From assembly GCF_017569205.1 (NCBI RefSeq), contig NZ_CP071870.1, forward strand, positions 434,001 to 498,000: a stretch of DNA of 64,000 bases. Reading direction: 5' to 3'. Below, piece by piece: positions 1 to 64,000 of this stretch. Numbering within the stretch: position 1 is the first letter of the stretch; every line of letters starts with the position of its first letter. Source of the DNA: Propioniciclava sp. MC1595. GTDB lineage: Bacteria > Actinomycetota > Actinomycetes > Propionibacteriales > Propionibacteriaceae. Below the pieces are notes generated by a model, which worked only from the letters and a program-made list of their open reading frames with translations, was not told the DNA's origin and did no database searches. The translations under genes were made by a program, and so were the position numbers.

Positions 1-1526
1 ACGGCGGCTCCGGCAAGGCGGCACGGTCGTGGGAGGCGTACGACGCGATCGTCCGCACCCTGCAGACCTTGGACGCCGACGAGACCCTGCTCGTGCAGTC
101 GGGCAAGCCGGTGGGCGTGTTCCGGACCCACGAGTGGGCGCCGCGGGTGCTGATCGCGAACTCCAACCTGGTCGGTGACTGGGCGACGTGGGAGCACTTT
201 CGCTCGCTCGAACGCGAGGGCCTGATGATGTACGGCCAGATGACCGCGGGGTCGTGGATCTACATCGGCACGCAGGGGATTCTGCAGGGCACCTTCGAGA
301 CCTTCGGCGCCGTCGCCCGCAAGCGCTTCGGCGGCACCCTCGCCGGCACGATCACCCTCACCGCCGGCCTCGGCGGCATGGGCGGCGCGCAGCCGCTGGC
401 CGTCACCATGAACGAGGGCGTCGCCCTCTGCATCGAGTGCGACGACTCGCGCATCGAGCGCCGCCTGGAGCACCGCTACCTGGACGTCCGGGCCGACGAC
501 CTCGACCATGCGATCGCGCTGGCAAATGAGGCGAAGGCGTCCCGGACGCCACTGAGTATCGGGCTGCTGGGCAACGCCGCCGAGCTCGTGCCGGCGTTTC
601 TGGAGCGGCACCGCGGCAGCGACGTGCAGATCGACGTCGTCACCGACCAGACCTCGGCGCACGACCCGCTGATGTACCTGCCGATCGGGGTGCCGGTCGA
701 GGACATGGCCGAGCGCGCGGCGTCCGACCCCGAGGGCTTCACCCGCGACGCCCAGGCCTCCATGGCCGCCCACGTGGCGGCGATGGTCGGCTTCGCGGAT
801 GCGGGCGCGGAGGTCTTCGACTACGGCAACTCGATCCGCGACGAGGCGCGCAAGGGCGGCTTCGAGCGGGCGTTCGACTTCCCGGGGTTCGTGCCGGCGT
901 ACATCCGGCCGCTGTTCGAGGAGGGCAAGGGCCCGTTCCGCTGGGCGGCGCTGTCGGGCGACCCCGAGGACATCGCGAAGACGGACGCCGCCATCCTCGA
1001 GCTGTTCCCCGAGGACGAGCACCTGCGCCGCTGGATCACCATGGCCGGCGAGCGCGTGCACTTCCAGGGGCTGCCCGCCCGCATCTGCTGGCTGGGCTAC
1101 GGCGAGCGCCACCGGGCCGGGCTGAGGTTCAACGAGATGGTCGCCGCCGGCGAGATCGGGCCCATCGCCATCGGTCGCGACCACCTCGACTCCGGTTCGG
1201 TCGCCTCGCCCTACCGCGAGACCGAGGCCATGGCCGACGGCACGGACGCCGTGGCCGACTGGCCGCTGCTGAACGCCCTGCTGAACACCGCATCGGGGGC
1301 GAGCTGGGTGTCGATCCACCACGGCGGCGGCGTCGGGATCGGTCGTTCTATCCACGCCGGGCAGGTGTGTGTGGCCGACGGTTCGGAGCTGGCCGCGCAG
1401 AAGCTCGAGCGGGTGCTCACCAACGACCCCGGCACCGGCGTCATGCGCCACGTGGACGCCGGTTACGAGCACGCCCGCGAGGTGGCTCGCGAGCGCGGGG
1501 TGCGCATCCCGATGATGGAGGGATGA
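1..1526 (+). CDS. hutU: Urocanate hydratase, 5' end outside the window
   Basis: Second enzyme of histidine degradation: converts urocanate to 4-imidazolone-5-propionate in the cytoplasm using tightly bound NAD. The frame is open from the first bases (reading from base 3, [20 protein letters not shown]), so the start lies upstream. About 507 residues are visible; the family is about 550, so only some 45 N-terminal residues are missing. The long stretch [19 protein letters not shown] is the glycine-rich NAD-binding signature, and the C-terminal [18 protein letters not shown] block is typical. The stop overlaps the hutI start (ATGA), so translation is probably coupled. hutH is not in view. Confidence 0.97.
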
Positions 1527-2692
1527 TGTCCCTCCTGGTCGACCACATCGGCGAACTCGTCACCAACGACCCCTCGGTTGGGGAGGGCGCGCTCGGGGTT
1601 GTGCGTGACGCCGCGCTCGTCGTCGAGGACGGCCGGGTCGTGTGGGTCGGGCCGGCGGCGTCCGTCGACCGCGGCACCGACGAGGTGTTGGACGCCGCGG
1701 GTGCGGCAGTGGTGCCCGGCTTCGTCGAGTCGCACAGCCACTTGGTGTTCGCCGGGGATCGCGCGGCGGAGTTCGCGGCGCGGATGGCGGGGGAGTCGTA
1801 CGCGGCCGGTGGGATCCGGACGACGCTGGCGGCGACCCGGGCGGCGTCGGACGGTGAACTCGGCGCCAACCTCATGCGGCTCGCCGCCGAATACCGCCGG
1901 CAGGGGACCACCACGCTCGAGGTGAAGTCGGGCTACGGCCAGACCGTGACCGACGAGTCGCGGTCGGTGCAGCTCGCGGCCCGATTGGCCGACGAGGCCA
2001 CCCTGCTGGCGGCGCATGTGGTGCCGCCCGAGTACGAGGGCCGAGCCGACGACTACGTGCGGTTGGTGGTGGAGGAGATGATCCCGGCCGGGGCGACGCA
2101 CGCGCGCTGGGTCGACGTGTTCTGCGAGCGCGGGGCCTTCGACGCCGACCAGTCACGGGCGGTGCTGTCGGCGGGCCGGGCCGCCGGGCTCGGGGTGCGG
2201 GTGCACGCCAACCAGCTCACCGCGGGCGAGGGGGTGCGTCTGGGCGTCGACCTGGACGCGGCCTCGGTCGACCACTGCGTGCACCTGACCGACGCCGACG
2301 TCGAGGCGCTCGCCGGGTCGACGACCGTGGCCACGCTGCTGCCCGGGGCGGACTTCTCGACCCGCGGCCCTTGGCCCGACGCCCGACGGCTGCTCGATGC
2401 GGGGGTCACCGTGGCGCTGGGCGCCGACTGCAACCCGGGCACCTCGTACACGACCTCGATGCCGTTCATCGTGGCGCTGGCCGTCCGCGAGCTGTGCATG
2501 ACCCCCGCCGAGGCGCTGTGGTCGGCCACCGCCGGCGGGGCGCGGGCCCTGCGCCGGGACGACGTCGGCCACCTCGGCGTCGGCGCCCGCGCCGACCTCG
2601 CCGTGCTCGACGCGCCCTCCTCCCTGCACCTGGCCTACCGCCCCGGGGTGCCGCTGGTGCGTGACGTGCTCAAGGACGGACGCCGTGGCTGA
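1523..2692 (+). CDS. hutI: Imidazolonepropionase
   Basis: Third step of histidine degradation: hydrolyses imidazolone-5-propionate to N-formimidoyl-L-glutamate. It is an amidohydrolase-fold metalloenzyme. Visible metal ligands are the HxH in [10 protein letters not shown] (about residues 71 and 73), a histidine in [10 protein letters not shown], the histidine of [11 protein letters not shown] and the aspartate of [10 protein letters not shown]. Length is 389 residues, normal for the family. Two ATG codons (1523 and 1526) overlap the hutU stop; 1523 is chosen because it gives the usual ATGA overlap. The stop lies within the first codons of hutG, so the three hut genes form one transcript. Confidence 0.96.
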
Positions 2693-3596
2693 CCGGGAGT
2701 TCGCGCCGTGGTCGGGCCGGGGCGACGGCCCCGGGCCGGAGCACGCGCGCTGGCACTCGGTGGTGCGCGGCTGGGCGCCCGGGGAGTCGTTGCCCGAGGG
2801 GGCCGTCGTGCTGGTCGGGTTCGCCTCGGACGAGGGGGTCCGCCGCAACGGAGGCCGTGTGGGGGCCGCCGCGGGCCCCGCTGCGCTGCGGCAGGCACTG
2901 GCTTCATTGAGCGACCCCGGCTGCCCCGTGTTCGACGCCGGCGATGTGGTGGTCGACGACGGCGACCTCGAGGGCGGGCAGGTGCGCCTCGGTGCGCTCG
3001 TCGCCGCGGTGCTCGACGCCGGCGGCCTGCCGGTGGTGCTCGGTGGCGGCCATGCCGTCGCCTATGGGTCGTACCTCGGCTGGGCCGGACGCCCGGGTTG
3101 GGGGGTCCTCAACGTGGACGCCCACTTCGACCTGCGTGTGTCCGACCGCGCGACCTCGGGCACCCCGTTCGCGCAGATGGCCGCCGACGAGGCGTCCGCG
3201 GGCCGAGACCTGGCCTACGCGGTCGCGGGGATCTCGCGGGCCAACAACACCCGCGTGTTGTTCGATGCCGCCGAGCGGCTGGGCGTCGAGGTGCTGCTCG
3301 ACGAGGACTGCACGCCCGCCACGGCCGGCGCGGTCGCCGAGGAGTTCGTCGCCCGCGTCGACCGCGTCCACCTCACCCTCGACCTCGATGCGCTGCCCGC
3401 GTCGGTCGCGCCCGGGGTGAGCGCGCCGGCCGGGTTCGGGATCAGCCTCGACAGCGTGAGAGCCGTGGTCCGGGCCGTGGTCGGGTCGGGCAGGCTCGGG
3501 CTGCTCGAGGTCGCCGAGCTCAACCCGTCCTTCGACGTCGACGGCCGCACCGCCCGCACGGCGGCGCGGCTCGTCGACCTGGCGGTGCGTGCCTAG
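2685..3596 (+). CDS. hutG: Formimidoylglutamase (ureohydrolase family)
   Basis: Hydrolyses N-formimidoyl-L-glutamate to glutamate and formamide, which completes the one-step branch of the hut pathway. The ureohydrolase manganese-site motifs are in order: [20 protein letters not shown] (DxHxD) and LDLDALPAS (DxD). Length is 303 residues. GTG at 2685 is chosen because the frame 5' of it overlaps deep into hutI and because it gives an 8-bp stop/start overlap. The gene is convergent with a VOC-protein remnant whose stop codon shares bases with the hutG stop. An agmatinase-like side activity cannot be excluded, but the operon context makes HutG the best call. Confidence 0.93.
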
Positions 3597-3718
3597 CGGG
3601 CCTCGGGGTCGGGCTGGTGGATGCCGATGGTGTTGCCCTCGGTGTCGAGGTAGTAGCCCTGCCACGCCATGCCCGGCAGCGCCATCTTCGGCAGCGCGAC
3701 CTCGCCGCCGTTGGCGAG
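3593..3718 (-). pseudogene. C-terminal remnant of a VOC (glyoxalase-like) protein
   Basis: The minus strand encodes about 41 residues containing GGEVALPKMALPGMAWQGYY and DTEGNTIGIHQPD, the last beta-alpha-beta unit of small VOC/glyoxalase-fold proteins, then TAG. There is no start codon and no upstream frame. The sequence breaks into unrelated sequence immediately beside the ctlX stop, so roughly the first two-thirds of the gene is gone. One of several truncated genes in this window. Confidence 0.75.
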
Positions 3719-3735
3719 GGGTTGCCGTGGCAACC

Positions 3736-4659
3736 TCAGCGCCGGGACAGGTGGATCCCCGCCAACATGCAGCGCACCGAGCCGCCGGCGAGCTCGATGG
3801 TGGGCACGTCGATGGCCACGATGGGTGCCGACGCCTCGATCCGCTCGCGCTGCTCGGGGGTGTACGAGGCGGCCGCACGCGCCGAGCAGGCGTAGAACCG
3901 GCCTGCCGAGCCGGTGAGCTCCATCCCGTTGCCGGCGAACTCGGTCACCTGCTGCCAGGAGATGTCGATAACGTCGCGGCCAGAGTCCCGGAGCCGGGCC
4001 ACGATCTCGTCGCGCCGCTCGGCGTCCGTCATCACCTCGGCGCAGAGCAGGGCGAACTCGGTGCCGATGCTGAGGATCACGTTCGTGTGGTAGATCGGGT
4101 GGCCCGCCGGGTCGCGGTTCTCGAAGACCATCGGCTCGAACCCGAAGTGCGTGCAGAACCGCTCCAGGATGATGGGGTCGGCCCGGGTCGAGGCGCCGAC
4201 GTAGGCGACCCGCTCGGCGTGGTCGAGGATCATCGCGCCCGTGCCCTCGAGGAACAGCCCGTCGGCCTCCAGCCCCGAGTAGTCGATCACCTCCTGCACG
4301 CGGTACTCGCGCTTGAGCATCTCGATGACGTCCGACCGCCGCTCGCCACGGCGGCTGGGGGCGGCCATCGGGTACATGGCGATGCGGCCGCCCTGGTGGG
4401 TCGAGAACCAGTTGTTGGGGAAGACGGAGTCGGGCGTGTCCCGGGTCAGGTCGTCGAACACGTGCACCCGGACGCCGTGCTCCATCAACGTGCGCGCCAC
4501 CGCGTCGACCTCCCGCAGCGCGCGGGCTTCGAACGCCTCGGCGTTGATCTCGGGGCGGGGCAGCTGGAAGGCGTTGTCGGCGGCGGTCTCGGGGTTGGGC
4601 GTGAAGTGGTGGGGACGGACCATCACGACGGCCGACGGGGCCTGGATCTGGGTGCGCAC
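3736..4659 (-). CDS. ctlX: CtlX-type citrulline/arginine-family hydrolase
   Basis: Member of the guanidino-group-modifying superfamily (arginine deiminase, amidinotransferase), closest in pattern to the CtlX citrulline-utilisation hydrolases. Visible motifs are the substrate-binding VFPNNWFSTH, EGTGAMILDH, the catalytic-histidine region YHTNVILSIG, and the nucleophilic cysteine near the C-terminus in GGSVRCMLAGIH. GTG at 4659 gives 307 residues and starts just before the conserved APSAVVMVRPHHF. Upstream in-frame ATGs (4713, 4695) would begin inside a hairpin and add unconserved residues. Likely role: nitrogen salvage beside the hut operon. The substrate is not proven from sequence. Confidence 0.82.
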   Translation of the reverse strand: MRTQIQAPSAVVMVRPHHFTPNPETAADNAFQLPRPEINAEAFEARALREVDAVARTLMEHGVRVHVFDDLTRDTPDSVFPNNWFSTHQGGRIAMYPMAAPSRRGERRSDVIEMLKREYRVQEVIDYSGLEADGLFLEGTGAMILDHAERVAYVGASTRADPIILERFCTHFGFEPMVFENRDPAGHPIYHTNVILSIGTEFALLCAEVMTDAERRDEIVARLRDSGRDVIDISWQQVTEFAGNGMELTGSAGRFYACSARAAASYTPEQRERIEASAPIVAIDVPTIELAGGSVRCMLAGIHLSRR

Positions 4660-4678
4660 GCCCCCATCGTGGGCAATG

Positions 4679-4722
4679 CGAGGCGGCGTGTCCATTGCCG
4701 CAGCAACGGACACGCCGCCTCG
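4679..4722. terminator. 15-bp perfect hairpin
   Basis: CGAGGCGGCGTGTCC (4679-4693) pairs perfectly with GGACACGCCGCCTCG (4708-4722) across a 14-nt loop. It lies directly downstream (minus strand) of the SDR C-terminal remnant and upstream of ctlX, as expected for the original terminator of the SDR transcript. No clear U-tract. Confidence 0.7.
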
Positions 4723-4768
4723 TCAGGTCAGCCTTCGATCGGGCTGGGTCCCCGGGGGTGGGACGGGA

Positions 4769-4838
4769 TCACTGGGCGGTGAAGCCGCCGTCGACGCCGA
4801 TCTCGGAACCGGTCATGAAGTTCGCCTCGTCGGAGGCC
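4769..4838 (-). pseudogene. Last 23 codons of a split short-chain dehydrogenase
   Basis: The minus strand reads ASDEANFMTGSEIGVDGG then FTAQ and TGA, the classic SDR C-terminus. There is no start or upstream SDR sequence here. The missing front part is 11 kb away at 15848-16266, on the same strand and in the right order. Joining base 4838 to base 15848 restores one in-frame SDR across the junction (IRFL followed by ASDEANF). Confidence 0.85.
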
Positions 4839-5053
4839 ACACCCTGTTGGACGTCCGAGCAAGCGGCCAAGCGGCCCTCATCCCCTTGGGCGCCCATCGG
4901 GTGTGCTCGACTCTGCCGACGGGCGTGTGGTTACTCAACTGCCCAGTAGCGGTCGTCAAAGTCGACGGCGGTATATCCCGGACTTGCCGGGAGGGAGGCT
5001 TGACGGATGGCTACCACTCTTGACCGTAACGAGCGACCGGCCAACGTTGCTGG

Positions 5054-5335
5054 TCACTCGCCGTCGGGCGGGGTATCCCTCATTCCCATCACCACGCCAG
5101 CTTCGACGGAGCAGTCGATCGTGAGCAGGCCTCGGTAGAGATGGTCGACGCCGGTAGCGGTCATCGTCCAAGGAACGGCGACCTGCTGGACCTGCTGCCC
5201 GGTCCACACGGCGAGCTTGCCGGCGCTTCGCTCGATCCCCTTAGGTCTTAGGTCTCCGACATGCCAAATGAGCACGGTCCCGTCCAATCGGTCCTCCAAT
5301 GAGAGGTTGCCCCACGCAAGTTGTACTGGTAGCAC
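5054..5335 (-). CDS. Small hypothetical protein, doubtful
   Basis: A 93-residue frame with ATG, no recognised family, no membrane segment and no strong ribosome-binding site. It lies between the SDR remnant and the metal operon. The remainder of 4839-5442 shows no other gene I can support; a plus-strand 43-codon frame starting at 5000 (MATTLDRNERPANVAGHS) is preceded by a purine-rich stretch but is unrecognised. Codon choice is less GC3-biased than in neighbouring genes, fitting imported DNA or non-coding sequence. Confidence 0.3.
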   Translation of the reverse strand: MLPVQLAWGNLSLEDRLDGTVLIWHVGDLRPKGIERSAGKLAVWTGQQVQQVAVPWTMTATGVDHLYRGLLTIDCSVEAGVVMGMRDTPPDGE

Positions 5336-5429
5336 CGATTGTTGCTGAGTCGCGTATTCATCAGATGTCGACTGCTGTTTCGCCTTGTGGCGGAGGCTGA
5401 TGCATCCGGCGATTGATCAGCCTGTGCTG

Positions 5430-5453
5430 TATAGTTCAGTGCATGCTGACTAT
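5430..5453 (+). promoter_or_regulatory. Candidate leaderless promoter and CmtR operator
   Basis: TATAGT (5430-5435) is a good -10 element whose predicted start point falls on the A of the cmtR ATG at 5443, implying a leaderless transcript. Overlapping it, ATAGTTCAG (5431-5439) and CTGACTAT (5446-5453) form an imperfect inverted repeat across the start codon. A repressor bound here would block transcription initiation. Assignment to CmtR is by position only. Confidence 0.45.
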
Positions 5454-5802
5454 TGCTTCTCGACTCGACGTCATGAACCGGCTCGGCCGGGCCATGGCGG
5501 ATCCGACGCGTTCCCGGATCCTGATGACCCTGCTCGAGGGACCGAGCCACCCGGCGGTGCTCTCGCGTGAGCTGGAGCTGACTCGCTCGAACGTGTCGAA
5601 CCACCTCACCTGCCTGCGCGACTGCGGCATCGTGGTCGCTGAGCCGGAGGGTCGCCAGACTAGGTATGAGATCGCTGATCCGCACCTCGCGGCCGCTCTC
5701 ATCGCGCTGGTGGATGTGACTCTGGCTGTCGACGAGCACGCTCCGTGCGTGGACTCGTCGTGCACCGTTCCGGGTTGCTGCGGAGCGGGAGCAGACGCGT
5801 GA
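5443..5802 (+). CDS. cmtR: CmtR-type ArsR-family Cd/Pb-sensing repressor
   Basis: Winged-helix metalloregulator of 119 residues that should repress the following exporter genes and release DNA on binding Cd(II) or Pb(II). It closely matches mycobacterial CmtR: MADPTRSRIL, the recognition helix LTRSNVSNHL, and all three known CmtR ligands at identical positions, Cys57 and Cys61 (SNHLTCLRDCG) and Cys102 (DEHAPC). This numbering works only with ATG 5443; the upstream in-frame ATG 5413 would add ten residues. The C-terminal tail holds four more cysteines (SSCTVPGCC), which CmtR itself does not have as I know it. Its stop overlaps the next gene's GTG. Confidence 0.9.
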   Translation: MLTIASRLDVMNRLGRAMADPTRSRILMTLLEGPSHPAVLSRELELTRSNVSNHLTCLRDCGIVVAEPEGRQTRYEIADPHLAAALIALVDVTLAVDEHAPCVDSSCTVPGCCGAGADA

Positions 5803-7715
5803 GCGCGGCATGCGGCTGCGAGCACGAGCCGACGACCACGGCAGTCGATGAGAGCGAGGAGAAGGAGCGGCCCTGGTGGAGGGACCGCGGGATCATGGTG
5901 CCGGTCTTCTCCGGTGTCGCGTTCCTCGCTGGTCTGATCCTTGAGTGGTCCGGCATGGAGATCCCGGCACTGGTGCTGTTCTGGGTCGGCTTGCTGCTGG
6001 GCGCGTCGACGTTCACGCCGGGCGCGATCCGGAAGCTGTTCAAGGGCAAGCTGGGCATCGGGCTGCTGATGACGATCAGCGCGGTCGGCGCAGTCGTCCT
6101 CGGCTACGTCGAAGAGGCTGCGGCGCTGGCGTTCCTCTACTCGATCGCAGAGGCGCTGGAGGACAAGGCGATGGACCGCGCCCGCGGCGGGCTGCGAGCG
6201 CTGCTGAAGCTGGTCCCCGACACCGCGACCGTGCGCCGCGACGGCGCTTCGGTGGAGATTGCGGCGAAGGACCTCGCGGTCGGGCAGGTCATGGTGGTTC
6301 GTCCCGGCGAGCGGATCGCGACCGACGGAGTCGTCCGTGCGGGGCGCTCCAGCCTGGACACCTCGGCGATCACGGGCGAGTCGATCCCGGTCGAGGTCGA
6401 GCCCGGCGACGCCGTGTCGGCCGGCGCGATCAACAGCGCCGGTGCGCTGGAGGTCGAGACGACGGCGGCGGGCACCGACAACTCGCTCACGACCATCGTG
6501 GAGCTGGTGGAGCAGGCGCAGGCGGAGAAGGGCGAGCGAGCGCGCCTCGCGGACCGGATCGCGCGCCCGCTGGTCCCGGGCGTGCTGGTCCTCGCGGCCC
6601 TGGTCGCCCTGGTCGGCTCGCTGTTCGGGGACCCGGAGCTGTGGATCACCCGAGCCCTCGTCGTCCTCGTCGCCGCCTCCCCGTGCGCGCTGGCGATCTC
6701 GGTGCCGCTGACGGTGGTCGCGGCGATCGGCGCGGCGAGCAAGTTCGGCGTGATCATCAAGTCCGGCGCGGTGTTCGAGCGCTTCGGCACGGTCCGCCAC
6801 GTCGCCGTCGACAAGACCGGCACCCTCACCCGCAACGAGCCCGCCGTCACCGCGGTCCTCGCCGCGGACGGCGTGACCGACGCCCAGGCGCTGGCCTGGG
6901 CGGCCGCGCTGGAGCAGCACAGCACGCACCCGCTGGCCGCGGCGATCACCGCCGCAGCCCCCGGAGCCCAGGCTGCGGAGGGCGTGACCGAGCAGGCCGG
7001 GCACGGCATCGAGGGCAAGATCGACGGGTCTCGGATCACCGTCGGCAGCCCCCGCTGGCTCGACGCCGGGGTGCTCGGCGACCAGGTCGCGGGCCTGGAG
7101 GAGCAGGGCATGACCGTTGTGATCGTGCACCGCGACGGGGCCCCTGTCGCCGCGATCGGCGTCCGCGACGAGCTGCGTCCCGAGGTCCCCGAAGTGGTGC
7201 GGACTCTCGCGGCGCAGGGCGTCGGGGTGACGATGCTCACCGGCGACAACGCCCGCACGGCACGGGCGCTGGCAGCGCAGGCCGGTATCAGCGACGTGCG
7301 CGCGGAACTGCGTCCCGAAGACAAAGCGACCGCGATCGGGGAGCTGTCAAAGGCGGGGTCGGTTGCAATGATCGGCGACGGCATCAACGACGCCCCCGCT
7401 CTGGCCGCCGCGGACATCGGCATCGCGATGGGCGCGACCGGCTCGGACGCGGCGATCGAGTCCGCCGACGTCGCGTTCACCGGCCACGACCTCCGCCTCA
7501 TCCCGCGCGCGTTCGACCACGCCCGCCGCGGACGCCGCATCATCAACCAGAACATCGTCCTGTCGCTGCTGATCATCACCGCGCTGCTGCCGCTCGCGCT
7601 GTTCGGCGTCCTCGGACTCGCCGCTGTGGTGCTGGTCCACGAGATCGCCGAGGTCGTCGTGATCCTCAACGGACTCCGCGCCGCCCGCACGCGTACCCCA
7701 CGGCTGGAGAGCTGA
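5799..7715 (+). CDS. ctpG: CtpG-like P1B-type heavy-metal ATPase
   Basis: Inner-membrane ATP-driven metal exporter, 638 residues. Landmarks in order: short N-terminus with CGCEH instead of a full HMA domain, paired hydrophobic segments, TGES phosphatase loop, the intramembrane SPCALAISVP metal-binding motif, DKTGT phosphorylation site (Asp338), HP motif in STHPLAAA, MLTGDN, and the GDGINDAP hinge. The last membrane pair contains VLVHEIAEVVVILNG. SPC rather than CPC and pairing with cmtR match mycobacterial CtpG (Cd/Pb-responsive). GTG 5799 is chosen for its 4-bp overlap with the cmtR stop. The stop overlaps the next ATG. Confidence 0.9.
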   Translation: MSAACGCEHEPTTTAVDESEEKERPWWRDRGIMVPVFSGVAFLAGLILEWSGMEIPALVLFWVGLLLGASTFTPGAIRKLFKGKLGIGLLMTISAVGAVVLGYVEEAAALAFLYSIAEALEDKAMDRARGGLRALLKLVPDTATVRRDGASVEIAAKDLAVGQVMVVRPGERIATDGVVRAGRSSLDTSAITGESIPVEVEPGDAVSAGAINSAGALEVETTAAGTDNSLTTIVELVEQAQAEKGERARLADRIARPLVPGVLVLAALVALVGSLFGDPELWITRALVVLVAASPCALAISVPLTVVAAIGAASKFGVIIKSGAVFERFGTVRHVAVDKTGTLTRNEPAVTAVLAADGVTDAQALAWAAALEQHSTHPLAAAITAAAPGAQAAEGVTEQAGHGIEGKIDGSRITVGSPRWLDAGVLGDQVAGLEEQGMTVVIVHRDGAPVAAIGVRDELRPEVPEVVRTLAAQGVGVTMLTGDNARTARALAAQAGISDVRAELRPEDKATAIGELSKAGSVAMIGDGINDAPALAAADIGIAMGATGSDAAIESADVAFTGHDLRLIPRAFDHARRGRRIINQNIVLSLLIITALLPLALFGVLGLAAVVLVHEIAEVVVILNGLRAARTRTPRLES

Positions 7716-8323
7716 TGCTTGCGACCATCGGCTCAGCGATCGGCTTGTTTGCTGCGACCAACATCGATGACATCGTCGTGCTGACCGTGCTGTTCCTGGC
7801 CTCCAGCCGAGGGAAGCCGCGACCGTGGCAGATCGTCGCAGGCCAGTACCTCGGGTTCATCACCCTCGTCGTGATCAGCGTGATCGCCGCGCTCGGCCTG
7901 ACCATCGTCCCCGACGAATGGGTGGGCTTCCTCGGCCTGATCCCGCTCGGCATCGGCATCTGGACCCTCGTGCGGGGCCTGCGACGCAACGGTGACGACG
8001 ATGACGACGACGAGAAGATCACCGCGGTCGGGCTGTGGGGCGTCGCCGGGATCACGATCGCCAACGGGGCCGACAACATCTCCCTCTACACGCCGATCTT
8101 CCGCACCAGTTCGCCCGGCGACGTCGTCGTCATGATCGCGGTGTTCCTCGTCCTCGTCGCCGTCTGGTGCGCTGCTGGACGCCTGATCGGAACCCACAAG
8201 GCCGTCACCGAAACGCTTGAACGCGTCGAGCACTGGCTCGTACCCGTCGTGTTCATCGGCCTGGGCCTGTTCATCCTGATCGATTCCGGCGTCATCGTCC
8301 GCCTCGTCGAGGTCCTCGCATGA
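7715..8323 (+). CDS. cadD: CadD-like cadmium resistance transporter
   Basis: Integral membrane protein of 202 residues in the LysE/CadD superfamily. The N-terminal GLFAATNIDDIVVLTVLF and the repeated NGADNISLYTPIF are the two acidic asparagine/aspartate half-motifs of the CadD family, each in the first helix of an inverted half. The halves are separated by an acidic cytoplasmic loop (DDDDDDE, about residues 93-98). It likely exports or buffers Cd(II) alongside the P-type ATPase. ATG overlaps the ATPase stop (ATGA) and its stop overlaps the lspA ATG, so it is the middle of a coupled operon. Confidence 0.87.
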   Translation: MLATIGSAIGLFAATNIDDIVVLTVLFLASSRGKPRPWQIVAGQYLGFITLVVISVIAALGLTIVPDEWVGFLGLIPLGIGIWTLVRGLRRNGDDDDDDEKITAVGLWGVAGITIANGADNISLYTPIFRTSSPGDVVVMIAVFLVLVAVWCAAGRLIGTHKAVTETLERVEHWLVPVVFIGLGLFILIDSGVIVRLVEVLA

Positions 8324-8844
8324 CCCCGGACGCGGCTGCCGATGCTGAGCTGACGTCGGGAGAGCGGCAGCAGAGGGGGCGTTGGCGGCTCACGGCGGGG
8401 GCACTCGCGCTCGGCGGGCTCGTCCTCCTGATCGATCAGGGGACGAAGGCATGGGCGGAGGCCACGCTCACAGTAAGTGAGCGCCTCCCGCTGATCGGCG
8501 ACCTGCTGGGCCTGCAACTCGCTTACAACCCCGGCGCGGCGTTCTCCTTCGGTGAGGGTTCCACCTGGGTGTTCGCGCTGGTGGCCGTCGCGGCCACCGT
8601 CACCGCGATCGTGTTCGCGTTCCGTGTCCGACACCCCGGGTGGGCGATCGTGATCGGCGCGCTTGGCGGGGCCGCCGCCTCCCACGCCGGCGACAGGCTT
8701 TTCCGTGCTCCAGGGTTCGCCCAGGGGCACGTCGTGGACTTCCTCGCCTACGGGAACTGGTTCATCGGGAACGTCGCCGACGTCGTGATCGTCACCGCCG
8801 CGATCGCCGGAGCGCTTCTGATGATCCGCGGCAACGAGAACTGA
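8320..8844 (+). CDS. lspA: Signal peptidase II paralogue in a metal operon
   Basis: Membrane aspartyl protease of the LspA family, 174 residues with four hydrophobic segments. Family features: DQGTKAWAE in the first segment, YNPGAAFSF, and the two catalytic-aspartate regions SHAGDRLF and VVDFLAYGNWFIGNVAD. The flanking residues differ from housekeeping LspA (usual GN-x-x-DR is SHAGDR, usual FN-x-AD is GNVAD), so this is a divergent second copy rather than the essential one. It may process a metal-binding lipoprotein. Start overlaps the cadD stop; the next gene starts 10 bp downstream. Confidence 0.85.
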   Translation: MTPDAAADAELTSGERQQRGRWRLTAGALALGGLVLLIDQGTKAWAEATLTVSERLPLIGDLLGLQLAYNPGAAFSFGEGSTWVFALVAVAATVTAIVFAFRVRHPGWAIVIGALGGAAASHAGDRLFRAPGFAQGHVVDFLAYGNWFIGNVADVVIVTAAIAGALLMIRGNEN

Positions 8845-8854
8845 GAGGACCATC

Positions 8855-9166
8855 ATGGAGATCATCCTGCAGTATTTCAACGGCTGCCCCAACTGGGAGG
8901 TGCTCGACCAGCGGCTCGCTGAAGTAGTCAACGACCGATCCGATGTCAGGGTCATACGTCAGCTGGTCGAGACCCCCGAGGACGCCGTGCGCCTCGGGTT
9001 CCACGGCTCCCCAACCGTGCTCGTCGACGGCATCGACCCGTTCGCCGACGAGCGTACCCACGTCGGGCTCGCCTGCCGGATGTTCCGCACGCCAGCTGGG
9101 ATCGCCGGGTCGCCGACCGTCGAGCAGTTGCGCGAAGCGATTTCCGGCCCGGGCGCTGACGTGTGA
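8855..9166 (+). CDS. Thioredoxin-fold protein of a metal operon
   Basis: 103-residue protein of the type often found beside mer, ars and cad genes. It begins MEIILQYFNGCPNWEVLDQR: a beta strand followed by CPNW, so only one cysteine remains where thioredoxins have CxxC. Later motifs are GFHGSPTVLVDGIDPF, the cis-proline strand, and VGLACRMFRT with a second cysteine. A metal or redox carrier role is an inference from context. A purine-rich AGAGGACC precedes ATG 8855. Last gene of the operon. Confidence 0.75.
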   Translation: MEIILQYFNGCPNWEVLDQRLAEVVNDRSDVRVIRQLVETPEDAVRLGFHGSPTVLVDGIDPFADERTHVGLACRMFRTPAGIAGSPTVEQLREAISGPGADV

Positions 9167-9173
9167 TGCTCGT

Positions 9174-9410
9174 TCAGGCGTGGTCGGAACGGAGTGCCGG
9201 ATAGTCGGACCAGTCACCGCCGGCGAGACGCGACCATGCGGCGGCGGACGAGGTCGTGATGCCGAGGAGATCCGAGACGATCCGGGGATGCATTTGCCGG
9301 GTGAGCTCGATGAGCGCTGTGGTGCGTGCGCTTCCCGCGAGCAGGCCTTCGGCGCGAAGACGACGGCTCAGCGGGCCCGGGGTGAGGTGATTGCCTGGGT
9401 TCCGGCCACA
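9174..9410 (-). pseudogene. C-terminal remnant of a tyrosine-recombinase-like integrase
   Basis: The minus strand encodes RNPGNHLTPGPLSRRLRAEG, then RTTALIELTRQMHPRIVSDL and AAAWSRLAGGDWSDYPALRS followed by TGA. This is the tail pattern of actinobacterial phage-type integrases (a helix block then DLLGI, then a W-x-x-LAGGDW segment). The catalytic core (R...HxxR...Y) is absent. The rest of 9411-9714 has stops in every frame and shows only further decayed sequence. It is likely the relic of the integrase that brought in this block. Confidence 0.5.
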
Positions 9411-9960
9411 TTGACCAGCCCGTGTGCCGAGTTAGCCGCCTTGCCAGTCTGGCGGCGCCAAGTTCGGTCGCCCACCCTATTGATCTGGTGCCTGGGATGG
9501 CCCAGCGGCCGGAGTGCTCTGATCCGGTCACTGGTGGTTGCGTCGCTTCGGAAGTCGAACGCGGTGTCGATCAGCATGTGAGCAGTGATGCCCCTGCGCC
9601 CGAACGCGCGCAACTGCCGCGGCTGGTGCTTGCGGGTCGGACCGTGGCCAGGCCGGCGCATACAGTCGACGACAGCGCCGGACGGCGAACCGATGTCCCG
9701 GGAAAGAGCAAGGCATGACCCCAGCAATGAACTCCACGCGGCGCCTGAGCGCGAGGGCCGTCGCGCTCATCGGAACGGGGGCGGTGGTTGCTTACGCGCT
9801 GCTCGCCGCGGTCCAGATCCTCGTGTGGAATCCGCAGGCTGCAGTCCCCGGCGTCGGTCTCGACCAGATATACGCGGACGTGGCCGCGACTGGCGAATCC
9901 ATGGCTGCCGGGATGGTCATTGCCTTCCTGGCGGTCGGGCCCCTGCTGGCGATCGCGCTG

Positions 9961-10840
9961 CTAGGGCGTGTCGCGTAACTGGTCTCGTAGGCAGATGATG
10001 GTGCTGGCCAGGACGAGGCCGGCGCGGTAGTTGCGAGCGAGTTTGTCGTAGCGGGTGGCGATGGCGCGGAACTCCTTGATCCGGTTGAAGAAGCGTTCCA
10101 CCACGTTCCTGCCCTTGTAGATGGTGGGATCGAAGGCAGGTGGGCGACCGCCGCGGCTGCCCTTGGCCTTGCGACGGGCGATCTGGTCGGAGCGTTCGGG
10201 GATGGTCACCTTGATCCTTCGCCGCCGGAGCTCGGTTCGGGTCGAGGGATGGGAGTAGGCCTTGTCCGCGACCACCCGGACAACCCGGTGAGGGGCAAGA
10301 TCGATCACATCCAACAGGCGGGGGTTCTCACCGGCCTGACCCGGGGTGACCACCAGCGAGCACAGGTGACCGGAGGCGTCGACCAGGGCGTGGGACTTCG
10401 TCGTCCACCCGCCACGGGAGTGCCCCAAGGCGTGATCAGCTGGTTCGGCCCGAGGATTCTTGTAGTTCGGTGGATCCCCCTTTTCGGGCGCCGGCAGCGT
10501 GCTTGTGGGCCCGCACGATCGTGCCGTCCACCACCGCGACCAGACCTTCTGCCTCCGGTGAACCGGCGATGGCGGTGAGGATCTTGTCCCAGGTACCGTC
10601 CTGGGCCCACGCGTTGAAGCGGCGCCACAAGCTCGACCACGATCCGAACTCGGCCGGCACGTCCCGCCACGGCGACCCCGTCCGCAACCGCCAACAGATG
10701 CCCTCCACCGTCCGCCGGTGGTCATTCCACGGACGGCCGCCCTTCGCGCCCCCACGCGGCATCAACGGCTCAATCCGCGCCCACATCTCGTCACTGAACT
10801 GAGGACTCCTGGTCACAAAGACAACCCTGACCCCCACCAC
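9961..10840 (-). CDS. IS5-family transposase made by ribosomal frameshifting
   Basis: Frame A (10840 to 10436) encodes the N-terminal part starting VGVRVVFVTRSPQFSDEMWA, with the first DDE aspartate in VVDGTIVRAHKH. Frame B continues after a shift with NYKNPRAEPADHALGHSRGG, the second aspartate in VVADKAYSHPS and the glutamate in ERFFNRIKEFRAIATRYDKL. The overlap contains AAAAGGGGG on the coding strand (complement of 10476-10484), a plausible slippery run; frame B is offset +1 from frame A. Frame B's stop TAG is completed by the flanking TA duplication plus one host base. Confidence 0.88.
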
Positions 10841-10864
10841 CCAAATCAGTTACGCGACACGCCC
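9964..10864 (-). mobile_element. IS5-family (IS427-like) insertion sequence, 901 bp
   Basis: Terminal inverted repeats GGGCGTGTCGCGTAACTG (9964-9981) and its exact complement (10847-10864) are flanked by a TA duplication (9962-9963 and 10865-10866). The element carries one transposase in two overlapping frames on the minus strand. Insertion splits a membrane-protein gene in frame. The perfect repeats and exact TA suggest a recent insertion. Confidence 0.93.
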
Positions 10865-11195
10865 TAGTCGGCGCCTGGAGGCGGCCCGAGGGGCGGGCCA
10901 GTGTGGTGGGGGTCCCGTTCCTGGTTCTGCTGGCTTTGGGAGCCCCAGCCTATTTCTGGGCGAACTTCGGTCCGGGCATGGCCTTGGCCGACACGTTCTT
11001 CGTTAGTGGGGGTGATCATTCAGCGTGGTCTGCCCCGTTGTACGTGACGAGCGGCCTCGCTGTCCTTGCCCTCGTTGGGCACGTGGTGTGGAACCGCTCG
11101 AGCCGTCAGTAGGAACCCAGAAGGGCGGGGTGAGAACGTCCGCTTCTGCCGCACTGTGCGCGGATGCTGCCCTTGGGCTGGAGGTAGCGCACCTA

Positions 11196-11855
11196 TCAGG
11201 TACACCAGTCCAGGTCGCCCGCGTGGACGATTGTCTCGCCGCCCACATTTGTAGGCGGTATGAGGACGACATCCTCGGCCGACCAAGCGCCCATGTGTTC
11301 CAGTCCGCCACCCTCCGGATAGAGGGCCTTCAGCTGGGCCAACGACTTGCCGACAGGGATTCCCTTGTCCAAGGCCAGCGGCGCCTTGGGAGCGCCGGTG
11401 AAGGTGATATCCCAAGACTGCAGCGTCCGCGGCGACGTCGATTTGTTGTCGTTCGCGGCGAACCGGATCTTCAATTCTCCGAACATCGCATACGACTGGT
11501 AGCCCCCTCCCGCCCCCTCGCAGCCCCCGACCTGGCCCTGCACCTCGGGCGTGCCAAGGGCGGGCTTCAGAAACCCCAGGACGTCCTTCTCGGGGGCGCC
11601 GAACTTGAACGGTCCAACTCCCTTGCTCGACAAGACGATCGTGGACGCCTTCGTCGCGGTCGGTGTCGGGCTGGCCGTCGTGACCAAGGATGGGGACGTC
11701 GAACTCTGCGGCGTGACCGATGGTGACGCTGTGGTCGTCGGCTCGATCGACGGAGACATCACTGGCGTGGTGACCGGGCTGCCGGCGCAACCTGTCAGTG
11801 CCGCGGCCAGCCCGAAGGCCAGCACGATCGTTCGGACATCCCCCCGTCTTCCCAT
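11196..11855 (-). CDS. Secreted lipoprotein of unknown function
   Basis: 219 residues. An N-terminal signal peptide ends in a lipobox ALTGCAG, so the mature protein should be lipid-anchored at Cys23. Next is a long Ser/Thr/Pro-rich linker (about residues 28-68), then a compact domain with GVGPFKFGAPEKDVLGFL, two distant cysteines and a C-terminal DLDWCT. The domain layout resembles small actinobacterial surface lipoproteins, but I recognise no family. It could in principle be a substrate of the LspA paralogue in the same island; that link is speculative. The 210 bp downstream to 12068 hold only a short direct repeat. Confidence 0.75.
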   Translation of the reverse strand: MGRRGDVRTIVLAFGLAAALTGCAGSPVTTPVMSPSIEPTTTASPSVTPQSSTSPSLVTTASPTPTATKASTIVLSSKGVGPFKFGAPEKDVLGFLKPALGTPEVQGQVGGCEGAGGGYQSYAMFGELKIRFAANDNKSTSPRTLQSWDITFTGAPKAPLALDKGIPVGKSLAQLKALYPEGGGLEHMGAWSAEDVVLIPPTNVGGETIVHAGDLDWCT

Positions 11856-11944
11856 GGCGCCATGCTCCTACCGCGACGCACCGGATTCAAGGTCCCTGCG
11901 GCCGACCTCGCGCCGAGGATGGCTCGAGGCTGACTGTCCTAACG

Positions 11945-11964
11945 TCCTGTATTGCCGCCGTCCG
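11945..11964 (+). repeat. 20-bp direct repeat, left copy
   Basis: TCCTGTATTGCCGCCGTCCG here matches TCCTGTTCTGCCGCCGTCCG at 13686-13705 at 18 of 20 positions. The copies bracket the 12069-13127 and 13199-13681 genes (1.7 kb), which would fit a cassette-like acquisition or deletion scar. Confidence 0.6.
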
Positions 11965-12068
11965 GAAGTGCCGATGGGCTGACGTTGACGCACAGCGACC
12001 GACCGTTGCGGTGCGCCCTATGGTGTACCGCATGCGGCTGGCCCCTGACCTGCGGATCGTTCTCAAGA

Positions 12069-13127
12069 GTGGCTGAGAAACCAGAGGTCACGACTGTCAC
12101 CCGCCGGGTCTCGTTGCCCCCAGGGTCGCCGCCGCTGTCCACCCTCATGCCGCCATGGCTCGGTCATGATGGTTCATACGTGCTCGCTGAGCTCGACGTA
12201 GACGCTCCTCGCGGCCCGTGGGCGATGATCGATCTCGACTCCGGCCGGGCGGGTGTCGGGCGCCGGATGCCGCAGATCTGGGGGGCACTTCTGGACGGTC
12301 AGGGACCCGCACTGCTCGGCACCTCTGGCGGCGTCATCGAGGTCGACCTGAGCGGCCCCAGCACGGTGCGTGAACTGCATCAGGGGGTTGGCCACGGCCG
12401 CGACGGTGCGGAGACGGAGTTCCTCCGCCTGGACCATCGCCACGTCCTGGCTGCAGCGCTCGGACAACAGAGAGCCAAGGTCATCGATCTGGACCGCTGG
12501 GCCGTCGTGAACTCACAAGTCGAAATCACTTCGCCGTGGGTAGCGCTTGGCGACACCCCCACGCGAATCTGGTCGCTACCAAGAGGAGAAGTCGCCTCCC
12601 TGAACGCCTCGCACGAGGTGACGCACCGGACAACTGCCCCTGCCGCGCTGGCCGCAGCTCGCTCGACGCGCGCGCTGTATGCACTCGTCGGCGAGCTGCG
12701 GCCGCGTCGCGGCACCGCCTGGTGGCATGCAATTGGCCGGGACCTACTTCCCACCGGTCTCCAGCAGTATCTGGACAGCCCGCTGGACGAGGTTGAGCTC
12801 TGCAAGCTGGACCCTCGAACCCTCGAAGTCAAGGCCGCCCGTCGCCTCGGCTCCCTCGCGCAGGTGCTGGAGGAAGCGCTCGCCACCACCCTTGCCGATG
12901 ATGAGGAGTGGAGCACCGGCCTGCTGCACCGCTGCCTCAGCACCGATGCTGCCGGAAGGCCCGCCCTCGTGGCCGGCAGTCGTGTCGTCGTCCTCGATGA
13001 CAACACGCTAAGGCCGGTCACGGATACACGACTCCCCAATACCGGGTCGTCCACCTGGGCATCTCAAAACGGCCAATCCCGAGCTGTTGCTACCAGTTCC
13101 GACCGGGTATACATCGCTGACTGGTGA
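12069..13127 (+). CDS. Hypothetical cytoplasmic protein, possible beta-propeller
   Basis: 352 residues from GTG 12069; no recognised family, signal peptide or membrane segment. The sequence is a series of short beta-rich stretches such as GPWAMIDLDSGRAGVGRRMP, LLGTSGGVIEVDL, LAAALGQQRAKVIDLDRWAV and RPALVAGSRVVVLDDNTLRP, about 40-50 residues apart, which suggests a WD/PQQ-like propeller. The start is uncertain: the frame is open back to 11952, but GTG 12069 begins the region with consistent coding character. Its stop touches a GTG in the next gene's frame (GTGA). Confidence 0.6.
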   Translation: MAEKPEVTTVTRRVSLPPGSPPLSTLMPPWLGHDGSYVLAELDVDAPRGPWAMIDLDSGRAGVGRRMPQIWGALLDGQGPALLGTSGGVIEVDLSGPSTVRELHQGVGHGRDGAETEFLRLDHRHVLAAALGQQRAKVIDLDRWAVVNSQVEITSPWVALGDTPTRIWSLPRGEVASLNASHEVTHRTTAPAALAAARSTRALYALVGELRPRRGTAWWHAIGRDLLPTGLQQYLDSPLDEVELCKLDPRTLEVKAARRLGSLAQVLEEALATTLADDEEWSTGLLHRCLSTDAAGRPALVAGSRVVVLDDNTLRPVTDTRLPNTGSSTWASQNGQSRAVATSSDRVYIADW

Positions 13128-13198
13128 TGTCCCAGCAGCGTCCTGTCAGGCCGCAGGTCGCGACTACCTCGTGGGGAGGTGGAGCGAGAATTCACCCC

Positions 13199-13681
13199 AT
13201 GAGGTACTGCGCGCAGATGGCCGCCACGGAGGTGGTCCAGATCATCGCGTGGCTTGAGGCCGCCGGTGTGATCTATCAGATCAACGGTGGATGGGGCGTC
13301 GACGGACTGGTGGGCCGACAGACCCGCCCGCACCAAGATCTAGACGTGTTCATCGATGCACATCACGAGGCCAACTTCTTGACCTGGCTGACCTCTCGCG
13401 GTTACCGGGTCACGCAGGATTGGCGCCCGGTCCGCGTCGAACTCTCGAGCCCCGGAGGGCGAGTGGATGTTCACCCGATGCGAATGGATGCGGCCGGCAA
13501 TGGGGTGCAAGAGGGCCTCGACGGCGAGGTGTATGTCCACGCCGCTGAGCATCGAGTCAACGGTCACATCGACGGGCACGCGGTCGTCGTAGCCAGCGCC
13601 CAGCGGGCGCGGGCGCTTCGCAGTGGCTACCCTCCGCGCGAGGTCGACCTACACGATCTCGCCCTGCTCGACGACCTGTAA
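13199..13681 (+). CDS. Lnu/AadA-like nucleotidyltransferase (antibiotic modification type)
   Basis: 160-residue small nucleotidyltransferase. The diagnostic block INGGWGVDGLVGRQTRPHQDLDVFID (about residues 23-48) is the GGWxxD...DxD metal and nucleotide site of lincosamide and aminoglycoside nucleotidyltransferases. The later VRVELSSPGGRVDVHPM supplies the third acidic residue. The family adenylates lincosamides or aminoglycosides, but many chromosomal relatives have no tested substrate. ATG 13199 is chosen; 13217 is equally possible and GTG 13124 would couple it to the upstream gene. A 20-bp repeat lies immediately 3'. Confidence 0.72.
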   Translation: MRYCAQMAATEVVQIIAWLEAAGVIYQINGGWGVDGLVGRQTRPHQDLDVFIDAHHEANFLTWLTSRGYRVTQDWRPVRVELSSPGGRVDVHPMRMDAAGNGVQEGLDGEVYVHAAEHRVNGHIDGHAVVVASAQRARALRSGYPPREVDLHDLALLDDL

Positions 13682-13685
13682 GGCA

Positions 13686-13705
13686 TCCTGTTCTGCCGCC
13701 GTCCG
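13686..13705 (+). repeat. 20-bp direct repeat, right copy
   Basis: Partner of 11945-11964 (18 of 20 identical), starting 5 bp after the nucleotidyltransferase stop. Confidence 0.6.
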
Positions 13706-13999
13706 CGCCCGAGAGGATGTGAGGCGTGGCCGATGGTGAACAGCACCGGCTAAATGCCCGAGGGGCCGGTAGTAGGTTCCCTGAGCATCTGTACGATTTC
13801 GTCGTGGAGTCGCCTGTCGTCTGGACTGAGGCCATCGAGTACCTCTTGGAGGCTAACGGTCGACTGGCGCACCTCGTGCCGGCTCGCTCTCGTCAGGAAG
13901 ACCCGCGTGTAGTCGGCGACGTCGGGATCGACCGTTAGTGTCCAGTTGGGGTCGGGTCCGTTCGCGAACCACGCCGAGGGCCCGAACTTCAGCTGGAAA

Positions 14000-15453
14000 G
14001 AGCAATGATCAGAACCTGTGGATGGTCCTCGGCGGGGTGACGTGAAGGAGCGCACCTCCCCGAGGATGATCTGAAGTCCGAGTAGCTCTGATCAGGACCG
14101 GCGTTGACGCGCTGGTTCGGGAAGGTACGCCCATGCTTACGGTAGTCCACGACGAGAACGAGTCCAACGAGCACGCCCCGGCCGCGGTGGGTGGGTCGAT
14201 GCTGGACGAGTTGGCCCGGGAGGGTGCCCGGCGGATGCTGGCTGCGGCGTTGCAGGCTGAGGTCGCCGCCTACATCGAGCAGTGCGCCGACGAGCTCGAC
14301 GCCGACGGCCGGCGGCTGGTGGTCCGCAACGGCTACCACCAGCCGCGGGAGGTGGCCACCGCCGCGGGTGCGGTACCGGTCCGGGCGCCGCGGGTCAACG
14401 ACAAGCGCGTCGATGAGGCCACGGGTGAGCGGCGGCGGTTCTCGTCGGCGATCCTGCCGGCGTGGGCGCGGAAGTCGCCGCAGGTGGCCGACGTGCTGCC
14501 CTTGTTGTACCTGCACGGGTTGTCCAGCGGGGACTTCGTGGCCGCCCTGGAGCAGTTCTGCGGGTCGGCGGCGGGGTTGTCGGCGGCGACGATCACCCGG
14601 CTCACCCGGCAGTGGCAAGACGAGGCCCGAGCGTTCCACGACCGGCCGCTGGCGGGGGTCGATTATGTGTACCTGTGGGTGGACGGCATCCACCTGAAGG
14701 TGCGGCTGGAAGCCGACAAGGTATGCCTGCTGGTGATGATCGGGGTCCGTGCCGATGGCACCAAGGAACTCGTCGCGCTCGCCGACGGGTACCGCGAGTC
14801 GGCTGAGTCGTGGGCCGACCTGCTGCGGGACTGCAAGCGCCGCGGCATGCAGGCCCCGGTCCTGGCGGTCGGGGACGGCGCGCTGGGCTTCTGGAAGGCG
14901 CTCCATGACGTGTTCCCCCAGACACGGGAGCAGCGGTGTTGGTTCCACAAGCTCGGCAACGTGCTGGCCGCCCTGCCGAAGTCGGCCCACCCCGCCGCGA
15001 AGAAGGCGCTCGCCGAGATCTATGCCGCCGAGGATGTCGACCATGCCCGGGCCGCCGCCAAGGCGTTCGCCGCCGAGTACGGCGTCAAGTGGCCCAAAGC
15101 CGCCGCGAAGATCACCGACGACCTCGACGTGCTGCTCGCGTTCTTCGAGTTCCCCGCCGAGCACTGGGTCCACCTGCGGACGACCAATCCGATCGAGTCG
15201 ACGTTCGCGACCCTCCGGCTCCGACAGCGGGTCACCAAGGGACCCGGGTCCCGGGCGGCGGGGATCGCGATGGCGTTCAAGCTGCTCGAGTCGGCCCAGG
15301 CCCGCTGGCGAGCCGTGAACGCTCCCCATCTGGTCGCCCTCGTCCGCGCCGGCGCCCGCTTCACGAAGGGCAAACTCGTCGAACGACCCGCCGAATCAGC
15401 AACCGACGAGCAAGCCGCCTGACACGCCCATCCACAGGTCTTGACGATTCCTC
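14000..15453 (+). mobile_element. IS256-family insertion sequence, 1454 bp
   Basis: Ends are GAGCAATGATCAGAACCTGT (14000 on) and, inverted, GAGGAATCGTCAAGACCTGT (15453 back); the 26-bp terminal repeats continue with GGATGG and differ at about five positions. The 9-bp target duplication AGCTGGAAA is present at 13991-13999 and 15454-15462. Both the duplication length and the transposase fit IS256. Confidence 0.93.
14133..15422 (+). CDS. IS256-family transposase (mutator type)
   Basis: 429 residues, full length for the family and apparently intact. The DDE residues are visible in YVYLWVDGIHLKVRLE (first Asp), VLAVGDGALGFWKALHDVFP (second Asp) and HLRTTNPIESTFATLRLRQR (Glu), with the typical QRCWFHKLGNVL between them. 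Starts ATG 14133 near the left end; the stop lies 31 bp inside the right end. It encodes a DNA-cutting and joining enzyme for movement of this element. Confidence 0.95.
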   Translation: MLTVVHDENESNEHAPAAVGGSMLDELAREGARRMLAAALQAEVAAYIEQCADELDADGRRLVVRNGYHQPREVATAAGAVPVRAPRVNDKRVDEATGERRRFSSAILPAWARKSPQVADVLPLLYLHGLSSGDFVAALEQFCGSAAGLSAATITRLTRQWQDEARAFHDRPLAGVDYVYLWVDGIHLKVRLEADKVCLLVMIGVRADGTKELVALADGYRESAESWADLLRDCKRRGMQAPVLAVGDGALGFWKALHDVFPQTREQRCWFHKLGNVLAALPKSAHPAAKKALAEIYAAEDVDHARAAAKAFAAEYGVKWPKAAAKITDDLDVLLAFFEFPAEHWVHLRTTNPIESTFATLRLRQRVTKGPGSRAAGIAMAFKLLESAQARWRAVNAPHLVALVRAGARFTKGKLVERPAESATDEQAA

Positions 15454-15847
15454 AGCTGGAAACTGGCCTCTCCGAAGTCCACGGTCAAAGAGTCATCGAT
15501 CTCGAAGTTGATGGTCCACTGGTAAATACCCTTGTAGCCGGCGCTGACGCCGCGGACGAATCCGTCTCCCAGTGTGGCGTTCAACTGCCGTAGGAGGTGG
15601 TGTGCGCAGTAGCTCTTCAGCCGTGCTTTGACCCGCTGCAGGAGATCTCGCCCCTCCCCGAACCGCTCCTTCGCCTGGTCGGCGAGTTCGTTCGCGAATT
15701 GCTCGGCTGCCACGTCCTGGCGCCTCTCTTGGTACCGCTTCGCCTGACCGGTTTCGCACATGGCGACCACGAAGCCCAGCACGTCTTGGTCTTCCATGGG
15801 CCCCCTTCCCTTCACGAACTTGCGGTGCATCTGATCGATGAATGAGT

Positions 15848-16266
15848 AGGAACCGGATGACGGTGGCGATGTCGTCGGGGCGCCCGAGGCGGCCCATCGG
15901 GGTGGCGGCGATGAGTCCCGACTTGTCGGAGTCGCCGAGGATCGGGGTGTCGTAGGAAACCTCTTCGAGGGGCTCGGTGTCGCCGATGCCGGCGTTGTTG
16001 ACCAGGATGTCGAGGCGACCGTACTTCTCGACAGTCTTGGCGACGGCGGCGGCCCAGTCCTCCTCGCTCGTGACGTCGAGGCGCACGTAGGTGGCGTCGC
16101 CACCGCGGTCACGGATGCCGAGGGCGACCTGCTCGCCGAGCTCGTCCTGGATGTCGGCGATCACCACGTTGGCGCCTTCCTCGGCGAAGCGCTGGCAGGT
16201 GAGCTTGCCGATGCCGGAGGCGCCACCGGTGACGAGGGCGACGCGGTTGGTGAAACGAAGGTTCAT
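15848..16266 (-). pseudogene. Short-chain dehydrogenase, front part, internally deleted
   Basis: Starts MNLRFTNRVALVTGGASGIG (Rossmann TGxxxGIG) behind AAGGAG, then DVTSEEDWAAAV and LDILVNNAGIGDTEP. After EVSYDT it jumps in frame to ILGDSDKSGLIAATPMGRLG, skipping about 90 residues with the catalytic Ser and YxxxK; the junction is near 15944. At 15848 the gene meets the island, and its last 23 codons are at 4769-4838. It therefore carries two lesions: a catalytic-core deletion and an 11-kb insertion. Downstream in the same direction of the muconolactone isomerase-like gene, so probably once part of a catabolic operon. Confidence 0.85.
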
Positions 16267-16414
16267 GTCCTGCTCCTTTGCGAGGATCCGACCGGTGTGT
16301 CCCGGAGGTTCTGGATCCACGACAAGGAATTCATCGTTCGGGCCTCCACAGGTTGCAGTCTGTTGGCATCAAGATACTCGACGACTGAAGCATCTCCCCG
16401 TCGCCGCGACGAAC

Positions 16415-16693
16415 TCAGCGGATGGAGTTCGGGTGCTTGCAGAGGGCGGTGGTCTCGATGTCCATGTAGGGGAACATCGGGAAGCCCGAGAGGATCTCGT
16501 GCAGGCGCTCGGACGACTCCACCTCGAAGATCGACACGTTCGCGTAGCGGCCGACGACGCGGTAGATCGCCTCGAACTCACCCGAGCGCTGCAGCGCCTG
16601 CGAGTACTCCTTCTCGGCGGCCTGCTTCTCGGCGATCTCCTCCTTCGACATCGACTCGGGGAACTTCACCTGCATGCGGCACAGGAACTTCAT
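16415..16693 (-). CDS. Muconolactone delta-isomerase family protein
   Basis: 92 residues, the normal length of CatC-type muconolactone isomerases, small ferredoxin-like decamer-forming enzymes of the beta-ketoadipate pathway. It begins MKFLCRMQVKFPESMSKEEI behind AAAGGAG and ends with FPMFPYMDIETTALCKHPNS, the family's typical tail. No other catechol-branch genes are in view, so aromatic catabolism is uncertain; the family also includes YCII-like proteins. It precedes the SDR gene on the same strand by 148 bp. Confidence 0.75.
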   Translation of the reverse strand: MKFLCRMQVKFPESMSKEEIAEKQAAEKEYSQALQRSGEFEAIYRVVGRYANVSIFEVESSERLHEILSGFPMFPYMDIETTALCKHPNSIR

Positions 16694-16750
16694 GTGCTGG
16701 CTCCTTTCGTCGGGATGGACACTACGGGGCCGCGCGCCGGGCGGGCGTGA

Positions 16751-19306
16751 TCACTCGTGGTGCAGGGCGTCCACGACGACGAGACCGGCGGCGGAGCGGG
16801 CCGGCGCCAGCGAGGCCAGCACGCCGAAGACGAGGCCGACGACGATGGTCACCACGACCCCCGTGAACGGGAATGACCACGGCATGACCCAGCCCACCGC
16901 GCCCATCGCGACCACGAGCGCGTAGCCGAGCCACAGCCCCGCGACGACGCCGAACGCGATGCCGATCAGGGTGAGCAGCAGCGACTCGGCCAGCACCATC
17001 CGCTTGACCTGGCGCCGGGTCGCCCCGACCGCGCGCAGCATGCCGATCTCGCGCGTGCGCGCGAGCACCGAGATGGCCAGCGTGTTCATCAGTGCCAACA
17101 ACGAGGGAAGGGCGAGCGCCGCGATCAGCGTGTAGAAGATGACGATCGTCGAGTCGAACGTCCTCTGCTGCTCAGCCTTCCAGTCGGCGGTGGCGTGCAG
17201 CCCGAACGCGGGGTAGTCGGCGACGACGCGCTCGAGGTCGGCGCCCACCACCGCGGGGTCGGACGCCGGGGCGCGGTTCACCAGGAACATCAGGTCCGTG
17301 GTGGTCGAGAAGTCGCGGGCGAGCATCTCCTGGGAGATGTAGATGGTCGAGAGCTTGGCGTTGAGGTAGTCGTTGCCGACGCCGGCGACGAAGTAGGTGC
17401 GGCGTCCGGTGGGGGTCTGCAGTTCGACCGCCTGGCCCTCGACGAGCCCCGCCTGCGAGGCGAAGATGCCGTTCGCGATCAGCCAGCGGCCCGAGGCGAG
17501 CTGGCCGAACGCGGCGTCGGAGGAGGTGCCGTTCCACTCCAGCGAGGCGACCTCGGGGTAGGCGACAGGGTCGATGCCGATGGCCTGGACGTCCGACCCG
17601 TTGAGCTTGCCGTTGGCCACGCGCAGGGAGGCGACGGCGGCGACGCCGGGGGTGCGGCGCAGCTCCTCGCCGAGGCGCGGGCCGGCGCCCACGTTGCCCT
17701 GCTGCAGGACGATCGAGCCGGGCATGACCACGTAGTCCGACCCCATCGAGCGGTCGATGTAACCCAGGAACCCCGCGAAGATCGACGAGACGACACTCAG
17801 CATCGCCACGATCGAGGCGAGACCGAGCATCACGGCGGTCACGGTGGTCGCCGAGCGTCCGGGGTTGCGTTGCAGGTTCGACCGGGCGATCGCGCCCTCG
17901 CGGGCGAACAGCAGCTCGACCACCGACCCGAACGCCCGCGCCAGCGGGGTCACCACGACCGGCGCGACCAGCGCGATCGCGATCAGGAAGACCACCGACC
18001 CGACGCCGACCCAGGTGGGCACGCGCGTCGCGAGCAGGAACACCGACACCACCGCCAGCGCGACGCCGACCCACGCGCGGCGCCCGGCCTCGACGGCGTG
18101 CACCTCGGCGACCGGCGGCCGCATGGCCTCCAGCGGCGTGATCCGGGACGCCGTCCGCGCCGGCAGCAGCGCCGCCAGCACCGTCACGCCCAGCCCGAGC
18201 GCGATCGCGAGCACCCACGTGCCCGGCCGGAAGGTCGCCCCGCCGATCTCCATGTGCAGCATGTCGCGCACCAGCGGCCGCATCGCCGCGAACAGCCCGT
18301 TCGCCATCAGCCAGCCCAGCACGAGGCCGATCGCGGTGCCGATCACCCCCTGCAGCAGCGCCTCGGCCAGGAACATGCGGACGATCGTGCGCCGCGGTGT
18401 CCCGATCGCGCGCAGCATGCCGATGTCGCGGCGGCGCTCGGCGATCACGGTACGGAAGGAGTTCGCGATGATGAACCCCGCCGTGGCCAGCGCGAACACC
18501 CCGAACAGGGTGAACGCGAACTCGCTGACCTGGATGCTCGCCAGCAGCGAGGCGTTGCTCGACAGCCCCCCGACCGTGTAGCGGTCACCCAGGGTGCGGC
18601 GCACAGTGTCCTCGACGGCGGCGCGGTCGGCGTCGGGGGTCAGGGACGCCTCGACCACCGTCAGCCGGTCGCCCAGCCCGAACATCGCCTGCGCGGTCGC
18701 CAGCGGCACGTACACCTGCTCCTGCCCGGGCACGGACGCCGTGTCGAGCAGGCCGACCACGCTCAGCCTTGTGCTCCCCGAGGAGCTCGGCAGGACCAGG
18801 TGGTCGCCCAGCCGCAGCCCGAGGCGTCCGGCGAGGTCGGACGCCAACAGCACGACCTCGCCGTCACCCGGCTCCAGCGCCCGGCCGGCCGCCAGCGGGA
18901 AGTCGCGCACGCGCGCGGCGGCGGCGGGCACGATGCCGACGACGTTGACCATGGAGGGCGCGTCGGAGGGTCCGGGGTCGGCGCTGCGGTCGCGCCGGAC
19001 CAGCGGGGCCGGCTGCTGTACCTCGCCGGACGCCGCGGCGACCCCGGGCGTCCGGGTGACGGTGTCGAGCACGTCGGCCGGGATGGGCTGGTGGAAGGCG
19101 CTGCTGACGGTGAGGTCGATGCGCCCGGCGGCCGACATCATCGAGCGGGTGAACGCCTCGACGAGGGTCGGCGTGATGCCGTTGAGCCCGAACACGAGCA
19201 TGACGCCGAGCGCCACCGCGAGGGTGGTGAGCGCCGAGCGCAGGCCGCGGCCGCGCAGGTAGCGCCACGCGAGCGTGGTGGCGGGGGAGGGGCGGGGGCC
19301 GGGCAT
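16751..19306 (-). CDS. FtsX-like ABC transporter permease, double-domain
   Basis: 851 residues with two FtsX/MacB-type permease modules. An N-terminal helix follows LAWRYLRGRGLRSALTTLAV; a large extracytoplasmic domain (about residues 60-260) precedes three helices with RRRDIGMLRAIGTPRRTIVR; a second unit repeats the layout and ends with ARTREIGMLRAVGATRRQVK and three helices. The paired REIGMLRA/V-x-RR cytoplasmic loops are the coupling motif to the ATPase. It works with the ATPase and membrane-fusion genes upstream, probably in export or extraction of a lipophilic or peptide substrate. Last gene of the tetR operon, 5 bp after the ATPase stop. Confidence 0.92.
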   Translation of the reverse strand: MPGPRPSPATTLAWRYLRGRGLRSALTTLAVALGVMLVFGLNGITPTLVEAFTRSMMSAAGRIDLTVSSAFHQPIPADVLDTVTRTPGVAAASGEVQQPAPLVRRDRSADPGPSDAPSMVNVVGIVPAAAARVRDFPLAAGRALEPGDGEVVLLASDLAGRLGLRLGDHLVLPSSSGSTRLSVVGLLDTASVPGQEQVYVPLATAQAMFGLGDRLTVVEASLTPDADRAAVEDTVRRTLGDRYTVGGLSSNASLLASIQVSEFAFTLFGVFALATAGFIIANSFRTVIAERRRDIGMLRAIGTPRRTIVRMFLAEALLQGVIGTAIGLVLGWLMANGLFAAMRPLVRDMLHMEIGGATFRPGTWVLAIALGLGVTVLAALLPARTASRITPLEAMRPPVAEVHAVEAGRRAWVGVALAVVSVFLLATRVPTWVGVGSVVFLIAIALVAPVVVTPLARAFGSVVELLFAREGAIARSNLQRNPGRSATTVTAVMLGLASIVAMLSVVSSIFAGFLGYIDRSMGSDYVVMPGSIVLQQGNVGAGPRLGEELRRTPGVAAVASLRVANGKLNGSDVQAIGIDPVAYPEVASLEWNGTSSDAAFGQLASGRWLIANGIFASQAGLVEGQAVELQTPTGRRTYFVAGVGNDYLNAKLSTIYISQEMLARDFSTTTDLMFLVNRAPASDPAVVGADLERVVADYPAFGLHATADWKAEQQRTFDSTIVIFYTLIAALALPSLLALMNTLAISVLARTREIGMLRAVGATRRQVKRMVLAESLLLTLIGIAFGVVAGLWLGYALVVAMGAVGWVMPWSFPFTGVVVTIVVGLVFGVLASLAPARSAAGLVVVDALHHE

Positions 19307-19311
19307 GGGGA

Positions 19312-20046
19312 TCAGAGCATCCCGGCGCGGTCCATGGCCTGGCGGGCGGCCTCGGGGCGTCCGTCGAGGACGAGGTCGTCGACGATCGCGCCGTCGCGCA
19401 TGAGCACGAGGCGGGAGGCGTAGGAAGCGATCCGCGGGTCGTGGGTGACCATGAGCACCGACCGCCCCCAGTCCGAGGCGACCTGGGCGAGCAGCTCGGC
19501 GATCTCGGAGGCCGAGGCCGAGTCGAGGTTGCCGGTGGGTTCGTCGGCGAGCACGAGGGCCGGGTCGGTGGAGAGGGCGCGGGCGATCGCGACGCGCTGC
19601 TGCTGGCCGCCCGACAGCTGGTCGGGGCGGTTGCGCAGGCGCTCGCCGAGGCCGACGCGGCGCAGCCAGTCGGTGGCGCGCGCGTCGGCGTCCTTGGCCC
19701 CGTCGAGGGTGAGGGGGAGCGCCGCGTTCTCGGTGGCGTCGAGCACCGGGATCAGGTTGAAGAACTGGAAAACGAACCCCAGCCGGCGGCGGCGCAGCGT
19801 GGTGAGCTGCTCGTCGGGCAGCGTGGCGATGTCCACCCCGTCGATGCGGACCGACCCCGAGGTGGGGGTGTCGAGCCCGCCCACGAGGTTGAGCAGGGTC
19901 GACTTGCCGCAGCCCGAGGGCCCCATGACCGCGACGAACTCGCCGGGGGCGACGCTGAGGCTGACGCCGTCCAGCGCGCGGACCACGTTCGGCTCGACCC
20001 CGTAGGTGCGCACGAGGTCGATCGTCTCGACGATGGCGTCAGGCAT
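19312..20046 (-). CDS. MacB/LolD-type ABC transporter ATPase
   Basis: 244 residues from ATG 20046 (MPDAIVETIDLVRTYG). Walker A GPSGCGKSTLLNLVGG, Q-loop FVFQFFNLIPVLDATENAAL, signature LSGGQQQRVAIARAL, Walker B LVLADEPTGNLDS and the H-loop MVTHDPRIAS are all intact. FFNLIP and EPTGNLDS place it in the MacB/LolD group that partners with FtsX-like permeases. The start overlaps the stop of the membrane-fusion gene by 8 bp, which decides against the upstream in-frame GTG at 20097. Confidence 0.95.
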   Translation of the reverse strand: MPDAIVETIDLVRTYGVEPNVVRALDGVSLSVAPGEFVAVMGPSGCGKSTLLNLVGGLDTPTSGSVRIDGVDIATLPDEQLTTLRRRRLGFVFQFFNLIPVLDATENAALPLTLDGAKDADARATDWLRRVGLGERLRNRPDQLSGGQQQRVAIARALSTDPALVLADEPTGNLDSASASEIAELLAQVASDWGRSVLMVTHDPRIASYASRLVLMRDGAIVDDLVLDGRPEAARQAMDRAGML

Positions 20047-21073
20047 CGACCGCACCCCCCTCCGCGAGCGCCGTGAGGTTGGTGGTCGCGACGACATCGC
20101 CGGCCGCCAGCCCCGAGGTGACCTGGGTCAGGGTGTCGGTGGACGGCCCGACCTCGACGGCGACCTTGTGGGCCACGCCGTTGTCGATCTTCCAGACGTG
20201 CCGGGACGCCCCGTCGGCGACGACGGCCTGCACCGGCACCACGAGCGCGTCGGCGATCGACTCGGTGGCGATGTCGGCGTCGCCGGTCATGCCGGTCAGC
20301 AGGCGGGCGTCGCCGGCGTCCAGCTTGATGACCGTGGTGAACGCGACCCCTCCGGTGGAGGTGGTCACGGCTGCGGGACGCAACGCCTCGACCAGGCCGG
20401 TGAAGGGGCGTCCGGGGAACGCGTCGAGCGTGACGGTGGCCGTCTGGCCGACCTGGACGCCCGCGATGTCGGCCTCGTCGACCGCCGCGTCGAAGCGCAG
20501 CGCGTCGGGGCTGACGACGGTGAACAGGGCCATGCCCGCGGTCACCGAAGAGCCGGCCGCGGTGGTGAAGAGCGGGGGCAGGCCAGGCGCCAGTGACAGC
20601 GAGGCGAACTGCACGGTGCCCGCGGCGGGGGCCTTGAGCTCGGCCTTGTCGCGGTTGGCGCGGGCGATGTCGACGGCGAGCTGGGCGGAGTGGGTGGCGG
20701 CGTCGCGGGCGCGGTTGAGCCGGTCGGTCCCGGTGGCCATGGCGCGGGCGGCCGCGTACTGCGCCTCGGCCTGGGCGAGGGCCTGGTCGAGGGGCTGGGC
20801 GTCCATGGTGCCGAGCAGCTGGCCCTGCTCGACCTGCTGCCCGTCGGTGACGGCGACCGATTGCAGCACGCCGCTGGTCGGGGCGGTGACGGTGGACGCC
20901 GACCCCGCGGCCATCGTGCCCTGTGCGGTCACGACGACGTCGAGGGTCTGGGTGGTGGCGGTCGCCGTGGCGACCGTGGTGCGGGCGGCGCGGGTCGAGA
21001 TGAACCAGCCGGCGCCGAGGGCGATCGCCAGCGCGACCACGACGAGGGCGGTGATGAGGCGACGACGGGTCAT
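20039..21073 (-). CDS. Membrane-fusion (HlyD/MacA-like) efflux adaptor
   Basis: 344 residues from ATG 21073. One N-terminal membrane anchor (LITALVVVALAIALGAGWFI) is followed by a lipoyl/barrel-sandwich half VVVTAQGTMAAGSASTVTAP, a short helical hairpin with ARDAATHSAQLAVDIARANR, a second lipoyl half LKAPAAGTVQFASL, and beta-barrel domains ending in VEVGPSTDTLTQVTSGLAAG. It is the adaptor of the tripartite-type system with the ATPase and FtsX permease; in a Gram-positive it presumably acts on the outer face of the membrane. Its ATG overlaps the tetR stop (ATGA). Confidence 0.9.
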   Translation of the reverse strand: MTRRRLITALVVVALAIALGAGWFISTRAARTTVATATATTQTLDVVVTAQGTMAAGSASTVTAPTSGVLQSVAVTDGQQVEQGQLLGTMDAQPLDQALAQAEAQYAAARAMATGTDRLNRARDAATHSAQLAVDIARANRDKAELKAPAAGTVQFASLSLAPGLPPLFTTAAGSSVTAGMALFTVVSPDALRFDAAVDEADIAGVQVGQTATVTLDAFPGRPFTGLVEALRPAAVTTSTGGVAFTTVIKLDAGDARLLTGMTGDADIATESIADALVVPVQAVVADGASRHVWKIDNGVAHKVAVEVGPSTDTLTQVTSGLAAGDVVATTNLTALAEGGAVDA

Positions 21074-21786
21074 CGCGGTGTCCCTTCGAGAGCGGCGAGG
21101 AACGGTGCGCGCATCTGGCGCAGGGTCTCGGGGTGGAGTTCGGGTGCGGCGAACGTGCCCGCGGCGGCGCCGAGCACGCGCTCGGTCGCGGTCAGCAGGG
21201 CGGGGATGCCGCGGACCAGGATCTCGGCGTACTCGTCGTCGGTGTCGGCGGCGAGCGCGCGGTCGAACAGGGTGGTGGAGCCGTGCAGCCACAGGGCGAG
21301 CACGAGCTGGGTGGTGGCGGGGGCGTCGTCGACCGCGAAGGTGCCGTCGTCGTGCCCCTGTTCGACCATCGGCAGGAACAGTCGGTACATCCGGACGCCC
21401 CACGCGTCGAACAGCCGGTGGCGCAGCTCGAGGTTCTCGGGCTTGTACAGGAGCGGGATGGAGGCCATCGCGGAGTCGACGCGCTCGAGCTTCCATGCCG
21501 TGGCGAACTGCATCATCGCCTGGAAGCGCTGGGCGCCCGTGCCCTGGTCGGTCTGGTCGGCGTGTTCGAGGGCGTCGAACAGCTCGTCCGCCCACCGGCC
21601 GACCATCGCGATCAGGAGGTCGGTCTTGGACGCGAAGTGGTAGTAGAACGTGCCCTTCGCGACGCCGGTCGCCTGCGTGACCTGCTCGATCGACATGGCC
21701 TCGTAGCCGATGTCGACGCAGAGCTGCAGGGCGGCGTCCATGAGCTCGTCACGCCGGACCGCCGGGTGTTTGGAGACGCGTGCCAT
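21070..21786 (-). CDS. TetR-family repressor of the efflux operon
   Basis: 238 residues. The N-terminal TetR helix-turn-helix spans about residues 10-60 with DVGYEAMSIEQVTQATG-type spacing and GVAKGTFYYHFASKTDLL. The variable C-terminal domain is helical and should bind an unknown ligand. First gene of a four-gene coupled operon (regulator, adaptor, ATPase, permease). A 19-bp palindrome ends 14 bp upstream of the start, so autorepression of the whole operon is likely. Confidence 0.9.
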   Translation of the reverse strand: MARVSKHPAVRRDELMDAALQLCVDIGYEAMSIEQVTQATGVAKGTFYYHFASKTDLLIAMVGRWADELFDALEHADQTDQGTGAQRFQAMMQFATAWKLERVDSAMASIPLLYKPENLELRHRLFDAWGVRMYRLFLPMVEQGHDDGTFAVDDAPATTQLVLALWLHGSTTLFDRALAADTDDEYAEILVRGIPALLTATERVLGAAAGTFAAPELHPETLRQMRAPFLAALEGTPR

Positions 21787-21799
21787 GGTGGTCTTCCTT

Positions 21800-21818
21800 C
21801 TGACTGACTGTCAGTCAG
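21800..21818. promoter_or_regulatory. TetR operator palindrome
   Basis: CTGACTGAC-T-GTCAGTCAG, a perfect 9-1-9 palindrome, lies directly upstream of the tetR-family gene in the region also facing the truncated acr3. It matches the TGAC-repeat type sites used by many TetR-family efflux repressors. Confidence 0.8.
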
Positions 21819-21857
21819 TATGAAGTGTACGCCCGCGTCACGCGGCGTCAAGGGGTG

Positions 21858-21919
21858 CCGCGGCGGAGCGGGAGGCACGACCAGGGCTTGGGTTTCCTGT
21901 GCCGAGGGCTTGAGTTTCC
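21858..21919 (+). repeat. Intergenic repeat copy R1
   Basis: 62 bp starting CCGCGGCGGAGCGGGAGGC and containing GCACGACCAGGGCTTGGG and GCCGAGGGCTTGAGTTTC. It matches 46608-46669 with three mismatches. It sits exactly where the first transmembrane helix of acr3 should be encoded. It lacks the right inverted arm seen in copy R5. Confidence 0.85.
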
Positions 21920-21932
21920 GCGCTGCTCGCGG

Positions 21933-22946
21933 GTGACCAGGCTGCTGGGCCGGTTCGTCCCCGGCCTGGCCCAGGCGCTGGACGCCGTGAAGATCGGGTC
22001 GGTCTCCCTGCCGATCGCCCTCGGCCTGCTCGTGATGATGTACCCGGTGCTGGCGAAGGTCCGCTACGACGAGACCCACCGCGTCACCGCCGACAAGCGG
22101 CTCATGACCCTCAGCCTCGTCCTCAACTGGATCATCGGGCCGGCGCTCATGTTCGCGCTGGCCTGGCTGCTGCTGCCCGACCTGCCCGAGTACCGCACCG
22201 GCCTGATCATCGTCGGCCTGGCCCGTTGCATCGCGATGGTGCTGATCTGGAACGACCTCGCCTGCGGCGACCGCGAGGCCGCCGCCGTCCTCGTGGCGAT
22301 CAACTCGGTGTTCCAGGTCATCGCCTTCTCGGCGCTCGGCTGGTTCTACCTGCAGGTCCTGCCGAGCTGGCTCGGCCTGCCGACCACGTCGGCCGAGTTC
22401 TCGTTCTGGTCGATCTTCGTGTCGGTGCTGGTGTTCCTGGGCATCCCGCTGCTGGCCGGCTTCCTCACCCGCCACTTCGGCGAGCGTGCCAAGGGCCGCG
22501 TCTGGTACGAGGGCACCTTCCTGCCGAAGCTGGGCCCGTGGGCGCTCTACGGCCTGCTCTTCACGATCGTGCTGTTGTTCGCCTTCCAGGGCGACGAGAT
22601 CACCTCGCGCCCGCTCGACGTCGCCCGCATCGCGCTGCCCCTGCTGGCCTACTTCGCCCTGATGTGGCTCGGCTCGCTGCTGGCGTCCCGCGCGGTGGGC
22701 CTCGACTACGCCCACGCCGCCACCGTCGCGTTCACCGCGGCCGGCAACAACTTCGAGCTCGCCATCGCGGTCGCGATCGGCACCTACGGCATCACCTCCG
22801 GCCAGGCCCTCGCCGGCGTGGTCGGCCCCCTGATCGAGGTCCCGATCCTCGTCGGCCTCGTCCACGTGAGCCTCTGGCTCGCGCCCAAGCTGTTCCCGAA
22901 CGACCCCACCGTCCCGACCCGCGCCACCGCCGCGCGCCCGCACTGA
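21933..22946 (+). CDS. acr3: Acr3-type arsenite permease, N-terminally truncated
   Basis: Membrane arsenite exporter. From LLGRFVPGLAQALDAVKIGS onward it is typical Acr3: VSLPIALGLLVMMYPVLAKV, GLARCIAMVLIWNDLACGDR (the conserved cysteine), and FTAAGNNFELAIAVAIGTYG. Normal Acr3 proteins have another helix in front, roughly 30 residues; here that region is replaced by repeat R1. GTG 21933 is the first usable start downstream of the repeat, giving 337 residues, but it lacks an obvious ribosome-binding site. It may be non-functional. The stop is 8 bp before arsC. Confidence 0.8.
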   Translation: MTRLLGRFVPGLAQALDAVKIGSVSLPIALGLLVMMYPVLAKVRYDETHRVTADKRLMTLSLVLNWIIGPALMFALAWLLLPDLPEYRTGLIIVGLARCIAMVLIWNDLACGDREAAAVLVAINSVFQVIAFSALGWFYLQVLPSWLGLPTTSAEFSFWSIFVSVLVFLGIPLLAGFLTRHFGERAKGRVWYEGTFLPKLGPWALYGLLFTIVLLFAFQGDEITSRPLDVARIALPLLAYFALMWLGSLLASRAVGLDYAHAATVAFTAAGNNFELAIAVAIGTYGITSGQALAGVVGPLIEVPILVGLVHVSLWLAPKLFPNDPTVPTRATAARPH

Positions 22947-22954
22947 GGAGCACC

Positions 22955-23395
22955 GTGAGCACCGATCGACCCACCGTCCTGTTCGTCTGCGTCTCCAACG
23001 GCGGCAAGTCCCAGATGGCCGAGGCGCTCATGCGCGCCCACGTCGGGGACTCCGCCTCGATCCACTCCGCCGGCACCGCCCCGAAGGGGAAGATCAACGC
23101 CGAGTCCGCGGCGTCCGTCGCGCGGGCTGGGGCGAGCATGGACGCCGCCACGAGCAAGCCGATCGACCCCGACCTGCTGCGCACGGCCGACCGCGTGATC
23201 GTGCTCGGCCGCGACGCGCAGGTCGAGCCCGTCGGAGGCATGACGGCCACCATCGAGCGCTGGGACACCGACGAGCCGTCGCTCCGCGGCATCGAGGGCG
23301 ACGAGCGCATGGACCTCATCCGCGACGACATCCAGAACCGCGTCGAGGCCCTGGCCGACGAGCTCGGCCTGGCCCTCCCTCAGGCGGGCGCGTAG
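22955..23395 (+). CDS. arsC: Arsenate reductase, low-MW phosphatase type
   Basis: 146 residues. The phosphatase-like P-loop is CVSNGGKSQMAEAL, matching the CxxNGGKSQ form of actinobacterial mycothiol-dependent arsenate reductases rather than the CxxNAGRSQ of most. DTDEPS, containing the family's DP/DE acid loop, follows. It reduces As(V) to As(III) for export by the upstream acr3 product. GTG 22955 follows GAGGAG at good spacing. The 3' end overlaps the converging acetyltransferase remnant. Confidence 0.88.
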   Translation: MSTDRPTVLFVCVSNGGKSQMAEALMRAHVGDSASIHSAGTAPKGKINAESAASVARAGASMDAATSKPIDPDLLRTADRVIVLGRDAQVEPVGGMTATIERWDTDEPSLRGIEGDERMDLIRDDIQNRVEALADELGLALPQAGA

Positions 23396-24032
23396 AACGA
23401 CTGCGTCCCGGTCGCTCGTCGGTCGACCCTACGTAGCGCGTGCACCCACGCGCGGCGAGCTCGTGCAGGCCCAGCAGGTGCAGCCGCGCGCCGTGCCCGG
23501 CCCCGCGCCGGTCGGGCATGACGCCGATGTAGAACAGGCTCCCGGTGCCCGGCTCGTCGGGGTAGGGCTGCGGCAGGACGACCCCGACCGGGCCCGCGGC
23601 GTCCGAGACGAGGAGCCAGCGCGCGGGGTCGAAGGCGTCGCCGGCGTACGCGACCAGCTCGGTCACGTCGTCGGACGCGGTCTCGGGGGTGGTGGTGCTG
23701 AACGCGTCGCCCTCGCCGGCGGCCAGCATGGCCCGGGCGAACGCGTCGAGGCCGAGGTCGGCGAACGACTGGCTCGTCCAGCCGGCCGCCTCGGCGTCGG
23801 GTGGGGGCACGTCGGTGAGGTCGCGTTCGACAAACACCTTCGTCGCCCGGTGGGCGCGCCCGGCCGCCTGTGCGACGGCGTCGAGGGGGTCGCCGGAGGA
23901 GGTGTCCCAGAGGAGGAGTTCGGCCTCGGCGGGGGCCTCGTCGCGCAGGGCGGCGCCGAGGGCGGCGGCGTCCTCGGCGGCGACCGACGAGCGGCGCAGC
24001 ACCACCCAGACGTCGATCGACGACGAGGGCAA
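23380..24032 (-). pseudogene. GNAT acetyltransferase, frameshifted by a 3' deletion
   Basis: The main frame starts MPSSSIDVWVVLRRSSVAAE (GTG/ATG region at 24032) and reaches the GNAT core LFYIGVMPDRRGAGHGARLH, the acetyl-CoA pyrophosphate loop, then RYVGSTDE. At that point the expected motif of this family (an N-x-P-M-x-R-V-F-x-x-N-GF segment) is missing. The natural ending GTQSFYAPA is found in another frame ending at 23380. A deletion of perhaps 60 bp near 23420 best explains this. In its own frame the protein would run 40 junk residues into arsC. Confidence 0.7.
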
Positions 24033-24052
24033 GGCGCAGGTCGTCCACGGGT

Positions 24053-24104
24053 GCTGAGCACAAGCTGTCGGCGGCCGGAAGGCAGGCTGTCGGCGGGAGC
24101 GCTC
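24053..24104 (-). repeat. Intergenic repeat copy R2
   Basis: Contains GCTGAGCACAAGCTGTCGGC and GGCAGGCTGTCGGCGG. On the minus strand these read as two copies of the GCCGACAGCYTGYGYTC-type unit shared by the other copies. It lies between two minus-strand acetyltransferase genes. Confidence 0.7.
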
Positions 24105-24627
24105 AGAGGGGCAGGGTGAGGCCGTCGTGGCTGGGGCGGAAGCCCATGGTCGTGTAGAAGCCGTGGATGTGCGCGCGGTTCTTCTCCGACATCACGATCA
24201 GCACCCGCGCACCCCGGGAGCGGGCGTGGTCGATCGCCCACGCGAACATGCGCTTGGCGATGCCGAGGGAGTCGTGCCCGGCCCGGATGCGGGCCCCGGA
24301 GACCACGGCGCGGGCCACGCCGCCGCGGGCCAGCGTGCGTACGAAGGTGAGCTGCAGGGTGCCGATCACGCGGTCGCCCTCGTCGAGGACGACGATGAGC
24401 TCCTGGTTGGGGTCCGCGTCGATCTGCTCGAACACGGCCTCGAGGTCGGCGTCGGCCGGCCCGACCCCCAGCAGGTCGTCGCTGATCAGGGTGTTCGTGG
24501 CGACGTGCCGCGGGGAGGTGGGGTCGTCGGCGAGCAGGCGCTCGATGGTCCCGACGTGGTCGCGTGTCGCCCGGGCGAGGCTCACGTCCCCCAGATCGGC
24601 AAGGATCTCCATGTCCCCAGTGGACAC
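24103..24627 (-). CDS. GNAT-family N-acetyltransferase
   Basis: 174 residues with a single GNAT domain: VGTIERLLADDP N-terminal helix, LIVVLDEGDRVIGTLQLTFV strands, and the acetyl-CoA loop VVSGARIRAGHDSLGIAKRM, then EKNRAHIHGFYTTMGFRPSH, the substrate-side ending of aminoglycoside/phosphinothricin-like acetyltransferases. Substrate unknown. GTG 24627 is used; ATG 24612 is a close alternative. Confidence 0.85.
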   Translation of the reverse strand: MSTGDMEILADLGDVSLARATRDHVGTIERLLADDPTSPRHVATNTLISDDLLGVGPADADLEAVFEQIDADPNQELIVVLDEGDRVIGTLQLTFVRTLARGGVARAVVSGARIRAGHDSLGIAKRMFAWAIDHARSRGARVLIVMSEKNRAHIHGFYTTMGFRPSHDGLTLPL

Positions 24628-24671
24628 CCCCTCCCGCGGCGGCGTCCAATCAGCGGGGCGGAGACGGGCGA

Positions 24672-24699
24672 CGGCCGGGAGGGAAACCCCTCCCGGCCG
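24672..24699. terminator. 12-bp GC hairpin
   Basis: CGGCCGGGAGGG (24672-24683), loop AAAC, CCCTCCCGGCCG (24688-24699). It lies between the DUF6458-like gene and the acetyltransferase, both on the minus strand, so it probably ends the former transcript. Confidence 0.75.
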
Positions 24700-24723
24700 C
24701 CGCGCGTGCTGTGCTGGGTCGGA

Positions 24724-24987
24724 TCAGACCTCGTCGTGGCGGACCTCACGCTCGACGGACTGGTTGCCGCGGGCACCGGTGCCGTGCACGTCGGTGCGCT
24801 CGGTCGTGACCGAGGAGCGGGGGCGGTTCGCGATGAGGCCGAAGACGAGCCAGATGGCCGCGGCCGCCATGAGGATCAGGCCGACCATCTTGGTGTCGAC
24901 GCCCTCGAGCATCTCGGACATGGCGAAGTAGAGGATGGCGCCGATCACGCCGAGGGCGACGGGGCCGCCGATGTTCACGTAGCGCAT
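24724..24987 (-). CDS. DUF6458-like small membrane protein
   Basis: 87 residues: two hydrophobic helices (PVALGVIGAILYFAM and MVGLILMAAAAIWLVFGLI) separated by EMLEGVDTK, then a polar cytoplasmic tail rich in Arg, Thr and Glu. The layout matches the small DUF6458 proteins of mycobacteria and relatives, whose role is unknown. It stands alone, with a terminator 3' and about 100 bp 5' to the next gene. Confidence 0.7.
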   Translation of the reverse strand: MRYVNIGGPVALGVIGAILYFAMSEMLEGVDTKMVGLILMAAAAIWLVFGLIANRPRSSVTTERTDVHGTGARGNQSVEREVRHDEV

Positions 24988-25113
24988 GTGCGTGGTCGCT
25001 TTCCTGCGGGGGTCCGATTGACCCCGGTCGGTTCATGCTAGGCGGACGCCTCGCGCGCGATCCAGCGTGTCGGCGGGTTCGGCCGGCCTTTCACCCGTAG
25101 GGGTGAGGGGCGC

Positions 25114-25677
25114 TCAGAGGCCCGCGAGGCTGGTCACCAGCAGCACCAGGCCGGACGCCCCGGCGAGCAGCAGGATCGCGTGGCGGGTGCGCCCCGAGTC
25201 GACGTACCGGGCCAGCGGGCGGGCCAGGAGCGCGCCCAGCAGCATCGCCGGGAGGAGGGCGGCGGCGTGCGCGAGCTGGGTGGCCGTCACGCGTCCGGCG
25301 AGGGCGAGGCTGGCCAGCGAGAGCGCGGCCCCGATGCAGAAGAAGGACGCCAGCGTGGCCCGCACGCGCGGGCCGGGGAGCCCGGACAGGACCATCGCCA
25401 GCGGCGGCCCGCCCACCCCCGAGACCGTGGCCGACGTGCCGGACAGGAAGCCGGCGACCACCACGTTCGTGGTCGTGTTCTCGAGGCGGATCGAGCGCCA
25501 CTGCAGGAGGGCGGCGACCGTGACGATGGCGCCCACGAGGATGCCGAGGACGCGCTGGGTGGCGATGACCAGCAGCCAGGTGCCGACGGCGATCCCGGGG
25601 AGGCGGCCCAGGATCGCGATGACGAGGTCGCGGACGTCGACGTGGCGCCACTCGCGCACCAGCGTGGTGACCGCCAT
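25114..25677 (-). CDS. TauE/SafE-family permease, N-terminally truncated
   Basis: 187 residues of a TauE/SafE (sulfite/organosulfonate or other anion) exporter. The conserved GFLSGTSATVSGVGGPPLAM block with its GG-P signature is present, followed by four helices. Family members have about 250 residues and begin with two more helices and a first copy of the GG-x-G motif; here the protein starts at VREWRHVDVRDL in the mid-protein loop. Its ATG shares a base with the stop of the aminotransferase, an abrupt junction that looks like a deletion scar rather than a designed start. Probably not functional. Confidence 0.65.
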   Translation of the reverse strand: MAVTTLVREWRHVDVRDLVIAILGRLPGIAVGTWLLVIATQRVLGILVGAIVTVAALLQWRSIRLENTTTNVVVAGFLSGTSATVSGVGGPPLAMVLSGLPGPRVRATLASFFCIGAALSLASLALAGRVTATQLAHAAALLPAMLLGALLARPLARYVDSGRTRHAILLLAGASGLVLLVTSLAGL

Positions 25678-26861
25678 CAGGCCTCGAGCTCGAGCGCCGC
25701 GGCGAGCCGGCGCAGGCCCTCGGCGATCGTGTCGGGGGAGTTGGTCACGTAGCTCAGCCGCATCGTCGAGCGGTCGGGGTCGGCGGCGTAGAAGCTCCAG
25801 CCGGGCACGAACGCCACGCCCTCCTCGACCGCGCGCGGCAGTAGCGCGGCGGTGTCGGTGTCGTCGCCGAGGCGCACCCAGCAGAACATGCCGCCGTCGG
25901 GCCGGGTCACGGACGCCGTGGGCGGCAGCATGCGCAGCAACCCGGCGTGCATCGCGTCGCGACGCTCCCGGTAGGGGACGACCACCTTCGCGATGTGGGC
26001 GTCGAGGTCGTAGTGGGTCAGGTAGTGCGCGACGGCGAGCTGGTTCAGGGCGGGGCTCTGCAGCGTGACCGCCGACTTGGCGATGCCGAGGATCTGCTTG
26101 AGGCGTCCCTCGATGCGCATCCACCCGATCCGGACGCCCGGGGCCATCACCTTCGACATCGAGTTCAGCAGGATCGTCTGCGAGGCCATGCCGGGCAGCG
26201 CCGCGATCGGGGGCAGCGGCTCGCCCGAGAAGCGGAGCTGGCCGTAGGGGTCGTCCTCGACGAGGGCGACCCTCGTGCGGAGGAGGATGTCGGCGATGGA
26301 CTCGCGCCGCCGGCGTCCCATGGTCTTGCCCGAGGGGTTGGCGAAGTTGGGGATCAGGTAGACGAACTTGGGGTCGTGTTCGGCGATCGCGGCCTCGAGC
26401 GCGTCGGGGAGCATGCCCTCGGCGTCGGCCTCGACGCCGATCATGCGGGCGCCGTTGAGCATGAACGCCTGGACGGCGGCGAGGTAGGTGGGCTCCTCGA
26501 CCAGGACGACGTCGCCGGGGGAGAGCAGCGCCTGGGCGGCGAGGTAGATGCCCTCCTGGGAGCCGGAGGTGACCTGGATCTCGTCGGCCGTCGTCGGCAG
26601 GTGCCGGGACACGATCTCGGCGGCAGCCTCGCGCAGCTCGGGCTCACCCGGGGTGGATCCGTACTGCAGGGCGCGGCGCGCGTTGTGCGCCAGCACGTGC
26701 TCGAAGCTGGCCCGCACGTCGTCGTAGGCGAACAGGGCGCCGTCGGGGATCCCGCCGGCGAAGCTGATGATGTCCCCCCGGCTGAGCACGCTGAACAGGT
26801 CACCCACCGGGTCGGCGGGCTCTGCGCCGAACCGCGAGCTGATCGGGAACTGGAAGGTCAC
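25677..26861 (-). CDS. Fold-type I PLP aminotransferase (LysN/MocR-like group)
   Basis: 394 residues. Substrate-loop FAGGIPDGALF, QYGSTPGEPELREAAA, TSGSQEGIYLAAQAL, the asparagine in LIPNFANPSGKTM, the PLP ring aspartate/tyrosine in LVEDDPYGQLRFSG, the Schiff-base lysine in NSMSKVMAPGVRIGWM, and the carboxylate-binding arginine in MRLSYV are all in place. The pattern is that of 2-aminoadipate/aromatic aminotransferases related to MocR C-terminal domains. Exact substrate not determinable. The upstream repeat R3 begins 28 bp before its start. Confidence 0.9.
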   Translation of the reverse strand: MTFQFPISSRFGAEPADPVGDLFSVLSRGDIISFAGGIPDGALFAYDDVRASFEHVLAHNARRALQYGSTPGEPELREAAAEIVSRHLPTTADEIQVTSGSQEGIYLAAQALLSPGDVVLVEEPTYLAAVQAFMLNGARMIGVEADAEGMLPDALEAAIAEHDPKFVYLIPNFANPSGKTMGRRRRESIADILLRTRVALVEDDPYGQLRFSGEPLPPIAALPGMASQTILLNSMSKVMAPGVRIGWMRIEGRLKQILGIAKSAVTLQSPALNQLAVAHYLTHYDLDAHIAKVVVPYRERRDAMHAGLLRMLPPTASVTRPDGGMFCWVRLGDDTDTAALLPRAVEEGVAFVPGWSFYAADPDRSTMRLSYVTNSPDTIAEGLRRLAAALELEA

Positions 26862-26888
26862 CCCTTCATCCTCCCACCGCGCTGGACC

Positions 26889-26976
26889 GCCGAGAGCCCG
26901 TGTTCAGGCCGCCGACAGCCTGCCCTCCGAGCGCCCTGGCGAAGCGGGAGGCACGACCAGAGCCTGTGCTCAGGCG
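26889..26976 (+). repeat. Intergenic repeat copy R3
   Basis: Reads CCGAGAGCCCGTGTTCAGG, then GCCGACAGCCTGCC, then GCGAAGCGGGAGGCACGACC and AGAGCCTGTGCTCAGG. It therefore holds both the tandem short unit and the GCGGGAGGCACGACCA block, linking the two classes into one family. Located between two minus-strand genes and running 7 bp into the end of the isomerase gene. Confidence 0.8.
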
Positions 26977-27764
26977 GCCAGGACGCTGCGCAGGGTGGCC
27001 AGGGCGTCCACCCAGCGTCGGGTGGTGACGGGCCCACCTCGACCGCTGAGGCCGAGGTGCGGCTCGAGTGAGCAGAACCCGTCCCAGTCGGAGGCGCGGA
27101 GCCAGTCCGCGAGTTCGGCCCACTGGCCGTCGCCCTCGCCGACCGGGGTGACGCGGCCGGTGGCGGCGCGGGCGTCCTTGGCGTGGAGGTAGGAGACGTC
27201 GTCGACCAGCTGCGGCCACGCGTGGTCGAACGGCCGGACGCCGCACTGCACGAAGTTGGCGGGGTCAAAGATGAGGCGCAGCGTGTTGCCGCTGGCCGCG
27301 ACGAGTTCCAGGCAGCGTTCGGGGGTGTCGCCGAAGATGCCCTTCTCGTTCTCGTGGAGGAGGGTGACGTCCTCGTCCTGGGCGACCGCGGCGAACAGCG
27401 ACATCTGGTCGAGGACCCGGGCCCGGTCGGTGTCGGGCGTGGTGGTGAACCACGAGAACGTGCGCACGAACGGCGTGCCGAACCGGTGGGCGAACGCCGC
27501 GGCCCGCCGCAGCCCGTCGAGGTGGGGGCCGAGCGGCGCGTTGACCGGCTGCTTGCCCAGACCGGTGGCGATGCACGAGACCCGGACGCCGTGGTCGGCC
27601 AGCGCGTCCTGCCCTGCCGCGAGCGTGCGGGTGGACGCCTCGAGGATGGGGCGGGTGCCGATGCGGCGGAGCTCGATGTGGGTCAGTCCGGCCTGCGACG
27701 CCATGCGCACCTGGCCGGGGAAGCTGGTCAGCGCCTCGTCGGTGAATCCGGTGAGGGTGATCAT
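26970..27764 (-). CDS. Sugar phosphate isomerase/epimerase (TIM barrel)
   Basis: 264 residues of the AP-endonuclease-2-like xylose-isomerase barrel. Metal-site acids are visible in THIELRRIG, LLHENEKGIFG (Glu), RLIFDPANFVQCG (Asp), SYLHAKDAR (His) and FCSLEPHLGL (Glu). Such enzymes isomerise or epimerise keto sugars or inositol derivatives; the substrate is unknown here. ATG 27764 chosen from the conserved ITLTGFTDEA. The 3' end lies inside repeat R3. Confidence 0.85.
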   Translation of the reverse strand: MITLTGFTDEALTSFPGQVRMASQAGLTHIELRRIGTRPILEASTRTLAAGQDALADHGVRVSCIATGLGKQPVNAPLGPHLDGLRRAAAFAHRFGTPFVRTFSWFTTTPDTDRARVLDQMSLFAAVAQDEDVTLLHENEKGIFGDTPERCLELVAASGNTLRLIFDPANFVQCGVRPFDHAWPQLVDDVSYLHAKDARAATGRVTPVGEGDGQWAELADWLRASDWDGFCSLEPHLGLSGRGGPVTTRRWVDALATLRSVLAA

Positions 27765-27779
27765 GCGCTCGAGCCTATG

Positions 27780-27822
27780 CGCAGGCTGTCGGCGCTGGGA
27801 ACGCAAGCTGTCGGCGCTGGGT
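27780..27822 (-). repeat. Intergenic repeat copy R4
   Basis: Two tandem units, GCAGGCTGTCGGCGCTGGGA (27781 on) and GCAAGCTGTCGGCGCTGGGT (27803 on), with a 22-bp period. Reverse-complement form of the unit in R2 and R3. It fills the whole gap between two minus-strand genes. Confidence 0.75.
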
Positions 27823-28037
27823 CAGAGGCTCTCGAGCTCGGCGCGGACGGCGTCCAGCTCGTCCTGGCCGATGTAGCCCGCGGCCATGCCGAAGGCCTTC
27901 TCGGCCGGCATGCCCTTCATCAGGGCGACCATCGGCTGGCGGGTCAGGCCGGGGTAGCGCCGCTCGATGACGGCGACGGCCTCGGGGTCGTCGAGCAGTT
28001 GGCCCACCTTGGTGATGGCGAAGTCGTAGCGACCCAT
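27822..28037 (-). CDS. Small conserved-looking hypothetical protein
   Basis: 71 residues from ATG 28037 behind AGGAG at 8-bp spacing: GRYDFAITKVGQLLDDPEAV, IERRYPGLTRQPMVALMKGM, then YIGQDELDAVRAELESL. The first half resembles a short helical domain seen at the C-termini of some glycosyl hydrolases and as stand-alone actinobacterial proteins; function unknown. Divergent from the marR-family gene, with a palindrome between them. Confidence 0.7.
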   Translation of the reverse strand: MGRYDFAITKVGQLLDDPEAVAVIERRYPGLTRQPMVALMKGMPAEKAFGMAAGYIGQDELDAVRAELESL

Positions 28038-28079
28038 GAAGAAGGCTCCTGACACTGGTTGGGGCGTCTCGGAACTTTA

Positions 28080-28107
28080 CATCGTTGGCGATGAATCGGC
28101 AACGATG
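28080..28107. promoter_or_regulatory. 28-bp palindrome, probable MarR operator
   Basis: CATCGTTGGCGAT-GA-ATCGGCAACGATG: 13-bp arms with one mismatch. It lies in the 84-bp space between the divergent 71-residue protein gene and the marR-family gene, 14 bp from the latter's ATG, where a bound dimer would repress both. Confidence 0.75.
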
Positions 28108-28121
28108 GATACGATGCACCC

Positions 28122-28556
28122 ATGAGAGCCGCCACCCTGCACCAACTCGGACGCCGCCTGTCCGGCCTCGCGGGCGACCTGACGCACGCGCACTCCGACA
28201 AGGCGACGACACCGGGGGAACTGGCGATCCTCGACGACCTGCTGTTGCACGGTCGCAGCGCCGTGCGCGACATCACCGGGCGGACCGGGTTCGCGCAGTC
28301 GCACGTGTCGGCGTCCCTCGCGAAGCTCGTCGAGCGCGGCCAGGTGACGTGGGAGAAGAACCCCAAGGACGCCCGCTCGCGCTGGGCCGACCTGACCAAG
28401 GGTGAGCGGGCCGTGCTCGAGGCGGCCGCGGCCACGCGTGTCGAGGATGCGCTGTCGGAGCAGCTCGGCCGCGCCGACGCCGAGAAGCTGGTCAAGCTCC
28501 TCTCGCGGGCGGCCAAGCTGCTCGACGTGAAGAAGCCGTCAGCCCCGCGGCGCTGA
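28122..28556 (+). CDS. MarR-family transcriptional regulator
   Basis: 144 residues with a winged helix: LAILDDLLLHGRSAVRDITG, recognition helix FAQSHVSASLAKLVERGQ, and wing WEKNPKDARSRWADLT, flanked by dimerisation helices. Probably controls itself and the divergent 71-residue gene through the palindrome at 28080. Its 3' end overlaps the converging membrane-protein gene by 18 bp. Confidence 0.85.
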   Translation: MRAATLHQLGRRLSGLAGDLTHAHSDKATTPGELAILDDLLLHGRSAVRDITGRTGFAQSHVSASLAKLVERGQVTWEKNPKDARSRWADLTKGERAVLEAAAATRVEDALSEQLGRADAEKLVKLLSRAAKLLDVKKPSAPRR

Positions 28557-29567
28557 GTCGCCGGGCGCGGGCGGTGCGGGGGGCGCGTCCCACGGGTTGA
28601 CGCCGTAGGAGCCGCCGTACTGGCTCGGCGCGGTGACGCCGGCCTGCTCGCGGCTGCGGCTGAGGTACATCAGGCCGGTGAACAGGTACTGGTAGGGCAC
28701 GTACAGCAGCAGCACGGCGTACAGGACGAGCAGCGCGAAGCCCATGCCGGTCAGCGCGGCCGCGGAGTTCTGCCCCTGCGACTGGGCCAGGGCGAAGGCC
28801 GCCCCCATCATCACGAAGTAGGGCACCAGGAACAGCGCCATGCCGATGAGGCCGAGCACGAGCTGGTAGCCGAACGTCTTCCAGAACGCACCCTTGGTGA
28901 GCTGGAACGACCGCTTGATCGAGGGGATCGCGTCGAGCCCCTCCTCGGCCATGGCCGGGATCGTGTAGACGACCTTGATCATGAACCAGATCGCGCCCAC
29001 GTACACCGCGGTCAGGAACACGAACCCGAGCAGGATGCTCGCGCCGTTGGCGCTGCCGCTGTCGGAGTCGGCGGCCATGCCGATCGGCACCAGCACCGCG
29101 ATGAGCGCCACGACCAGGACGATGCTCGCGGCGAAGGCGATCAGCATCAGGATGAAGACGCGGCCGAGCATGCCGCGCGTGCGCTCGGCGAGGTTGGCGC
29201 TGGTCGGGTTGGCCCGCCCGGTGGCCAGGTCGATGCCCCCGATCACCGTGCGACCCTGGTAGACGTACACCAGCAGCGAGATGGCCAGCATGGCGATGTA
29301 GAAGAGGATGCCCAGGCCGATGACGGCCGGGGTGGCCTGCTGCCCGCCGCGCGGGTCGGCCAGCACCATCGCCGCGATGACGAGGCCGAAGACCAGGGTG
29401 GCGCCGAACATGATCAGGAACGGCATCAGCAGGAGCTTCAGGAAGAGCCCGAACCGGGCCTTGTAGACGCGCCACGCGCCGCCGACGATGTCGCCGAGGG
29501 TGAGTGGGCCGTGGGGGAGCAGGGCGTGGCCGCCAGCGGCCGGGACTGAGGGGGTGGTCCAAGTCAT
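28539..29567 (-). CDS. Multi-helix membrane protein of the DUF975/GDPD-anchor type
   Basis: 342 residues. A short N-terminus ending LTLGDIVGGAWRVYKARFGL, the phrase typical of glycerophosphodiester phosphodiesterase membrane domains and related DUFs, is followed by about six hydrophobic segments, one interrupted by the loop IPSIKRSFQLTKGAFWKTFG. The C-terminal tail is short, Gly/Pro/Tyr-rich and cytoplasmic. No catalytic residues; possibly a membrane-organising protein. Function not assigned. Confidence 0.75.
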   Translation of the reverse strand: MTWTTPSVPAAGGHALLPHGPLTLGDIVGGAWRVYKARFGLFLKLLLMPFLIMFGATLVFGLVIAAMVLADPRGGQQATPAVIGLGILFYIAMLAISLLVYVYQGRTVIGGIDLATGRANPTSANLAERTRGMLGRVFILMLIAFAASIVLVVALIAVLVPIGMAADSDSGSANGASILLGFVFLTAVYVGAIWFMIKVVYTIPAMAEEGLDAIPSIKRSFQLTKGAFWKTFGYQLVLGLIGMALFLVPYFVMMGAAFALAQSQGQNSAAALTGMGFALLVLYAVLLLYVPYQYLFTGLMYLSRSREQAGVTAPSQYGGSYGVNPWDAPPAPPAPGDSAPRG

Positions 29568-29581
29568 GGCACGACCCTAAC

Positions 29582-29610
29582 GCTCCCCACCGACGGTTCG
29601 GGTGGGGAGC
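29582..29610. terminator. 10-bp hairpin after the beta-CASP RNase gene
   Basis: GCTCCCCACC (29582-29591) and GGTGGGGAGC (29601-29610) with a 9-nt loop, between the stop of the RNase-like gene and the start of the next minus-strand gene. A second near-palindrome, GTGCCGGGCGCCCGGGCAC, lies at about 29629. Confidence 0.6.
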
Positions 29611-29671
29611 ACTCCCCTCGGGACGCGGGTGCCGGGCGCCCGGGCACGGCCCAGACGCCCAACCCGACCGG

Positions 29672-31537
29672 TCAGTCCTCCTGGCCCACCGGCTCGGGCC
29701 GGTCCACGCGCGTCGTGCCGTCGGGATCGGCCCCGTCGGCCGGCTCGCCGGTCTCGGCGGTCACGGCGACGGCTTGGGATGCGGGCGCTGCCGGCGCCAC
29801 GGCCGGGACCCGCCCCGACCACACCAGGGCCTGGCCGGCGATGACCTTCTCGCCCGAGAACGCCAGCGTCGGCGACCCGGCCAGCGTGTAGCCCTCGCCG
29901 AGCGCGGCGCTCACCTCCTGGTCGAACGCGGCCGCGGGCTCGCCCGTGACCAGCCGGTAGGCGAGCTTGCCCGCGGGCAGGTCGCCGACGGCGGCCGTCG
30001 GGGCAGCAGAGACCGGACGCCGCGTGGCCGGCCCGGCGGGCGTCCGCTTGGGCCGTGGCGCGGGGGCCGCCTTCTTCTGGCCGGTGCCGACGTGCGGCTC
30101 CACCCCGTCGGTGTCGAGCAGCACGACCTCGCCGTGGCGCGGCACGACCGCGTTGAGGCCGAGGTCGGACTGGATGCGCGCGGCGAACGCCTTCGAGGCG
30201 TCCTCCTCGCCGTGGACGCAGAAGACCTCCTGCGGCTGAGGGTCGAGCTCGCGGAGCCAGTCGAGCAGGTCGGAACAGTCGGCGTGCACCGAGAACTCTC
30301 GGTCGTGGTAGACCTCGGCCTTCACCGGGATGTACTTGCCGCGGATCTTGATCTGCGTCGCGCCCTCCGACAGCTGGCGCCCGCGCGTGCCGACGCCCTG
30401 GTAGCCGGTCAGGATCACGGCGTTCTTCGGGTCGGGCAGCATCTTCTCGAGGTGGTGCAGCACGCGGCCGCCGGTCGCCATGCCCGAGCTCGAGATGATG
30501 ACGGCCGGGCCGTGGCCGCCATCCGCGGTGAGCTTCTTGGAGTCGTCGGCGGTCTCGACCGCGGTCAGGTCGGGGATCTTCACGAAGTCCTCGGGGTGGA
30601 GGTCGTCGCGCAGCTCGTCGGTCAGCGTCTGGTAGACCCGCAGGGCCCGGACGCCCATCGGCGAGTTCACGAACACCGGCACGTCGGGGATGCGGCCCTC
30701 GCGCTCCATGTCGGAGATCGTCTTGAGGATGATCTCGGTGCGGTCGATCGCGAACGCCGGGATCACCACCGAGCCGCCGCGCGCCATCGTGCGGCGGATC
30801 ACGTCGGCGAAGCCCTCGTGGGGCAGGTTCCCGGGCTCGGGGTGCTCGCGGTCGCCGTAGGTCGACTCGATGAGCACGAACGGCGCCCCGCCGGGCACCT
30901 CGCGGGGCTTGAGCACCGGGTGGTCCTTGCGGCCCAGGTCGCCGGAGAAGAGGACCGACGCCGACGGCGTCCAGAGGTTGACCGAGGCGGAGCCGAGGAT
31001 GTGGCCCGCGCGCGTGAGGTGGATGGTGACCAGCTCCTCGGGCTTGGCGGTGAAGCCCGGGCGCTCGTTGCCGGTGAGCTCGAAGTCGGTGTCGTACTCG
31101 AGGGTGACGAACTGGCCGAGCATGGCCTCCACGTCCTCGGTCGTGTAGAGCGGCAGCGCCGGGTCGTGCTTGGAGTAGCCCTGCTCGTTGGCGTCCTCCG
31201 CCTCCTGCTCCTGCAGGTGGGCCGAGTCGCGCAGCACGATCTCGGCGAGCTGGCGGGTGCCCTCGGTGCACCAGATGGGCCCGTCGAACCCGCCCTTGGT
31301 CAGGGCGGGGAGGTAGCCCACGTGATCCATGTGCGCGTGGGTGAGCACGATGTCGGAGATCGACGCCGGGTCGACCGGGAACGGCTCCCAGTTCATCTCG
31401 CGCCACTTCTTCTCGCCCTGGAACATGCCCGAGTCGACCAGCACCCGCCGGTCGCCCACCTGGAGGAGGTACTTCGAGCCGGTGACCGTGCTCGCCGCAC
31501 CGAGGAACGTCAAGGTCGTGCGGGGTGCTTTCGCCAT
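29672..31537 (-). CDS. Beta-CASP metallo-beta-lactamase RNase with DUF1737 tail
   Basis: 621 residues. Residues 1-460 form the MBL/beta-CASP fold of CPSF-73/YSH1-like RNA nucleases: LTHAHMDHVGYLP (HxHxDH), TRAGHILGSASVN, VLFSGDLGRKD, the beta-CASP motif A STYGDREHPEP, PAFAIDRTEIIL, ISSSGMATGGRVLHHL, and the final VHADCSDLL and FCVHGE histidines. A low-complexity Pro/Ala/Lys linker follows (about 490-520), then a small DUF1737-like module (LAYRLVTGEPAAAFDQEV, LGEGYTLAGSPTLAFSG). The nuclease probably acts in RNA processing; the role of the tail domain is unknown. Confidence 0.9.
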   Translation of the reverse strand: MAKAPRTTLTFLGAASTVTGSKYLLQVGDRRVLVDSGMFQGEKKWREMNWEPFPVDPASISDIVLTHAHMDHVGYLPALTKGGFDGPIWCTEGTRQLAEIVLRDSAHLQEQEAEDANEQGYSKHDPALPLYTTEDVEAMLGQFVTLEYDTDFELTGNERPGFTAKPEELVTIHLTRAGHILGSASVNLWTPSASVLFSGDLGRKDHPVLKPREVPGGAPFVLIESTYGDREHPEPGNLPHEGFADVIRRTMARGGSVVIPAFAIDRTEIILKTISDMEREGRIPDVPVFVNSPMGVRALRVYQTLTDELRDDLHPEDFVKIPDLTAVETADDSKKLTADGGHGPAVIISSSGMATGGRVLHHLEKMLPDPKNAVILTGYQGVGTRGRQLSEGATQIKIRGKYIPVKAEVYHDREFSVHADCSDLLDWLRELDPQPQEVFCVHGEEDASKAFAARIQSDLGLNAVVPRHGEVVLLDTDGVEPHVGTGQKKAAPAPRPKRTPAGPATRRPVSAAPTAAVGDLPAGKLAYRLVTGEPAAAFDQEVSAALGEGYTLAGSPTLAFSGEKVIAGQALVWSGRVPAVAPAAPASQAVAVTAETGEPADGADPDGTTRVDRPEPVGQED

Positions 31538-31583
31538 GACCTCACTCTGGCACGCCCCGACGACACTTATCGAGGGATCACGT

Positions 31584-31623
31584 CGAGGGCTCTACTTTGA
31601 TGACGGTCTAAGTAGAGCCCTCG
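31584..31623. terminator. 14-bp hairpin
   Basis: CGAGGGCTCTACTT (31584-31597) pairs perfectly with AAGTAGAGCCCTCG (31610-31623). It lies 6 bp past the stop of the MmcQ-like remnant on the minus strand, the right place for a terminator of that two-gene transcript. Confidence 0.75.
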
Positions 31624-31629
31624 GCGCGG

Positions 31630-31822
31630 TCAGCCCGCACGGGAATCCAGCTCCTTCACCAGCTTGGGCGGGGCGGTCATGCGGAACGACTCGTCGAGCA
31701 GGTCGAGCACCTCGTCCCAGCTGGGTTCCCAGGTGTCGAGGGCGATCGCCAGCCAGCCGAACGGGCCGACGTAGGCGGGCCAGGATCGGGTCGTCGTCGG
31801 CGAACATCTGCGGATGGCTCAT
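31630..31822 (-). pseudogene. MmcQ/YjbR-family protein, internally deleted
   Basis: The start MSHPQMFADDDPILAR matches the N-terminus of actinobacterial MmcQ/YjbR DNA-binding-like proteins. The natural C-terminus AYVGPFGWLAIALDTWEPSW, then LLDESFRMTAPPKLVKEL and stop at 31630, follows in a different frame. About 60 central residues are missing and the junction near 31778 shifts the frame. ATG overlaps the stop of the DUF1801 gene (ATGA), so they were an operon. Confidence 0.75.
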
Positions 31823-32169
31823 GCCTTCGCCTCCTGCTGTGCGACCCGGAACGTGACCAGGCGCTCGACGAGGTCGACCGGGATCGGCCGGTCCACGGGC
31901 AGCTGGATCGTCCCCTTGCTGAACCTGAACCCGCGCTCGGCGAGCTCCTCGCTCACGAACGCGACGCCGTCCGCGCCCGGGTGGAGCCCGACGTGGTGCT
32001 TGGCCGCCGCCACGTGGATGAGGTTGCCGTTCAGCTTCCACGTCGGCATCCCCCACGACAGCGCCTCGGTCGCGTCGGGGGCCAGCCGCGTGATGATCGC
32101 GCGGAGGGCGTCCATGTGCTCGCGGTGGGGGCCGGAGTACTCCGCGAGGTAGTCGTCGATGACGGTCAT
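31819..32169 (-). CDS. DUF1801 domain protein
   Basis: 116 residues: MTVIDDYLAEYSGPHREHMD, then LRAIITRLAPDATEALSWGM and PTWKLNGNLIHVAAAKHHVG, FSKGTIQLPVDRPIP. This is the DUF1801/YdhG-like fold (SufE-unrelated, iron-chaperone frataxin-like fold). In many genomes it sits beside MmcQ/YjbR genes, as here. Function unproven. Complete. Confidence 0.85.
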   Translation of the reverse strand: MTVIDDYLAEYSGPHREHMDALRAIITRLAPDATEALSWGMPTWKLNGNLIHVAAAKHHVGLHPGADGVAFVSEELAERGFRFSKGTIQLPVDRPIPVDLVERLVTFRVAQQEAKA

Positions 32170-32187
32170 GGGTTGTAGGTTGCCCGC

Positions 32188-32658
32188 ATGAGTGCCACCG
32201 ACGCCACCACGCCGCCCATCGAGGCCGTCACCGCCCTCGGCCTCGACCACGAGGTCACCCGTCATGGGCGCGTGAACTCGCTCGAGGAGGCCGCCGCCGC
32301 CCGCGGGATCGAGCCGCGCGACCTGGTCAAGACGATCGTGGTCCGGCGCGCCGAGGACGACTACGTGTTCGTGCTCGTGCCGGGCGACCGCGAGTTCAGC
32401 TGGCCCAAGCTGCGCGCCCTGCTGGGGGTGAGCCGGCTGTCGATGCCCGACGCCGCCACCGCCCGCGAGGTCACCGGCTACGAGCGCGGCACCATCACCC
32501 CGTTCGGGTCGACCCACGCATGGCCGGTGATCGCCGACGCCGCCGTCGTCGGCCGCCGGATCTCGATGGGCGGTGGGGCCCACGGGGTCGGCATCACCGT
32601 CGACGCCGACGCGGCGCTGGCCGCGCTCGGTGCCCAGGTCGCCGACGTCACGGAGTGA
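32188..32658 (+). CDS. YbaK/EbsC-type aminoacyl-tRNA deacylase
   Basis: 156 residues of the INS/YbaK editing-domain fold: SLEEAAAARGIEPRDLVKTI, the conserved lysine in that block, FVLVPGDREFSW, and GYERGTITPFGSTHAWPVIA (the GxxxGxxxPxG substrate pocket). Such free-standing domains hydrolyse mischarged Cys-tRNA(Pro) or Ala-tRNA(Pro) and related species. Divergent from the DUF1801 gene by 18 bp. Confidence 0.88.
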   Translation: MSATDATTPPIEAVTALGLDHEVTRHGRVNSLEEAAAARGIEPRDLVKTIVVRRAEDDYVFVLVPGDREFSWPKLRALLGVSRLSMPDAATAREVTGYERGTITPFGSTHAWPVIADAAVVGRRISMGGGAHGVGITVDADAALAALGAQVADVTE

Positions 32659-32701
32659 CCGCGCGATCGACGTCAGCCTGCTCGGCGTCGTGCGCGGGTG
32701 C

Positions 32702-33901
32702 TCAGGAGGCCGTGGCGGGGGCGGGGGTGGCCGCCACCGGGCGCACCCGGTGGGCCAGGGCGAACACCGCGACGCCCGAGACGACGAGGATCCCGAGGCC
32801 CACGCGCAGGCTGGTCTGGTCGGCGATGAAGCCCACCAGCGGCGGGGCGGCGAGGAAGCCCATCCGCAGCAACCAGCTGGCGATCGCGACACCGGCGCCC
32901 TCGGGCAGGCCGGGGAGGCGTCCGGCCGCGGCGTAGGCGGCGGGCACGACGGTCGCGCAGCCGAAGCCGATCAGCGCGAACCCCGTCAGCACGACCGGCA
33001 GCACCGGGAAGCCCACGATGAGCACGCCACCCAGCGCGATGAGGACGCCGCCGGTCCGCATGACCGCCACCGAGCCCCAGCGGTCGGTGGCCGGGTCGCC
33101 GAGGAGGCGCCCGACGGTCTGCGCAGCGATCATCGCGACGAACGCGAGGCCCGCGACCCCGAAGGGGGTGTCGATGACCTGGACGAGGTAGAGGGCGCCC
33201 CAGTTCATGGCGGCCTCCTCGGGCAGGATGCCCACGATGGTGAGCAGGCCGAGCGGCAGCAGGAGCAGCCACATGGCGCGCGTGAGGCGCGTCGACTCGG
33301 GGCGCTCGGTGGAATCGGCCGCACGGCGCACGACGTGATCGGGCAGGCGGGCCATCAGCATGGCGATACCGGCCAGCACCACCCCGACCACGCAGGCGGC
33401 CAGCAGGTGCCAGCCCAGGGGCACGCGCTGGGTGGCCGCCAGCGAACCGGACGCCCCGCCGGCGAGGGCACCCAGGCTCCACAGGGCGTGGAGGGAGTTG
33501 ATGATCGACTTGCCGTAGGAGTCCTCGACCAGGAGGCCGTGCACGTTCTGGGCGGTGTCGGTGACGGCGTCGGAGAAGCCCGAGACGGCCATCGCCGCCG
33601 CCACGAGGAACACGTGCGGTGCGAAGCCGATCGTGGTGACCGCCGCGGCGATGCCCACCGTGCCGAAGAAGGCGACCGGGCCGGCGCCGAAGCGGCGGAT
33701 CAGGGGCGCCGGCAGCCAGGACGCGACCATCGAGCCCAGGGCCATCATCGCGACGACGACACCGAACTCGGTGTTGGACAGGTCGAAGGCCTGCTTCACC
33801 TCCGGGTAGCGGGGCATCAGGTTCGCGACGAGGAAGCCGTTGGTGAAGAACATCAACGAGATCCCGGCCCGGGCGCGCACCGGGTGGAAGGTCGTGGGCA
33901 C
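32702..33901 (-). CDS. MFS transporter
   Basis: 399 residues with twelve hydrophobic segments. It starts GTG with RARAGISLMFFTNGFLVANL and contains the loop-2 region LIRRFGAGPVAFFG and the mid-protein loop TERPESTRLTRAM. The overall pattern (PRYPEVKQAFDLSNTEFGVV) is that of the YbjJ/FucP-like MFS branch in actinobacteria, where substrates are mostly unknown. Stands alone between ybaK and glnS. Confidence 0.85.
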   Translation of the reverse strand: MPTTFHPVRARAGISLMFFTNGFLVANLMPRYPEVKQAFDLSNTEFGVVVAMMALGSMVASWLPAPLIRRFGAGPVAFFGTVGIAAAVTTIGFAPHVFLVAAAMAVSGFSDAVTDTAQNVHGLLVEDSYGKSIINSLHALWSLGALAGGASGSLAATQRVPLGWHLLAACVVGVVLAGIAMLMARLPDHVVRRAADSTERPESTRLTRAMWLLLLPLGLLTIVGILPEEAAMNWGALYLVQVIDTPFGVAGLAFVAMIAAQTVGRLLGDPATDRWGSVAVMRTGGVLIALGGVLIVGFPVLPVVLTGFALIGFGCATVVPAAYAAAGRLPGLPEGAGVAIASWLLRMGFLAAPPLVGFIADQTSLRVGLGILVVSGVAVFALAHRVRPVAATPAPATAS

Positions 33902-33947
33902 GGGGTTCAGGCTAGGACACTTCTCTCCGTGACGAAAACATCAACGA

Positions 33948-35630
<1,683 letters not shown>

Positions 35631-35654
35631 GGGGGAGAGCCTATCCGGAAGCGA

Positions 35655-35684
35655 GGAGGACCCCGGCATGCGCCGGGGTCCTCC
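35655..35684. terminator. 13-bp hairpin
   Basis: GGAGGACCCCGGC (35655-35667), loop ATGC, GCCGGGGTCCTCC (35672-35684). Positioned just after the subtilase stop (35705) on the minus strand and before glnS. Confidence 0.8.
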
Positions 35685-35704
35685 AGGTGGTTGTTGCCGT
35701 GTGG

Positions 35705-36316
35705 TCAGTCGAGCGCGGCGAGGGCGTCGACGGCGTTGACGAGGCCGTGGGCAGTGGCGTTCTCGCCCCAGCAGACCTCGGCCGGGGCGGCACCGGGGCC
35801 GGGGCGCACGGCGGCGCAGCCGGCGTCGAGCGCCACGGCGGTCGACTCCAGGATCGTCTCGGTCTCGGTCTGGGTCAGGCCCGGGTCCTTCTCGGCCATC
35901 AGGGCGACGAGTCCGGCCACGTGCGGCGCGGCCATCGAAGTGCCGCCCAGGTAGTAGAAGGCCTGCTGGCCCTGGTTCTCGCTGGGCACCACCGGCTTGC
36001 CGATGCGCTTGGCGTCCGGGTTGGCGGCGGCGACGATGTCGAGCGCCTGGATCTTCGGCAGCGCCGAGCTGCGCGCCTTCATGGTGACGGCGTCGATCTG
36101 CGGCAGCTGGCCGGTGACCTTGCCGTACGCGCCGAGCGCCTTGAGCGCGGCCGGTGTGATGTCGGCCTTCAGCGCCACGTTGATGTCGATGTTCTTGTCG
36201 GGCGCGGCCAGGGCGGGCAGGCTCGCGCCCCCGATGGCCAACGCGGACGCCGCCACAAGGGCGACAGCGGTCCTGGTCTTCCTGCGGGTCCCTCTCCACG
36301 TGTTGAGTGTCCGCAC
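35705..36316 (-). pseudogene. Subtilisin-like (S8) protease with catalytic core deleted
   Basis: GTG 36316 opens a signal peptide (RTAVALVAASALAIGGASLP then ALA-A) and the propeptide-like KADITPAALKALGAYGKVTG. The frame then passes from RIGKPVVPSENQGQQAFYYL straight into the serine region GGTSMAAPHVAGLVALMAEK. The catalytic Asp and His motifs (DTG and HGT) and most of the fold are absent, and only 203 residues remain instead of 400 or more, although the frame is kept. The product could be secreted but cannot be an active protease. Longer GTG start at 36358 is possible. An IS lies just upstream. Confidence 0.8.
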
Positions 36317-36366
36317 GATATCCAATGGCGGTCCGCCGCGGGAAGGGAGCGACGACACTCACACAT

Positions 36367-37777
36367 AGTCCCCGCGTAGCAGGGTGCTGTGCCTCACAGA
36401 CTTTCCCCGCGTGAGGGGGTGGGGCCGGCCACGATGGGGTGTGCTGCTTGAGGAGAAGTTGTCGATGAAGGCCAGGGTCGAGGTCACCAAGCGGTACGCA
36501 CAGGCGTACGCGGACGCGCCGAAGCACGGCAAGAGCTTGATCTTGGACCAAGTGGTCGAGGTGACGGGCTGGAACCGTGACCATGCCCGTCAGCAACTCC
36601 GCTTGCGGTTGCTGCAGGCGCCGGGACGAGCCACTGCGACGGTCGCGGTGATCGACCGGCGCAAGACCAAGCCACGCCGGTACTCCTACGACGCGACCAA
36701 GGTCCTGCAACAGGTGTGGGCCACCAGTGGCGGTAGTTGCGGCAAGTACCTGGCTGCCGCGATGGGCGACTGGCTGGACGCGATGGAGGCCGAAGGGTCA
36801 CTGGTGCCCGGGGTGGAGCACTACCACGACGGGGTCCGTGCCGAGCTCGAGGCCATGTCCGCGGCCACGATCGACCGCTACCTGGCGCCGGCCAAAGCGC
36901 GGGACCCGATCCGCGGCAAGACCAGCACCAAGCCCGGGCACCTGTTGCGCCAATCGATCCAGGTACGCAAGGCCGGTGACGAGGTCGAGGGCGAACCCGG
37001 GTTCTTCGAGGTCGACACGGTCGCCCATTGCGGGCCCACCCTGAAGGGCGAGTTCGCCAGGAGTGTGAACTTCACCTGCGTGCACACCGGCTGGGTGTAC
37101 ACCCATCCCATCCGGAACAACGCCCGCGTGCACGTGCTGGCCGCTTTCGACGCGTTCGTTGAGGCGGTGCCGTTCGCCGTGACGGGCATCGATTGCGACA
37201 ACGGCTCGGAGTTCATCAACCACCAGATCATCGGCTGGGCCGGTGACCGGGATGTGTTCTTCACCCGATCCCGGCCCTACAAGAGCAACGACCAAGCCAC
37301 CATCGAGTCCAAGAACGGGCACCTCGTGCGCCGATACGGGTTCTACCACCGCTACGACACCCCGGCCGAACTCGACCTCCTGACCCAGTTGTGGCCCTTG
37401 GTCAACGACAGGTTGAACTTCTTCACCCCCACCAAGAAACCCATCGGGTACGGCACCGACAAACTCGGCCGCCGCAAGCGCCTCTACGACCAGCCCCGCT
37501 CCCCCTACCGGCGGCTCCTCGAGGCAGGCGTCCTCAGCCCCGCCCAAGAACACGAACTCGCCGCCTACAAGGCCACCCTCAAACCCACCCGGATCGCCCG
37601 GCAGATCACCGAACTCCAAGCCGAACTGACCCGCTTGGCCGCCACCAAGACCCGCCGCCTCGAAGACCAACTCACCTGGCGAGCCCCCGACATCAAAGCC
37701 CTCAAGATCCGCGCCGGCTAGACCCCCGTTCCCGGGGAAAAATCTGTGAGGCACACGCCCCATCAGCCGGGGACTTG
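36367..37777 (+). mobile_element. Insertion sequence with rve-type transposase, about 1.4 kb
   Basis: Imperfect inverted repeats of about 40 bp: left AGTCCCCG...TGTGCCTCACAGA...CCCC (36367-36405), right its complement (about 37733-37777). The shared inner part TGTGCCTCACAGA is exact. No clear target duplication could be defined. The element lies between the gutted subtilase gene and the DUF2231 fusion. Bases 37778-37835 after it hold no gene I can support. Confidence 0.8.
36465..37721 (+). CDS. Rve/DDE-type transposase
   Basis: 418 residues from ATG 36465 behind GAGGAG. N-terminal DNA-binding part begins MKARVEVTKRYAQAYADAPK with LILDQVVEVTGWNRDHARQQ. The integrase-like core has DDE residues in GFFEVDTVAHCGPTLKG, GIDCDNGSEFINHQ and NDQATIESKNGHLVRRYGFY. 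A C-terminal coiled-coil-like tail follows. It resembles the ISNCY/IS481-like integrase-core transposases found in actinobacteria; I do not assign a named family. Apparently intact. Confidence 0.85.
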   Translation: MKARVEVTKRYAQAYADAPKHGKSLILDQVVEVTGWNRDHARQQLRLRLLQAPGRATATVAVIDRRKTKPRRYSYDATKVLQQVWATSGGSCGKYLAAAMGDWLDAMEAEGSLVPGVEHYHDGVRAELEAMSAATIDRYLAPAKARDPIRGKTSTKPGHLLRQSIQVRKAGDEVEGEPGFFEVDTVAHCGPTLKGEFARSVNFTCVHTGWVYTHPIRNNARVHVLAAFDAFVEAVPFAVTGIDCDNGSEFINHQIIGWAGDRDVFFTRSRPYKSNDQATIESKNGHLVRRYGFYHRYDTPAELDLLTQLWPLVNDRLNFFTPTKKPIGYGTDKLGRRKRLYDQPRSPYRRLLEAGVLSPAQEHELAAYKATLKPTRIARQITELQAELTRLAATKTRRLEDQLTWRAPDIKALKIRAG

Positions 37778-37835
37778 ACTATGAGGCACCACGGGGAGGA
37801 AGCCATGCGACGAACGCTGTCAGTGAAGGCTGGCG

Positions 37836-38573
37836 TCAGGCGAGGGTGCCGATGCGCAGGCCGTCGAGCTGGGCGTTCGAGCGCGGGTTCCGGCTGTGCT
37901 GCACCTGGAACCGCTCGGTCGCGTCGGTTCCGCACAGGTCGAGGATGCGCTGCGACCCGCCGGGGTGGAGGCCGGCCCAGCGGGTCAGGTCGTAGACACT
38001 GCCGTCCACCACGGCCCAGCAGGACTCGGCCGAGTCGTGCGAGGCCACCTCCTCCATCGTGAACGTGGACGCCGCGGGCGCGGCCGTGCCGCCTGCCGCG
38101 GCCGGGGCGGCCAGGCGGCTGGACCACGTGGCCTGCGCGCCCGAGTGCCCGGTCGCGACTGCAAGGCCGGTGACGGCGAGGGCCGCGGTGGCGACGAGCC
38201 CGCCGACCGCCATCGCCCCGAACCCGCTCGTGCCCGGGGGCGCCTGCTCGCGGCGGCGCTCGAGCCACCACCACAGCCACGCCAGCGCGGCGGTGACGAG
38301 AGCGGCGACGAGCGTGAGGTTGCCGAACCGCTCGTGGGACTCGGGGCGCGTCACCGTCTCGGCGAGCGCCTCGCCCGAGAACTTGGCCGCGATCGCCGCG
38401 AGCGCCCCGAGGGTCAGGGTGGCCAGAGACAGCAGCCCGAACCGGGACCGCACCGCCGGGGACACCACGGACGCCACCGTGGCCAGCGCGCCCACCGGCA
38501 GCGCCACCACGACCAGGTGCACGACGAGCGGGTGCAGGGGCAGGCCGAGGAACGAGGCGTCCAGCGGATTCAT
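37836..38573 (-). CDS. DUF2231 membrane protein fused to a cytochrome b5-like domain
   Basis: 245 residues. Residues 1-150 have four hydrophobic segments opening with LGLPLHPLVVHLVVVALPVG, the histidine-containing DUF2231 signature (LHPxxVHxP type). After an Ala/Gly linker, residues 170-245 form a cytochrome b5-like haem domain: FTMEEVASHDSAESCWAVVD, then SVYDLTRWAGLHPGGSQRIL with the haem ligand in HPGG, and a second histidine in FQVQHSRNP. Together they suggest a membrane-anchored haem electron carrier facing one side of the membrane. ATG 38573. Divergent from lrgA. Confidence 0.82.
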   Translation of the reverse strand: MNPLDASFLGLPLHPLVVHLVVVALPVGALATVASVVSPAVRSRFGLLSLATLTLGALAAIAAKFSGEALAETVTRPESHERFGNLTLVAALVTAALAWLWWWLERRREQAPPGTSGFGAMAVGGLVATAALAVTGLAVATGHSGAQATWSSRLAAPAAAGGTAAPAASTFTMEEVASHDSAESCWAVVDGSVYDLTRWAGLHPGGSQRILDLCGTDATERFQVQHSRNPRSNAQLDGLRIGTLA

Positions 38574-38657
38574 GTCGTGCAGTGTACGGAGGGGTCCGAC
38601 GTCCGCCGTGGTGGGCCCCGGTGGGGCGGGGCGGCGACCGGTGCGAGACTGGCGACC

Positions 38658-39017
38658 ATGATCGGAGGTCTCGCGCTGCTCCTGGCGTTCCAGCTGGTCG
38701 GGGAGCTGGTCGTCCGGCTGACGGGCCTGCCCATCCCCGGTCCGGTGATCGGGATGGTGCTGTTCTTCGGGTGGTTGCGCTGGCACCACCCGCGCGAGGG
38801 CGCGCCCTCGGTCCGGGCCGCCGACGTGCTGGTGCGCTACCTGCCGATCATGTTCGTCCCGACCACCGTCGGCATCGTGGCGTACGGCCCCCAGGTGGCC
38901 GCGCAGTGGTTCCCGGCGGCGGTGGCGTCCTTCGGCACGTGGCTGGTGACGTTCATCCTCGTGGCCTGGGTGGCGGTCTGGCTGCGCCCGCGGCGTCCGA
39001 AGCAGGAGGCCGCGTGA
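38658..39017 (+). CDS. lrgA: LrgA/CidA-family membrane protein
   Basis: 119 residues, four hydrophobic segments. LLLAFQLVGELVVRLTGLPI followed by PGPVIGMVLFFGWL is the CidA/LrgA signature. Holin-like component of the LrgAB system, linked in other bacteria to cell lysis control and to transport of small organic acids such as pyruvate or glycolate. Its stop overlaps the lrgB start (ATGA). Confidence 0.88.
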   Translation: MIGGLALLLAFQLVGELVVRLTGLPIPGPVIGMVLFFGWLRWHHPREGAPSVRAADVLVRYLPIMFVPTTVGIVAYGPQVAAQWFPAAVASFGTWLVTFILVAWVAVWLRPRRPKQEAA

Positions 39018-39724
39018 TGGAGAACCTGACCGCCACGTGGGAGTGGCTCTCGACCTCGCCGCTGCTCGCGCTCACCCTGACCGTGGGCGTCTACTGGGCC
39101 GCCGACAAGCTCTGGGAGCGCTCCGGGCGCCACCCCCTGCTGACCCCGCTGCTCATCACCGTGACCGTGATCAGCATCGTGCTGGTCGTGGCCGGCATCG
39201 ACTACTCGGCCTACGCGGACGGGGCGAGCATCCTGACGATCCTGCTGGGGCCGGCCACGGTCGCCCTTGCACTGCCGCTGCACCGGCAGGCCTCGCACGT
39301 GAAGGAGGCCGCGCCCATGGTGCTCGGCGCCGTGCTCGTGGGCGCCTTCTTCTCGATCATCTCGGGCTACTGGGTGACGCTGTGGCTGGGCGGCTCGACG
39401 GAGCTGGCGGCGTCCATGGCACCGAAGTCGGCGACCACCCCGATCGCGATGGCGCTGGCCGAGCAGATCGTCGGGCTCGCACCGCTGGCGGTGCTGTTCG
39501 TGATGGTCGCGGGGCTGGCGGGCGCGGTGATCGGGCCCAAGATCCTCGACCTGGTGCGCGTCACCGACCCGCGGGCGCGCGGGCTGGCGATGGGCGTGGC
39601 CTCGCACGGCGTGGGCACGTCGCGGGCCTTCCAGGAGGGACAGACCCAGGGCGCGTTCTCGGGGCTGGCGATGGGCCTCACCGGCCTGACCGTGTCGCTG
39701 ATCATCACGTGGTTGGTGCCCTGA
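39017..39724 (+). CDS. lrgB: LrgB/CidB-family membrane protein
   Basis: 235 residues with about seven hydrophobic segments. The family hallmarks are LLGPATVALALPLHRQASHV, APKSATTPIAMALAEQIVGL and ASHGVGTSRAFQEGQTQGAF. Partner of lrgA, translated by coupling. Together they form a putative metabolite carrier or lysis-control pair. No LytTR-type regulator lies nearby. Confidence 0.92.
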   Translation: MENLTATWEWLSTSPLLALTLTVGVYWAADKLWERSGRHPLLTPLLITVTVISIVLVVAGIDYSAYADGASILTILLGPATVALALPLHRQASHVKEAAPMVLGAVLVGAFFSIISGYWVTLWLGGSTELAASMAPKSATTPIAMALAEQIVGLAPLAVLFVMVAGLAGAVIGPKILDLVRVTDPRARGLAMGVASHGVGTSRAFQEGQTQGAFSGLAMGLTGLTVSLIITWLVP

Positions 39725-39754
39725 CCCGGACTTTGCCACTGCGGAGCCGGGAAG

Positions 39755-39782
39755 CGTCAAATCAGCGGTCGGGGATTTGACG
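39755..39782. terminator. Nested inverted repeats between convergent genes
   Basis: CGTCAAATC (39755-39763) and GATTTGACG (39774-39782) form a 9-bp stem, enclosed by the wider pair CTTTGCC (39731) and GGCAAAG (39803). Located between lrgB and the converging ankyrin gene, fitting a bidirectional terminator. Confidence 0.6.
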
Positions 39783-39835
39783 GATCTGCGGCGTGGGTCG
39801 GCAAAGGCACGAACCGACACGTGGCTCGGATGGGC

Positions 39836-40225
39836 TCAGGCGGGCTCACCGAACAGCTCGGGGAGTCCGAACATCTGGGCGGTCTGGCGGGCGGTGGGCG
39901 TCCCGGCATCGGGATCGGCGCCCGCCTCCAGCAGCACGCGGACGACCTCGTCGGCCTGCTTGAACACCGCGCCAGCGAGCGGCGACTGGCCGCGGCGGTT
40001 CTGGGCCTCGACGTCGGCGCCGCGCTCGACGAGGGCGGCGACCGTTGCGGGCTGGTCGTGGTAGGCCGCCAGCATCAGCAGGGTGTTGCCGTCGGCGTCG
40101 GTCAGGTCGACGGGGGCGCCGGCGTCCACGTAGGCGGCCAGGCGGGCCGCGTCGCCCTGGCGGGCGAGGTCGAACAGCCAGTTGGCCAGAGCCACGGGTT
40201 CGGAGCCGTCGGGTACCTCGGTCAT
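39836..40225 (-). CDS. Ankyrin-repeat protein
   Basis: 129 residues. Three ankyrin units can be read: DLARQGDAARLAAYVDAGAP, then LTDADGNTLLMLAAYHDQPA with TVAALVERGADVEAQNRRGQ, then SPLAGAVFKQADEVVRVLLE with AGADPDAGTPTARQTAQMFG. No other domain or signal peptide. Probably a small protein-binding adaptor in the cytoplasm; such genes often sit beside catalase or oxidoreductase genes, which is not the case here. ATG 40225; divergent from the Gfo/Idh gene by 29 bp. Confidence 0.88.
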   Translation of the reverse strand: MTEVPDGSEPVALANWLFDLARQGDAARLAAYVDAGAPVDLTDADGNTLLMLAAYHDQPATVAALVERGADVEAQNRRGQSPLAGAVFKQADEVVRVLLEAGADPDAGTPTARQTAQMFGLPELFGEPA

Positions 40226-40254
40226 GACCGGCAGCCTAGTGCGATGCTGGGGCG

Positions 40255-41280
40255 ATGAACCTGCCGTCGCCCCGCACGCCCGACCCACTGCACGCCCCTC
40301 CGCTCAACTGGGGCATCCTCGCCCCCGGCGGCATCGCGGCCACCATGGTCGAGGCCCTGCAGCGGTTCACCCGCCAGCGGGTGGTGGCGGTGGGGTCGCG
40401 CTCGGCCGAGCGCGGGGCGTCCTTCGCGCAGCGGTTCGGGATCGGGCGGGTCCACGACTCCTACGAGGCGCTCGTGGCCGACCCAGAGGTCGACGCGGTG
40501 TACGTCGCCTCGCCGCACTCCCACCACCGCGACCACGCGCTGCTGGCGATCGCGGCCGGCAAGCACGTGCTGGTCGAGAAGGCCTTCACGCGCAACGCGG
40601 CCGAGGCCCTCGAGGTCGTGGACGCCGCCCGCGCGGCCGGCGTCGCCTGCGTCGAGGCGATGTGGACCCGGTTCCTGCCCACGACCGACATCGTGCGGCA
40701 ACTGTTGGCGTCGGGGGCGCTGGGCGAGGTCGAGACGTTCACCGCCGACCACGGGCAGTGGTTCGCCCTCGACCCGGCGTCGCGGCTGTTCGCGCCCGGG
40801 CTGGCCGGTGGGGCGCTGCTCGACCTGGGCGTGTACCCGGTCTCGTACGCGTCGTTCGTGCTGGGCGCGCCGACCGGGGTGGTCGCGCGGGGGACACTCA
40901 CCGAGACCGGCGTCGACCGGCAGGTCTCGGCGGTGCTGACGTACGCCTCGGCTGCGCAGTCGGTGGTGCACACCACGCTGGCCGCCCGGACGCCGACCGT
41001 CGCGGCCATCAGCGGCTCGGAGGCGCGGATCGAGCTGGACGGACCGTTCTACACGCCGCGCGTCGTGCGGCTGGTGACCCGGGACGGGGAGGTGCACGAG
41101 TCGGCGCCGCCCGTCATCGAGGGGCACCTGGGGCTGTGCCACGAGGCGGCCCATGTGGCGCAGCTGGTGGCCGATGGGGCATCCGAGTCGCCGCTGCTGC
41201 CGTGGCGGGAGACGATCTCGGTCATGGAGACGCTGGACGAGCTCAGGGCGCAGGTGGGCGTCAGGTACCCGGGGGAGTAG
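40255..41280 (+). CDS. Gfo/Idh/MocA-family oxidoreductase
   Basis: 341 residues. N-terminal Rossmann domain: NWGILAPGGIAATMVEALQR, VYVASPHSHHRDHALLAIAA, then the family EKP-like VLVEKAFTRNAAEALEVVDA with the catalytic-region lysine. C-terminal alpha/beta domain contains MWTRFLPTTDIVRQLLASGA and LLDLGVYPVSYASFVLGAPT, as in trans-dihydrodiol or glucose-fructose dehydrogenase-like members. Acts on a cyclic polyol or sugar using NAD(P); substrate unknown. Confidence 0.9.
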   Translation: MNLPSPRTPDPLHAPPLNWGILAPGGIAATMVEALQRFTRQRVVAVGSRSAERGASFAQRFGIGRVHDSYEALVADPEVDAVYVASPHSHHRDHALLAIAAGKHVLVEKAFTRNAAEALEVVDAARAAGVACVEAMWTRFLPTTDIVRQLLASGALGEVETFTADHGQWFALDPASRLFAPGLAGGALLDLGVYPVSYASFVLGAPTGVVARGTLTETGVDRQVSAVLTYASAAQSVVHTTLAARTPTVAAISGSEARIELDGPFYTPRVVRLVTRDGEVHESAPPVIEGHLGLCHEAAHVAQLVADGASESPLLPWRETISVMETLDELRAQVGVRYPGE

Positions 41281-41282
41281 CG

Positions 41283-42305
41283 CTACAGCCGGGCCAGCAG
41301 GGCCTCGGGGCGCTTGCGGAAGGCCTCGATGTCCTCGGTGCCGGCGGTCAGTCCCTCGAGCACCGAGGTCAGCACCGCGTTGACCGGGGTCGGGACGCCC
41401 ACGGCCGCGCCGTGGCGCACGACGGCCCCGTGGAGGTAGCCCACCTCGGAGCGGCGGCGTCCGGCGTGGAGGTCGATGTGCAGCGACGGCATCTTGTGGC
41501 CGCGTGACCCGCCCAGCAGGCGGGTGAAGATCGGGCGGGTGACCGGCTTGGGCAGGCGCTCGACGGCGAAGGCGAGGAGCCGCACCGGCGTCCCGGGCAG
41601 GTCGACCGGCGCGAAGCCCTGCGCGCGCATGACGGCCAGGCACTCGCGCAGCGAGGCGGTCTCGACCGCGTGCAGGCGCTTGTCGGCGAACACCTCGCCG
41701 ACGGGCAGGTCGAGGATCGCCGAGACCGCCGACCCCTGCAGGTTGGTGAGCAGCTTCGACCACTTCATCGGGCCCGCGGCGTCGAAGGCCTGCGCGGAGA
41801 GGCCCGCGGCGTCCAGCGCCTCGACCAGACCACGGGCCAGCGGGTGGCCGAGCGCGATGCCGACGCCCCGGTGGGTCTCCTCGACGACGTGGCCGACGCC
41901 GGGCTTGGCGATGGCGGTGGTGACGGTGCCGGCGATCACGCGGTCGGCGCCGAGGCGGGCCGCGATCGTGGGCTCGTTGTCGACGCCGTTCTGCAGGGAG
42001 AGGATCGTCGGCACGGGGCGCCCGGTGGCGAGCAGCTGCTCGACCGCCTCGGCGGTGTCGAAGGACTTCAGGGCGAAGACGGCGACGTCCCAGGGGCCGG
42101 CGTCCAGGGCGGCGGCCGCGTCGGTGTACACGGTCACGTCGCGCACCACCTTCGTGCCGGACACCGCCTCCACCGTCAGCCCGTCGCGCGCGATCTGCTC
42201 GGCGGGGCCGGGCTGCTCGACGAACGCGACCTCGGTTCCCGAGGCTGCCAGCGACCCACCGATGTACGTGCCGATCGCGCCCGCGCCCAGGAAGAGGAAC
42301 CTCAC
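41283..42305 (-). CDS. 2-dehydropantoate 2-reductase family (PanE/ApbA)
   Basis: 340 residues. N-terminal FLFLGAGAIGTYIGGSLAAS (GxGxxG NADPH site), LSLQNGVDNEPTIAARLGAD, and the catalytic lysine region GPMKWSKLLTNLQGSAVSAI, then the C-terminal helical domain with GHKMPSLHIDLHAGRRRSEV and the conserved NAVL/PVN. Reduces ketopantoate to pantoate in pantothenate synthesis, or a related 2-keto acid. GTG 42305. Overlaps the upstream kinase gene by 4 bp. Confidence 0.88.
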   Translation of the reverse strand: MRFLFLGAGAIGTYIGGSLAASGTEVAFVEQPGPAEQIARDGLTVEAVSGTKVVRDVTVYTDAAAALDAGPWDVAVFALKSFDTAEAVEQLLATGRPVPTILSLQNGVDNEPTIAARLGADRVIAGTVTTAIAKPGVGHVVEETHRGVGIALGHPLARGLVEALDAAGLSAQAFDAAGPMKWSKLLTNLQGSAVSAILDLPVGEVFADKRLHAVETASLRECLAVMRAQGFAPVDLPGTPVRLLAFAVERLPKPVTRPIFTRLLGGSRGHKMPSLHIDLHAGRRRSEVGYLHGAVVRHGAAVGVPTPVNAVLTSVLEGLTAGTEDIEAFRKRPEALLARL

Positions 42306-43570
42306 ACGGACACCCTACTCACCACGGGCTCCGCCGCCCGGTCAGCCTCGGTGACGATCGTGGACGCCGTGGCCGCCCGCGCCGGGAAGTCGCGGGTGTA
42401 GCGCTCGAGCCAGGCCGCGGCGAAGCCCTCGGCGTCGGCTCGTGGGACCAGCGCCCACACCGAGCCGCCGAAGCCCGCGCCGAAGGCCGAGGCCGCAGCA
42501 GCCCCCAGCTGGCGGGCCGACGCCGCGAGGGCGACCGTCTCGGGAACCTGGTTGCCCAGCAGCGCCTCGGCGAGGAGCTGCGAGTCGGCCGAGACCGCGC
42601 CGAAGCCGGCCAGGTCGCCGCGCTCGAGGGCGTCGGCGGCGGCGGGCACGAAGAGCTCGGACTCCTGCACGAAGTGGTCCACGCGGGTGCGCAGCGCCTC
42701 GTCACCGACGGCGGCCATCAGCCGCGCCACGGCGTCGGGGGCCGAGCGCACGGCGGCGGCCAGCGAGCGGTCGGCGCGGCCGGTGGCCTCGTTCCAGCGG
42801 GCGAGCGAGGCGGCGATCGCGTCGGAGGCGCGGTTGTAGTCGGCCAGCGCGGCGCCGGTCTTCTCGGCGCTCACGCCGCTGACGGCGATGACGAAGACGT
42901 AGCCGTCGGGCAGGGGCACGTGCCGGTGGTGCGCGACCGGGTCGAACCCGAACTGGCCCAGCCGGCCGGGCAGGGAGCACAGCATGCCGGTGTGGTCCTC
43001 GGAGCCGCCGCGCGTGCCGACGCCGGCCTGCCCCTCCAGCGAGCGGAACGTCGAGCCGTTCTCGACCGACGCGAGGTAGGACGCCCAGGCCAGCCGGTCA
43101 TCCCCGAGCTCGGACGCCCACAGCTCGCCGTCGCGGAGCCCGGCCAGGTCGGCCAGGGCCAGCGCCAAGGCGACGACGAGTGCCGAGGAGGAGCTCATGC
43201 CCGAGGCCAGCGGCAGGTCGGAGGAGAAGGTCAGCTCGGCGGCGGGGAGCTCGCCGAAGTTGGCGCGCAGGCGGTTCCAGGCGGTGGTGACGTAGCGGCC
43301 CCAGTGCCCGGGGGGCAGGCCGGGGTCGGTGTCCGGCACCAGCGCGAGGTGCCCGTCGAACGCGGCCGAGCGGGCGAGCAGGCCCACGCCCGCGGCGTCC
43401 CGGTTCGTGAGCGGGCGGGCGACCGCGGTGACGGCCTGGCTGGCGGCGCAGCCGAGCACGTTCCCGCCGGCGTAGTCGGTGTGCTTGCCGAAGACCTCGA
43501 TGCGTCCCGGCACGCGCCAGCTGGCGCGCGTCACGGCGGTGCGGAGCGGGTCGGCGGTCGGGGCACTCAT
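42302..43570 (-). CDS. Galactokinase-like GHMP kinase
   Basis: 422 residues of the GHMP superfamily: N-terminal sugar motif GRIEVFGKHTDYAGGNVLGC, ATP loop LPLASGMSSSSALVVALALA, and C-terminal motif GAGFGGSVWALVPRADAEGF. In true galactokinases the first motif is GEHTDY, where Glu and His contact galactose; here it is GKHTDY, so the sugar may differ. It follows the nucleotidyltransferase and phosphohexomutase genes, implying anomeric phosphorylation and activation of a sugar. Overlaps on both sides (4 bp each). Confidence 0.85.
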   Translation of the reverse strand: MSAPTADPLRTAVTRASWRVPGRIEVFGKHTDYAGGNVLGCAASQAVTAVARPLTNRDAAGVGLLARSAAFDGHLALVPDTDPGLPPGHWGRYVTTAWNRLRANFGELPAAELTFSSDLPLASGMSSSSALVVALALALADLAGLRDGELWASELGDDRLAWASYLASVENGSTFRSLEGQAGVGTRGGSEDHTGMLCSLPGRLGQFGFDPVAHHRHVPLPDGYVFVIAVSGVSAEKTGAALADYNRASDAIAASLARWNEATGRADRSLAAAVRSAPDAVARLMAAVGDEALRTRVDHFVQESELFVPAAADALERGDLAGFGAVSADSQLLAEALLGNQVPETVALAASARQLGAAAASAFGAGFGGSVWALVPRADAEGFAAAWLERYTRDFPARAATASTIVTEADRAAEPVVSRVSV

Positions 43571-44376
43571 AGGCGGACCTCGGAGTCGGCCAGCAGCGAG
43601 GCCACCGAAGCGACGTCGCCGCGCGAGGACAGGTCGAGCACGCCCTCGCTGGACGGGAGTACCGCGAACCGCTCGCCGTCGGAGACGAGGAGGCGCACGG
43701 CGTCCACGATCTCGAGCTCGCCGCGCGCGGACGGCATGATCTCGCGGCACGCGTCGAACACGGCCGGGGTGAACAGCCAGCAGTTCATGGAGACGAGGCG
43801 GTCCTCGCCGAGCGCGGCGAGCTGCTCGGGGGTCGGCTTCTCGACGATCTCGACGAGCGCGCCGGACTCGTCGGCGGTCAGGCTGGCGAAGGCGGTCATC
43901 CGGTCGGCGGGGATGTTCGAGTTCGCCACCAGCCCGGCCGGGGTGAAGCCGATCGTCGCCGAGCCGTCGGACGCCGCGAGCGCGGCCAGCGCCTCGGTCG
44001 GGTACAGGTTGTCGCCGTTGATCACGACCACCTGGTCGGCGCCGGCGAACCACTCGGCCGACGCGACGGCGTCGGCGGTGCCGTTCGGCTCGTCCTGCAC
44101 CGCGTAGAAGATCTCGAGGCGCTCGAGGTCGAGGGAGTCGTAGTAGTCACGCACGCCCGTGTGCTCGGGGCCGATCACCAGGCACACCTCGGTGAGGCCC
44201 GCGTCGGCGAGGCGGCTCAGCGAGTGGTCCAGGAACGGGCGCCCGCCCAGCGGCATCATCGCCTTCGCCCCGGACGCCGCGGCCGCGGCCTGGTCGGGGG
44301 TGAGCGACGCGTCCGCGTCCTTCTTCATGCGCGAGCCCAGCCCGCGCGCCATCACGACGGCCTTGTTCGTTGCCAT
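43567..44376 (-). CDS. Sugar-1-phosphate nucleotidyltransferase
   Basis: 269 residues. N-terminal VVMARGLGSRMKKDADAS replaces the usual LAAGxGTRL, but the fold is clear: AKAMMPLGGRPFLDHSLSRL, VCLVIGPEHTGVRDYY, QVVVINGDNLYPTEALAALA (NGDN metal site), VEIVEKPTPEQL and the late strand NCWLFTPAVFDA. Couples a sugar 1-phosphate to NTP. Between a phosphohexomutase gene and a galactokinase-like kinase gene, so the three probably feed one sugar into a nucleotide-sugar pool. Confidence 0.87.
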   Translation of the reverse strand: MATNKAVVMARGLGSRMKKDADASLTPDQAAAAASGAKAMMPLGGRPFLDHSLSRLADAGLTEVCLVIGPEHTGVRDYYDSLDLERLEIFYAVQDEPNGTADAVASAEWFAGADQVVVINGDNLYPTEALAALAASDGSATIGFTPAGLVANSNIPADRMTAFASLTADESGALVEIVEKPTPEQLAALGEDRLVSMNCWLFTPAVFDACREIMPSARGELEIVDAVRLLVSDGERFAVLPSSEGVLDLSSRGDVASVASLLADSEVRL

Positions 44377-44379
44377 GGT

Positions 44380-45351
44380 TCAGCCCTCCAGGCCCAGGTG
44401 GTCGGCGATGGTGGCGGCGACGGCCTCGGCGTCCTCGAGGTGCTCCATCTCGGCGAAGACGCGCAGCACGGGCTCGGTGCCCGAGAAGCGGATCGTGGCC
44501 CAGCCGCCGTTGGTGAAGTAGATCTTGGCGCCGTCGTCCCATGTGACGCGGTCGACCGCCCAGCTGCCGTGGACCTCGGCGAAGTCGGGCAGGTCCTGGT
44601 GGACGAACACGCGGTCCTGCAGCTCGGCGCGGCGCTCGGGGGTGAAGGAGTAGGCCTTCTCGACCAACTCGAGCTTGCCGTAGCGGGACTCGATGTCGGC
44701 CCACAGCTCGGAGAGCTTCTTGCCGGAGGCGGCCACCATCTCGACCAGGAGCGAGCCGGCGTAGATGCCGTCCTTGCCGGCGATGTGGCCCCGCACCGTG
44801 AGGCCGCCGGAGGACTCACCGCCGATCACGGCGTCCGTCTCGGCCATCTTGGCGGTCGTTGATGACGTCGACCTGGCAGCGGGCGGTGTGCAGGATCGTC
44901 TGCAGGCTGGTCTGGGCGACGCCGAACATCGGGTCGAGCACGATGTGGAGGTGCCGGTGTGGGCCATGAGTTCGTTGGTCACCTCGGCCTCGGCGTCGCG
45001 GCCGCCCTCGGTGAAGACCTTGATCCCGTTGTAGAGGGCCGGGTTGTGCGAGGCGGTCACGGCGATGCCGTAGGGGGTGTTCTTGTTGCGCACGGTCCAC
45101 ATGAACATGGGCGTGGGCGCGGGGCGTCCGATGAACGTGACCGGGACGCCGTTGCCCGCGAAGACCTCGCACGCCCACTGGGCGGCCTCCAGCGACAGGA
45201 AGCGGCGGTCGAAGCCGACCACCACACCGCGCCCGGTGACGCCCTCGGCGGCCATGCGGTCGCAGAGGCCCTGGATGAGGAGGCGGACGTTGGCCTTGGT
45301 GAAGCCGTCACCGATGATGGCGCGCCAGCCGCCCGTTCCGAACTGGATCAT
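44380..45351 (-). pseudogene. Phosphoglucomutase with two internal deletions
   Basis: It starts MIQFGTGGWRAIIGDGFTKA, has the phosphoserine loop GIAVTASHNPALYNGIKVFT, then breaks after VTNELMAHTG near 44960. A short out-of-frame piece (LDPMFGVAQTSLQTILHTAR, QVDVIND) is readable, then a second break near 44858 returns to the first frame at AKMAETDAVIGGESSGGLTV. Missing are about 60 residues of domain 1/2 and about 110 residues carrying the DGDADR magnesium loop. The C-terminal phosphate-binding IRFSGTEPVLRVF is intact. 323 residues in frame against about 460-480 normally. Cannot be a working mutase as read. Confidence 0.85.
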
Positions 45352-45470
45352 GGGTTCAGGCTAGCCGCTCCCGCGCTATTTGGAAAGAGTCCCACCAAAC
45401 TCTCGCCGGGAGGGTGCTGAGCGGTAGGCTGCGCATGTTGCCCACCGCGTGCGTCCGAGGAGGTGACCAC
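45352..45470. promoter_or_regulatory. Divergent promoter region with candidate ROK operator
   Basis: 119 bp between the phosphoglucomutase and ROK-regulator starts. TTTGG...CCAAA (about 45379-45400) encloses AGAGT...ACTCT in partly overlapping inverted repeats within TATTTGGAAAGAGTCCCACC. The site is the natural place for the ROK protein to act on both transcripts. GAGGAGG precedes ATG 45471. Confidence 0.4.
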
Positions 45471-46604
45471 ATGCGTCAGCCGTCGAGCGCCGACCCGTCG
45501 TCGGTCCGCCAGTGGAACGAGCGGGCCGTCATCACCGCCCTCCGCGACGCGGGGACCGTGCGGGTCGCCCAGGTGGCCGAGCAGGTCGGGCTGAGCACGG
45601 CGTCCACGCGCGAGGTGCTGCGCGGGCTCGTCACCAAGCACTGGGTGGTGCCCGAGGCGCAGAGCAGCGGCAGCGTGGGGCGCCCGGCCAGCATGTTCCG
45701 GCTGGCGACGCCGCCCGTGGGGCTGCTCGGGCTCGACGTCGGCGGCCACCGCGTCCGCGGGGTGCTGGACGCCGGTTCGGGCTCCGTCGAGGTGCTCGGC
45801 GAGGTGTCGATCGAGCAGGGCGTTCCTGGTGTGGAGGCCACGCGGGCCGCGCTGGTGGAGTTGCTGGCGCCGGTCGACGTGAGCGGGGTCTGGATGACCG
45901 GGCTCGCCGTCTCGGGCGCGCTCGACCACTCCGACCGGCTCGACCGGTCGATCGCGATGGCCGACTTCGTGGGCCTGCGCCCGGCCGAGGTGCTCGGCTC
46001 GGTCTTGCCGGGTTCGGTGATGACGTTGCACGACACCAAGGCCGCGCTGTGGGCCGAGCGGGTCGAGGGCGCTGCCCTCGGCCGCCGCGACGTGCTCTAC
46101 GTGCACCTCGGACGCCGCCCCTCCCTGGCGCTGCTGCTCGCCGGCCAGCTGTACCGCGGCGCCCACGGCTCGGCGGGGGAGCTGTCGCTGAACGAGTTGT
46201 TGCCCGCCTCGGGTGGCTACGACTGGGTCGAGTCCGCCGGGGACGCCGACGCCCAGGGCCGCGCGCTGGTCGCCGCGGCCGAGGGTGACCCGGTCGCCGT
46301 GGCCGGGGCGCAGCGGTTCGTGCTCGACATCGTGCCGCAGGTCGCGTTCGCGGCCGGTCTGGTCGACCCCGAGCTGCTGGTGCTCGGTGGCGCGCTGGGT
46401 CCGGTCATCCTGCCGGTGCTGGACGAGGTCCGCGACGAGCTGGACCGCCGCCTGCAGACCCCGCCCGACGTGGCTGTGGGCGAGCTCGACGAGTACGTCA
46501 CCGCGCGGGGCGCGGTCCACCTGGCCCGGGAGCGCCTCTGGAAGACGCTGCTCGACTCCGAGGGCCCCCTCCCACCCCTGGAGCGGGCGGCCCTGCTGGC
46601 CTGA
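45471..46604 (+). CDS. ROK-family transcriptional repressor
   Basis: 377 residues. N-terminal winged helix (NERAVITALRDAGTVRVAQV, then LSTASTREVLRGLVTKHWVV) is followed by a ROK sugar-kinase-like domain (GLLGLDVGGHRVRGVL, DVSGVWMTGLAVSGALD, GRRPSLALLLAGQLYRGAHG, ELLVLGGALGPVI). The ExGH and CxCGxxGC zinc motif of active ROK kinases is absent, as in many ROK regulators. Likely represses the divergent sugar-activation operon and/or the ABC sugar transporter whose remains lie downstream, with a sugar as inducer. Confidence 0.85.
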   Translation: MRQPSSADPSSVRQWNERAVITALRDAGTVRVAQVAEQVGLSTASTREVLRGLVTKHWVVPEAQSSGSVGRPASMFRLATPPVGLLGLDVGGHRVRGVLDAGSGSVEVLGEVSIEQGVPGVEATRAALVELLAPVDVSGVWMTGLAVSGALDHSDRLDRSIAMADFVGLRPAEVLGSVLPGSVMTLHDTKAALWAERVEGAALGRRDVLYVHLGRRPSLALLLAGQLYRGAHGSAGELSLNELLPASGGYDWVESAGDADAQGRALVAAAEGDPVAVAGAQRFVLDIVPQVAFAAGLVDPELLVLGGALGPVILPVLDEVRDELDRRLQTPPDVAVGELDEYVTARGAVHLARERLWKTLLDSEGPLPPLERAALLA

Positions 46605-46607
46605 GCG

Positions 46608-46709
46608 CCGCGGCGAAGCGGGAGGCACGACCAGGGCTTGGGTTTTCTGCGCCGAGGGCTTGAGTTTCGTGTACCGAGAGCCCGTGTTCAGCCTCCCGCT
46701 TCGCCGCGG
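46608..46709. repeat. Intergenic repeat copy R5 with 19-bp inverted arms
   Basis: Left arm CCGCGGCGAAGCGGGAGGC (46608-46626) is perfectly complementary to GCCTCCCGCTTCGCCGCGG (46691-46709). The 64 bp between hold three short units: CCAGGGCTTGGGTTTTC, CCGAGGGCTTGAGTTTC and CCGAGAGCCCGTGTTCAG. It begins 3 bp after the ROK stop and ends 3 bp before the stop of the inverted permease remnant, so it may also serve as a terminator for both. Confidence 0.85.
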
Positions 46710-46712
46710 CGG

Positions 46713-46799
46713 TTACTTCACCGCGCCGGCGGTGAGGCCACCGATGAGGCGCTTCTCGATGAAGCCGAACAGCACGATCACGGGGACGACGGTGGCGCT
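46713..46799 (-). pseudogene. C-terminal remnant of a MalG-type sugar permease
   Basis: The minus strand reads ATVVPVIVLFGFIEKRLIGG, LTAGAVK, TAA, the standard ending of MalG-family ABC permeases. No sequence upstream of Ala-Thr-Val belongs to it: at about 46800 it runs head-on into a second, oppositely oriented permease fragment. Confidence 0.85.
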
Positions 46800-46801
46800 G
46801 G

Positions 46802-47419
46802 GTCGGCAACTCGGTGTTCTACTCGCTGGTCGCCGGGGTGGTCGGCACCCTGGTTTCGGTCGCGGCGGGGTACGGCCTGAGCAAGTTCCGGACGCCGGGT
46901 GGCGTCGTCGTGCAGGGCATGGTCCTGGCGGGGCTGCTGTTCCCGGTGGCGCTGATGACGGTGCCGCTGTACCTGATGTTCCACTCGATGGGGCTGGTCA
47001 ACACCCCGTGGGCGGTCATCATCCCGTCGTGCGTGTCGCCGTTCGGCGTGTTCCTCGGCCGCATCTACGTCGAGGCCTCGGTGCCCGACGAACTGCTCGA
47101 GGCCGCCCGGCTCGACGGGGCGTCCGAGCTGCGGGTGTTCTTCCAGATCGTGCTGCGCCTGCTGGCGCCGGCGATGGTGACGATCTTCCTGTTCATCTTC
47201 GTCGCGACCTGGAACAACTTCCTGCTGCCGCTGATGATGGTCACCTCGACCGAGCTCAAGCCGGTCACGGTCGGCCTGTACGGGATGATGGGCTACTTCA
47301 ACCCCGAGTACGGCGCCGTGCTGCAGGGCGCGCTGCTCGGCGTGCTGCCGCTGATCGTGCTGCTCATCACGCTGCAGCGCTACTGGCAGGCCGGCCTGAC
47401 CTCCGGCGCGGTCAAGTAG
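46802..47419 (+). pseudogene. MalG-type sugar permease, N-terminus missing
   Basis: 205 codons from WVGNSVFYSLVAGVVGTLVS through the permease-ATPase coupling loop FGVFLGRIYVEASVPDELLE, the EAA motif AARLDGASELRVFFQIVLRL, to GLTSGAVK and stop. MalG proteins have about 275-300 residues; the first 90 or so, with one or two helices, are gone and there is no start codon at the break (a GTG at 46814 is unsupported). Its partner permease, binding protein and any ATPase are absent. Confidence 0.85.
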
Positions 47420-47451
47420 GAGTGTCGGGCCCATCGCCTAGGGTGAGGGAC

Positions 47452-48186
47452 ATGCCAGCGAGCCCGTCCCGACCCCAGCCGTACCGGGTCTGGTGGCTCG
47501 TCTTCGTGGTGATCCTTGCCGTGCTGGCCATGCTGTGGGGGTGGATGGCGCAGCGCGCGCCCGAGGAGTACGCGCCGGCCCCGGCCGCGAAGTCCCCGTC
47601 GCCCAGCCCGACGCCCGAGATCCCCGAGATCGCGCGGCAGGAGGTCTGGACGTCCGACACGGTGGCGTCGGGCGCCTACCTGACCAACACGATCACGCTC
47701 GAGCCGGGCATCACCGCGCCCACCGTCGTGCCGTACGTGGTGAACGTGGAGGACACCACCGAGCTCGACCCCGACGAGGTCGCCCGCGAGGTGCAGGCCA
47801 CCTTCGACGACGAGCGCGGCTGGGCCGGCTACGGCAAGCGCACGTTCCAGTTGGTCGCCGACGTCGACGCCGCCGAGCTGGTGATCTACGTGACCTCGCC
47901 CGACACCACCGACGAGCTGTGCGCCCCGCTGGAGACCGGCGGCAAGTGGAACTGCCGCAACGGCAAGAACGTCGTGCTGAACTCCGACCGGTGGAAGTAC
48001 ATGACGCCCACCTACGACGACCTCGGCACGTACCGGGCTTACCTCGTCAACCACGAGGTCGGGCACTTCCTGGGCCAGGGGCACGTCGCCTGCCCGAAGG
48101 CGGGGGCAACGGCGCCGGTCATGATGCAGCAGAGCATCGACCTCGGCGGGTGCGTGCCCAACGCCTGGCCGCGCGACGCCGACTGA
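47452..48186 (+). CDS. DUF3152 zinc metalloprotease-like protein, membrane-anchored
   Basis: 244 residues. One N-terminal hydrophobic anchor (VWWLVFVVILAVLAMLWGWM), a Pro/Ser/Ala linker, then a DUF3152 domain with the metzincin-like zinc motif HEVGHFLGQGH preceded by RAYLVN and followed by APVMMQQS (Met-turn). Cysteines in LCAPLETGGKWNC and HVACPK may form disulfides outside the cell. Expected to be an extracytoplasmic protease of unknown substrate, common in actinobacteria. Confidence 0.88.
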   Translation: MPASPSRPQPYRVWWLVFVVILAVLAMLWGWMAQRAPEEYAPAPAAKSPSPSPTPEIPEIARQEVWTSDTVASGAYLTNTITLEPGITAPTVVPYVVNVEDTTELDPDEVAREVQATFDDERGWAGYGKRTFQLVADVDAAELVIYVTSPDTTDELCAPLETGGKWNCRNGKNVVLNSDRWKYMTPTYDDLGTYRAYLVNHEVGHFLGQGHVACPKAGATAPVMMQQSIDLGGCVPNAWPRDAD

Positions 48187-48201
48187 GCCCGCGGCGTCCG
48201 G

Positions 48202-48633
48202 TCAGCGGCCGAGGGCCCGCAGGGCCAGCATGACGATGTCGGCCAGCGGCTGGTCGGCCAGGGCGGCCATGGGCACCCAGCGCGCGAAGTCGGTCGTGCC
48301 CTCCTCCTCGAGGGTGCCGAGCTCGCCGCCGGTGATGGTCGCCGCGAACAGGAACCGCTGGGCGCGGATGGGCGCGCGGTCCGGCCGGGCGGGCCAGGTG
48401 AGGTGGTCCTCGGCCAGGAGCGGGCCGAGCTCGACGGTGTAGCCGGTCTCCTCCAGCACCTCGCGGACGACGCCCGCCGACAGGGGCTCGTCGAACTCGA
48501 TGCCACCGCCGGGCAGGCTCCAGCCCGGGTCGGCCTTGCCCTGCTCGCCGTTGTACCAGGCCAGCAGGATGCGGTCGCCGTCGGTGATCACGCCGTAGCC
48601 GGCGATCCGGACGTGGTACTCGGTGAAGTGCAC
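48202..48633 (-). CDS. NUDIX hydrolase
   Basis: 143 residues with a complete Nudix box GGGIEFDEPLSAGVVREVLE followed by ETGY (G-x5-E-x7-REU-x-EE-x-GU satisfied). N-terminal VRIAGYGVITDGDRILLAWY and WSLPGGG precede it. Hydrolyses a nucleoside diphosphate linked to another group; substrate unknown. Convergent with the DUF3152 gene and divergent from yaaA. Confidence 0.9.
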   Translation of the reverse strand: MHFTEYHVRIAGYGVITDGDRILLAWYNGEQGKADPGWSLPGGGIEFDEPLSAGVVREVLEETGYTVELGPLLAEDHLTWPARPDRAPIRAQRFLFAATITGGELGTLEEEGTTDFARWVPMAALADQPLADIVMLALRALGR

Positions 48634-48671
48634 GCAGGCGACAGTAGCGCCCGCTCGGCTAGCCTCGGGGC

Positions 48672-49475
48672 GTGATCACGCTGCTGTCCCCGGCGAAGTC
48701 GCTGGACTACGAGACCAAGCCCGCCACTCGCAAGCACACCGAGCCGCGCCTGCTCGCGCAGAGCTCGGAACTCATCGACGTGCTGCGCGAGCTGCCGGCG
48801 TCCGAGATCGCGTCGCTCATGCACATCTCCGACGACCTCGCCGCGCTCAACGCCCAGCGCTACGCCGACTTCGCGCCGCCGTTCACGACGAAGAACGCCA
48901 AGCAGGCGGTGCTCGCGTTCGACGGCGACGTCTACCAGGGCCTGGACGCCCCGGCCTTCGGTGAGCGGGACTTCACCGAGGCGCAGAAGACCGTCCGGAT
49001 CCTGTCGGGGCTCTACGGCGTGCTGCGCCCGCTCGACCTGATGCAGCCCTACCGGCTGGAGATGGGGACGCGGCTGAGGACGGGGCGCGGGGCGTCGCTG
49101 TACGCGTGGTGGGGTGACCGGATCTCGGAGGTGCTGCGGGACGACCTGGCCGAGTCGCCCGGCGCCGACGTGGTGGTCAACCTGGCCTCGGACGAGTACT
49201 TCAAGGCGGTGCGGCCCGAGGTGCTCGGGGCTCGCATCGTCGCCCCCCGGTTCGAGGACACCGACGCGCGGGGCACCCGCAAGATCGTCTCTTTCTACGC
49301 CAAGCGGGCCCGCGGCACGATGGCGGGCTGGCTGGTGCGCAACCGCGTGCGGACGGCGTCGGCGCTGACCGGGTTCGACGCGGACGGGTACCGCTACGAC
49401 AAGGCGGCCTCCACGCCCGACGTGCCGGTGTTCGTGCGGTCGTTCGAGGACAGGCCGGTGCCGGCGGGGGCCTGA
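48672..49475 (+). CDS. yaaA: YaaA-family peroxide stress protein
   Basis: 267 residues, full length. ITLLSPAKSLDYETKPATRK at the N-terminus, FTEAQKTVRILSGLYGVLRP and LDLMQPYRLEMGTRLRTGRG are the family signature (former DUF328/UPF0246). In E. coli YaaA lowers free iron and DNA damage during peroxide stress and has a DNA-binding helix-hairpin-helix-like region. GTG 48672, with short 38-bp spacing from the divergent Nudix start. Confidence 0.92.
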   Translation: MITLLSPAKSLDYETKPATRKHTEPRLLAQSSELIDVLRELPASEIASLMHISDDLAALNAQRYADFAPPFTTKNAKQAVLAFDGDVYQGLDAPAFGERDFTEAQKTVRILSGLYGVLRPLDLMQPYRLEMGTRLRTGRGASLYAWWGDRISEVLRDDLAESPGADVVVNLASDEYFKAVRPEVLGARIVAPRFEDTDARGTRKIVSFYAKRARGTMAGWLVRNRVRTASALTGFDADGYRYDKAASTPDVPVFVRSFEDRPVPAGA

Positions 49476-49499
49476 TGGCTGGTCGCGGGTGGTGCGGGG

Positions 49500-50075
49500 T
49501 CAGGTGGCCGGGACCGGCGGCGGCGCGTTGACGATGCCGCCGTTCGGCAGGTCGAACCACTCGATGTCGCGCGCGCCGTGGCCGCGCAGCAGCGACATGC
49601 CGATCTGGATCACGTGGCCGTGGGTGACCAGCACCACCGGCCCGGGGTGGGCGGCCTCGATGCGCACGAAGGTGTCGAGCACGCGGGCGTAGACGTCGGC
49701 GACCGACTCGCCGCCGCCCCAGCGCACCTCGTTGATGTGCTCGCGGCCGGGGCTGGACGCGGTCAGGTCGCCGAACAGCTCGCCCTGCATCGATCCGAAG
49801 TGCTGCTCGCGCAGGCCCGGCTCGACGAAGAGGGGCAGGTCGAGCACGCCGGCGATGATCCGGGCGGTGGCGTGGGCGCGCTGCAGGTCGGAGGTGATGA
49901 CGGCGGTGAGGTCGCGGCGTCCGGCCAGGAGGACCGCGGCCCCTTCGGCCTGGGTGTACCCCAGCGTGGTGAGGGGGCTGTCGAGCTGGCCCACGACGCG
50001 CCCCTGGGCGTTCGCCACGCACTGCCCGTGGCGGACGAAGGTGAAGCGGGGGCTGCTGCTCACGGCCCCCAACAT
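49500..50075 (-). CDS. Histidine phosphatase-superfamily enzyme, possibly alpha-ribazole phosphatase
   Basis: 191 residues. RHG motif FTFVRHGQCVANAQGRVVGQ, the acid motif LREQHFGSMQGELFGD (Glu), and the second histidine VVLVTHGHVIQIG. The branch covers phosphoglycerate-mutase-like phosphatases. It is next to cobU, cobS and cobT, and cobalamin synthesis needs an alpha-ribazole-5'-phosphate phosphatase (CobC), which fits. However, it is divergent from cobU rather than in an operon, so this remains an inference. Confidence 0.8.
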   Translation of the reverse strand: MLGAVSSSPRFTFVRHGQCVANAQGRVVGQLDSPLTTLGYTQAEGAAVLLAGRRDLTAVITSDLQRAHATARIIAGVLDLPLFVEPGLREQHFGSMQGELFGDLTASSPGREHINEVRWGGGESVADVYARVLDTFVRIEAAHPGPVVLVTHGHVIQIGMSLLRGHGARDIEWFDLPNGGIVNAPPPVPAT

Positions 50076-50107
50076 AGACCGCGGGCAGGCTCGGTAGGGT
50101 GCGGATC

Positions 50108-50641
50108 GTGGAACGGATCCTGGTCACCGGCGGTGTGCGCTGTGGTAAGTCGCGCTGGGCCGAGCAGACGATGCTCGAGCTCGGCACGTCGGTGACCTAC
50201 GTCACGCCCGGCTACCCCGCCGAGCCCGACGTCGACCCCGAGTGGGCGGCCCGCGTGGCCGCGCACCGGCTGGCGCGGCCGGCGTCGTGGGCGACGGTCG
50301 AGACCGTGGACGTGGCTGCCGCGGTGCGAGCCGAGCCCGGGCCCGTGCTCGTCGACTGCGTCGGCACGTGGCTGACCCGCCAGCTGGACGCCGTGGGCTG
50401 GGACACCCCCCGCCCGGTCGCGACGTCCGAGCTCGAGCGCCGGATCGCCGACCTGGCCTCGGCCGTGGCCGAACACCCCGGGCCGATCGTGCTGGTCACC
50501 AACGAGGTGGGCTGGGGTGTGGTGTCCGAGCACGCGTCGGGGCGGCTGTTCGCCGACCTGCTCGGCCGGGCCAACCAGGCGCTCGGGGCGGTCTGCGACG
50601 ACGTTGTGCTGCTGGTGGCGGGGCGGCCGCTGCACCTGTAG
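50108..50641 (+). CDS. cobU: Adenosylcobinamide kinase / guanylyltransferase
   Basis: 177 residues. P-loop ILVTGGVRCGKSRWAEQT (GxxGxGKS), the guanylylation histidine region AHRLARPASW, and LVDCVGTWLTRQL plus VLVTNEVGWGVVSEHASGRL, which are diagnostic of CobU/CobP. Phosphorylates adenosylcobinamide and adds GMP to give AdoCbi-GDP. GTG 50108 is preceded by GGTAGGG at about 9 bp; GTG 50099 is an alternative. Convergent with cobS. Confidence 0.9.
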   Translation: MERILVTGGVRCGKSRWAEQTMLELGTSVTYVTPGYPAEPDVDPEWAARVAAHRLARPASWATVETVDVAAAVRAEPGPVLVDCVGTWLTRQLDAVGWDTPRPVATSELERRIADLASAVAEHPGPIVLVTNEVGWGVVSEHASGRLFADLLGRANQALGAVCDDVVLLVAGRPLHL

Positions 50642-50655
50642 GGGCGCGCTCGCGC

Positions 50656-51444
50656 TCAGCGGATCGCGAGGCCCAGCAGCAGGCCCAGCGTCATCAGCTC
50701 GACCACCGCGCCGAGGACGTCGCCGGTGATGCCGCCCAGCTTGCGGACCGCGGCGTACAGGGTGGCCGTGGTCAGGGCGAGCCCGATCACCATGCCCCAC
50801 ACCCAGGCGTGCCGGGGCACGTCGGCGCCCAGCTGGCTCGCGAGCGCGTCGGTGAGCACCATGCCGACCAGCACCAGCCCGATGTGCAGCGCCGTGACCA
50901 GCCACGACGGCACCGAACCGGCGACCGCCGCGCCGAGGCCCTCCGGGCGCGCCGAGGGGATGACCGTGGAACAGGCCGAGGCGAGCGCGAGGCGTCCGGT
51001 GGCGAGGGCGAGCGCCGCCAGGACCCAGCCCCACGGGCGGGCCAGGAGGTCGCCGAGGAGCGCGGCCTGGAGGCCCAGCACGAGGACGAGCGCGGTGGTG
51101 CCCATGGGCCCGACGTCGCCGCGCCGCATGATCTCCAGGGCCCGGTCGGCCGGACGCCCCGAGCCCAGCCCGTCGGCGGTGTCGGCCAGCCCGTCGGCGT
51201 GGATGGCGCGGGTGGCGAGCTGGATGATCCCGACGGTGACGAGGCCGGCGGCCAGGGGCGGGACGCCGACCAGCGTCAGTCCCCAGCCCGCGGCGGCGGC
51301 CGCGGCCATGACCGGCAGGACGACCAGCCAACCCAGGCTCATCGCCCCGCGGGCGACCGACCGGTCGACGCGGCGGGGGGCCGGACCGGGGAGGGCGGTG
51401 AGGGTCCCCCAGGCGAGGCGGAGCCCGTCGGCGAAGGCGCTCAC
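50656..51444 (-). CDS. cobS: Cobalamin-5'-phosphate synthase
   Basis: 262 residues, very hydrophobic with about six or seven membrane segments. The signature IHADGLADTADGLGSGRPAD followed by ALEIMRRGDVGPMGTTALVL is the CobS/CobV active-site region (DxxAD...SG...RD). Joins AdoCbi-GDP to alpha-ribazole phosphate at the membrane. GTG start overlaps the cobT stop (GTGA). Confidence 0.94.
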   Translation of the reverse strand: MSAFADGLRLAWGTLTALPGPAPRRVDRSVARGAMSLGWLVVLPVMAAAAAAGWGLTLVGVPPLAAGLVTVGIIQLATRAIHADGLADTADGLGSGRPADRALEIMRRGDVGPMGTTALVLVLGLQAALLGDLLARPWGWVLAALALATGRLALASACSTVIPSARPEGLGAAVAGSVPSWLVTALHIGLVLVGMVLTDALASQLGADVPRHAWVWGMVIGLALTTATLYAAVRKLGGITGDVLGAVVELMTLGLLLGLAIR

Positions 51445-52457
51445 AGGTCGGCGAGCAGCGTGACCTCGCGGAGCGCGGCCACGGCGGCCTTCAGCACGCC
51501 CACGGACAGCACGGCGCCCGACCCCTCGCCCAGGCGCATCTGCAGGTCGAGGATGGGGGTCAGGCCGAGGTGGGTCTGGGCGAGCTCGCAGCCCGGCTCG
51601 GTCGAGCGGTGGCCGGCGACCATCCACGCCCGGGCACCCGGGTGCAGCTCGTCGGCCAGGAGCGCCTCGACGCTGGCGATCAGGCCGTCGACCACGACCG
51701 GGACTCCCCGGCGGACGGCCCCGCTGATGAAGCCGACCGCGGCGGCGATGTCGGCTGAGCCGAGGGCGGCCAAGCGCTGGCGCGGGTCGCGCGCGCGGTC
51801 GCCGATGCGGTCGAGGGCTTGGTCGATCACGGCGACCTTGCCGGCGAGCTTCTTGTCGTCGATGCCGGTGCCGCGGCCGGCGACGTCGGCGCCGCGCAGG
51901 TCGAGGCTTGCGGCCAGCAGCGCGGCCGAGGGGGTCGTGTTGCCGATGCCCAGGTCGCCGGCGATGAGCAGCTGCGCGCCCTCGGCGATGGCCTCGGCGG
52001 CGATCGTGTCGCCCGCGTCGAGCGCGGCGGCCAGCTCGGACTCGGTCAGGGCGTCCTCGAGGTGGATCGGCCGCGCCGGCCCGATGCGGAACCGCTGCAC
52101 CTCCTCGGGCACGCCCTCGAGCACGCGCACGCCGAAGTCATAGACGGTGACGGACGCCCCCACGGCCCGGGCGAGCGCGTTCACGCCCGCCCCGCCGGCC
52201 AGGATGCCGTGCACCATCGCGGGGGTCACCTCGGCCGGGTACGCCGACACGCCGGACGCCGCCACCCCGTGGTCACCCGCGAACACGACGACGCGCACGT
52301 CGGTCAGCGGCCGCGGTGGGCACTCGCCCTGGCAGGCCGCGACCCACGCGGCGAGTTCCTCGAGCCGGCCGAGGGCGCCGACGGGCTTGGCCTGGGCGTC
52401 GCTGAGTGCGTGCGCAGCAGCGTGGACGGTCTGGTCTGGCGGGGCGATCGTATTCAT
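51441..52457 (-). CDS. cobT: Nicotinate-nucleotide--dimethylbenzimidazole phosphoribosyltransferase
   Basis: 338 residues, full length. KPVGALGRLEELAAWVAACQ, VVVFAGDHGVAASGVSAYPA, GDLGIGNTTPSAALLAASLD, GHRSTEPGCELAQTHLGLTP and LDLQMRLGEGSGAVLSVGVL are the conserved CobT blocks, the last containing the catalytic Glu. Activates the lower ligand base for B12 assembly. ATG 52457 chosen. Coupled to cobS. Confidence 0.95.
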   Translation of the reverse strand: MNTIAPPDQTVHAAAHALSDAQAKPVGALGRLEELAAWVAACQGECPPRPLTDVRVVVFAGDHGVAASGVSAYPAEVTPAMVHGILAGGAGVNALARAVGASVTVYDFGVRVLEGVPEEVQRFRIGPARPIHLEDALTESELAAALDAGDTIAAEAIAEGAQLLIAGDLGIGNTTPSAALLAASLDLRGADVAGRGTGIDDKKLAGKVAVIDQALDRIGDRARDPRQRLAALGSADIAAAVGFISGAVRRGVPVVVDGLIASVEALLADELHPGARAWMVAGHRSTEPGCELAQTHLGLTPILDLQMRLGEGSGAVLSVGVLKAAVAALREVTLLADL

Positions 52458-52501
52458 CGGGGACCATCTTGGCACGATCCCCCGATGGGAGGATGGGTCC
52501 C

Positions 52502-53131
52502 ATGACCCTGTGGCTCCCTCGCGGCTTCGACGCCGAAACGGAGATCGAGGTGCGGCGGTCGCGCTTCATCACCCGGCTGGCCCGGGTCGACGACGAGGAC
52601 GCCGCCCGCGAGGTCGTCGCCGGGGTGCGGTCCAGCTACCCCGATGCGCGCCACCACTGCCTGGCCTTCGTCGTCGAGGTGCCGGGGGCGCAGCCGGTCG
52701 AGCGCTCCTCCGACGACGGCGAGCCCGCCGGGACCGCCGGCATGCCCATGCTCGAGGTGCTCCGCGGCTCGGGGATGTCGAACGTCGTCGCCGTCGTCAC
52801 CCGCTACTTCGGGGGTGTGCTGCTCGGCACGGGCGGGCTCGTCCGGGCCTACTCCGACGCCGTCGCCGGCGCACTCGAAGGGACGCCGCGGGTGCGGCCG
52901 GTCGTCCGGCAGCTCGTCGGGCTGGAGGTCGGGGCGTCCGAGGCCGGCCGGGTGCAGGGCGCGCTGATGAACCGCGGGGTCGACGTGGTGGACGCCGAGT
53001 GGGGCGCGTCCGTGCTGCTCACCCTGGCCGTCGACGACCCGGAGGCCGCGCTGCCGCTGGTGCGCGAGGTGGCGCAGGCCGACGTCGAGCTCGTGCCGCT
53101 GGGGGAGCAGGTGGTGGAGCTCCCGACCTGA
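52502..53131 (+). CDS. YigZ/IMPACT-family protein
   Basis: 209 residues. N-terminal IMPACT domain: RRSRFITRLARVDDEDAARE, DARHHCLAFVVEVPGAQPVE, SSDDGEPAGTAGMPMLEVLR, VVAVVTRYFGGVLLGTGGLV. A C-terminal DUF1949 EF-G-like domain follows (VVDAEWGASVLLTLAVDDPE). Family members contact the ribosome or tRNA pathways and eukaryotic relatives inhibit GCN2; the exact bacterial function is unsettled. Divergent from cobT by 44 bp. Confidence 0.92.
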   Translation: MTLWLPRGFDAETEIEVRRSRFITRLARVDDEDAAREVVAGVRSSYPDARHHCLAFVVEVPGAQPVERSSDDGEPAGTAGMPMLEVLRGSGMSNVVAVVTRYFGGVLLGTGGLVRAYSDAVAGALEGTPRVRPVVRQLVGLEVGASEAGRVQGALMNRGVDVVDAEWGASVLLTLAVDDPEAALPLVREVAQADVELVPLGEQVVELPT

Positions 53132-53162
53132 TGCAGCCGTGCATCAGGGTGGGCAGGGCGTG

Positions 53163-54167
53163 TCACCGGGCCGGGTGCCAGGCCGCGAGCGAGGCGTCCA
53201 GCACTGTGTCGGACGCCGCGAGCGCGGCCTCGTTGCCCGCGCGGTTCCCGCCCATCGCGAACCCGCCGGCCCAGCCGTCGTGCGCGCCGAACAGGTGGCC
53301 GGCCCCGGGGTAGGTGTGCGCCTCGGTGCGGCCGGGGGCCTGCGCGCCCCAGTGCCGCGCGGCGTCGGCGGAGGGCCACATGGCGTCGTCCTCGCCGGCG
53401 AAGGCCAGCAGGTGGCCTGAGAGCTTGAACGGGATGGCCGCGCGCTCGGCGTCCGGGTCGTTGGCCAGCGCGCTGGCGTACTGCTCGTACAGGCGGACGG
53501 AGGTGTTCAGCAGCATCGCCGCGAACATGGCCGTGACCGACTGCGGGTCTGCGTGGCGGAACGAGACGTAGGGGGCCGGCTCGCCGGCCCACGTCCAGGA
53601 CGACTTCTCGGTGGCGAAGTCCAGTCCCTGCCACGTGTGGGTCGTGGGCGCGTAGACGACGAGGTTGTCGATGTCGGGGTAGCGGGCCTGCAGGGCGAGG
53701 GCGAGCTCGGCGCCCTTGGACGTGCCGATCACGGTGAGGGGGCCGGGGGCGTGCTCGGCGCGCCAGCGGAGGGCGTCCTCGAACGCCTCGAGGGGCACCT
53801 CGGCGAGGATTGGTTGCTGCCCCGGCTGCCCGAAGAAGAACAGGCTGAGCACGTGGTAGCCCTGCCCCGCGATGCGGGCGGCGCGGGCGAAGTCGGGCCC
53901 GCCGTCGGACCCTCCCCAGATCACGACGAGCCCGTCATGGCTGGGGGTGTCGGGGCTGAGGTGGAAGCCCTGCAGACGGTCCAGGTCGACGCGCTCGACG
54001 GTCGCGCCGGGCACGGTCGTGGGATAGGACGCCGGGTCGAGGTTGACCGCGAGCGCGGGCGGTTCTGGGTACCGGAACCCGTTCACGAGCCGCACGGCCA
54101 GCAGGAGCAGGGCCAGGGCGAGGAGGACTCCGAGGATGGCGAGCAGGACCTTGCCGAGCTTCTTCAT
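53163..54167 (-). CDS. Membrane-anchored alpha/beta hydrolase (BAAT/acyl-CoA thioesterase-like)
   Basis: 334 residues. N-terminal hydrophobic anchor VLLAILGVLLALALLLLAVR, then an alpha/beta hydrolase domain: GLVVIWGGSDGGPDFARAAR (oxyanion region), nucleophile elbow VIGTSKGAELALALQARYPD (Ser in GTSKG), Asp in LAFAGEDDAMWPSADAARHW and His in TYPGAGHLFGAH. This triad layout is that of the BAAT_C family. The likely site of action is the outer face of the membrane; substrate unknown. Confidence 0.85.
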   Translation of the reverse strand: MKKLGKVLLAILGVLLALALLLLAVRLVNGFRYPEPPALAVNLDPASYPTTVPGATVERVDLDRLQGFHLSPDTPSHDGLVVIWGGSDGGPDFARAARIAGQGYHVLSLFFFGQPGQQPILAEVPLEAFEDALRWRAEHAPGPLTVIGTSKGAELALALQARYPDIDNLVVYAPTTHTWQGLDFATEKSSWTWAGEPAPYVSFRHADPQSVTAMFAAMLLNTSVRLYEQYASALANDPDAERAAIPFKLSGHLLAFAGEDDAMWPSADAARHWGAQAPGRTEAHTYPGAGHLFGAHDGWAGGFAMGGNRAGNEAALAASDTVLDASLAAWHPAR

Positions 54168-54278
54168 GGGGCCTCCCGGGGTTGGCTCCACGGTAGGCGA
54201 CCGGGGGAGGTGTTGTCCGGTTGTTGTCCGTCTCGGGGGCGCGTGGAAATTGTCGGTGGGTGCGAATAGCTTGGGTGC

Positions 54279-55622
54279 ATGGAAGACCACCCCCAGGTCG
54301 GAGCCACCTTGGCGACCCTCGCGGCCGCCGAGGAACTCGTGCTCGGGCTCGACCACGACGAGCGACGGCTTGCCAGGCCGGCCGACCGGCTGGCGGTGGT
54401 GGACGCCTGCGTGCGGCTCGCCGCGGTGGTCGAGAGCCTGCTGGTGGAGGTGGTCGGCGAGGCGGAGCGCGCGGATGCCGCGCGGATCGCGGTGGGCTGC
54501 GGGTTGCGCGCGTGGCTGGCCGACCGGCACCGGCTCAACCCGCGGCACGCGGGGGCGCTGATCAAGCGGGCCGAGGCGTTGCGGTCGCTCTCGACGGTGC
54601 GGGCGGCGGCGCTGGCGGGGGAGGTCGCGCCGGCCCAGGCGCAGGCGATCGCGAGCGTGCTGAAGGAGTTGCCGGAGGAGCTCGCGGGTGCCGAGCGCGA
54701 GCAGGCCGAGGCCGAGATGGTCGCGTTCGCGGGCGAGTTCGACCCCAGCGGGCTGTCGCAGTTGTCGAAGCACCTGCTGGGGGTGGTCGCCCCCGAGAAG
54801 GCCGAGGCGCTCGAGGAGGCCCGGCTGGCGGCGCAGGAGAAGCGGTGTCGGCGGGAGCGGCGGGTCACCTTCACCCGCGACGGGGTCGGGGGCGTCCGAG
54901 TGAACGCCTACCTGCCGGTGGGCGAGGCGGAGATCCTGATCTCCCAACTCGACGCCCGGGTCAACGCCGTCCTGCACGCCCAGCGGGCCGCCTTGGACCG
55001 GGGTGATTCCCTCGTGGCCGTGCGCACCGCGGCCCAGTTGCGGGCCGACGCCCTGCTCGAGCTGGGCTGGTTCGCCGCGTCACAGGGCTGGGCGCCCGGG
55101 GCAGACGGGGACCGTCCGCGCGTGCTTGTGCTCCTGTACTACGACCACCTGCGGGCCCTGGCCGAGCAGCACGGCCTGCTCGCCAGTGGTGAGGACATCG
55201 CGCCGGGCGACCTGCGGCGCCTCCTGGTCGAGGCGGACGTCCTGCCGGTGGTGCTGGGCGGGCCGTCCGAGGTGCTCGACCTGGGCCGCGGCAACCGCTA
55301 CGCCGACGCGCTCCAGAGGGTGGCGCTGGCGCTGCGCGACGGCGGGTGCGTGTTCCCGGGCTGCGACATGCCGCCCGGCTGGTGCCACGCCCACCACACG
55401 AGGGGCTGGCGCGACGGCGGTGGAACGAACCTCGGCGAGCTCGCGTTGTACTGCCGCCACCACCACCCGATTGTCGAGCCACGCCGCGGCGACCCTCCCT
55501 GGCGGTGGCGGCACCAGATGGGCGCCGACGGCGTCCCCGAGGTGGTGCCCCCGAGGCACGTCGACCCCACGCGGACCCCGCGGCGTCACCAGCGGTTCCG
55601 CAACCCGAGGCTGCGGCAGTGA
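54279..55622 (+). CDS. DUF222 / HNH endonuclease domain protein
   Basis: 447 residues. Residues 1-300 form the DUF222 region (LVVAAVVESLLVEVVGEAER-type helices, RHRLNPRHAGALIKRAEALR, LAGEVAPAQAQAIASVLKEL). An HNH nuclease fold follows near 355-405: CVFPGCDMPPGWCHAHHTRG, GGGTNLGELALYCRHHHPIV with paired cysteines and the H-H-H metal set. Such proteins are multi-copy in actinobacterial genomes and associated with group II introns or mobile DNA; function unclear. Confidence 0.92.
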   Translation: MEDHPQVGATLATLAAAEELVLGLDHDERRLARPADRLAVVDACVRLAAVVESLLVEVVGEAERADAARIAVGCGLRAWLADRHRLNPRHAGALIKRAEALRSLSTVRAAALAGEVAPAQAQAIASVLKELPEELAGAEREQAEAEMVAFAGEFDPSGLSQLSKHLLGVVAPEKAEALEEARLAAQEKRCRRERRVTFTRDGVGGVRVNAYLPVGEAEILISQLDARVNAVLHAQRAALDRGDSLVAVRTAAQLRADALLELGWFAASQGWAPGADGDRPRVLVLLYYDHLRALAEQHGLLASGEDIAPGDLRRLLVEADVLPVVLGGPSEVLDLGRGNRYADALQRVALALRDGGCVFPGCDMPPGWCHAHHTRGWRDGGGTNLGELALYCRHHHPIVEPRRGDPPWRWRHQMGADGVPEVVPPRHVDPTRTPRRHQRFRNPRLRQ

Positions 55623-55662
55623 GGGCCTGCCGCAGGGCAGGAGTGGCCGGGGCGGCGAGTGA

Positions 55663-56052
55663 TCAGGCCTCGCCGTCGGTGCCTGCTCCGGACGTATCGG
55701 TTGTGCCCTCGTAGAGGCCGATGTCGTTGCCGTCGGGGTCGGTGAAGGCGGCGAACCAGCTGGTGTCGCTGATCGGCGTCTTCGGCAGGGTGACCGTGGC
55801 GCCCCGCGACCGGGCCTTGGCCAGGACGTCGTCGATCGAGTCGACCTCGACGTAGGACCGGGGCTGGGCGAATCCCTCGTCCCGCGGGGCGAGACCGCCG
55901 CCGCTGATGCCGTTGGGGGCCATCCACATGGGGTAGTCCTCGAAGCCGGGCAGTGCGCGGATGTTCCAGCCGAAGAGGTCGGAGTAGAACTCCTGCGCCT
56001 TCCCGAGGTCACTCACGGGAATGTCGATGTGCGTGATGTCACCGTGTGCCAT
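55663..56052 (-). CDS. VOC-family (glyoxalase/bleomycin-resistance) protein
   Basis: 129 residues: a complete two-repeat VOC fold. GDITHIDIPVSDLGKAQEFY and SDLFGWNIRALPGFEDYPMW give the first unit; YVEVDSIDDVLAKARSRGAT, VTLPKTPISDTSWFAAFTDP and DGNDIGLYEG give the second, with metal-type positions His9 and the final Glu. It illustrates what the remnant at 3593-3718 has lost. Substrate unknown. Confidence 0.88.
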   Translation of the reverse strand: MAHGDITHIDIPVSDLGKAQEFYSDLFGWNIRALPGFEDYPMWMAPNGISGGGLAPRDEGFAQPRSYVEVDSIDDVLAKARSRGATVTLPKTPISDTSWFAAFTDPDGNDIGLYEGTTDTSGAGTDGEA

Positions 56053-56180
56053 GCCCGACGCTAACCCGCGCCTCGCATGGTTGGGAAGGGGGTGCCGCCT
56101 GAACGTTGGGTGAACGACGCGGGCTCGCACCCGGGGCCTGCCGAGCCGTTCGGACGCCCCGAGGCGACTGGTGCGACAGC

Positions 56181-57686
56181 TCAGTGGGCGAACGCGGCGG
56201 GGGAGTCGTCGGCGTCGGCGTCCTCGTCCTCGGGTGGGCGACGGAGGAAGAACCCGGCGACGACGGCGGCGGTCCAGACCGCGCCCGCGCCGAGGAACGC
56301 CCAGTGCGCGCCTTCGAGCATCGCGCGCGCCTCGGACGCCCCCGCGGCCGCGGCTGCCTCCGACTGCATCGCGAACACCGTGACGAACAGGGCGGTCCCC
56401 GCGGCGCCGGCGACCTGCTGGATGGTGCCGATCAGCGCCGACCCGTGCGAGTACAGGCGCCGCGGCAGCGAGCCGAGGGCCACGGTGAACAGCGGCGTGA
56501 AGATGAACGCGAACGAGGTGCTCATCAGCATGTGCCCGACGGTGACCAGCCACCACGGCGTCGAGGGGGTGAGGAACGAGAAGGCGACGAACACGCCGAG
56601 CACCACGAAGCTGGCGGGCACGACGAGCGCGCGCGGGCCGAGGCGGTCGTAGAGGCGGCCGACGAGCGGGCCCATGACGCCCATGGCCACGCCGCCGGGC
56701 AGCATCATCAGGCCGACCTGGATGGGCTCGAGCCCGTACACCCGCTGCAGCAGCAGGGGCAGCATGATGATCGTCCCGAACAGGGCCATCATGCCGATGG
56801 CCATCATCATCAGGGCCACGGTGAACGTGCCGAAGGTGAAGGTGCGCAGGTCGAGGAACGCCCGGTCGCGTGACTGCAGTACGAACTGGCGGGCGGCGAA
56901 GCCGATGAGGCCGGCGATGCCGACGCCGATGGCGAGCATGGGCTCCCAGAACGGGACGGTGGAGTCGCCGATGAGTGACAACCCGTAGATGAGGGGGCCG
57001 AAGGCGAGCACGGTGAGGGGCACCGACACGATGTCCAGCGGGATGGGGCGCGGCTCGTTGGCGTTGCGCAGCTTGGCGCGCCCCAGCGCCAGGATCGCCA
57101 GCGCGATCGGCAGGACGAACGCGAAGATGTAGCGCCACGAGCCCAGTTGGAGCAGCAGGCCCGACAGGGTGGGTCCGGTCGCCGGGGCGACCGCGATGAC
57201 CATCGAGATGTTGCCCATCATCTGGCCGCGGCCGTGAGGCGGCACGAGCTGCATGATCGTCGTCATCAGCAGCGGCATCATGACGGCGGTGCCGGAGGCC
57301 TGCACGACGCGTCCGGCCAGCAGCAGCGCGAAGGTGGGCCCGACGGCTGCGATCGCCGTGCCGAGGCTGAACAGGACCATGGCGAGCGTGAACACGGTGC
57401 GGGTGTGCAGCCGCTCCAGCAGCCAGCCGGTCACGGGAATGACGATCGCCATCGTCAGCATGAACGCCGTGGTCAGCCACTGCGCGGCGCGCTCGGTGAC
57501 CCCGAAGTCGCCCATGATGCTGGCGAGCGCGACGTTCATCGTGGTCTCGTTGAGGATCACCACGAAGGCGGCCACGAGCAGGATGATGATGATCGAGCGG
57601 TGCCCCGTCGGGGCGTTGCCGGACGCCGCGGGCTCGGTCCTGGCGGGTGCGGTCACGGGTGTCTCCTCGGCGCTCGTGCGGGGCAT
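56181..57686 (-). CDS. DHA2-type MFS multidrug exporter
   Basis: 501 residues, about 14 hydrophobic segments as in the EmrB/QacA branch. Motif D-like VILNETTMNVALASIMGDFG, QWLTTAFMLTMAIVIPVTGW, motif A LLERLHTRTVFTLAM, and motif C AVAPATGPTLSGLLLQLGSW (P-x-x-GP) mark a drug:H+ antiporter. Acidic tail DEDADADDSPAA at the C-terminus. Alone in its transcript; 137 bp of divergent upstream region faces the AAA+ gene. Confidence 0.92.
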   Translation of the reverse strand: MPRTSAEETPVTAPARTEPAASGNAPTGHRSIIIILLVAAFVVILNETTMNVALASIMGDFGVTERAAQWLTTAFMLTMAIVIPVTGWLLERLHTRTVFTLAMVLFSLGTAIAAVGPTFALLLAGRVVQASGTAVMMPLLMTTIMQLVPPHGRGQMMGNISMVIAVAPATGPTLSGLLLQLGSWRYIFAFVLPIALAILALGRAKLRNANEPRPIPLDIVSVPLTVLAFGPLIYGLSLIGDSTVPFWEPMLAIGVGIAGLIGFAARQFVLQSRDRAFLDLRTFTFGTFTVALMMMAIGMMALFGTIIMLPLLLQRVYGLEPIQVGLMMLPGGVAMGVMGPLVGRLYDRLGPRALVVPASFVVLGVFVAFSFLTPSTPWWLVTVGHMLMSTSFAFIFTPLFTVALGSLPRRLYSHGSALIGTIQQVAGAAGTALFVTVFAMQSEAAAAAGASEARAMLEGAHWAFLGAGAVWTAAVVAGFFLRRPPEDEDADADDSPAAFAH

Positions 57687-57823
57687 CGTGGGTCGACGTT
57701 GACCGGCGAAATGGAACTGGGGGGCGATCCAGCGTAAGGCGCGGCGGGCCCGCGGCCCAAATGCACTCCGGACGCCGGCCCACGGCTCGGCCGCTTGTCA
57801 GGGCGGGCCGCTAGCCTGCGGTC

Positions 57824-59245
57824 ATGGAGGAGACCACCCCCGACCTGTCCGGATTCCTGCGCAACTTCCGTGCCGTCGCCGAGGCGGCCGAGCACGCGGT
57901 GGGCGAGACCGACGGCGTCCGGTTCGCCACCGTCGTGGCCGAGCACCTGGGCGGGCCGATCGGCGACATGGCGATCGTGGGGGAGGAGGTCCCCAACCAC
58001 CGCTACGCGGACTGGGACACCGCCCTCGGCCTGCTCGCCGCCGCCGATCCCGACGGCCGCGAGGTCGGCGTCTCGGGCGGGGAGATGCGCTTCCACCACT
58101 CGCTGAGCGACTTCGTGGGGGCCGCGTTCGTCCGGTTCGGCGTGGGCCAGGTCGACTACGTGAGCCTGCCGGTCGGCCACGACGAGCGCCGCCGCGCGAT
58201 CGGGTTCGGCGTCCGGCTGTTCCGCTACAAGGGGGAGCCGGTCGGCGTCCTCCAGCGGCAGGCGAACCGGCGCTTCGGCCAGGAGTACGGCAGCGTCGAG
58301 GTGATCTGCGCCGACCGCGACCTCGCGACCGCGCTCGTGGAGGAGGCGCGGGGCCTCGCCACCGAGCACTCGGTGCTGCGCGGCCAGGTGGTCACCTTCG
58401 ACGAGACGGGGTACGGCGACGAGTCCGGCGGCATGAGCTTCCTCGCCCGGCCCGAGGTGACGGCCGACCAGGTGATCCTGCCCGCGGACTCCCTGGCCCG
58501 GATCGTCCAGCACGTGACCGGCATCGCCGAGCACGCCGCCCTGCTGCGCCGCCACGGCCAGCACCTCAAGCGCGGCCTGCTGCTGTACGGGCCGCCCGGC
58601 ACGGGCAAGACCCACACCGTGCGCCACGTCATCCACCGCAGCCCGGGGCACACGGTGATCGTGCTGGCCGGCACCGCCCTGCGGTTCGTGTCGCTGGCTG
58701 CGGCCGTCGCCCGCCACCTGCAGCCGGCGATCGTCGTGCTGGAGGACTGCGACCTCGTCGCCGAGGACCGGTCGTTCGGGGCCGGCCCCAAGCCCCTGCT
58801 CTTCGAGGTGCTCGACGCCATGGACGGGCTGGACGCCGACGCCGACGTCACCTTCCTGCTCACGACGAACCGGGTCGAGACCCTCGAGCGCGCGCTGGTC
58901 GAGCGGCCGGGCCGGATCGACCTGGCCGTCGAGATCCCGCTCCCCGACCCATCCGGACGCCGGCGCCTGCTCGAGCTCTACGCCGGCGACATCGCCTACT
59001 CCGACGCCGCGCTGGCCGACGCCGCGCGCCGCACCGAGGGCGTGACGGCGTCCTTCGCCAAGGAGCTGATGCGTCGCGCCGTGCTCGAGGCTGCCGTGGC
59101 GGGGGAGGAGCCGGGCGACGCCCACCTCACCCGCGCGCTGGACACCCTCATGGGCGAGCGCGAGACCACGACGCGGGCGCTGCTCGGCCACGCGGGGGCC
59201 GCGCCGCTGGGGTTCGGGGGCGCCCAGCCGGGGGTGCACCGGTGA
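57824..59245 (+). CDS. AAA+ ATPase with uncharacterised N-terminal domain
   Basis: 473 residues. Residues 1-230 form an unassigned domain (AEHLGGPIGDMAIVGEEVPN, FVRFGVGQVDYVSLPVGHDE, RRAIGFGVRLFRYKGEPVGV). A classic AAA module follows: LLLYGPPGTGKTHTVRHVIH (Walker A), AIVVLEDCDLVAEDRSFG (Walker B in the ED form), FLLTTNRVETLERALVERPG (sensor 1) and RPGRIDLAVEIPLPD with the arginine finger. No protease or nuclease domain, so probably a remodelling ATPase. Its stop overlaps the GNAT gene start (4 bp). Confidence 0.9.
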   Translation: MEETTPDLSGFLRNFRAVAEAAEHAVGETDGVRFATVVAEHLGGPIGDMAIVGEEVPNHRYADWDTALGLLAAADPDGREVGVSGGEMRFHHSLSDFVGAAFVRFGVGQVDYVSLPVGHDERRRAIGFGVRLFRYKGEPVGVLQRQANRRFGQEYGSVEVICADRDLATALVEEARGLATEHSVLRGQVVTFDETGYGDESGGMSFLARPEVTADQVILPADSLARIVQHVTGIAEHAALLRRHGQHLKRGLLLYGPPGTGKTHTVRHVIHRSPGHTVIVLAGTALRFVSLAAAVARHLQPAIVVLEDCDLVAEDRSFGAGPKPLLFEVLDAMDGLDADADVTFLLTTNRVETLERALVERPGRIDLAVEIPLPDPSGRRRLLELYAGDIAYSDAALADAARRTEGVTASFAKELMRRAVLEAAVAGEEPGDAHLTRALDTLMGERETTTRALLGHAGAAPLGFGGAQPGVHR

Positions 59246-60315
59246 GCACGGTCGTCACCGAACTCGCCCTGCCCGACGCCCCCGGCGAACCGGGGCCGCG
59301 GGGCGACCGGTTCCGGGAGTTCCACGAGCACATCGAGCGCGCCAACGCCGCCCGGTTCGGGCCCGGCGTCGCCGTCCGCAGCCCCGAGGAGCGGCTGTCG
59401 TCCCTGCAGCCCCCGGCCAACGAGCGGCGCCAGGCCTTCGTGGGGCACCGCGACGGCCGGCTCGTGGGCACGGTGCAGCTGTTCACCCCCCAGCTGGAGG
59501 CGACCGACGTCGCCGAAATCGTCATCTCGACCGAACCCGGCCTCGACGCCGGCGAGGCCAAGGCCGCGATCGAGGCCCTGCTCGACCACGCCGAGTCCGT
59601 CGCCGTGGCCCAGGGTCGCACCGACCTGCGGGGCGACTCCGACGCCGCGGCGTCCGGCCCGGTGGTCGCGGCGACCGGGTACGGCGGCGCGGATCCGGCC
59701 GACCCCGAGGTCGCCGCGCTCCTCGAGCGCGGCTACTCCCTCGAGCAGGTGTACCGGATCAGCGTCCTCGACCTGCGCGCCCTGCCCGACCTCGACGAGC
59801 GCCTTGCCGCCGCCCGCGCGGGGGCGCCCGGCTACGAGGTCGTCGCGTGGTCCGGCTTCACCCCCGAGCCCTACCGGGCCGGCGTGTGCCGGCTGAAGGA
59901 GGGCATGGCGGCGGACGCCCCCGGCGGCGGCGTCCTGTTCGAGCCCGAGGTGTGGGACGACGCCCGCCTCACCGACTTCGAGACGCAGGTCTCCGGGGGC
60001 GGCAAAACCATCCGCACGGTGGTCGCGGTCGAGCGCGCCACCGGTGAACTGGTGGGCTTCAGCAGCCTCTTCGTCGGCAGCGCCGTCGTGGTGAACCAGC
60101 ACGACACCGTCGTGCTCGCCGGCCACCGCGGCCACGGGCTGGGCCTGCTCATGAAGCTGGTGAACCTCGTCGAACTCCGGGAGCACCACCCGCGACACAC
60201 CCGGGTGGTCACCTGGAACGCCGAGGAGAACCGGCCCATGCTCGCCGTCAACGAGGCCACCGGCTTCAACCCGATCGTCCACGACGGCGTGTGGCAGCGC
60301 CGCGTCACGCCCTGA
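59242..60315 (+). CDS. Two-domain GNAT-family acetyltransferase
   Basis: 357 residues. The first half has RQAFVGHRDGRLVGTVQLFT and VISTEPGLDAGEAKAAIEAL, a weak GNAT-like fold. The second half has VGFSSLFVGSAVVVNQHDTV, the acetyl-CoA loop VLAGHRGHGLGLLMKLVNLV and TWNAEENRPMLAVNEATGFN. The arrangement resembles mycothiol synthase-like and other actinobacterial double-GNAT proteins; substrate unknown. Translationally coupled to the AAA+ ATPase, so the two likely act together. Confidence 0.87.
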   Translation: MSTVVTELALPDAPGEPGPRGDRFREFHEHIERANAARFGPGVAVRSPEERLSSLQPPANERRQAFVGHRDGRLVGTVQLFTPQLEATDVAEIVISTEPGLDAGEAKAAIEALLDHAESVAVAQGRTDLRGDSDAAASGPVVAATGYGGADPADPEVAALLERGYSLEQVYRISVLDLRALPDLDERLAAARAGAPGYEVVAWSGFTPEPYRAGVCRLKEGMAADAPGGGVLFEPEVWDDARLTDFETQVSGGGKTIRTVVAVERATGELVGFSSLFVGSAVVVNQHDTVVLAGHRGHGLGLLMKLVNLVELREHHPRHTRVVTWNAEENRPMLAVNEATGFNPIVHDGVWQRRVTP

Positions 60316-60360
60316 CCGCGGGCCCGGAGCGGCCCCCGAGGCACCGACGAGAGGTTGGCC

Positions 60361-62070
60361 TCAGACGGCCAGCCAGACGGCGGCGTCCGAGGGCAGGCGC
60401 CCGTCGACGAGGTCGACCGAGCTGAGCAGCACCTCACCGGCGGGCAACTCGACCGGCTCGGCGCCGAAGTTGACCACGGCCACGGTGCCCGAACCGCGCG
60501 TGAACGCGAGCACGTCGCCCCCGTCCAGAGCGTGGAAGGCCAGCGCGTCGGTCCGGAAGTCCGCCCGCTCCCGGCGCAGCTTGAGGGCCGCCCGGTAGAG
60601 GTTGAGCGTCGAGGCCGGGTCGGCGTCCTGCTTCTCGGCGGTCAGGTCGGCCCAGCGGGCCGGCTGCGGCAGCCACGGGGACGCGTCCAGGCCGAAGCCA
60701 AACGGTGGGGCCTCGCCCGACCACGGCAGCGGCACCCGGCAGCCGTCCCGGCCCCGGACCCGGTGGCCCGACCGCTCCCACGCCGGGTCCTGCAGCAGCT
60801 CCTCGGGGATGTCCTCGACCTCGTCCAGCCCGAGCTCCTCGCCCTGGTAGATGTAGGCACCGCCCGGGAGCGCGAACTCCAGGAGGGCGGCGGCGCGGGC
60901 GCGACGGCGTCCGAGGTCGATGTCGGTGGGCATGGCGTGCAGCGCGGCACCCAGCTCGATGGGGTCGAGGGCGGCGTCCTCGTGCTCGACGGCTGTGTAG
61001 TCCCTCCCGGTGGTCGGCTTGCCGTACCGCGTCGCGACGCGGGTGTTGTCGTGGTTGCCGAGCACCCAGGTCGTCGGCGCGCCCACCGACTCGTGCGCGG
61101 GCACGGTCTTGGCGATCACCGCGCGCTGTGAGTCGGCCGACCACGCCGAGACCAGCGCGTCGAAGTTGAAGGTCGTGTGCAGCCGGTCGGGACGCACGTA
61201 CTCGACCAGCCGCTCGATCGGGTCGAGGTAGGCCTCGGCGACGAACACGCGCCCGCCCAGCTCGGTGTGGGCGTACTCGTCGGCCACCGCCCGCCAGCGG
61301 CGCTGGATGGTGGCGACGCCGGGGTGGTCCCACTGCGGCGCGCCGACGCGCTTGTCGTTGCTGCCCAGGCCGGTGTGCGGGTCGACCTCGACGTCGGGCA
61401 GGGCGGGGTCCTTGGCCATCGCGTCGGCGACGTCGACCCGGAACCCGTCGATGCCCTTGTCGAACCAGAACCGCAGCACGTCGTCGAACATCGCCGGGAT
61501 CTCGGGGTTGTCCCAGTTCCAGTCCGGCTGGCTGATGTCGAACAGGTGCAGGTACCACTGGCCGGGCGTGCCGTCGGGGTCGGTGGTGCGCGTCCACGCC
61601 GGGCCGCCGAAGATCGAGGCCCAGTTGTTGGGCGGCAGCTCGCCGTCGGCGCCGCGGCCGTCGCGGAAGACGTACCGGTCGCGCTCGGGCGAGCCCGGGG
61701 CCGCGGCCAGGGCCTCCTTGAACCACGGGTGCTCCCAGGAGGAGTGGTTCGGCACCAGGTCGATGAGCACCCGGATGCCCAGCTCGTGCGCCTTGGCGAT
61801 GAACGCGTCGGCGTCGGCGAGCGTGCCGAAGTCGGGGGAGATGTCGTAGTAGTCGGCCACGTCGTAGCCGCCGTCGAGCAGCGGGGAGGGGTACCAGGGG
61901 CTCACCCACACGGCGTCGACGCCGAGCTCGGCCAGGTAGGGCAGCTTCTCGGTGATGCCCCGGACGTCACCGGTCCCATCGTTGTCCGCGTCCGCGAACG
62001 AGCGCGGGTACACCTGGTACACCACGGCGTGGCGCCACCAGTCGGGGTCGAGGAAGTGCGGGTTGCTCAT
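60361..62070 (-). CDS. GH13 alpha-glucosidase (oligo-1,6-glucosidase-like)
   Basis: 569 residues. GH13 blocks: WWRHAVVYQVYPRSFADADN, VLIDLVPNHSS (region I), GIDGFRVDVADAMAKD (region II, catalytic Asp), RVFVAEAYLD (region III, catalytic Glu), and VLGNHDNTRV (region IV, His-Asp). QGEELGLDEVEDIPEELLQD is typical of oligo-1,6-glucosidase/alpha-glucosidase members. No signal peptide, so it hydrolyses imported oligosaccharides in the cytoplasm. Downstream of the GH2 gene on the same strand by 78 bp with two TTGACC-like boxes between. Confidence 0.94.
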   Translation of the reverse strand: MSNPHFLDPDWWRHAVVYQVYPRSFADADNDGTGDVRGITEKLPYLAELGVDAVWVSPWYPSPLLDGGYDVADYYDISPDFGTLADADAFIAKAHELGIRVLIDLVPNHSSWEHPWFKEALAAAPGSPERDRYVFRDGRGADGELPPNNWASIFGGPAWTRTTDPDGTPGQWYLHLFDISQPDWNWDNPEIPAMFDDVLRFWFDKGIDGFRVDVADAMAKDPALPDVEVDPHTGLGSNDKRVGAPQWDHPGVATIQRRWRAVADEYAHTELGGRVFVAEAYLDPIERLVEYVRPDRLHTTFNFDALVSAWSADSQRAVIAKTVPAHESVGAPTTWVLGNHDNTRVATRYGKPTTGRDYTAVEHEDAALDPIELGAALHAMPTDIDLGRRRARAAALLEFALPGGAYIYQGEELGLDEVEDIPEELLQDPAWERSGHRVRGRDGCRVPLPWSGEAPPFGFGLDASPWLPQPARWADLTAEKQDADPASTLNLYRAALKLRRERADFRTDALAFHALDGGDVLAFTRGSGTVAVVNFGAEPVELPAGEVLLSSVDLVDGRLPSDAAVWLAV

Positions 62071-62148
62071 GGGTCAAGCCAACCGCCGCCGAGTGAGCCG
62101 GGTCAAGCGATTCCGCGATCTTTTCTCCGACTCAAAGAAAAACGCCGG

Positions 62149-63915
62149 TCACTCCTCGCGGATCGCCGCCCGCAGCTCTGCGATCGGGGCCTTGGGCGTC
62201 CGGTCGGGCCAGGCCAGGCCGTTCTGTTCCTGCAGGCAGTCGGTGAGCTGGGTCCAGCAGAAGCCCACCAGCCCGGACGCCGTCCCGACCCGGGCGACCA
62301 GGGCCCGGACCCGCTCGACCAGGGCCTCGGCGTCCGCAACCTCGCCGTAGCCCCACGAGTCGTCGCCGTCGCGCAGGGTCACCCCGCCGAACTCGCTCAG
62401 CACGACCGGCGTCCCCGCGACAGGGGCGTCGACCAGCAGGACCTTGCCGCCCGGCCGGTCGCCGGTCAGGGTGGCCGCGACCGCCTCCGCCGAGCCGTAG
62501 CGGCGTCCCAACACCTCGGGGTCGTGGCTGTAGTCGTGCACGCCGACGAGGTCGCCGGCGACGTTCTCCCAGCCGTCGTTGCCGATCGCGAGGCGCGACG
62601 GGTCGAGGGCCTTGGCCAGCCAGTACCCCGCGCGCACGGCCGCCTGCTGCCACGGCGAGTCGGCCACGCCGGGGACGCCCCAGCTCTCGTTGTAGGGCAC
62701 CCACGCGACCACGCACGGGTGGTTCCGGTCGCGGGCGACCAGCTCGGTGAGCGTGCGGGCCACCAGATCGGTGGAGCGTTGCGTGTACACGTACGCGGCA
62801 GGAACGTCGGCCCAGACCATGAGCCCGACCTCGTCGCACGCCCGCAGGAACCGGGGGTCGGCGCTGGCCTGGTGCATCCGCAGCCCGTTGAACCCGAGCC
62901 CCTTGATCAGCTCGGCCTCGGCGCGCAACGCCTCGAGGGAGGGCGCGGTGAAGTGGGTCTCGGGCCAGTAGGCCTGCTCCAGCACCAGCCGCGAGAAGAC
63001 GGCGACCCCGTTGAGCTCGACCACCCCGTCCCGCACCCGCACGTGGCGCAGGCCGGTGTAGGAGGCGATCTCGTCCAGCACCTCGTCGCCGCGCAGCAGC
63101 CGCACCCGGATGTCGATCAGCAGGGGCAGGTCGGGGCTCCAGTAGAGGAAGGGGGTGTCGGCGTGCGCCGCCTTGCCCAGCCGTGCGTGCACCTCGACGG
63201 CGGCAGCGGTGGCGGTGGTTGTCACCGTGGCCAGCGGCTGCCCCATGCAGGCGTAGGACGCCTCGACGGCCAGGTCTTCGTCCTCGGCCCAGCCCTCGAT
63301 GCGGATGTCGCCGCGGAGGCGGCCGAACGTGTCCAGCGTCGTCCAGGCCACGGACGCCAGCCGGGTCGCGGGCACGACCTCGAGCCACACCGAGCGCCAG
63401 ATCCCCGACGATCGGCCGTACCAGATGGCGTGCGGCTGGTCGTGCCAGTCCTGCTTGCCGCGGGGCTGTTCGAGTTCGCGGGCCAGGTCGGTCGCGGCGA
63501 TGACGACCTCGTGGCCGGGGCCCTCGCCCAGGGCGTCCGTGATGTCGAGCGTGAACGGGGTGTAGCCGCCCTCGTGCCTGCCGACGAACTGCCCGTCGAC
63601 CCACACGCGGGCCTCGTGGTCAACGCCCTCGCAGTGCAGCAGCAGCCGCTCGCCGGGCCCGGGCGCCTCGATGTCCGAGCCCAGCGTGAACGTGCGCCGG
63701 TAGCGCGGGTGGTCGCAGCGCTCCAGCCCCAGTCCCGAGGCGGGCGACTCGGGCGGGAAGGGCACCTCGATCGTGCGGTCCCACGCCCAGTCGGCAGGTG
63801 TGTCGTTCGGGTGGCCCTCGCAGAAGTCCCACGCGCCGTCGAGCAGGGCCCAGCGGGGCCGCGCGAAGGTGGGGCAGGGGTGGTCGGGGGCGGGCCGGGT
63901 GGGAACGTCGACCAT
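62149..63915 (-). CDS. GH2-family beta-glycosidase
   Basis: 588 residues from ATG 63915 behind GGGAGG. N-terminal jelly-roll: EGVDHEARVWVDGQFVGRHE, GGYTPFTLDITDAL and SSGIWRSVWLEVVPATRL, then an Ig-like domain, then a TIM barrel with GFNGLRMHQASADPRFLRAC, the acid/base in VAWVPYNESWGVPG and the nucleophile in TPVVLSEFGGVTLRDG. This is the GH2 layout for beta-galactosidase, glucuronidase or mannosidase; the specificity is not determinable. No signal peptide. Confidence 0.92.
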   Translation of the reverse strand: MVDVPTRPAPDHPCPTFARPRWALLDGAWDFCEGHPNDTPADWAWDRTIEVPFPPESPASGLGLERCDHPRYRRTFTLGSDIEAPGPGERLLLHCEGVDHEARVWVDGQFVGRHEGGYTPFTLDITDALGEGPGHEVVIAATDLARELEQPRGKQDWHDQPHAIWYGRSSGIWRSVWLEVVPATRLASVAWTTLDTFGRLRGDIRIEGWAEDEDLAVEASYACMGQPLATVTTTATAAAVEVHARLGKAAHADTPFLYWSPDLPLLIDIRVRLLRGDEVLDEIASYTGLRHVRVRDGVVELNGVAVFSRLVLEQAYWPETHFTAPSLEALRAEAELIKGLGFNGLRMHQASADPRFLRACDEVGLMVWADVPAAYVYTQRSTDLVARTLTELVARDRNHPCVVAWVPYNESWGVPGVADSPWQQAAVRAGYWLAKALDPSRLAIGNDGWENVAGDLVGVHDYSHDPEVLGRRYGSAEAVAATLTGDRPGGKVLLVDAPVAGTPVVLSEFGGVTLRDGDDSWGYGEVADAEALVERVRALVARVGTASGLVGFCWTQLTDCLQEQNGLAWPDRTPKAPIAELRAAIREE

Positions 63916-63925
63916 GGGAACCTCC

Positions 63926-64000
63926 CTAGGGATGCAGCTCGGGCTCCATCGTGTCACGCGGCACCGCGGAGCGGGGGCCGAGCGTGGTGAGCACGACGGC
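63926..64000 (-). CDS. C-terminal end of an unidentified gene cut by the window edge
   Basis: 24 codons read in from the right edge on the minus strand (AVVLTTLGPRSAVPRDTMEP, ELHP, TAG), 10 bp upstream of the GH2 start. The spacing suggests it is the preceding gene of the same operon, perhaps a transporter or glycosidase. Too short to identify. Confidence 0.35.
   Translation of the reverse strand, partial: AVVLTTLGPRSAVPRDTMEPELHP

Follow-up and report, generated by a model that had tools for sequence, protein, structure and literature searches.

In Propioniciclava sp. MC1595, two pieces of an SDR gene are separated by an island of 11 kb, which raises the question of what was split and how the island came to lie there. 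The window is the whole stretch of 64,000 nucleotides that was analysed (contig NZ_CP071870.1, positions 434,001 to 498,000), and the features are given in its coordinates. The two pieces of the SDR gene are the following.

4769..4838, minus strand: SDR C part, the last base of a CTG codon and 23 codons including the stop
15848..16266, minus strand: SDR N part, without about 85 internal residues, ending CATCC-GGTTC-CT at the break

Alignment to an intact homologue of 245 aa (L040) confirmed both pieces where the earlier note had placed them, on the minus strand, in the correct order and without overlap; the N part covered residues 6-102 plus 189-222 and the C part residues 224-245. At 419 nt the N part is made of 139 codons and CT, and at 70 nt the C part is made of G and 23 codons (stop included); therefore the omission of 4839-15847 leaves a single CTG (Leu) codon with no base lost or gained, as the claimed in-frame rejoining required. 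The N part was not, as had been thought, all the rest of the gene. The classical Rossmann N-terminal part was present with its TGxxxGIG and NNAG motifs (PF00106 over residues 8-105), whereas about 85 residues of the catalytic region (homologue residues 103-188), including the YxxxK segment, were missing at an internal deletion point, VSY^DTP. The SDR is therefore a relic even if rejoined, since the catalytic Tyr and Lys are lost with this segment. Thus the claim of an 11-kb island splitting an SDR held in that one SDR is split, but the target already lacked its catalytic segment and was an accessory gene. The uninterrupted gene expected in relatives was not found; the best match among 198 family genomes was 59% identical. 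The search of genome contigs, which may leave out near records, gave 37 loci with a best identity of 59%, and all 3671 matching plasmid records were below 60%.

The surroundings of the SDR contained both conserved and accessory features.

3736..4713, minus strand: DDAH-like gene (PF19420, E 9e-93), conserved and flanking the variable locus on the left
4679..4722, no strand: hairpin, found in congener G012 between the permease end and the DDAH-like gene
16415..16693, minus strand: muconolactone-isomerase-like gene (PF02426, E 3e-34), accessory together with the SDR
16751..19306, minus strand: FtsX/MacB-type permease (PF02687, PF12704), the conserved right neighbour

The outer flanks (DDAH and FtsX-type permease) were found on one contig without the SDR in three congeners, G012, G007 and G009, at a spacing of 24 bp, 2.4 kb and 624 bp, respectively, which rules out the SDR as the ancestral gene of the locus. 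The DDAH-like gene was 90% identical in G012 and G007 and 88% in G009. In 12 other congeners, searched at 1e-10, the isomerase-like gene was nowhere matched over its full length, one remnant of 39 residues being present in G012. On this comparison, the SDR and the neighbouring isomerase gene are accessory genes at the locus. The hairpin, which had been assigned to the SDR, belongs to the conserved locus, and its place in G012 excludes it as the SDR terminator.

The island was found to contain a metal resistance block, two IS elements and a short gene remnant.

5322..9407, plus strand: cadmium/lead block of 4.09 kb with cmtR, a P-type ATPase, a CadD-type transporter, signal peptidase II and a DF-family-like protein
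9177..9431, minus strand: C-terminal remnant, corresponding to the end of a protein of 653 aa from another genus (G163)
9961..10867, minus strand: IS4/IS5-type element (PF13340, PF01609), the 4-bp CTAG duplication counted in the range
14000..15453, plus strand: IS256/Mutator-type element (PF00872, E 4e-65) with a 9-bp duplication, AGCTGGAAA

The metal resistance genes, a nucleotidyltransferase-like gene and the two IS elements were confirmed. The cadmium/lead block was 99.8% identical in G163 and 99.9% in G167, both of other genera. The element at 14000-15453 belongs to the IS256 family by its Mutator-type transposase, its 26-nt inverted repeats (81% complementary) and its target duplication; the IS4/IS5-type element has 9 further near-complete copies in the genome. 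The nucleotidyltransferase-like gene at 13124-13681, a candidate aminoglycoside/lincosamide nucleotidyltransferase, passed PF10706 (125.6 vs 21 bits), whereas the NCBIfam resistance models that it matched all scored far below their cut-offs, the best at 104 vs 340 bits. The remnant at 9177-9431 had previously been taken for an integrase relic; for the G163 protein whose end it represents, Pfam, NCBIfam, PHROGs and PDB sequences gave no integrase match, and the integrase identity was rejected. The supposed lipoprotein, ORF 11196-11855, matched no family in Pfam, NCBIfam or PHROGs. Among Rfam families (positions 4600-16800, E up to 1), only Ms_AS-8, inside the IS256-type element, was above its cut-off. 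By its gene content, the island is a mosaic.

Part of the island consists of modules bounded by short sites, and three consecutive modules fill positions 9615-13693.

9602..9620, plus strand: variant module site GAACGCGC-GCAAC-TGCCGC
9615..11146, plus strand: module m1, a small ORF (in our reading a membrane protein), interrupted by an IS
11135..11152, plus strand: module site AACGTCC-GCTTC-TGCCGC
11147..11952, no strand: module m2, the minus-strand ORF 11196-11855
11941..11958, plus strand: module site AACGTCC-TGTAT-TGCCGC
11953..13693, plus strand: module m3, an unknown ORF and the nucleotidyltransferase-like gene
13682..13699, plus strand: module site GGCATCC-TGTTC-TGCCGC

Four modules were found again, with identical limits, amid other sequences of this genome or of two congeners. 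Module m1 was found at three places in its own genome, uninterrupted at 79736-80378 and 3359129-3359771, and m3 at two, the second copy (3386554-3388301, 99.9% identical) having other neighbours. The modules at 79131-79749 and 78163-79136 of the genome recurred in G003 and G011, respectively. No plasmid relative of the m3 ORF was found at 1e-5. The strict site, AAC[AG]TCC-N5-TGCCGC, occurred 26 times in 561,744 bases (0.05 expected under a Markov-1 model), and control patterns, with the spacing changed in four ways, the core in one and the arms in two, did not occur in the same bases. Eleven of the 26 sites lay within 430,275 bases collected before the motif was known, and position +11 was G in all 26. 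Of 230 alignment ends, 70 lay no more than 12 bp from a site or from the edge of an anchor, most of the 70 being anchor pairs, against a mean of 1.5 and a maximum of 22 in 500 random trials. A same-strand ORF ended at most 40 bp before the site at 8/26 sites, which is common and not general. The looser pattern, RCRTCC-N5-TGCCGC, was found 174 times in 13 genomes vs 155 for the reversed control, and below the control in 5 congeners; the arrays are therefore concentrated in some genomes. Exchange of modules at AAC[AG]TCC-N5-TGCCGC sites in this genus is, from these recurrences and site counts, well supported.

The left edge of the island is formed by a repeat that we call the anchor.

4839..4945, minus strand: 107-bp repeat (anchor), outer end ...GGACGTCCAACAGGGTGT
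4940..4957, minus strand: degenerate recombination site GACGACC-GCTAC-TGGGCA on the inner anchor side (in our reading)
4839..5192, no strand: stretch 100% identical in G163, with the same end base 4839

Because these 354 bp recur in another genus, at a different site and ending at the same base, the left edge is, on this comparison, natural. Nine further anchor copies with the same outer end were found (four in the own genome, two in G004 and one each in G163, G011 and G009), and the outer edge was GGGTGT| in 10/10 copies having that end. At 1445 kb of the own genome and in G004, the sequence continues |ACTCC... up to a serine recombinase gene; in G009, 38 bp past the edge are identical, followed by an insertion and then the recombinase gene. 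Both anchor-adjoining recombinases (that of the own genome, at 1445251-1445850, and that of G004), of about 195 aa, contained a resolvase catalytic domain and a helix-turn-helix (PF00239, E 2e-37, and PF02796). A 16-base motif resembling the outer anchor end was present 106-109 bp before the start of six of seven plasmid relatives of the recombinase gene, the distance being -77 in the own genome and -87 in G004, with gene starts taken as annotated or called. In Arthrobacter 15/16 bases matched (0/1000 shuffles as good) and in the other five 12-13/16 (1 to 20 of 1000 shuffles as good); four of the six matches were related Micrococcus records, and Curtobacterium gave no match. The anchor folded scarcely better than its shuffles (z -1.2 as DNA, -1.6 as RNA of the other strand) and matched no Rfam family, no plasmid or phage record by blastn and, as a 24-base exact piece, no viral contig. 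Among the other halves of anchor-broken genes, sought with three protein motifs at 11 loci, only the known VirB4 piece was recovered. Hemerythrin was rejected as the target of anchor copy D; the genome has no hemerythrin.

The right edge lies in the beginning of a fourth module.

13694..15847, no strand: beginning of a fourth module, with the C-terminal portion of a minus-strand gene into which an IS is inserted

The G170 homologue of this gene is a PD-(D/E)XK nuclease (PF14281, 31.5 bits vs 22.3, residues 174-316), and at 15847 the gene breaks off, without the N-terminal half to which the nuclease domain belongs. No plasmid relative of the gene piece was found at 1e-5. The island begins here with ACTC, resembling the native right half ACTCC. 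On the SDR side, the break lies two bases past a module-type half-site; CRTCCGSWWH occurs once in the N part on that strand, 14 times in 128,000 window positions and in 14/26 strict sites, its looser form fitting 23. In agreement with the earlier note, no terminal repeat or target duplication was found at the island edges, either among the 20 largest of 48 direct families and the 25 longest of 60 inverted pairs or at the two junctions. The mode of entry, which that note had left open, is narrowed by the edges, which resemble recombination-site halves and are unlike IS ends.

We give a probability of about 0.58 to the reading that conservative site-specific recombination, acting at a pseudo-site, joined a composite island, partly built of modules, to an accessory SDR with an internal deletion. 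The anchor and its spacer would be a res-like site of the serine recombinase, and this enzyme of about 195 aa would also make the module exchanges. Insertion into the SDR would have been that of a circle or an equivalent exchange, in which a left half GTCCAACAGGGTGT and a right half ACTC... took part and CATCC-GGTTC in the SDR served as the half-site. The SDR relic before insertion is predicted to read ...CATCCGGTTCCTGGCCTCC..., with nothing missing. The IS256-type and IS4/5-type elements arrived separately, each having its own target duplication. Several observations count against this reading: no recombinase gene was recognised within the island, the module sites are without a clear dyad, the recombinase adjoins the anchor at only 2/10 loci and is near it at a third, the distance from the break to TCC is 7 nt in the SDR vs 10 nt in the anchor, and the two central bases would agree only partly (CT vs GT). 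The uneven counts of the looser site pattern, the 14/26 fit of CRTCCGSWWH, the differing motif distances, the four related Micrococcus records among the motif matches, the lack of a match in Curtobacterium and the TCCT at the right edge weigh on the same side. The anchor and the modules are also oppositely oriented, and therefore the history of the island is more complex than one insertion.

That the split is an assembly artefact, or that two separate SDR genes are present, is scarcely credible: the genome is one contig of 3.43 Mb with completeness 100, the same left edge is present in another genus, the two pieces align to separate parts of a single homologue and the other SDR matches in the own genome are at most 44% identical. 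Accretion driven by IS elements, as a composite transposon or by successive IS events with the ends later deleted, would agree with the two IS elements inside the island and with a cad block common to three genera at >=99.8%. It is unlikely, since both elements lie well inside the block with their own target duplications, neither edge has a recognised IS and the SDR shows neither a lost base nor a duplication; the flanking IS copies and target duplication of a composite transposon were not found. We consider it equally doubtful that several unrelated rearrangements, such as a microhomology join at TCCT and recombination between anchor copies, parted the SDR halves with no single insertion. The mosaic content, the opposed orientations, the truncated nuclease gene and the anchor copies at several other genome places speak for it, and the homologue of the right-edge gene shares TCCT with the SDR here, so simple microhomology could also give the join; against it, the codon is split exactly and both edges coincide with recombination-site features.

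Integron gene-cassette arrays, in which cassettes with small accessory genes and toxin-antitoxin pairs are captured by IntI at attC sites, are a close comparison. Like them, the arrays described here have successive modules that carry small accessory genes and toxin-antitoxin pairs and are exchanged exactly at a short core, as well as a platform at the array end, and the sites, often 0.5-2 kb apart, have one orientation. That the island contains a canonical integron array, with attC sites and the tyrosine integrase IntI, or a CALIN is nevertheless very improbable, the core being TGCCGC and not GTTRRRY and the nearest recombinase candidate a serine enzyme. In the 150 bp around the 18-base site, the best inverted partner matched 8-10/18 bases upstream and 9-12 downstream, against averages of 8.9-10.3 in shuffles (upstream only), and four folds of three sites gave z-scores of 0.15 to 1.0; attC-type sites were rejected, with neither a GTTRRRY / RYYYAAC core nor a folding inverted partner. 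No intI was found among the proteins scanned; the two Xer-like proteins that belong to a RIT-type element reached 26 and 64 bits for integron integrase, vs a cut-off of 265. In the IntegronFinder 2.0 article (PMC9024848), Actinobacteria are reported to have no complete integron and a few CALIN, integrons being extremely rare there.

The serine recombinase of about 195 aa, whose gene is directly preceded by a possible res-like region, recalls Tn3-type systems, in which a resolvase acts at res, but no Tn3 transposase was noticed near the gene, and the present sites lie far from it and border many modules. SCC elements, with Ccr serine recombinases and tandem cassettes at short sites, are alike in a (candidate) serine recombinase, tandem cassettes and short sites; they differ in that the elements carry the ccr genes and the Ccr models have 442-558 aa, whereas the modules examined here carry none and the candidate is small. 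Partial CcrB matches were present among the proteins scanned. The Xer/dif modules of Acinetobacter plasmids are also small modules between short sites, but the site consensus here is without the 11-6-11 palindrome. In a literature search covering titles and the beginnings of abstracts, no paper was found on arrays of small cassettes in which a serine recombinase is the mobilising enzyme, save one on an SCC-type island (PMC10581047).

We tentatively suggest, at less than even odds, that this actinobacterial genus may have an integron counterpart run by a serine recombinase. The platform would be a small resolvase together with the res-like anchor upstream of it. At AAC[AG]TCC-N5-TGCCGC sites, free modules with toxin-antitoxin, nucleotidyltransferase-like and unknown genes would be taken up, rearranged and handed on from one species to another; use of pseudo-sites by the same enzyme would drop whole arrays and metal-resistance cargo into ordinary genes such as the SDR. 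If true, the split SDR is the trace of an array's accidental landing place, and the system gives a testable pair of enzyme and site. A short-site module system in Actinobacteria would then help to explain how accessory islands are built and how small genes are shared between species.

The modules of the island inside the SDR gene of Propioniciclava sp. MC1595 have very probably been exchanged at fixed sites, a reading to which we give a probability of about 0.9. The locus is made up as follows (coordinates of the window, which spans genome positions 434001–498000).

4769–4838, minus strand: SDR C part, aligning to residues 224–245 of an intact homologue of 245 aa (L040)
4839–4945: 107-bp repeat (the anchor), the leftmost part of the island
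5322–9407: cadmium/lead block, next after the 107-bp repeat
right of the cadmium/lead block: C-terminal remnant of a 653-aa protein of no known family
right of that remnant: modules m1 (9615–11146), m2 (11147–11952) and m3 (11953–13693)
fourth module: C-terminal part of a gene severed at the right edge of the island
15848–16266, minus strand: SDR N part, aligning to residues 6–102 and 189–222 of L040

When the island was compared with the remainder of the genome (3.43 Mb, a single contig), sharp-ended repeated segments came to light, and several of these ends lay at TGCCGC with ACRTCC-N5, or a near form, directly before it. The strict site AAC[AG]TCC-N5-TGCCGC was present 26 times in 43 loci (561,744 bases), among which L219–L232 had been chosen for holding the looser pattern RCRTCC-N5-TGCCGC. 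The chance level was 0.05 (mean of 20 Markov-1 resamplings), and in the same loci there was no match to control patterns with a changed spacing (3, 4, 6 or 7), a changed core (one form) or a changed arm (two forms). Eleven of the 26 sites lay within 430,275 bases chosen before the motif was known, where the stretches of the same genome had been picked for shared island segments and some of the 11 sites are mutual copies. All 26 contained G at position +11. The looser pattern gave 174 matches in 13 genomes of the genus vs. 155 for the reversed control; the counts were 26 vs. 16 in the present genome and 24 vs. 13 in G009, and lay below the control in G006, G007, G008, G010 and G012. Because the totals are near the control and the counts per genome uneven, the looser pattern is mostly chance, with arrays concentrated in some genomes.

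Complete copies of m1 with identical ends were found in different contexts, in the window and at genome positions 79736–80378 and 3359129–3359771; to the right of the window copy and of the copy at 79736–80378, the adjoining sequences were alike over about ten bases. Module m3 was complete, with identical ends in another context, at 3386554–3388301. The modules at 79131–79749 and 78163–79136 had the same ends in a different context in the congeners G003 and G011, respectively. At the joins, N5 was kept with the upstream module and TGCCGC was shared by both. MazF-type toxins, a ribbon-helix-helix protein and a Doc-like toxin slightly under its cut-off were present in or near the modules. Mini-modules without genes, about 75 bp long and bounded by copies of TGCCGC, occurred in L194 and L158 (genome 80373–80450), those of one congener being in tandem. 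A second repeat of about 130 bp, common to three species (L159 264158–264287, L222 1–130, L226 9878–10012), directly followed a module site and is perhaps a second anchor type. These modules probably do not form an integron: upstream, the closest inverted partner of the site did no better than shuffles, and downstream it matched 12 of 18 bases at most; the four folds computed for three sites were ordinary, and none of the proteins scanned reached the integron-integrase cut-off. Two identical 3.46-kb elements in opposite orientation (73090–76550, L158; 3378031–3381491, L164), which we take to be RIT-like, carried two or more genes for tyrosine recombinases as well as inverted repeats of 87 bp, and adjoined IS21-type genes.

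The inner side of the anchor showed the layout of the module site, an ACGTCC-like arm followed by N5 and TGGGCA. Its outer end was GGGTGT in all ten copies having that end, five in the present genome (the SDR locus, 61979, 277954, 1445187 and 3342902) and five elsewhere (G163, G011, two in G004, G009). An eleventh copy, at 2335831, was truncated, and pieces of about 32 bp lay close to contig ends in G007 and G012. In G163, of another genus, the anchor, followed on its other side by the cadmium block, adjoined a truncated VirB4-like conjugation gene (C6:82993–84126, L165; best NCBIfam score 43 bits, below the cut-off). At 1445187 and in one G004 copy the anchor continued past its outer end with ACTCC to a serine recombinase ORF 60–75 bp away; in G009, 38 bp beyond the anchor were identical and an insertion of about 2.35 kb then preceded the ORF. 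The recombinases of the present genome and G004 matched PF00239 and PF02796. Upstream of seven plasmid relatives (47–66% identity; rows 1–5, 7 and 9 of at least 5000 records), a GTCCAGCAGGGTGTAC-like sequence was found at −106 to −109 in six, with 15/16 bases in Arthrobacter (0/1000 shuffles as good) and 12–13/16 in the other five (1 to 20 per 1000); Curtobacterium contained no such match upstream. The motif lay at −77 in the present genome and at −87 in G004. Since the outer end of the anchor resembles this motif, that end, with which the island begins on the left, is probably one half of the site that the recombinase has upstream of its own gene. In four Micrococcus plasmids (L236–L238, L240) the stretch from GGGTATAC to the gene was nearly the same and the DNA left of GTCC differed, the pattern that recombination would leave, which suggests recombination upstream of the gene there too.

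The SDR N part comprised 139 codons plus CT and the C part G plus 23 codons including the stop, so the break falls inside one CTG codon with no base lost or gained, in agreement with the earlier note that the island splits one gene. That note had taken the remainder as complete; about 85 residues including the YxxxK region were absent from the N part (at VSY^DTP), and therefore the SDR was, or has become, a relic. Nor is the SDR a standing gene of the locus, as had been supposed; it is itself accessory. In G012, G007 and G009 the flanks were joined without it on one contig, 24 bp, 2.4 kb and 624 bp apart. The left flank held DDAH and, judged from Pfam and by inspection, urocanase with further genes of histidine use, and the right flank an FtsX/MacB-type permease; the ORFs between them in G007 and G009 look UbiB-like and cupin-like, respectively, by eye. 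The hairpin (4679–4722), previously assigned to the SDR end, was present in G012, where it adjoined the permease end. At E 1e-40, DDAH was present in 10 and the permease in 15 of 32 genomes (own counted); G008 and G010 contained only DDAH, G002 and G003 only the permease, and G001 both on separate contigs. For the isomerase beside the SDR, 2 of 31 other genomes, neither of them a congener, gave a full-length match (42–46% identity), and G012 retained a remnant of 39 residues. Neither 57 genomes (48, own counted, matching at 1e-10; best other 51% among the matches listed) nor 198 of the family (5, own counted, at 1e-22; best other 59%) yielded an SDR orthologue.

The recombinase would exchange DNA at sites made of an ACRTCC arm and a core a few bases further. 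The observed arrangement, with neither duplication nor loss, would follow from an exchange between a pseudo-site in the SDR and a block that starts with ACTC and finishes with GGGTGT. On its own strand the SDR N part contained a single CRTCCGSWWH half-site, CATCC-GGTTC, 2 nt from the break; this pattern had 14 matches in 128,000 positions of the window and agrees with 14 of the strict sites, of which there are 26. The right edge of the island starts with ACTC (0.00225 per position), like the native right half at the recombinase locus. Such an exchange has weak points: the TCC-to-break distance is 7 nt in the SDR vs. 10 nt in the anchor, the overlap bases match only partly, and anchor and modules are in opposite orientations. 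The right edge may instead be a microhomology join, since TCCT occurs both in the SDR and in the homologue, from G170, of the gene severed there. We hold it an even chance that the serine recombinase is the enzyme of module exchange, and entry of the island into the SDR by this same recombinase could equally go either way.

That homologue (G170:C199, L185) was uninterrupted, continued upstream without a stop and carried a PD-(D/E)XK domain (PDDEXK_4, PF14281, residues 174–316) in the half absent from the island; its neighbours were McrBC-like genes and type IV restriction genes, and the region may be a defence island. The nucleotidyltransferase-like gene of the island passed the Pfam PF10706 cut-off and fell far under the cut-off of every NCBIfam resistance model matched; a role in resistance is thus unproven. 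The IS4/5-type element was flanked by a CTAG target duplication and the IS256-type element by a 9-bp duplication, AGCTGGAAA. Rfam Ms_AS-8 matched 14025–14096 on the minus strand (65.6 bits, cut-off 48), at the left end of the IS256-type element, and this sRNA family may thus be part of the IS. In the cadmium/lead block, CmtR (176 bits, cut-off 150) and the P-type ATPase (555, cut-off 346) exceeded their cut-offs, the CadD-type transporter and signal peptidase II were above Pfam and below NCBIfam cut-offs, and a DF-family protein was slightly under its own. The block was 99.8–99.9% identical across 4.09 kb with two other genera (G163:C6:77166–81252; G167:C70:459–4544), and this near-identity in three genera of one family points to recent transfer. 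As a mosaic the island itself is unremarkable, and its interest lies in the underlying module system.
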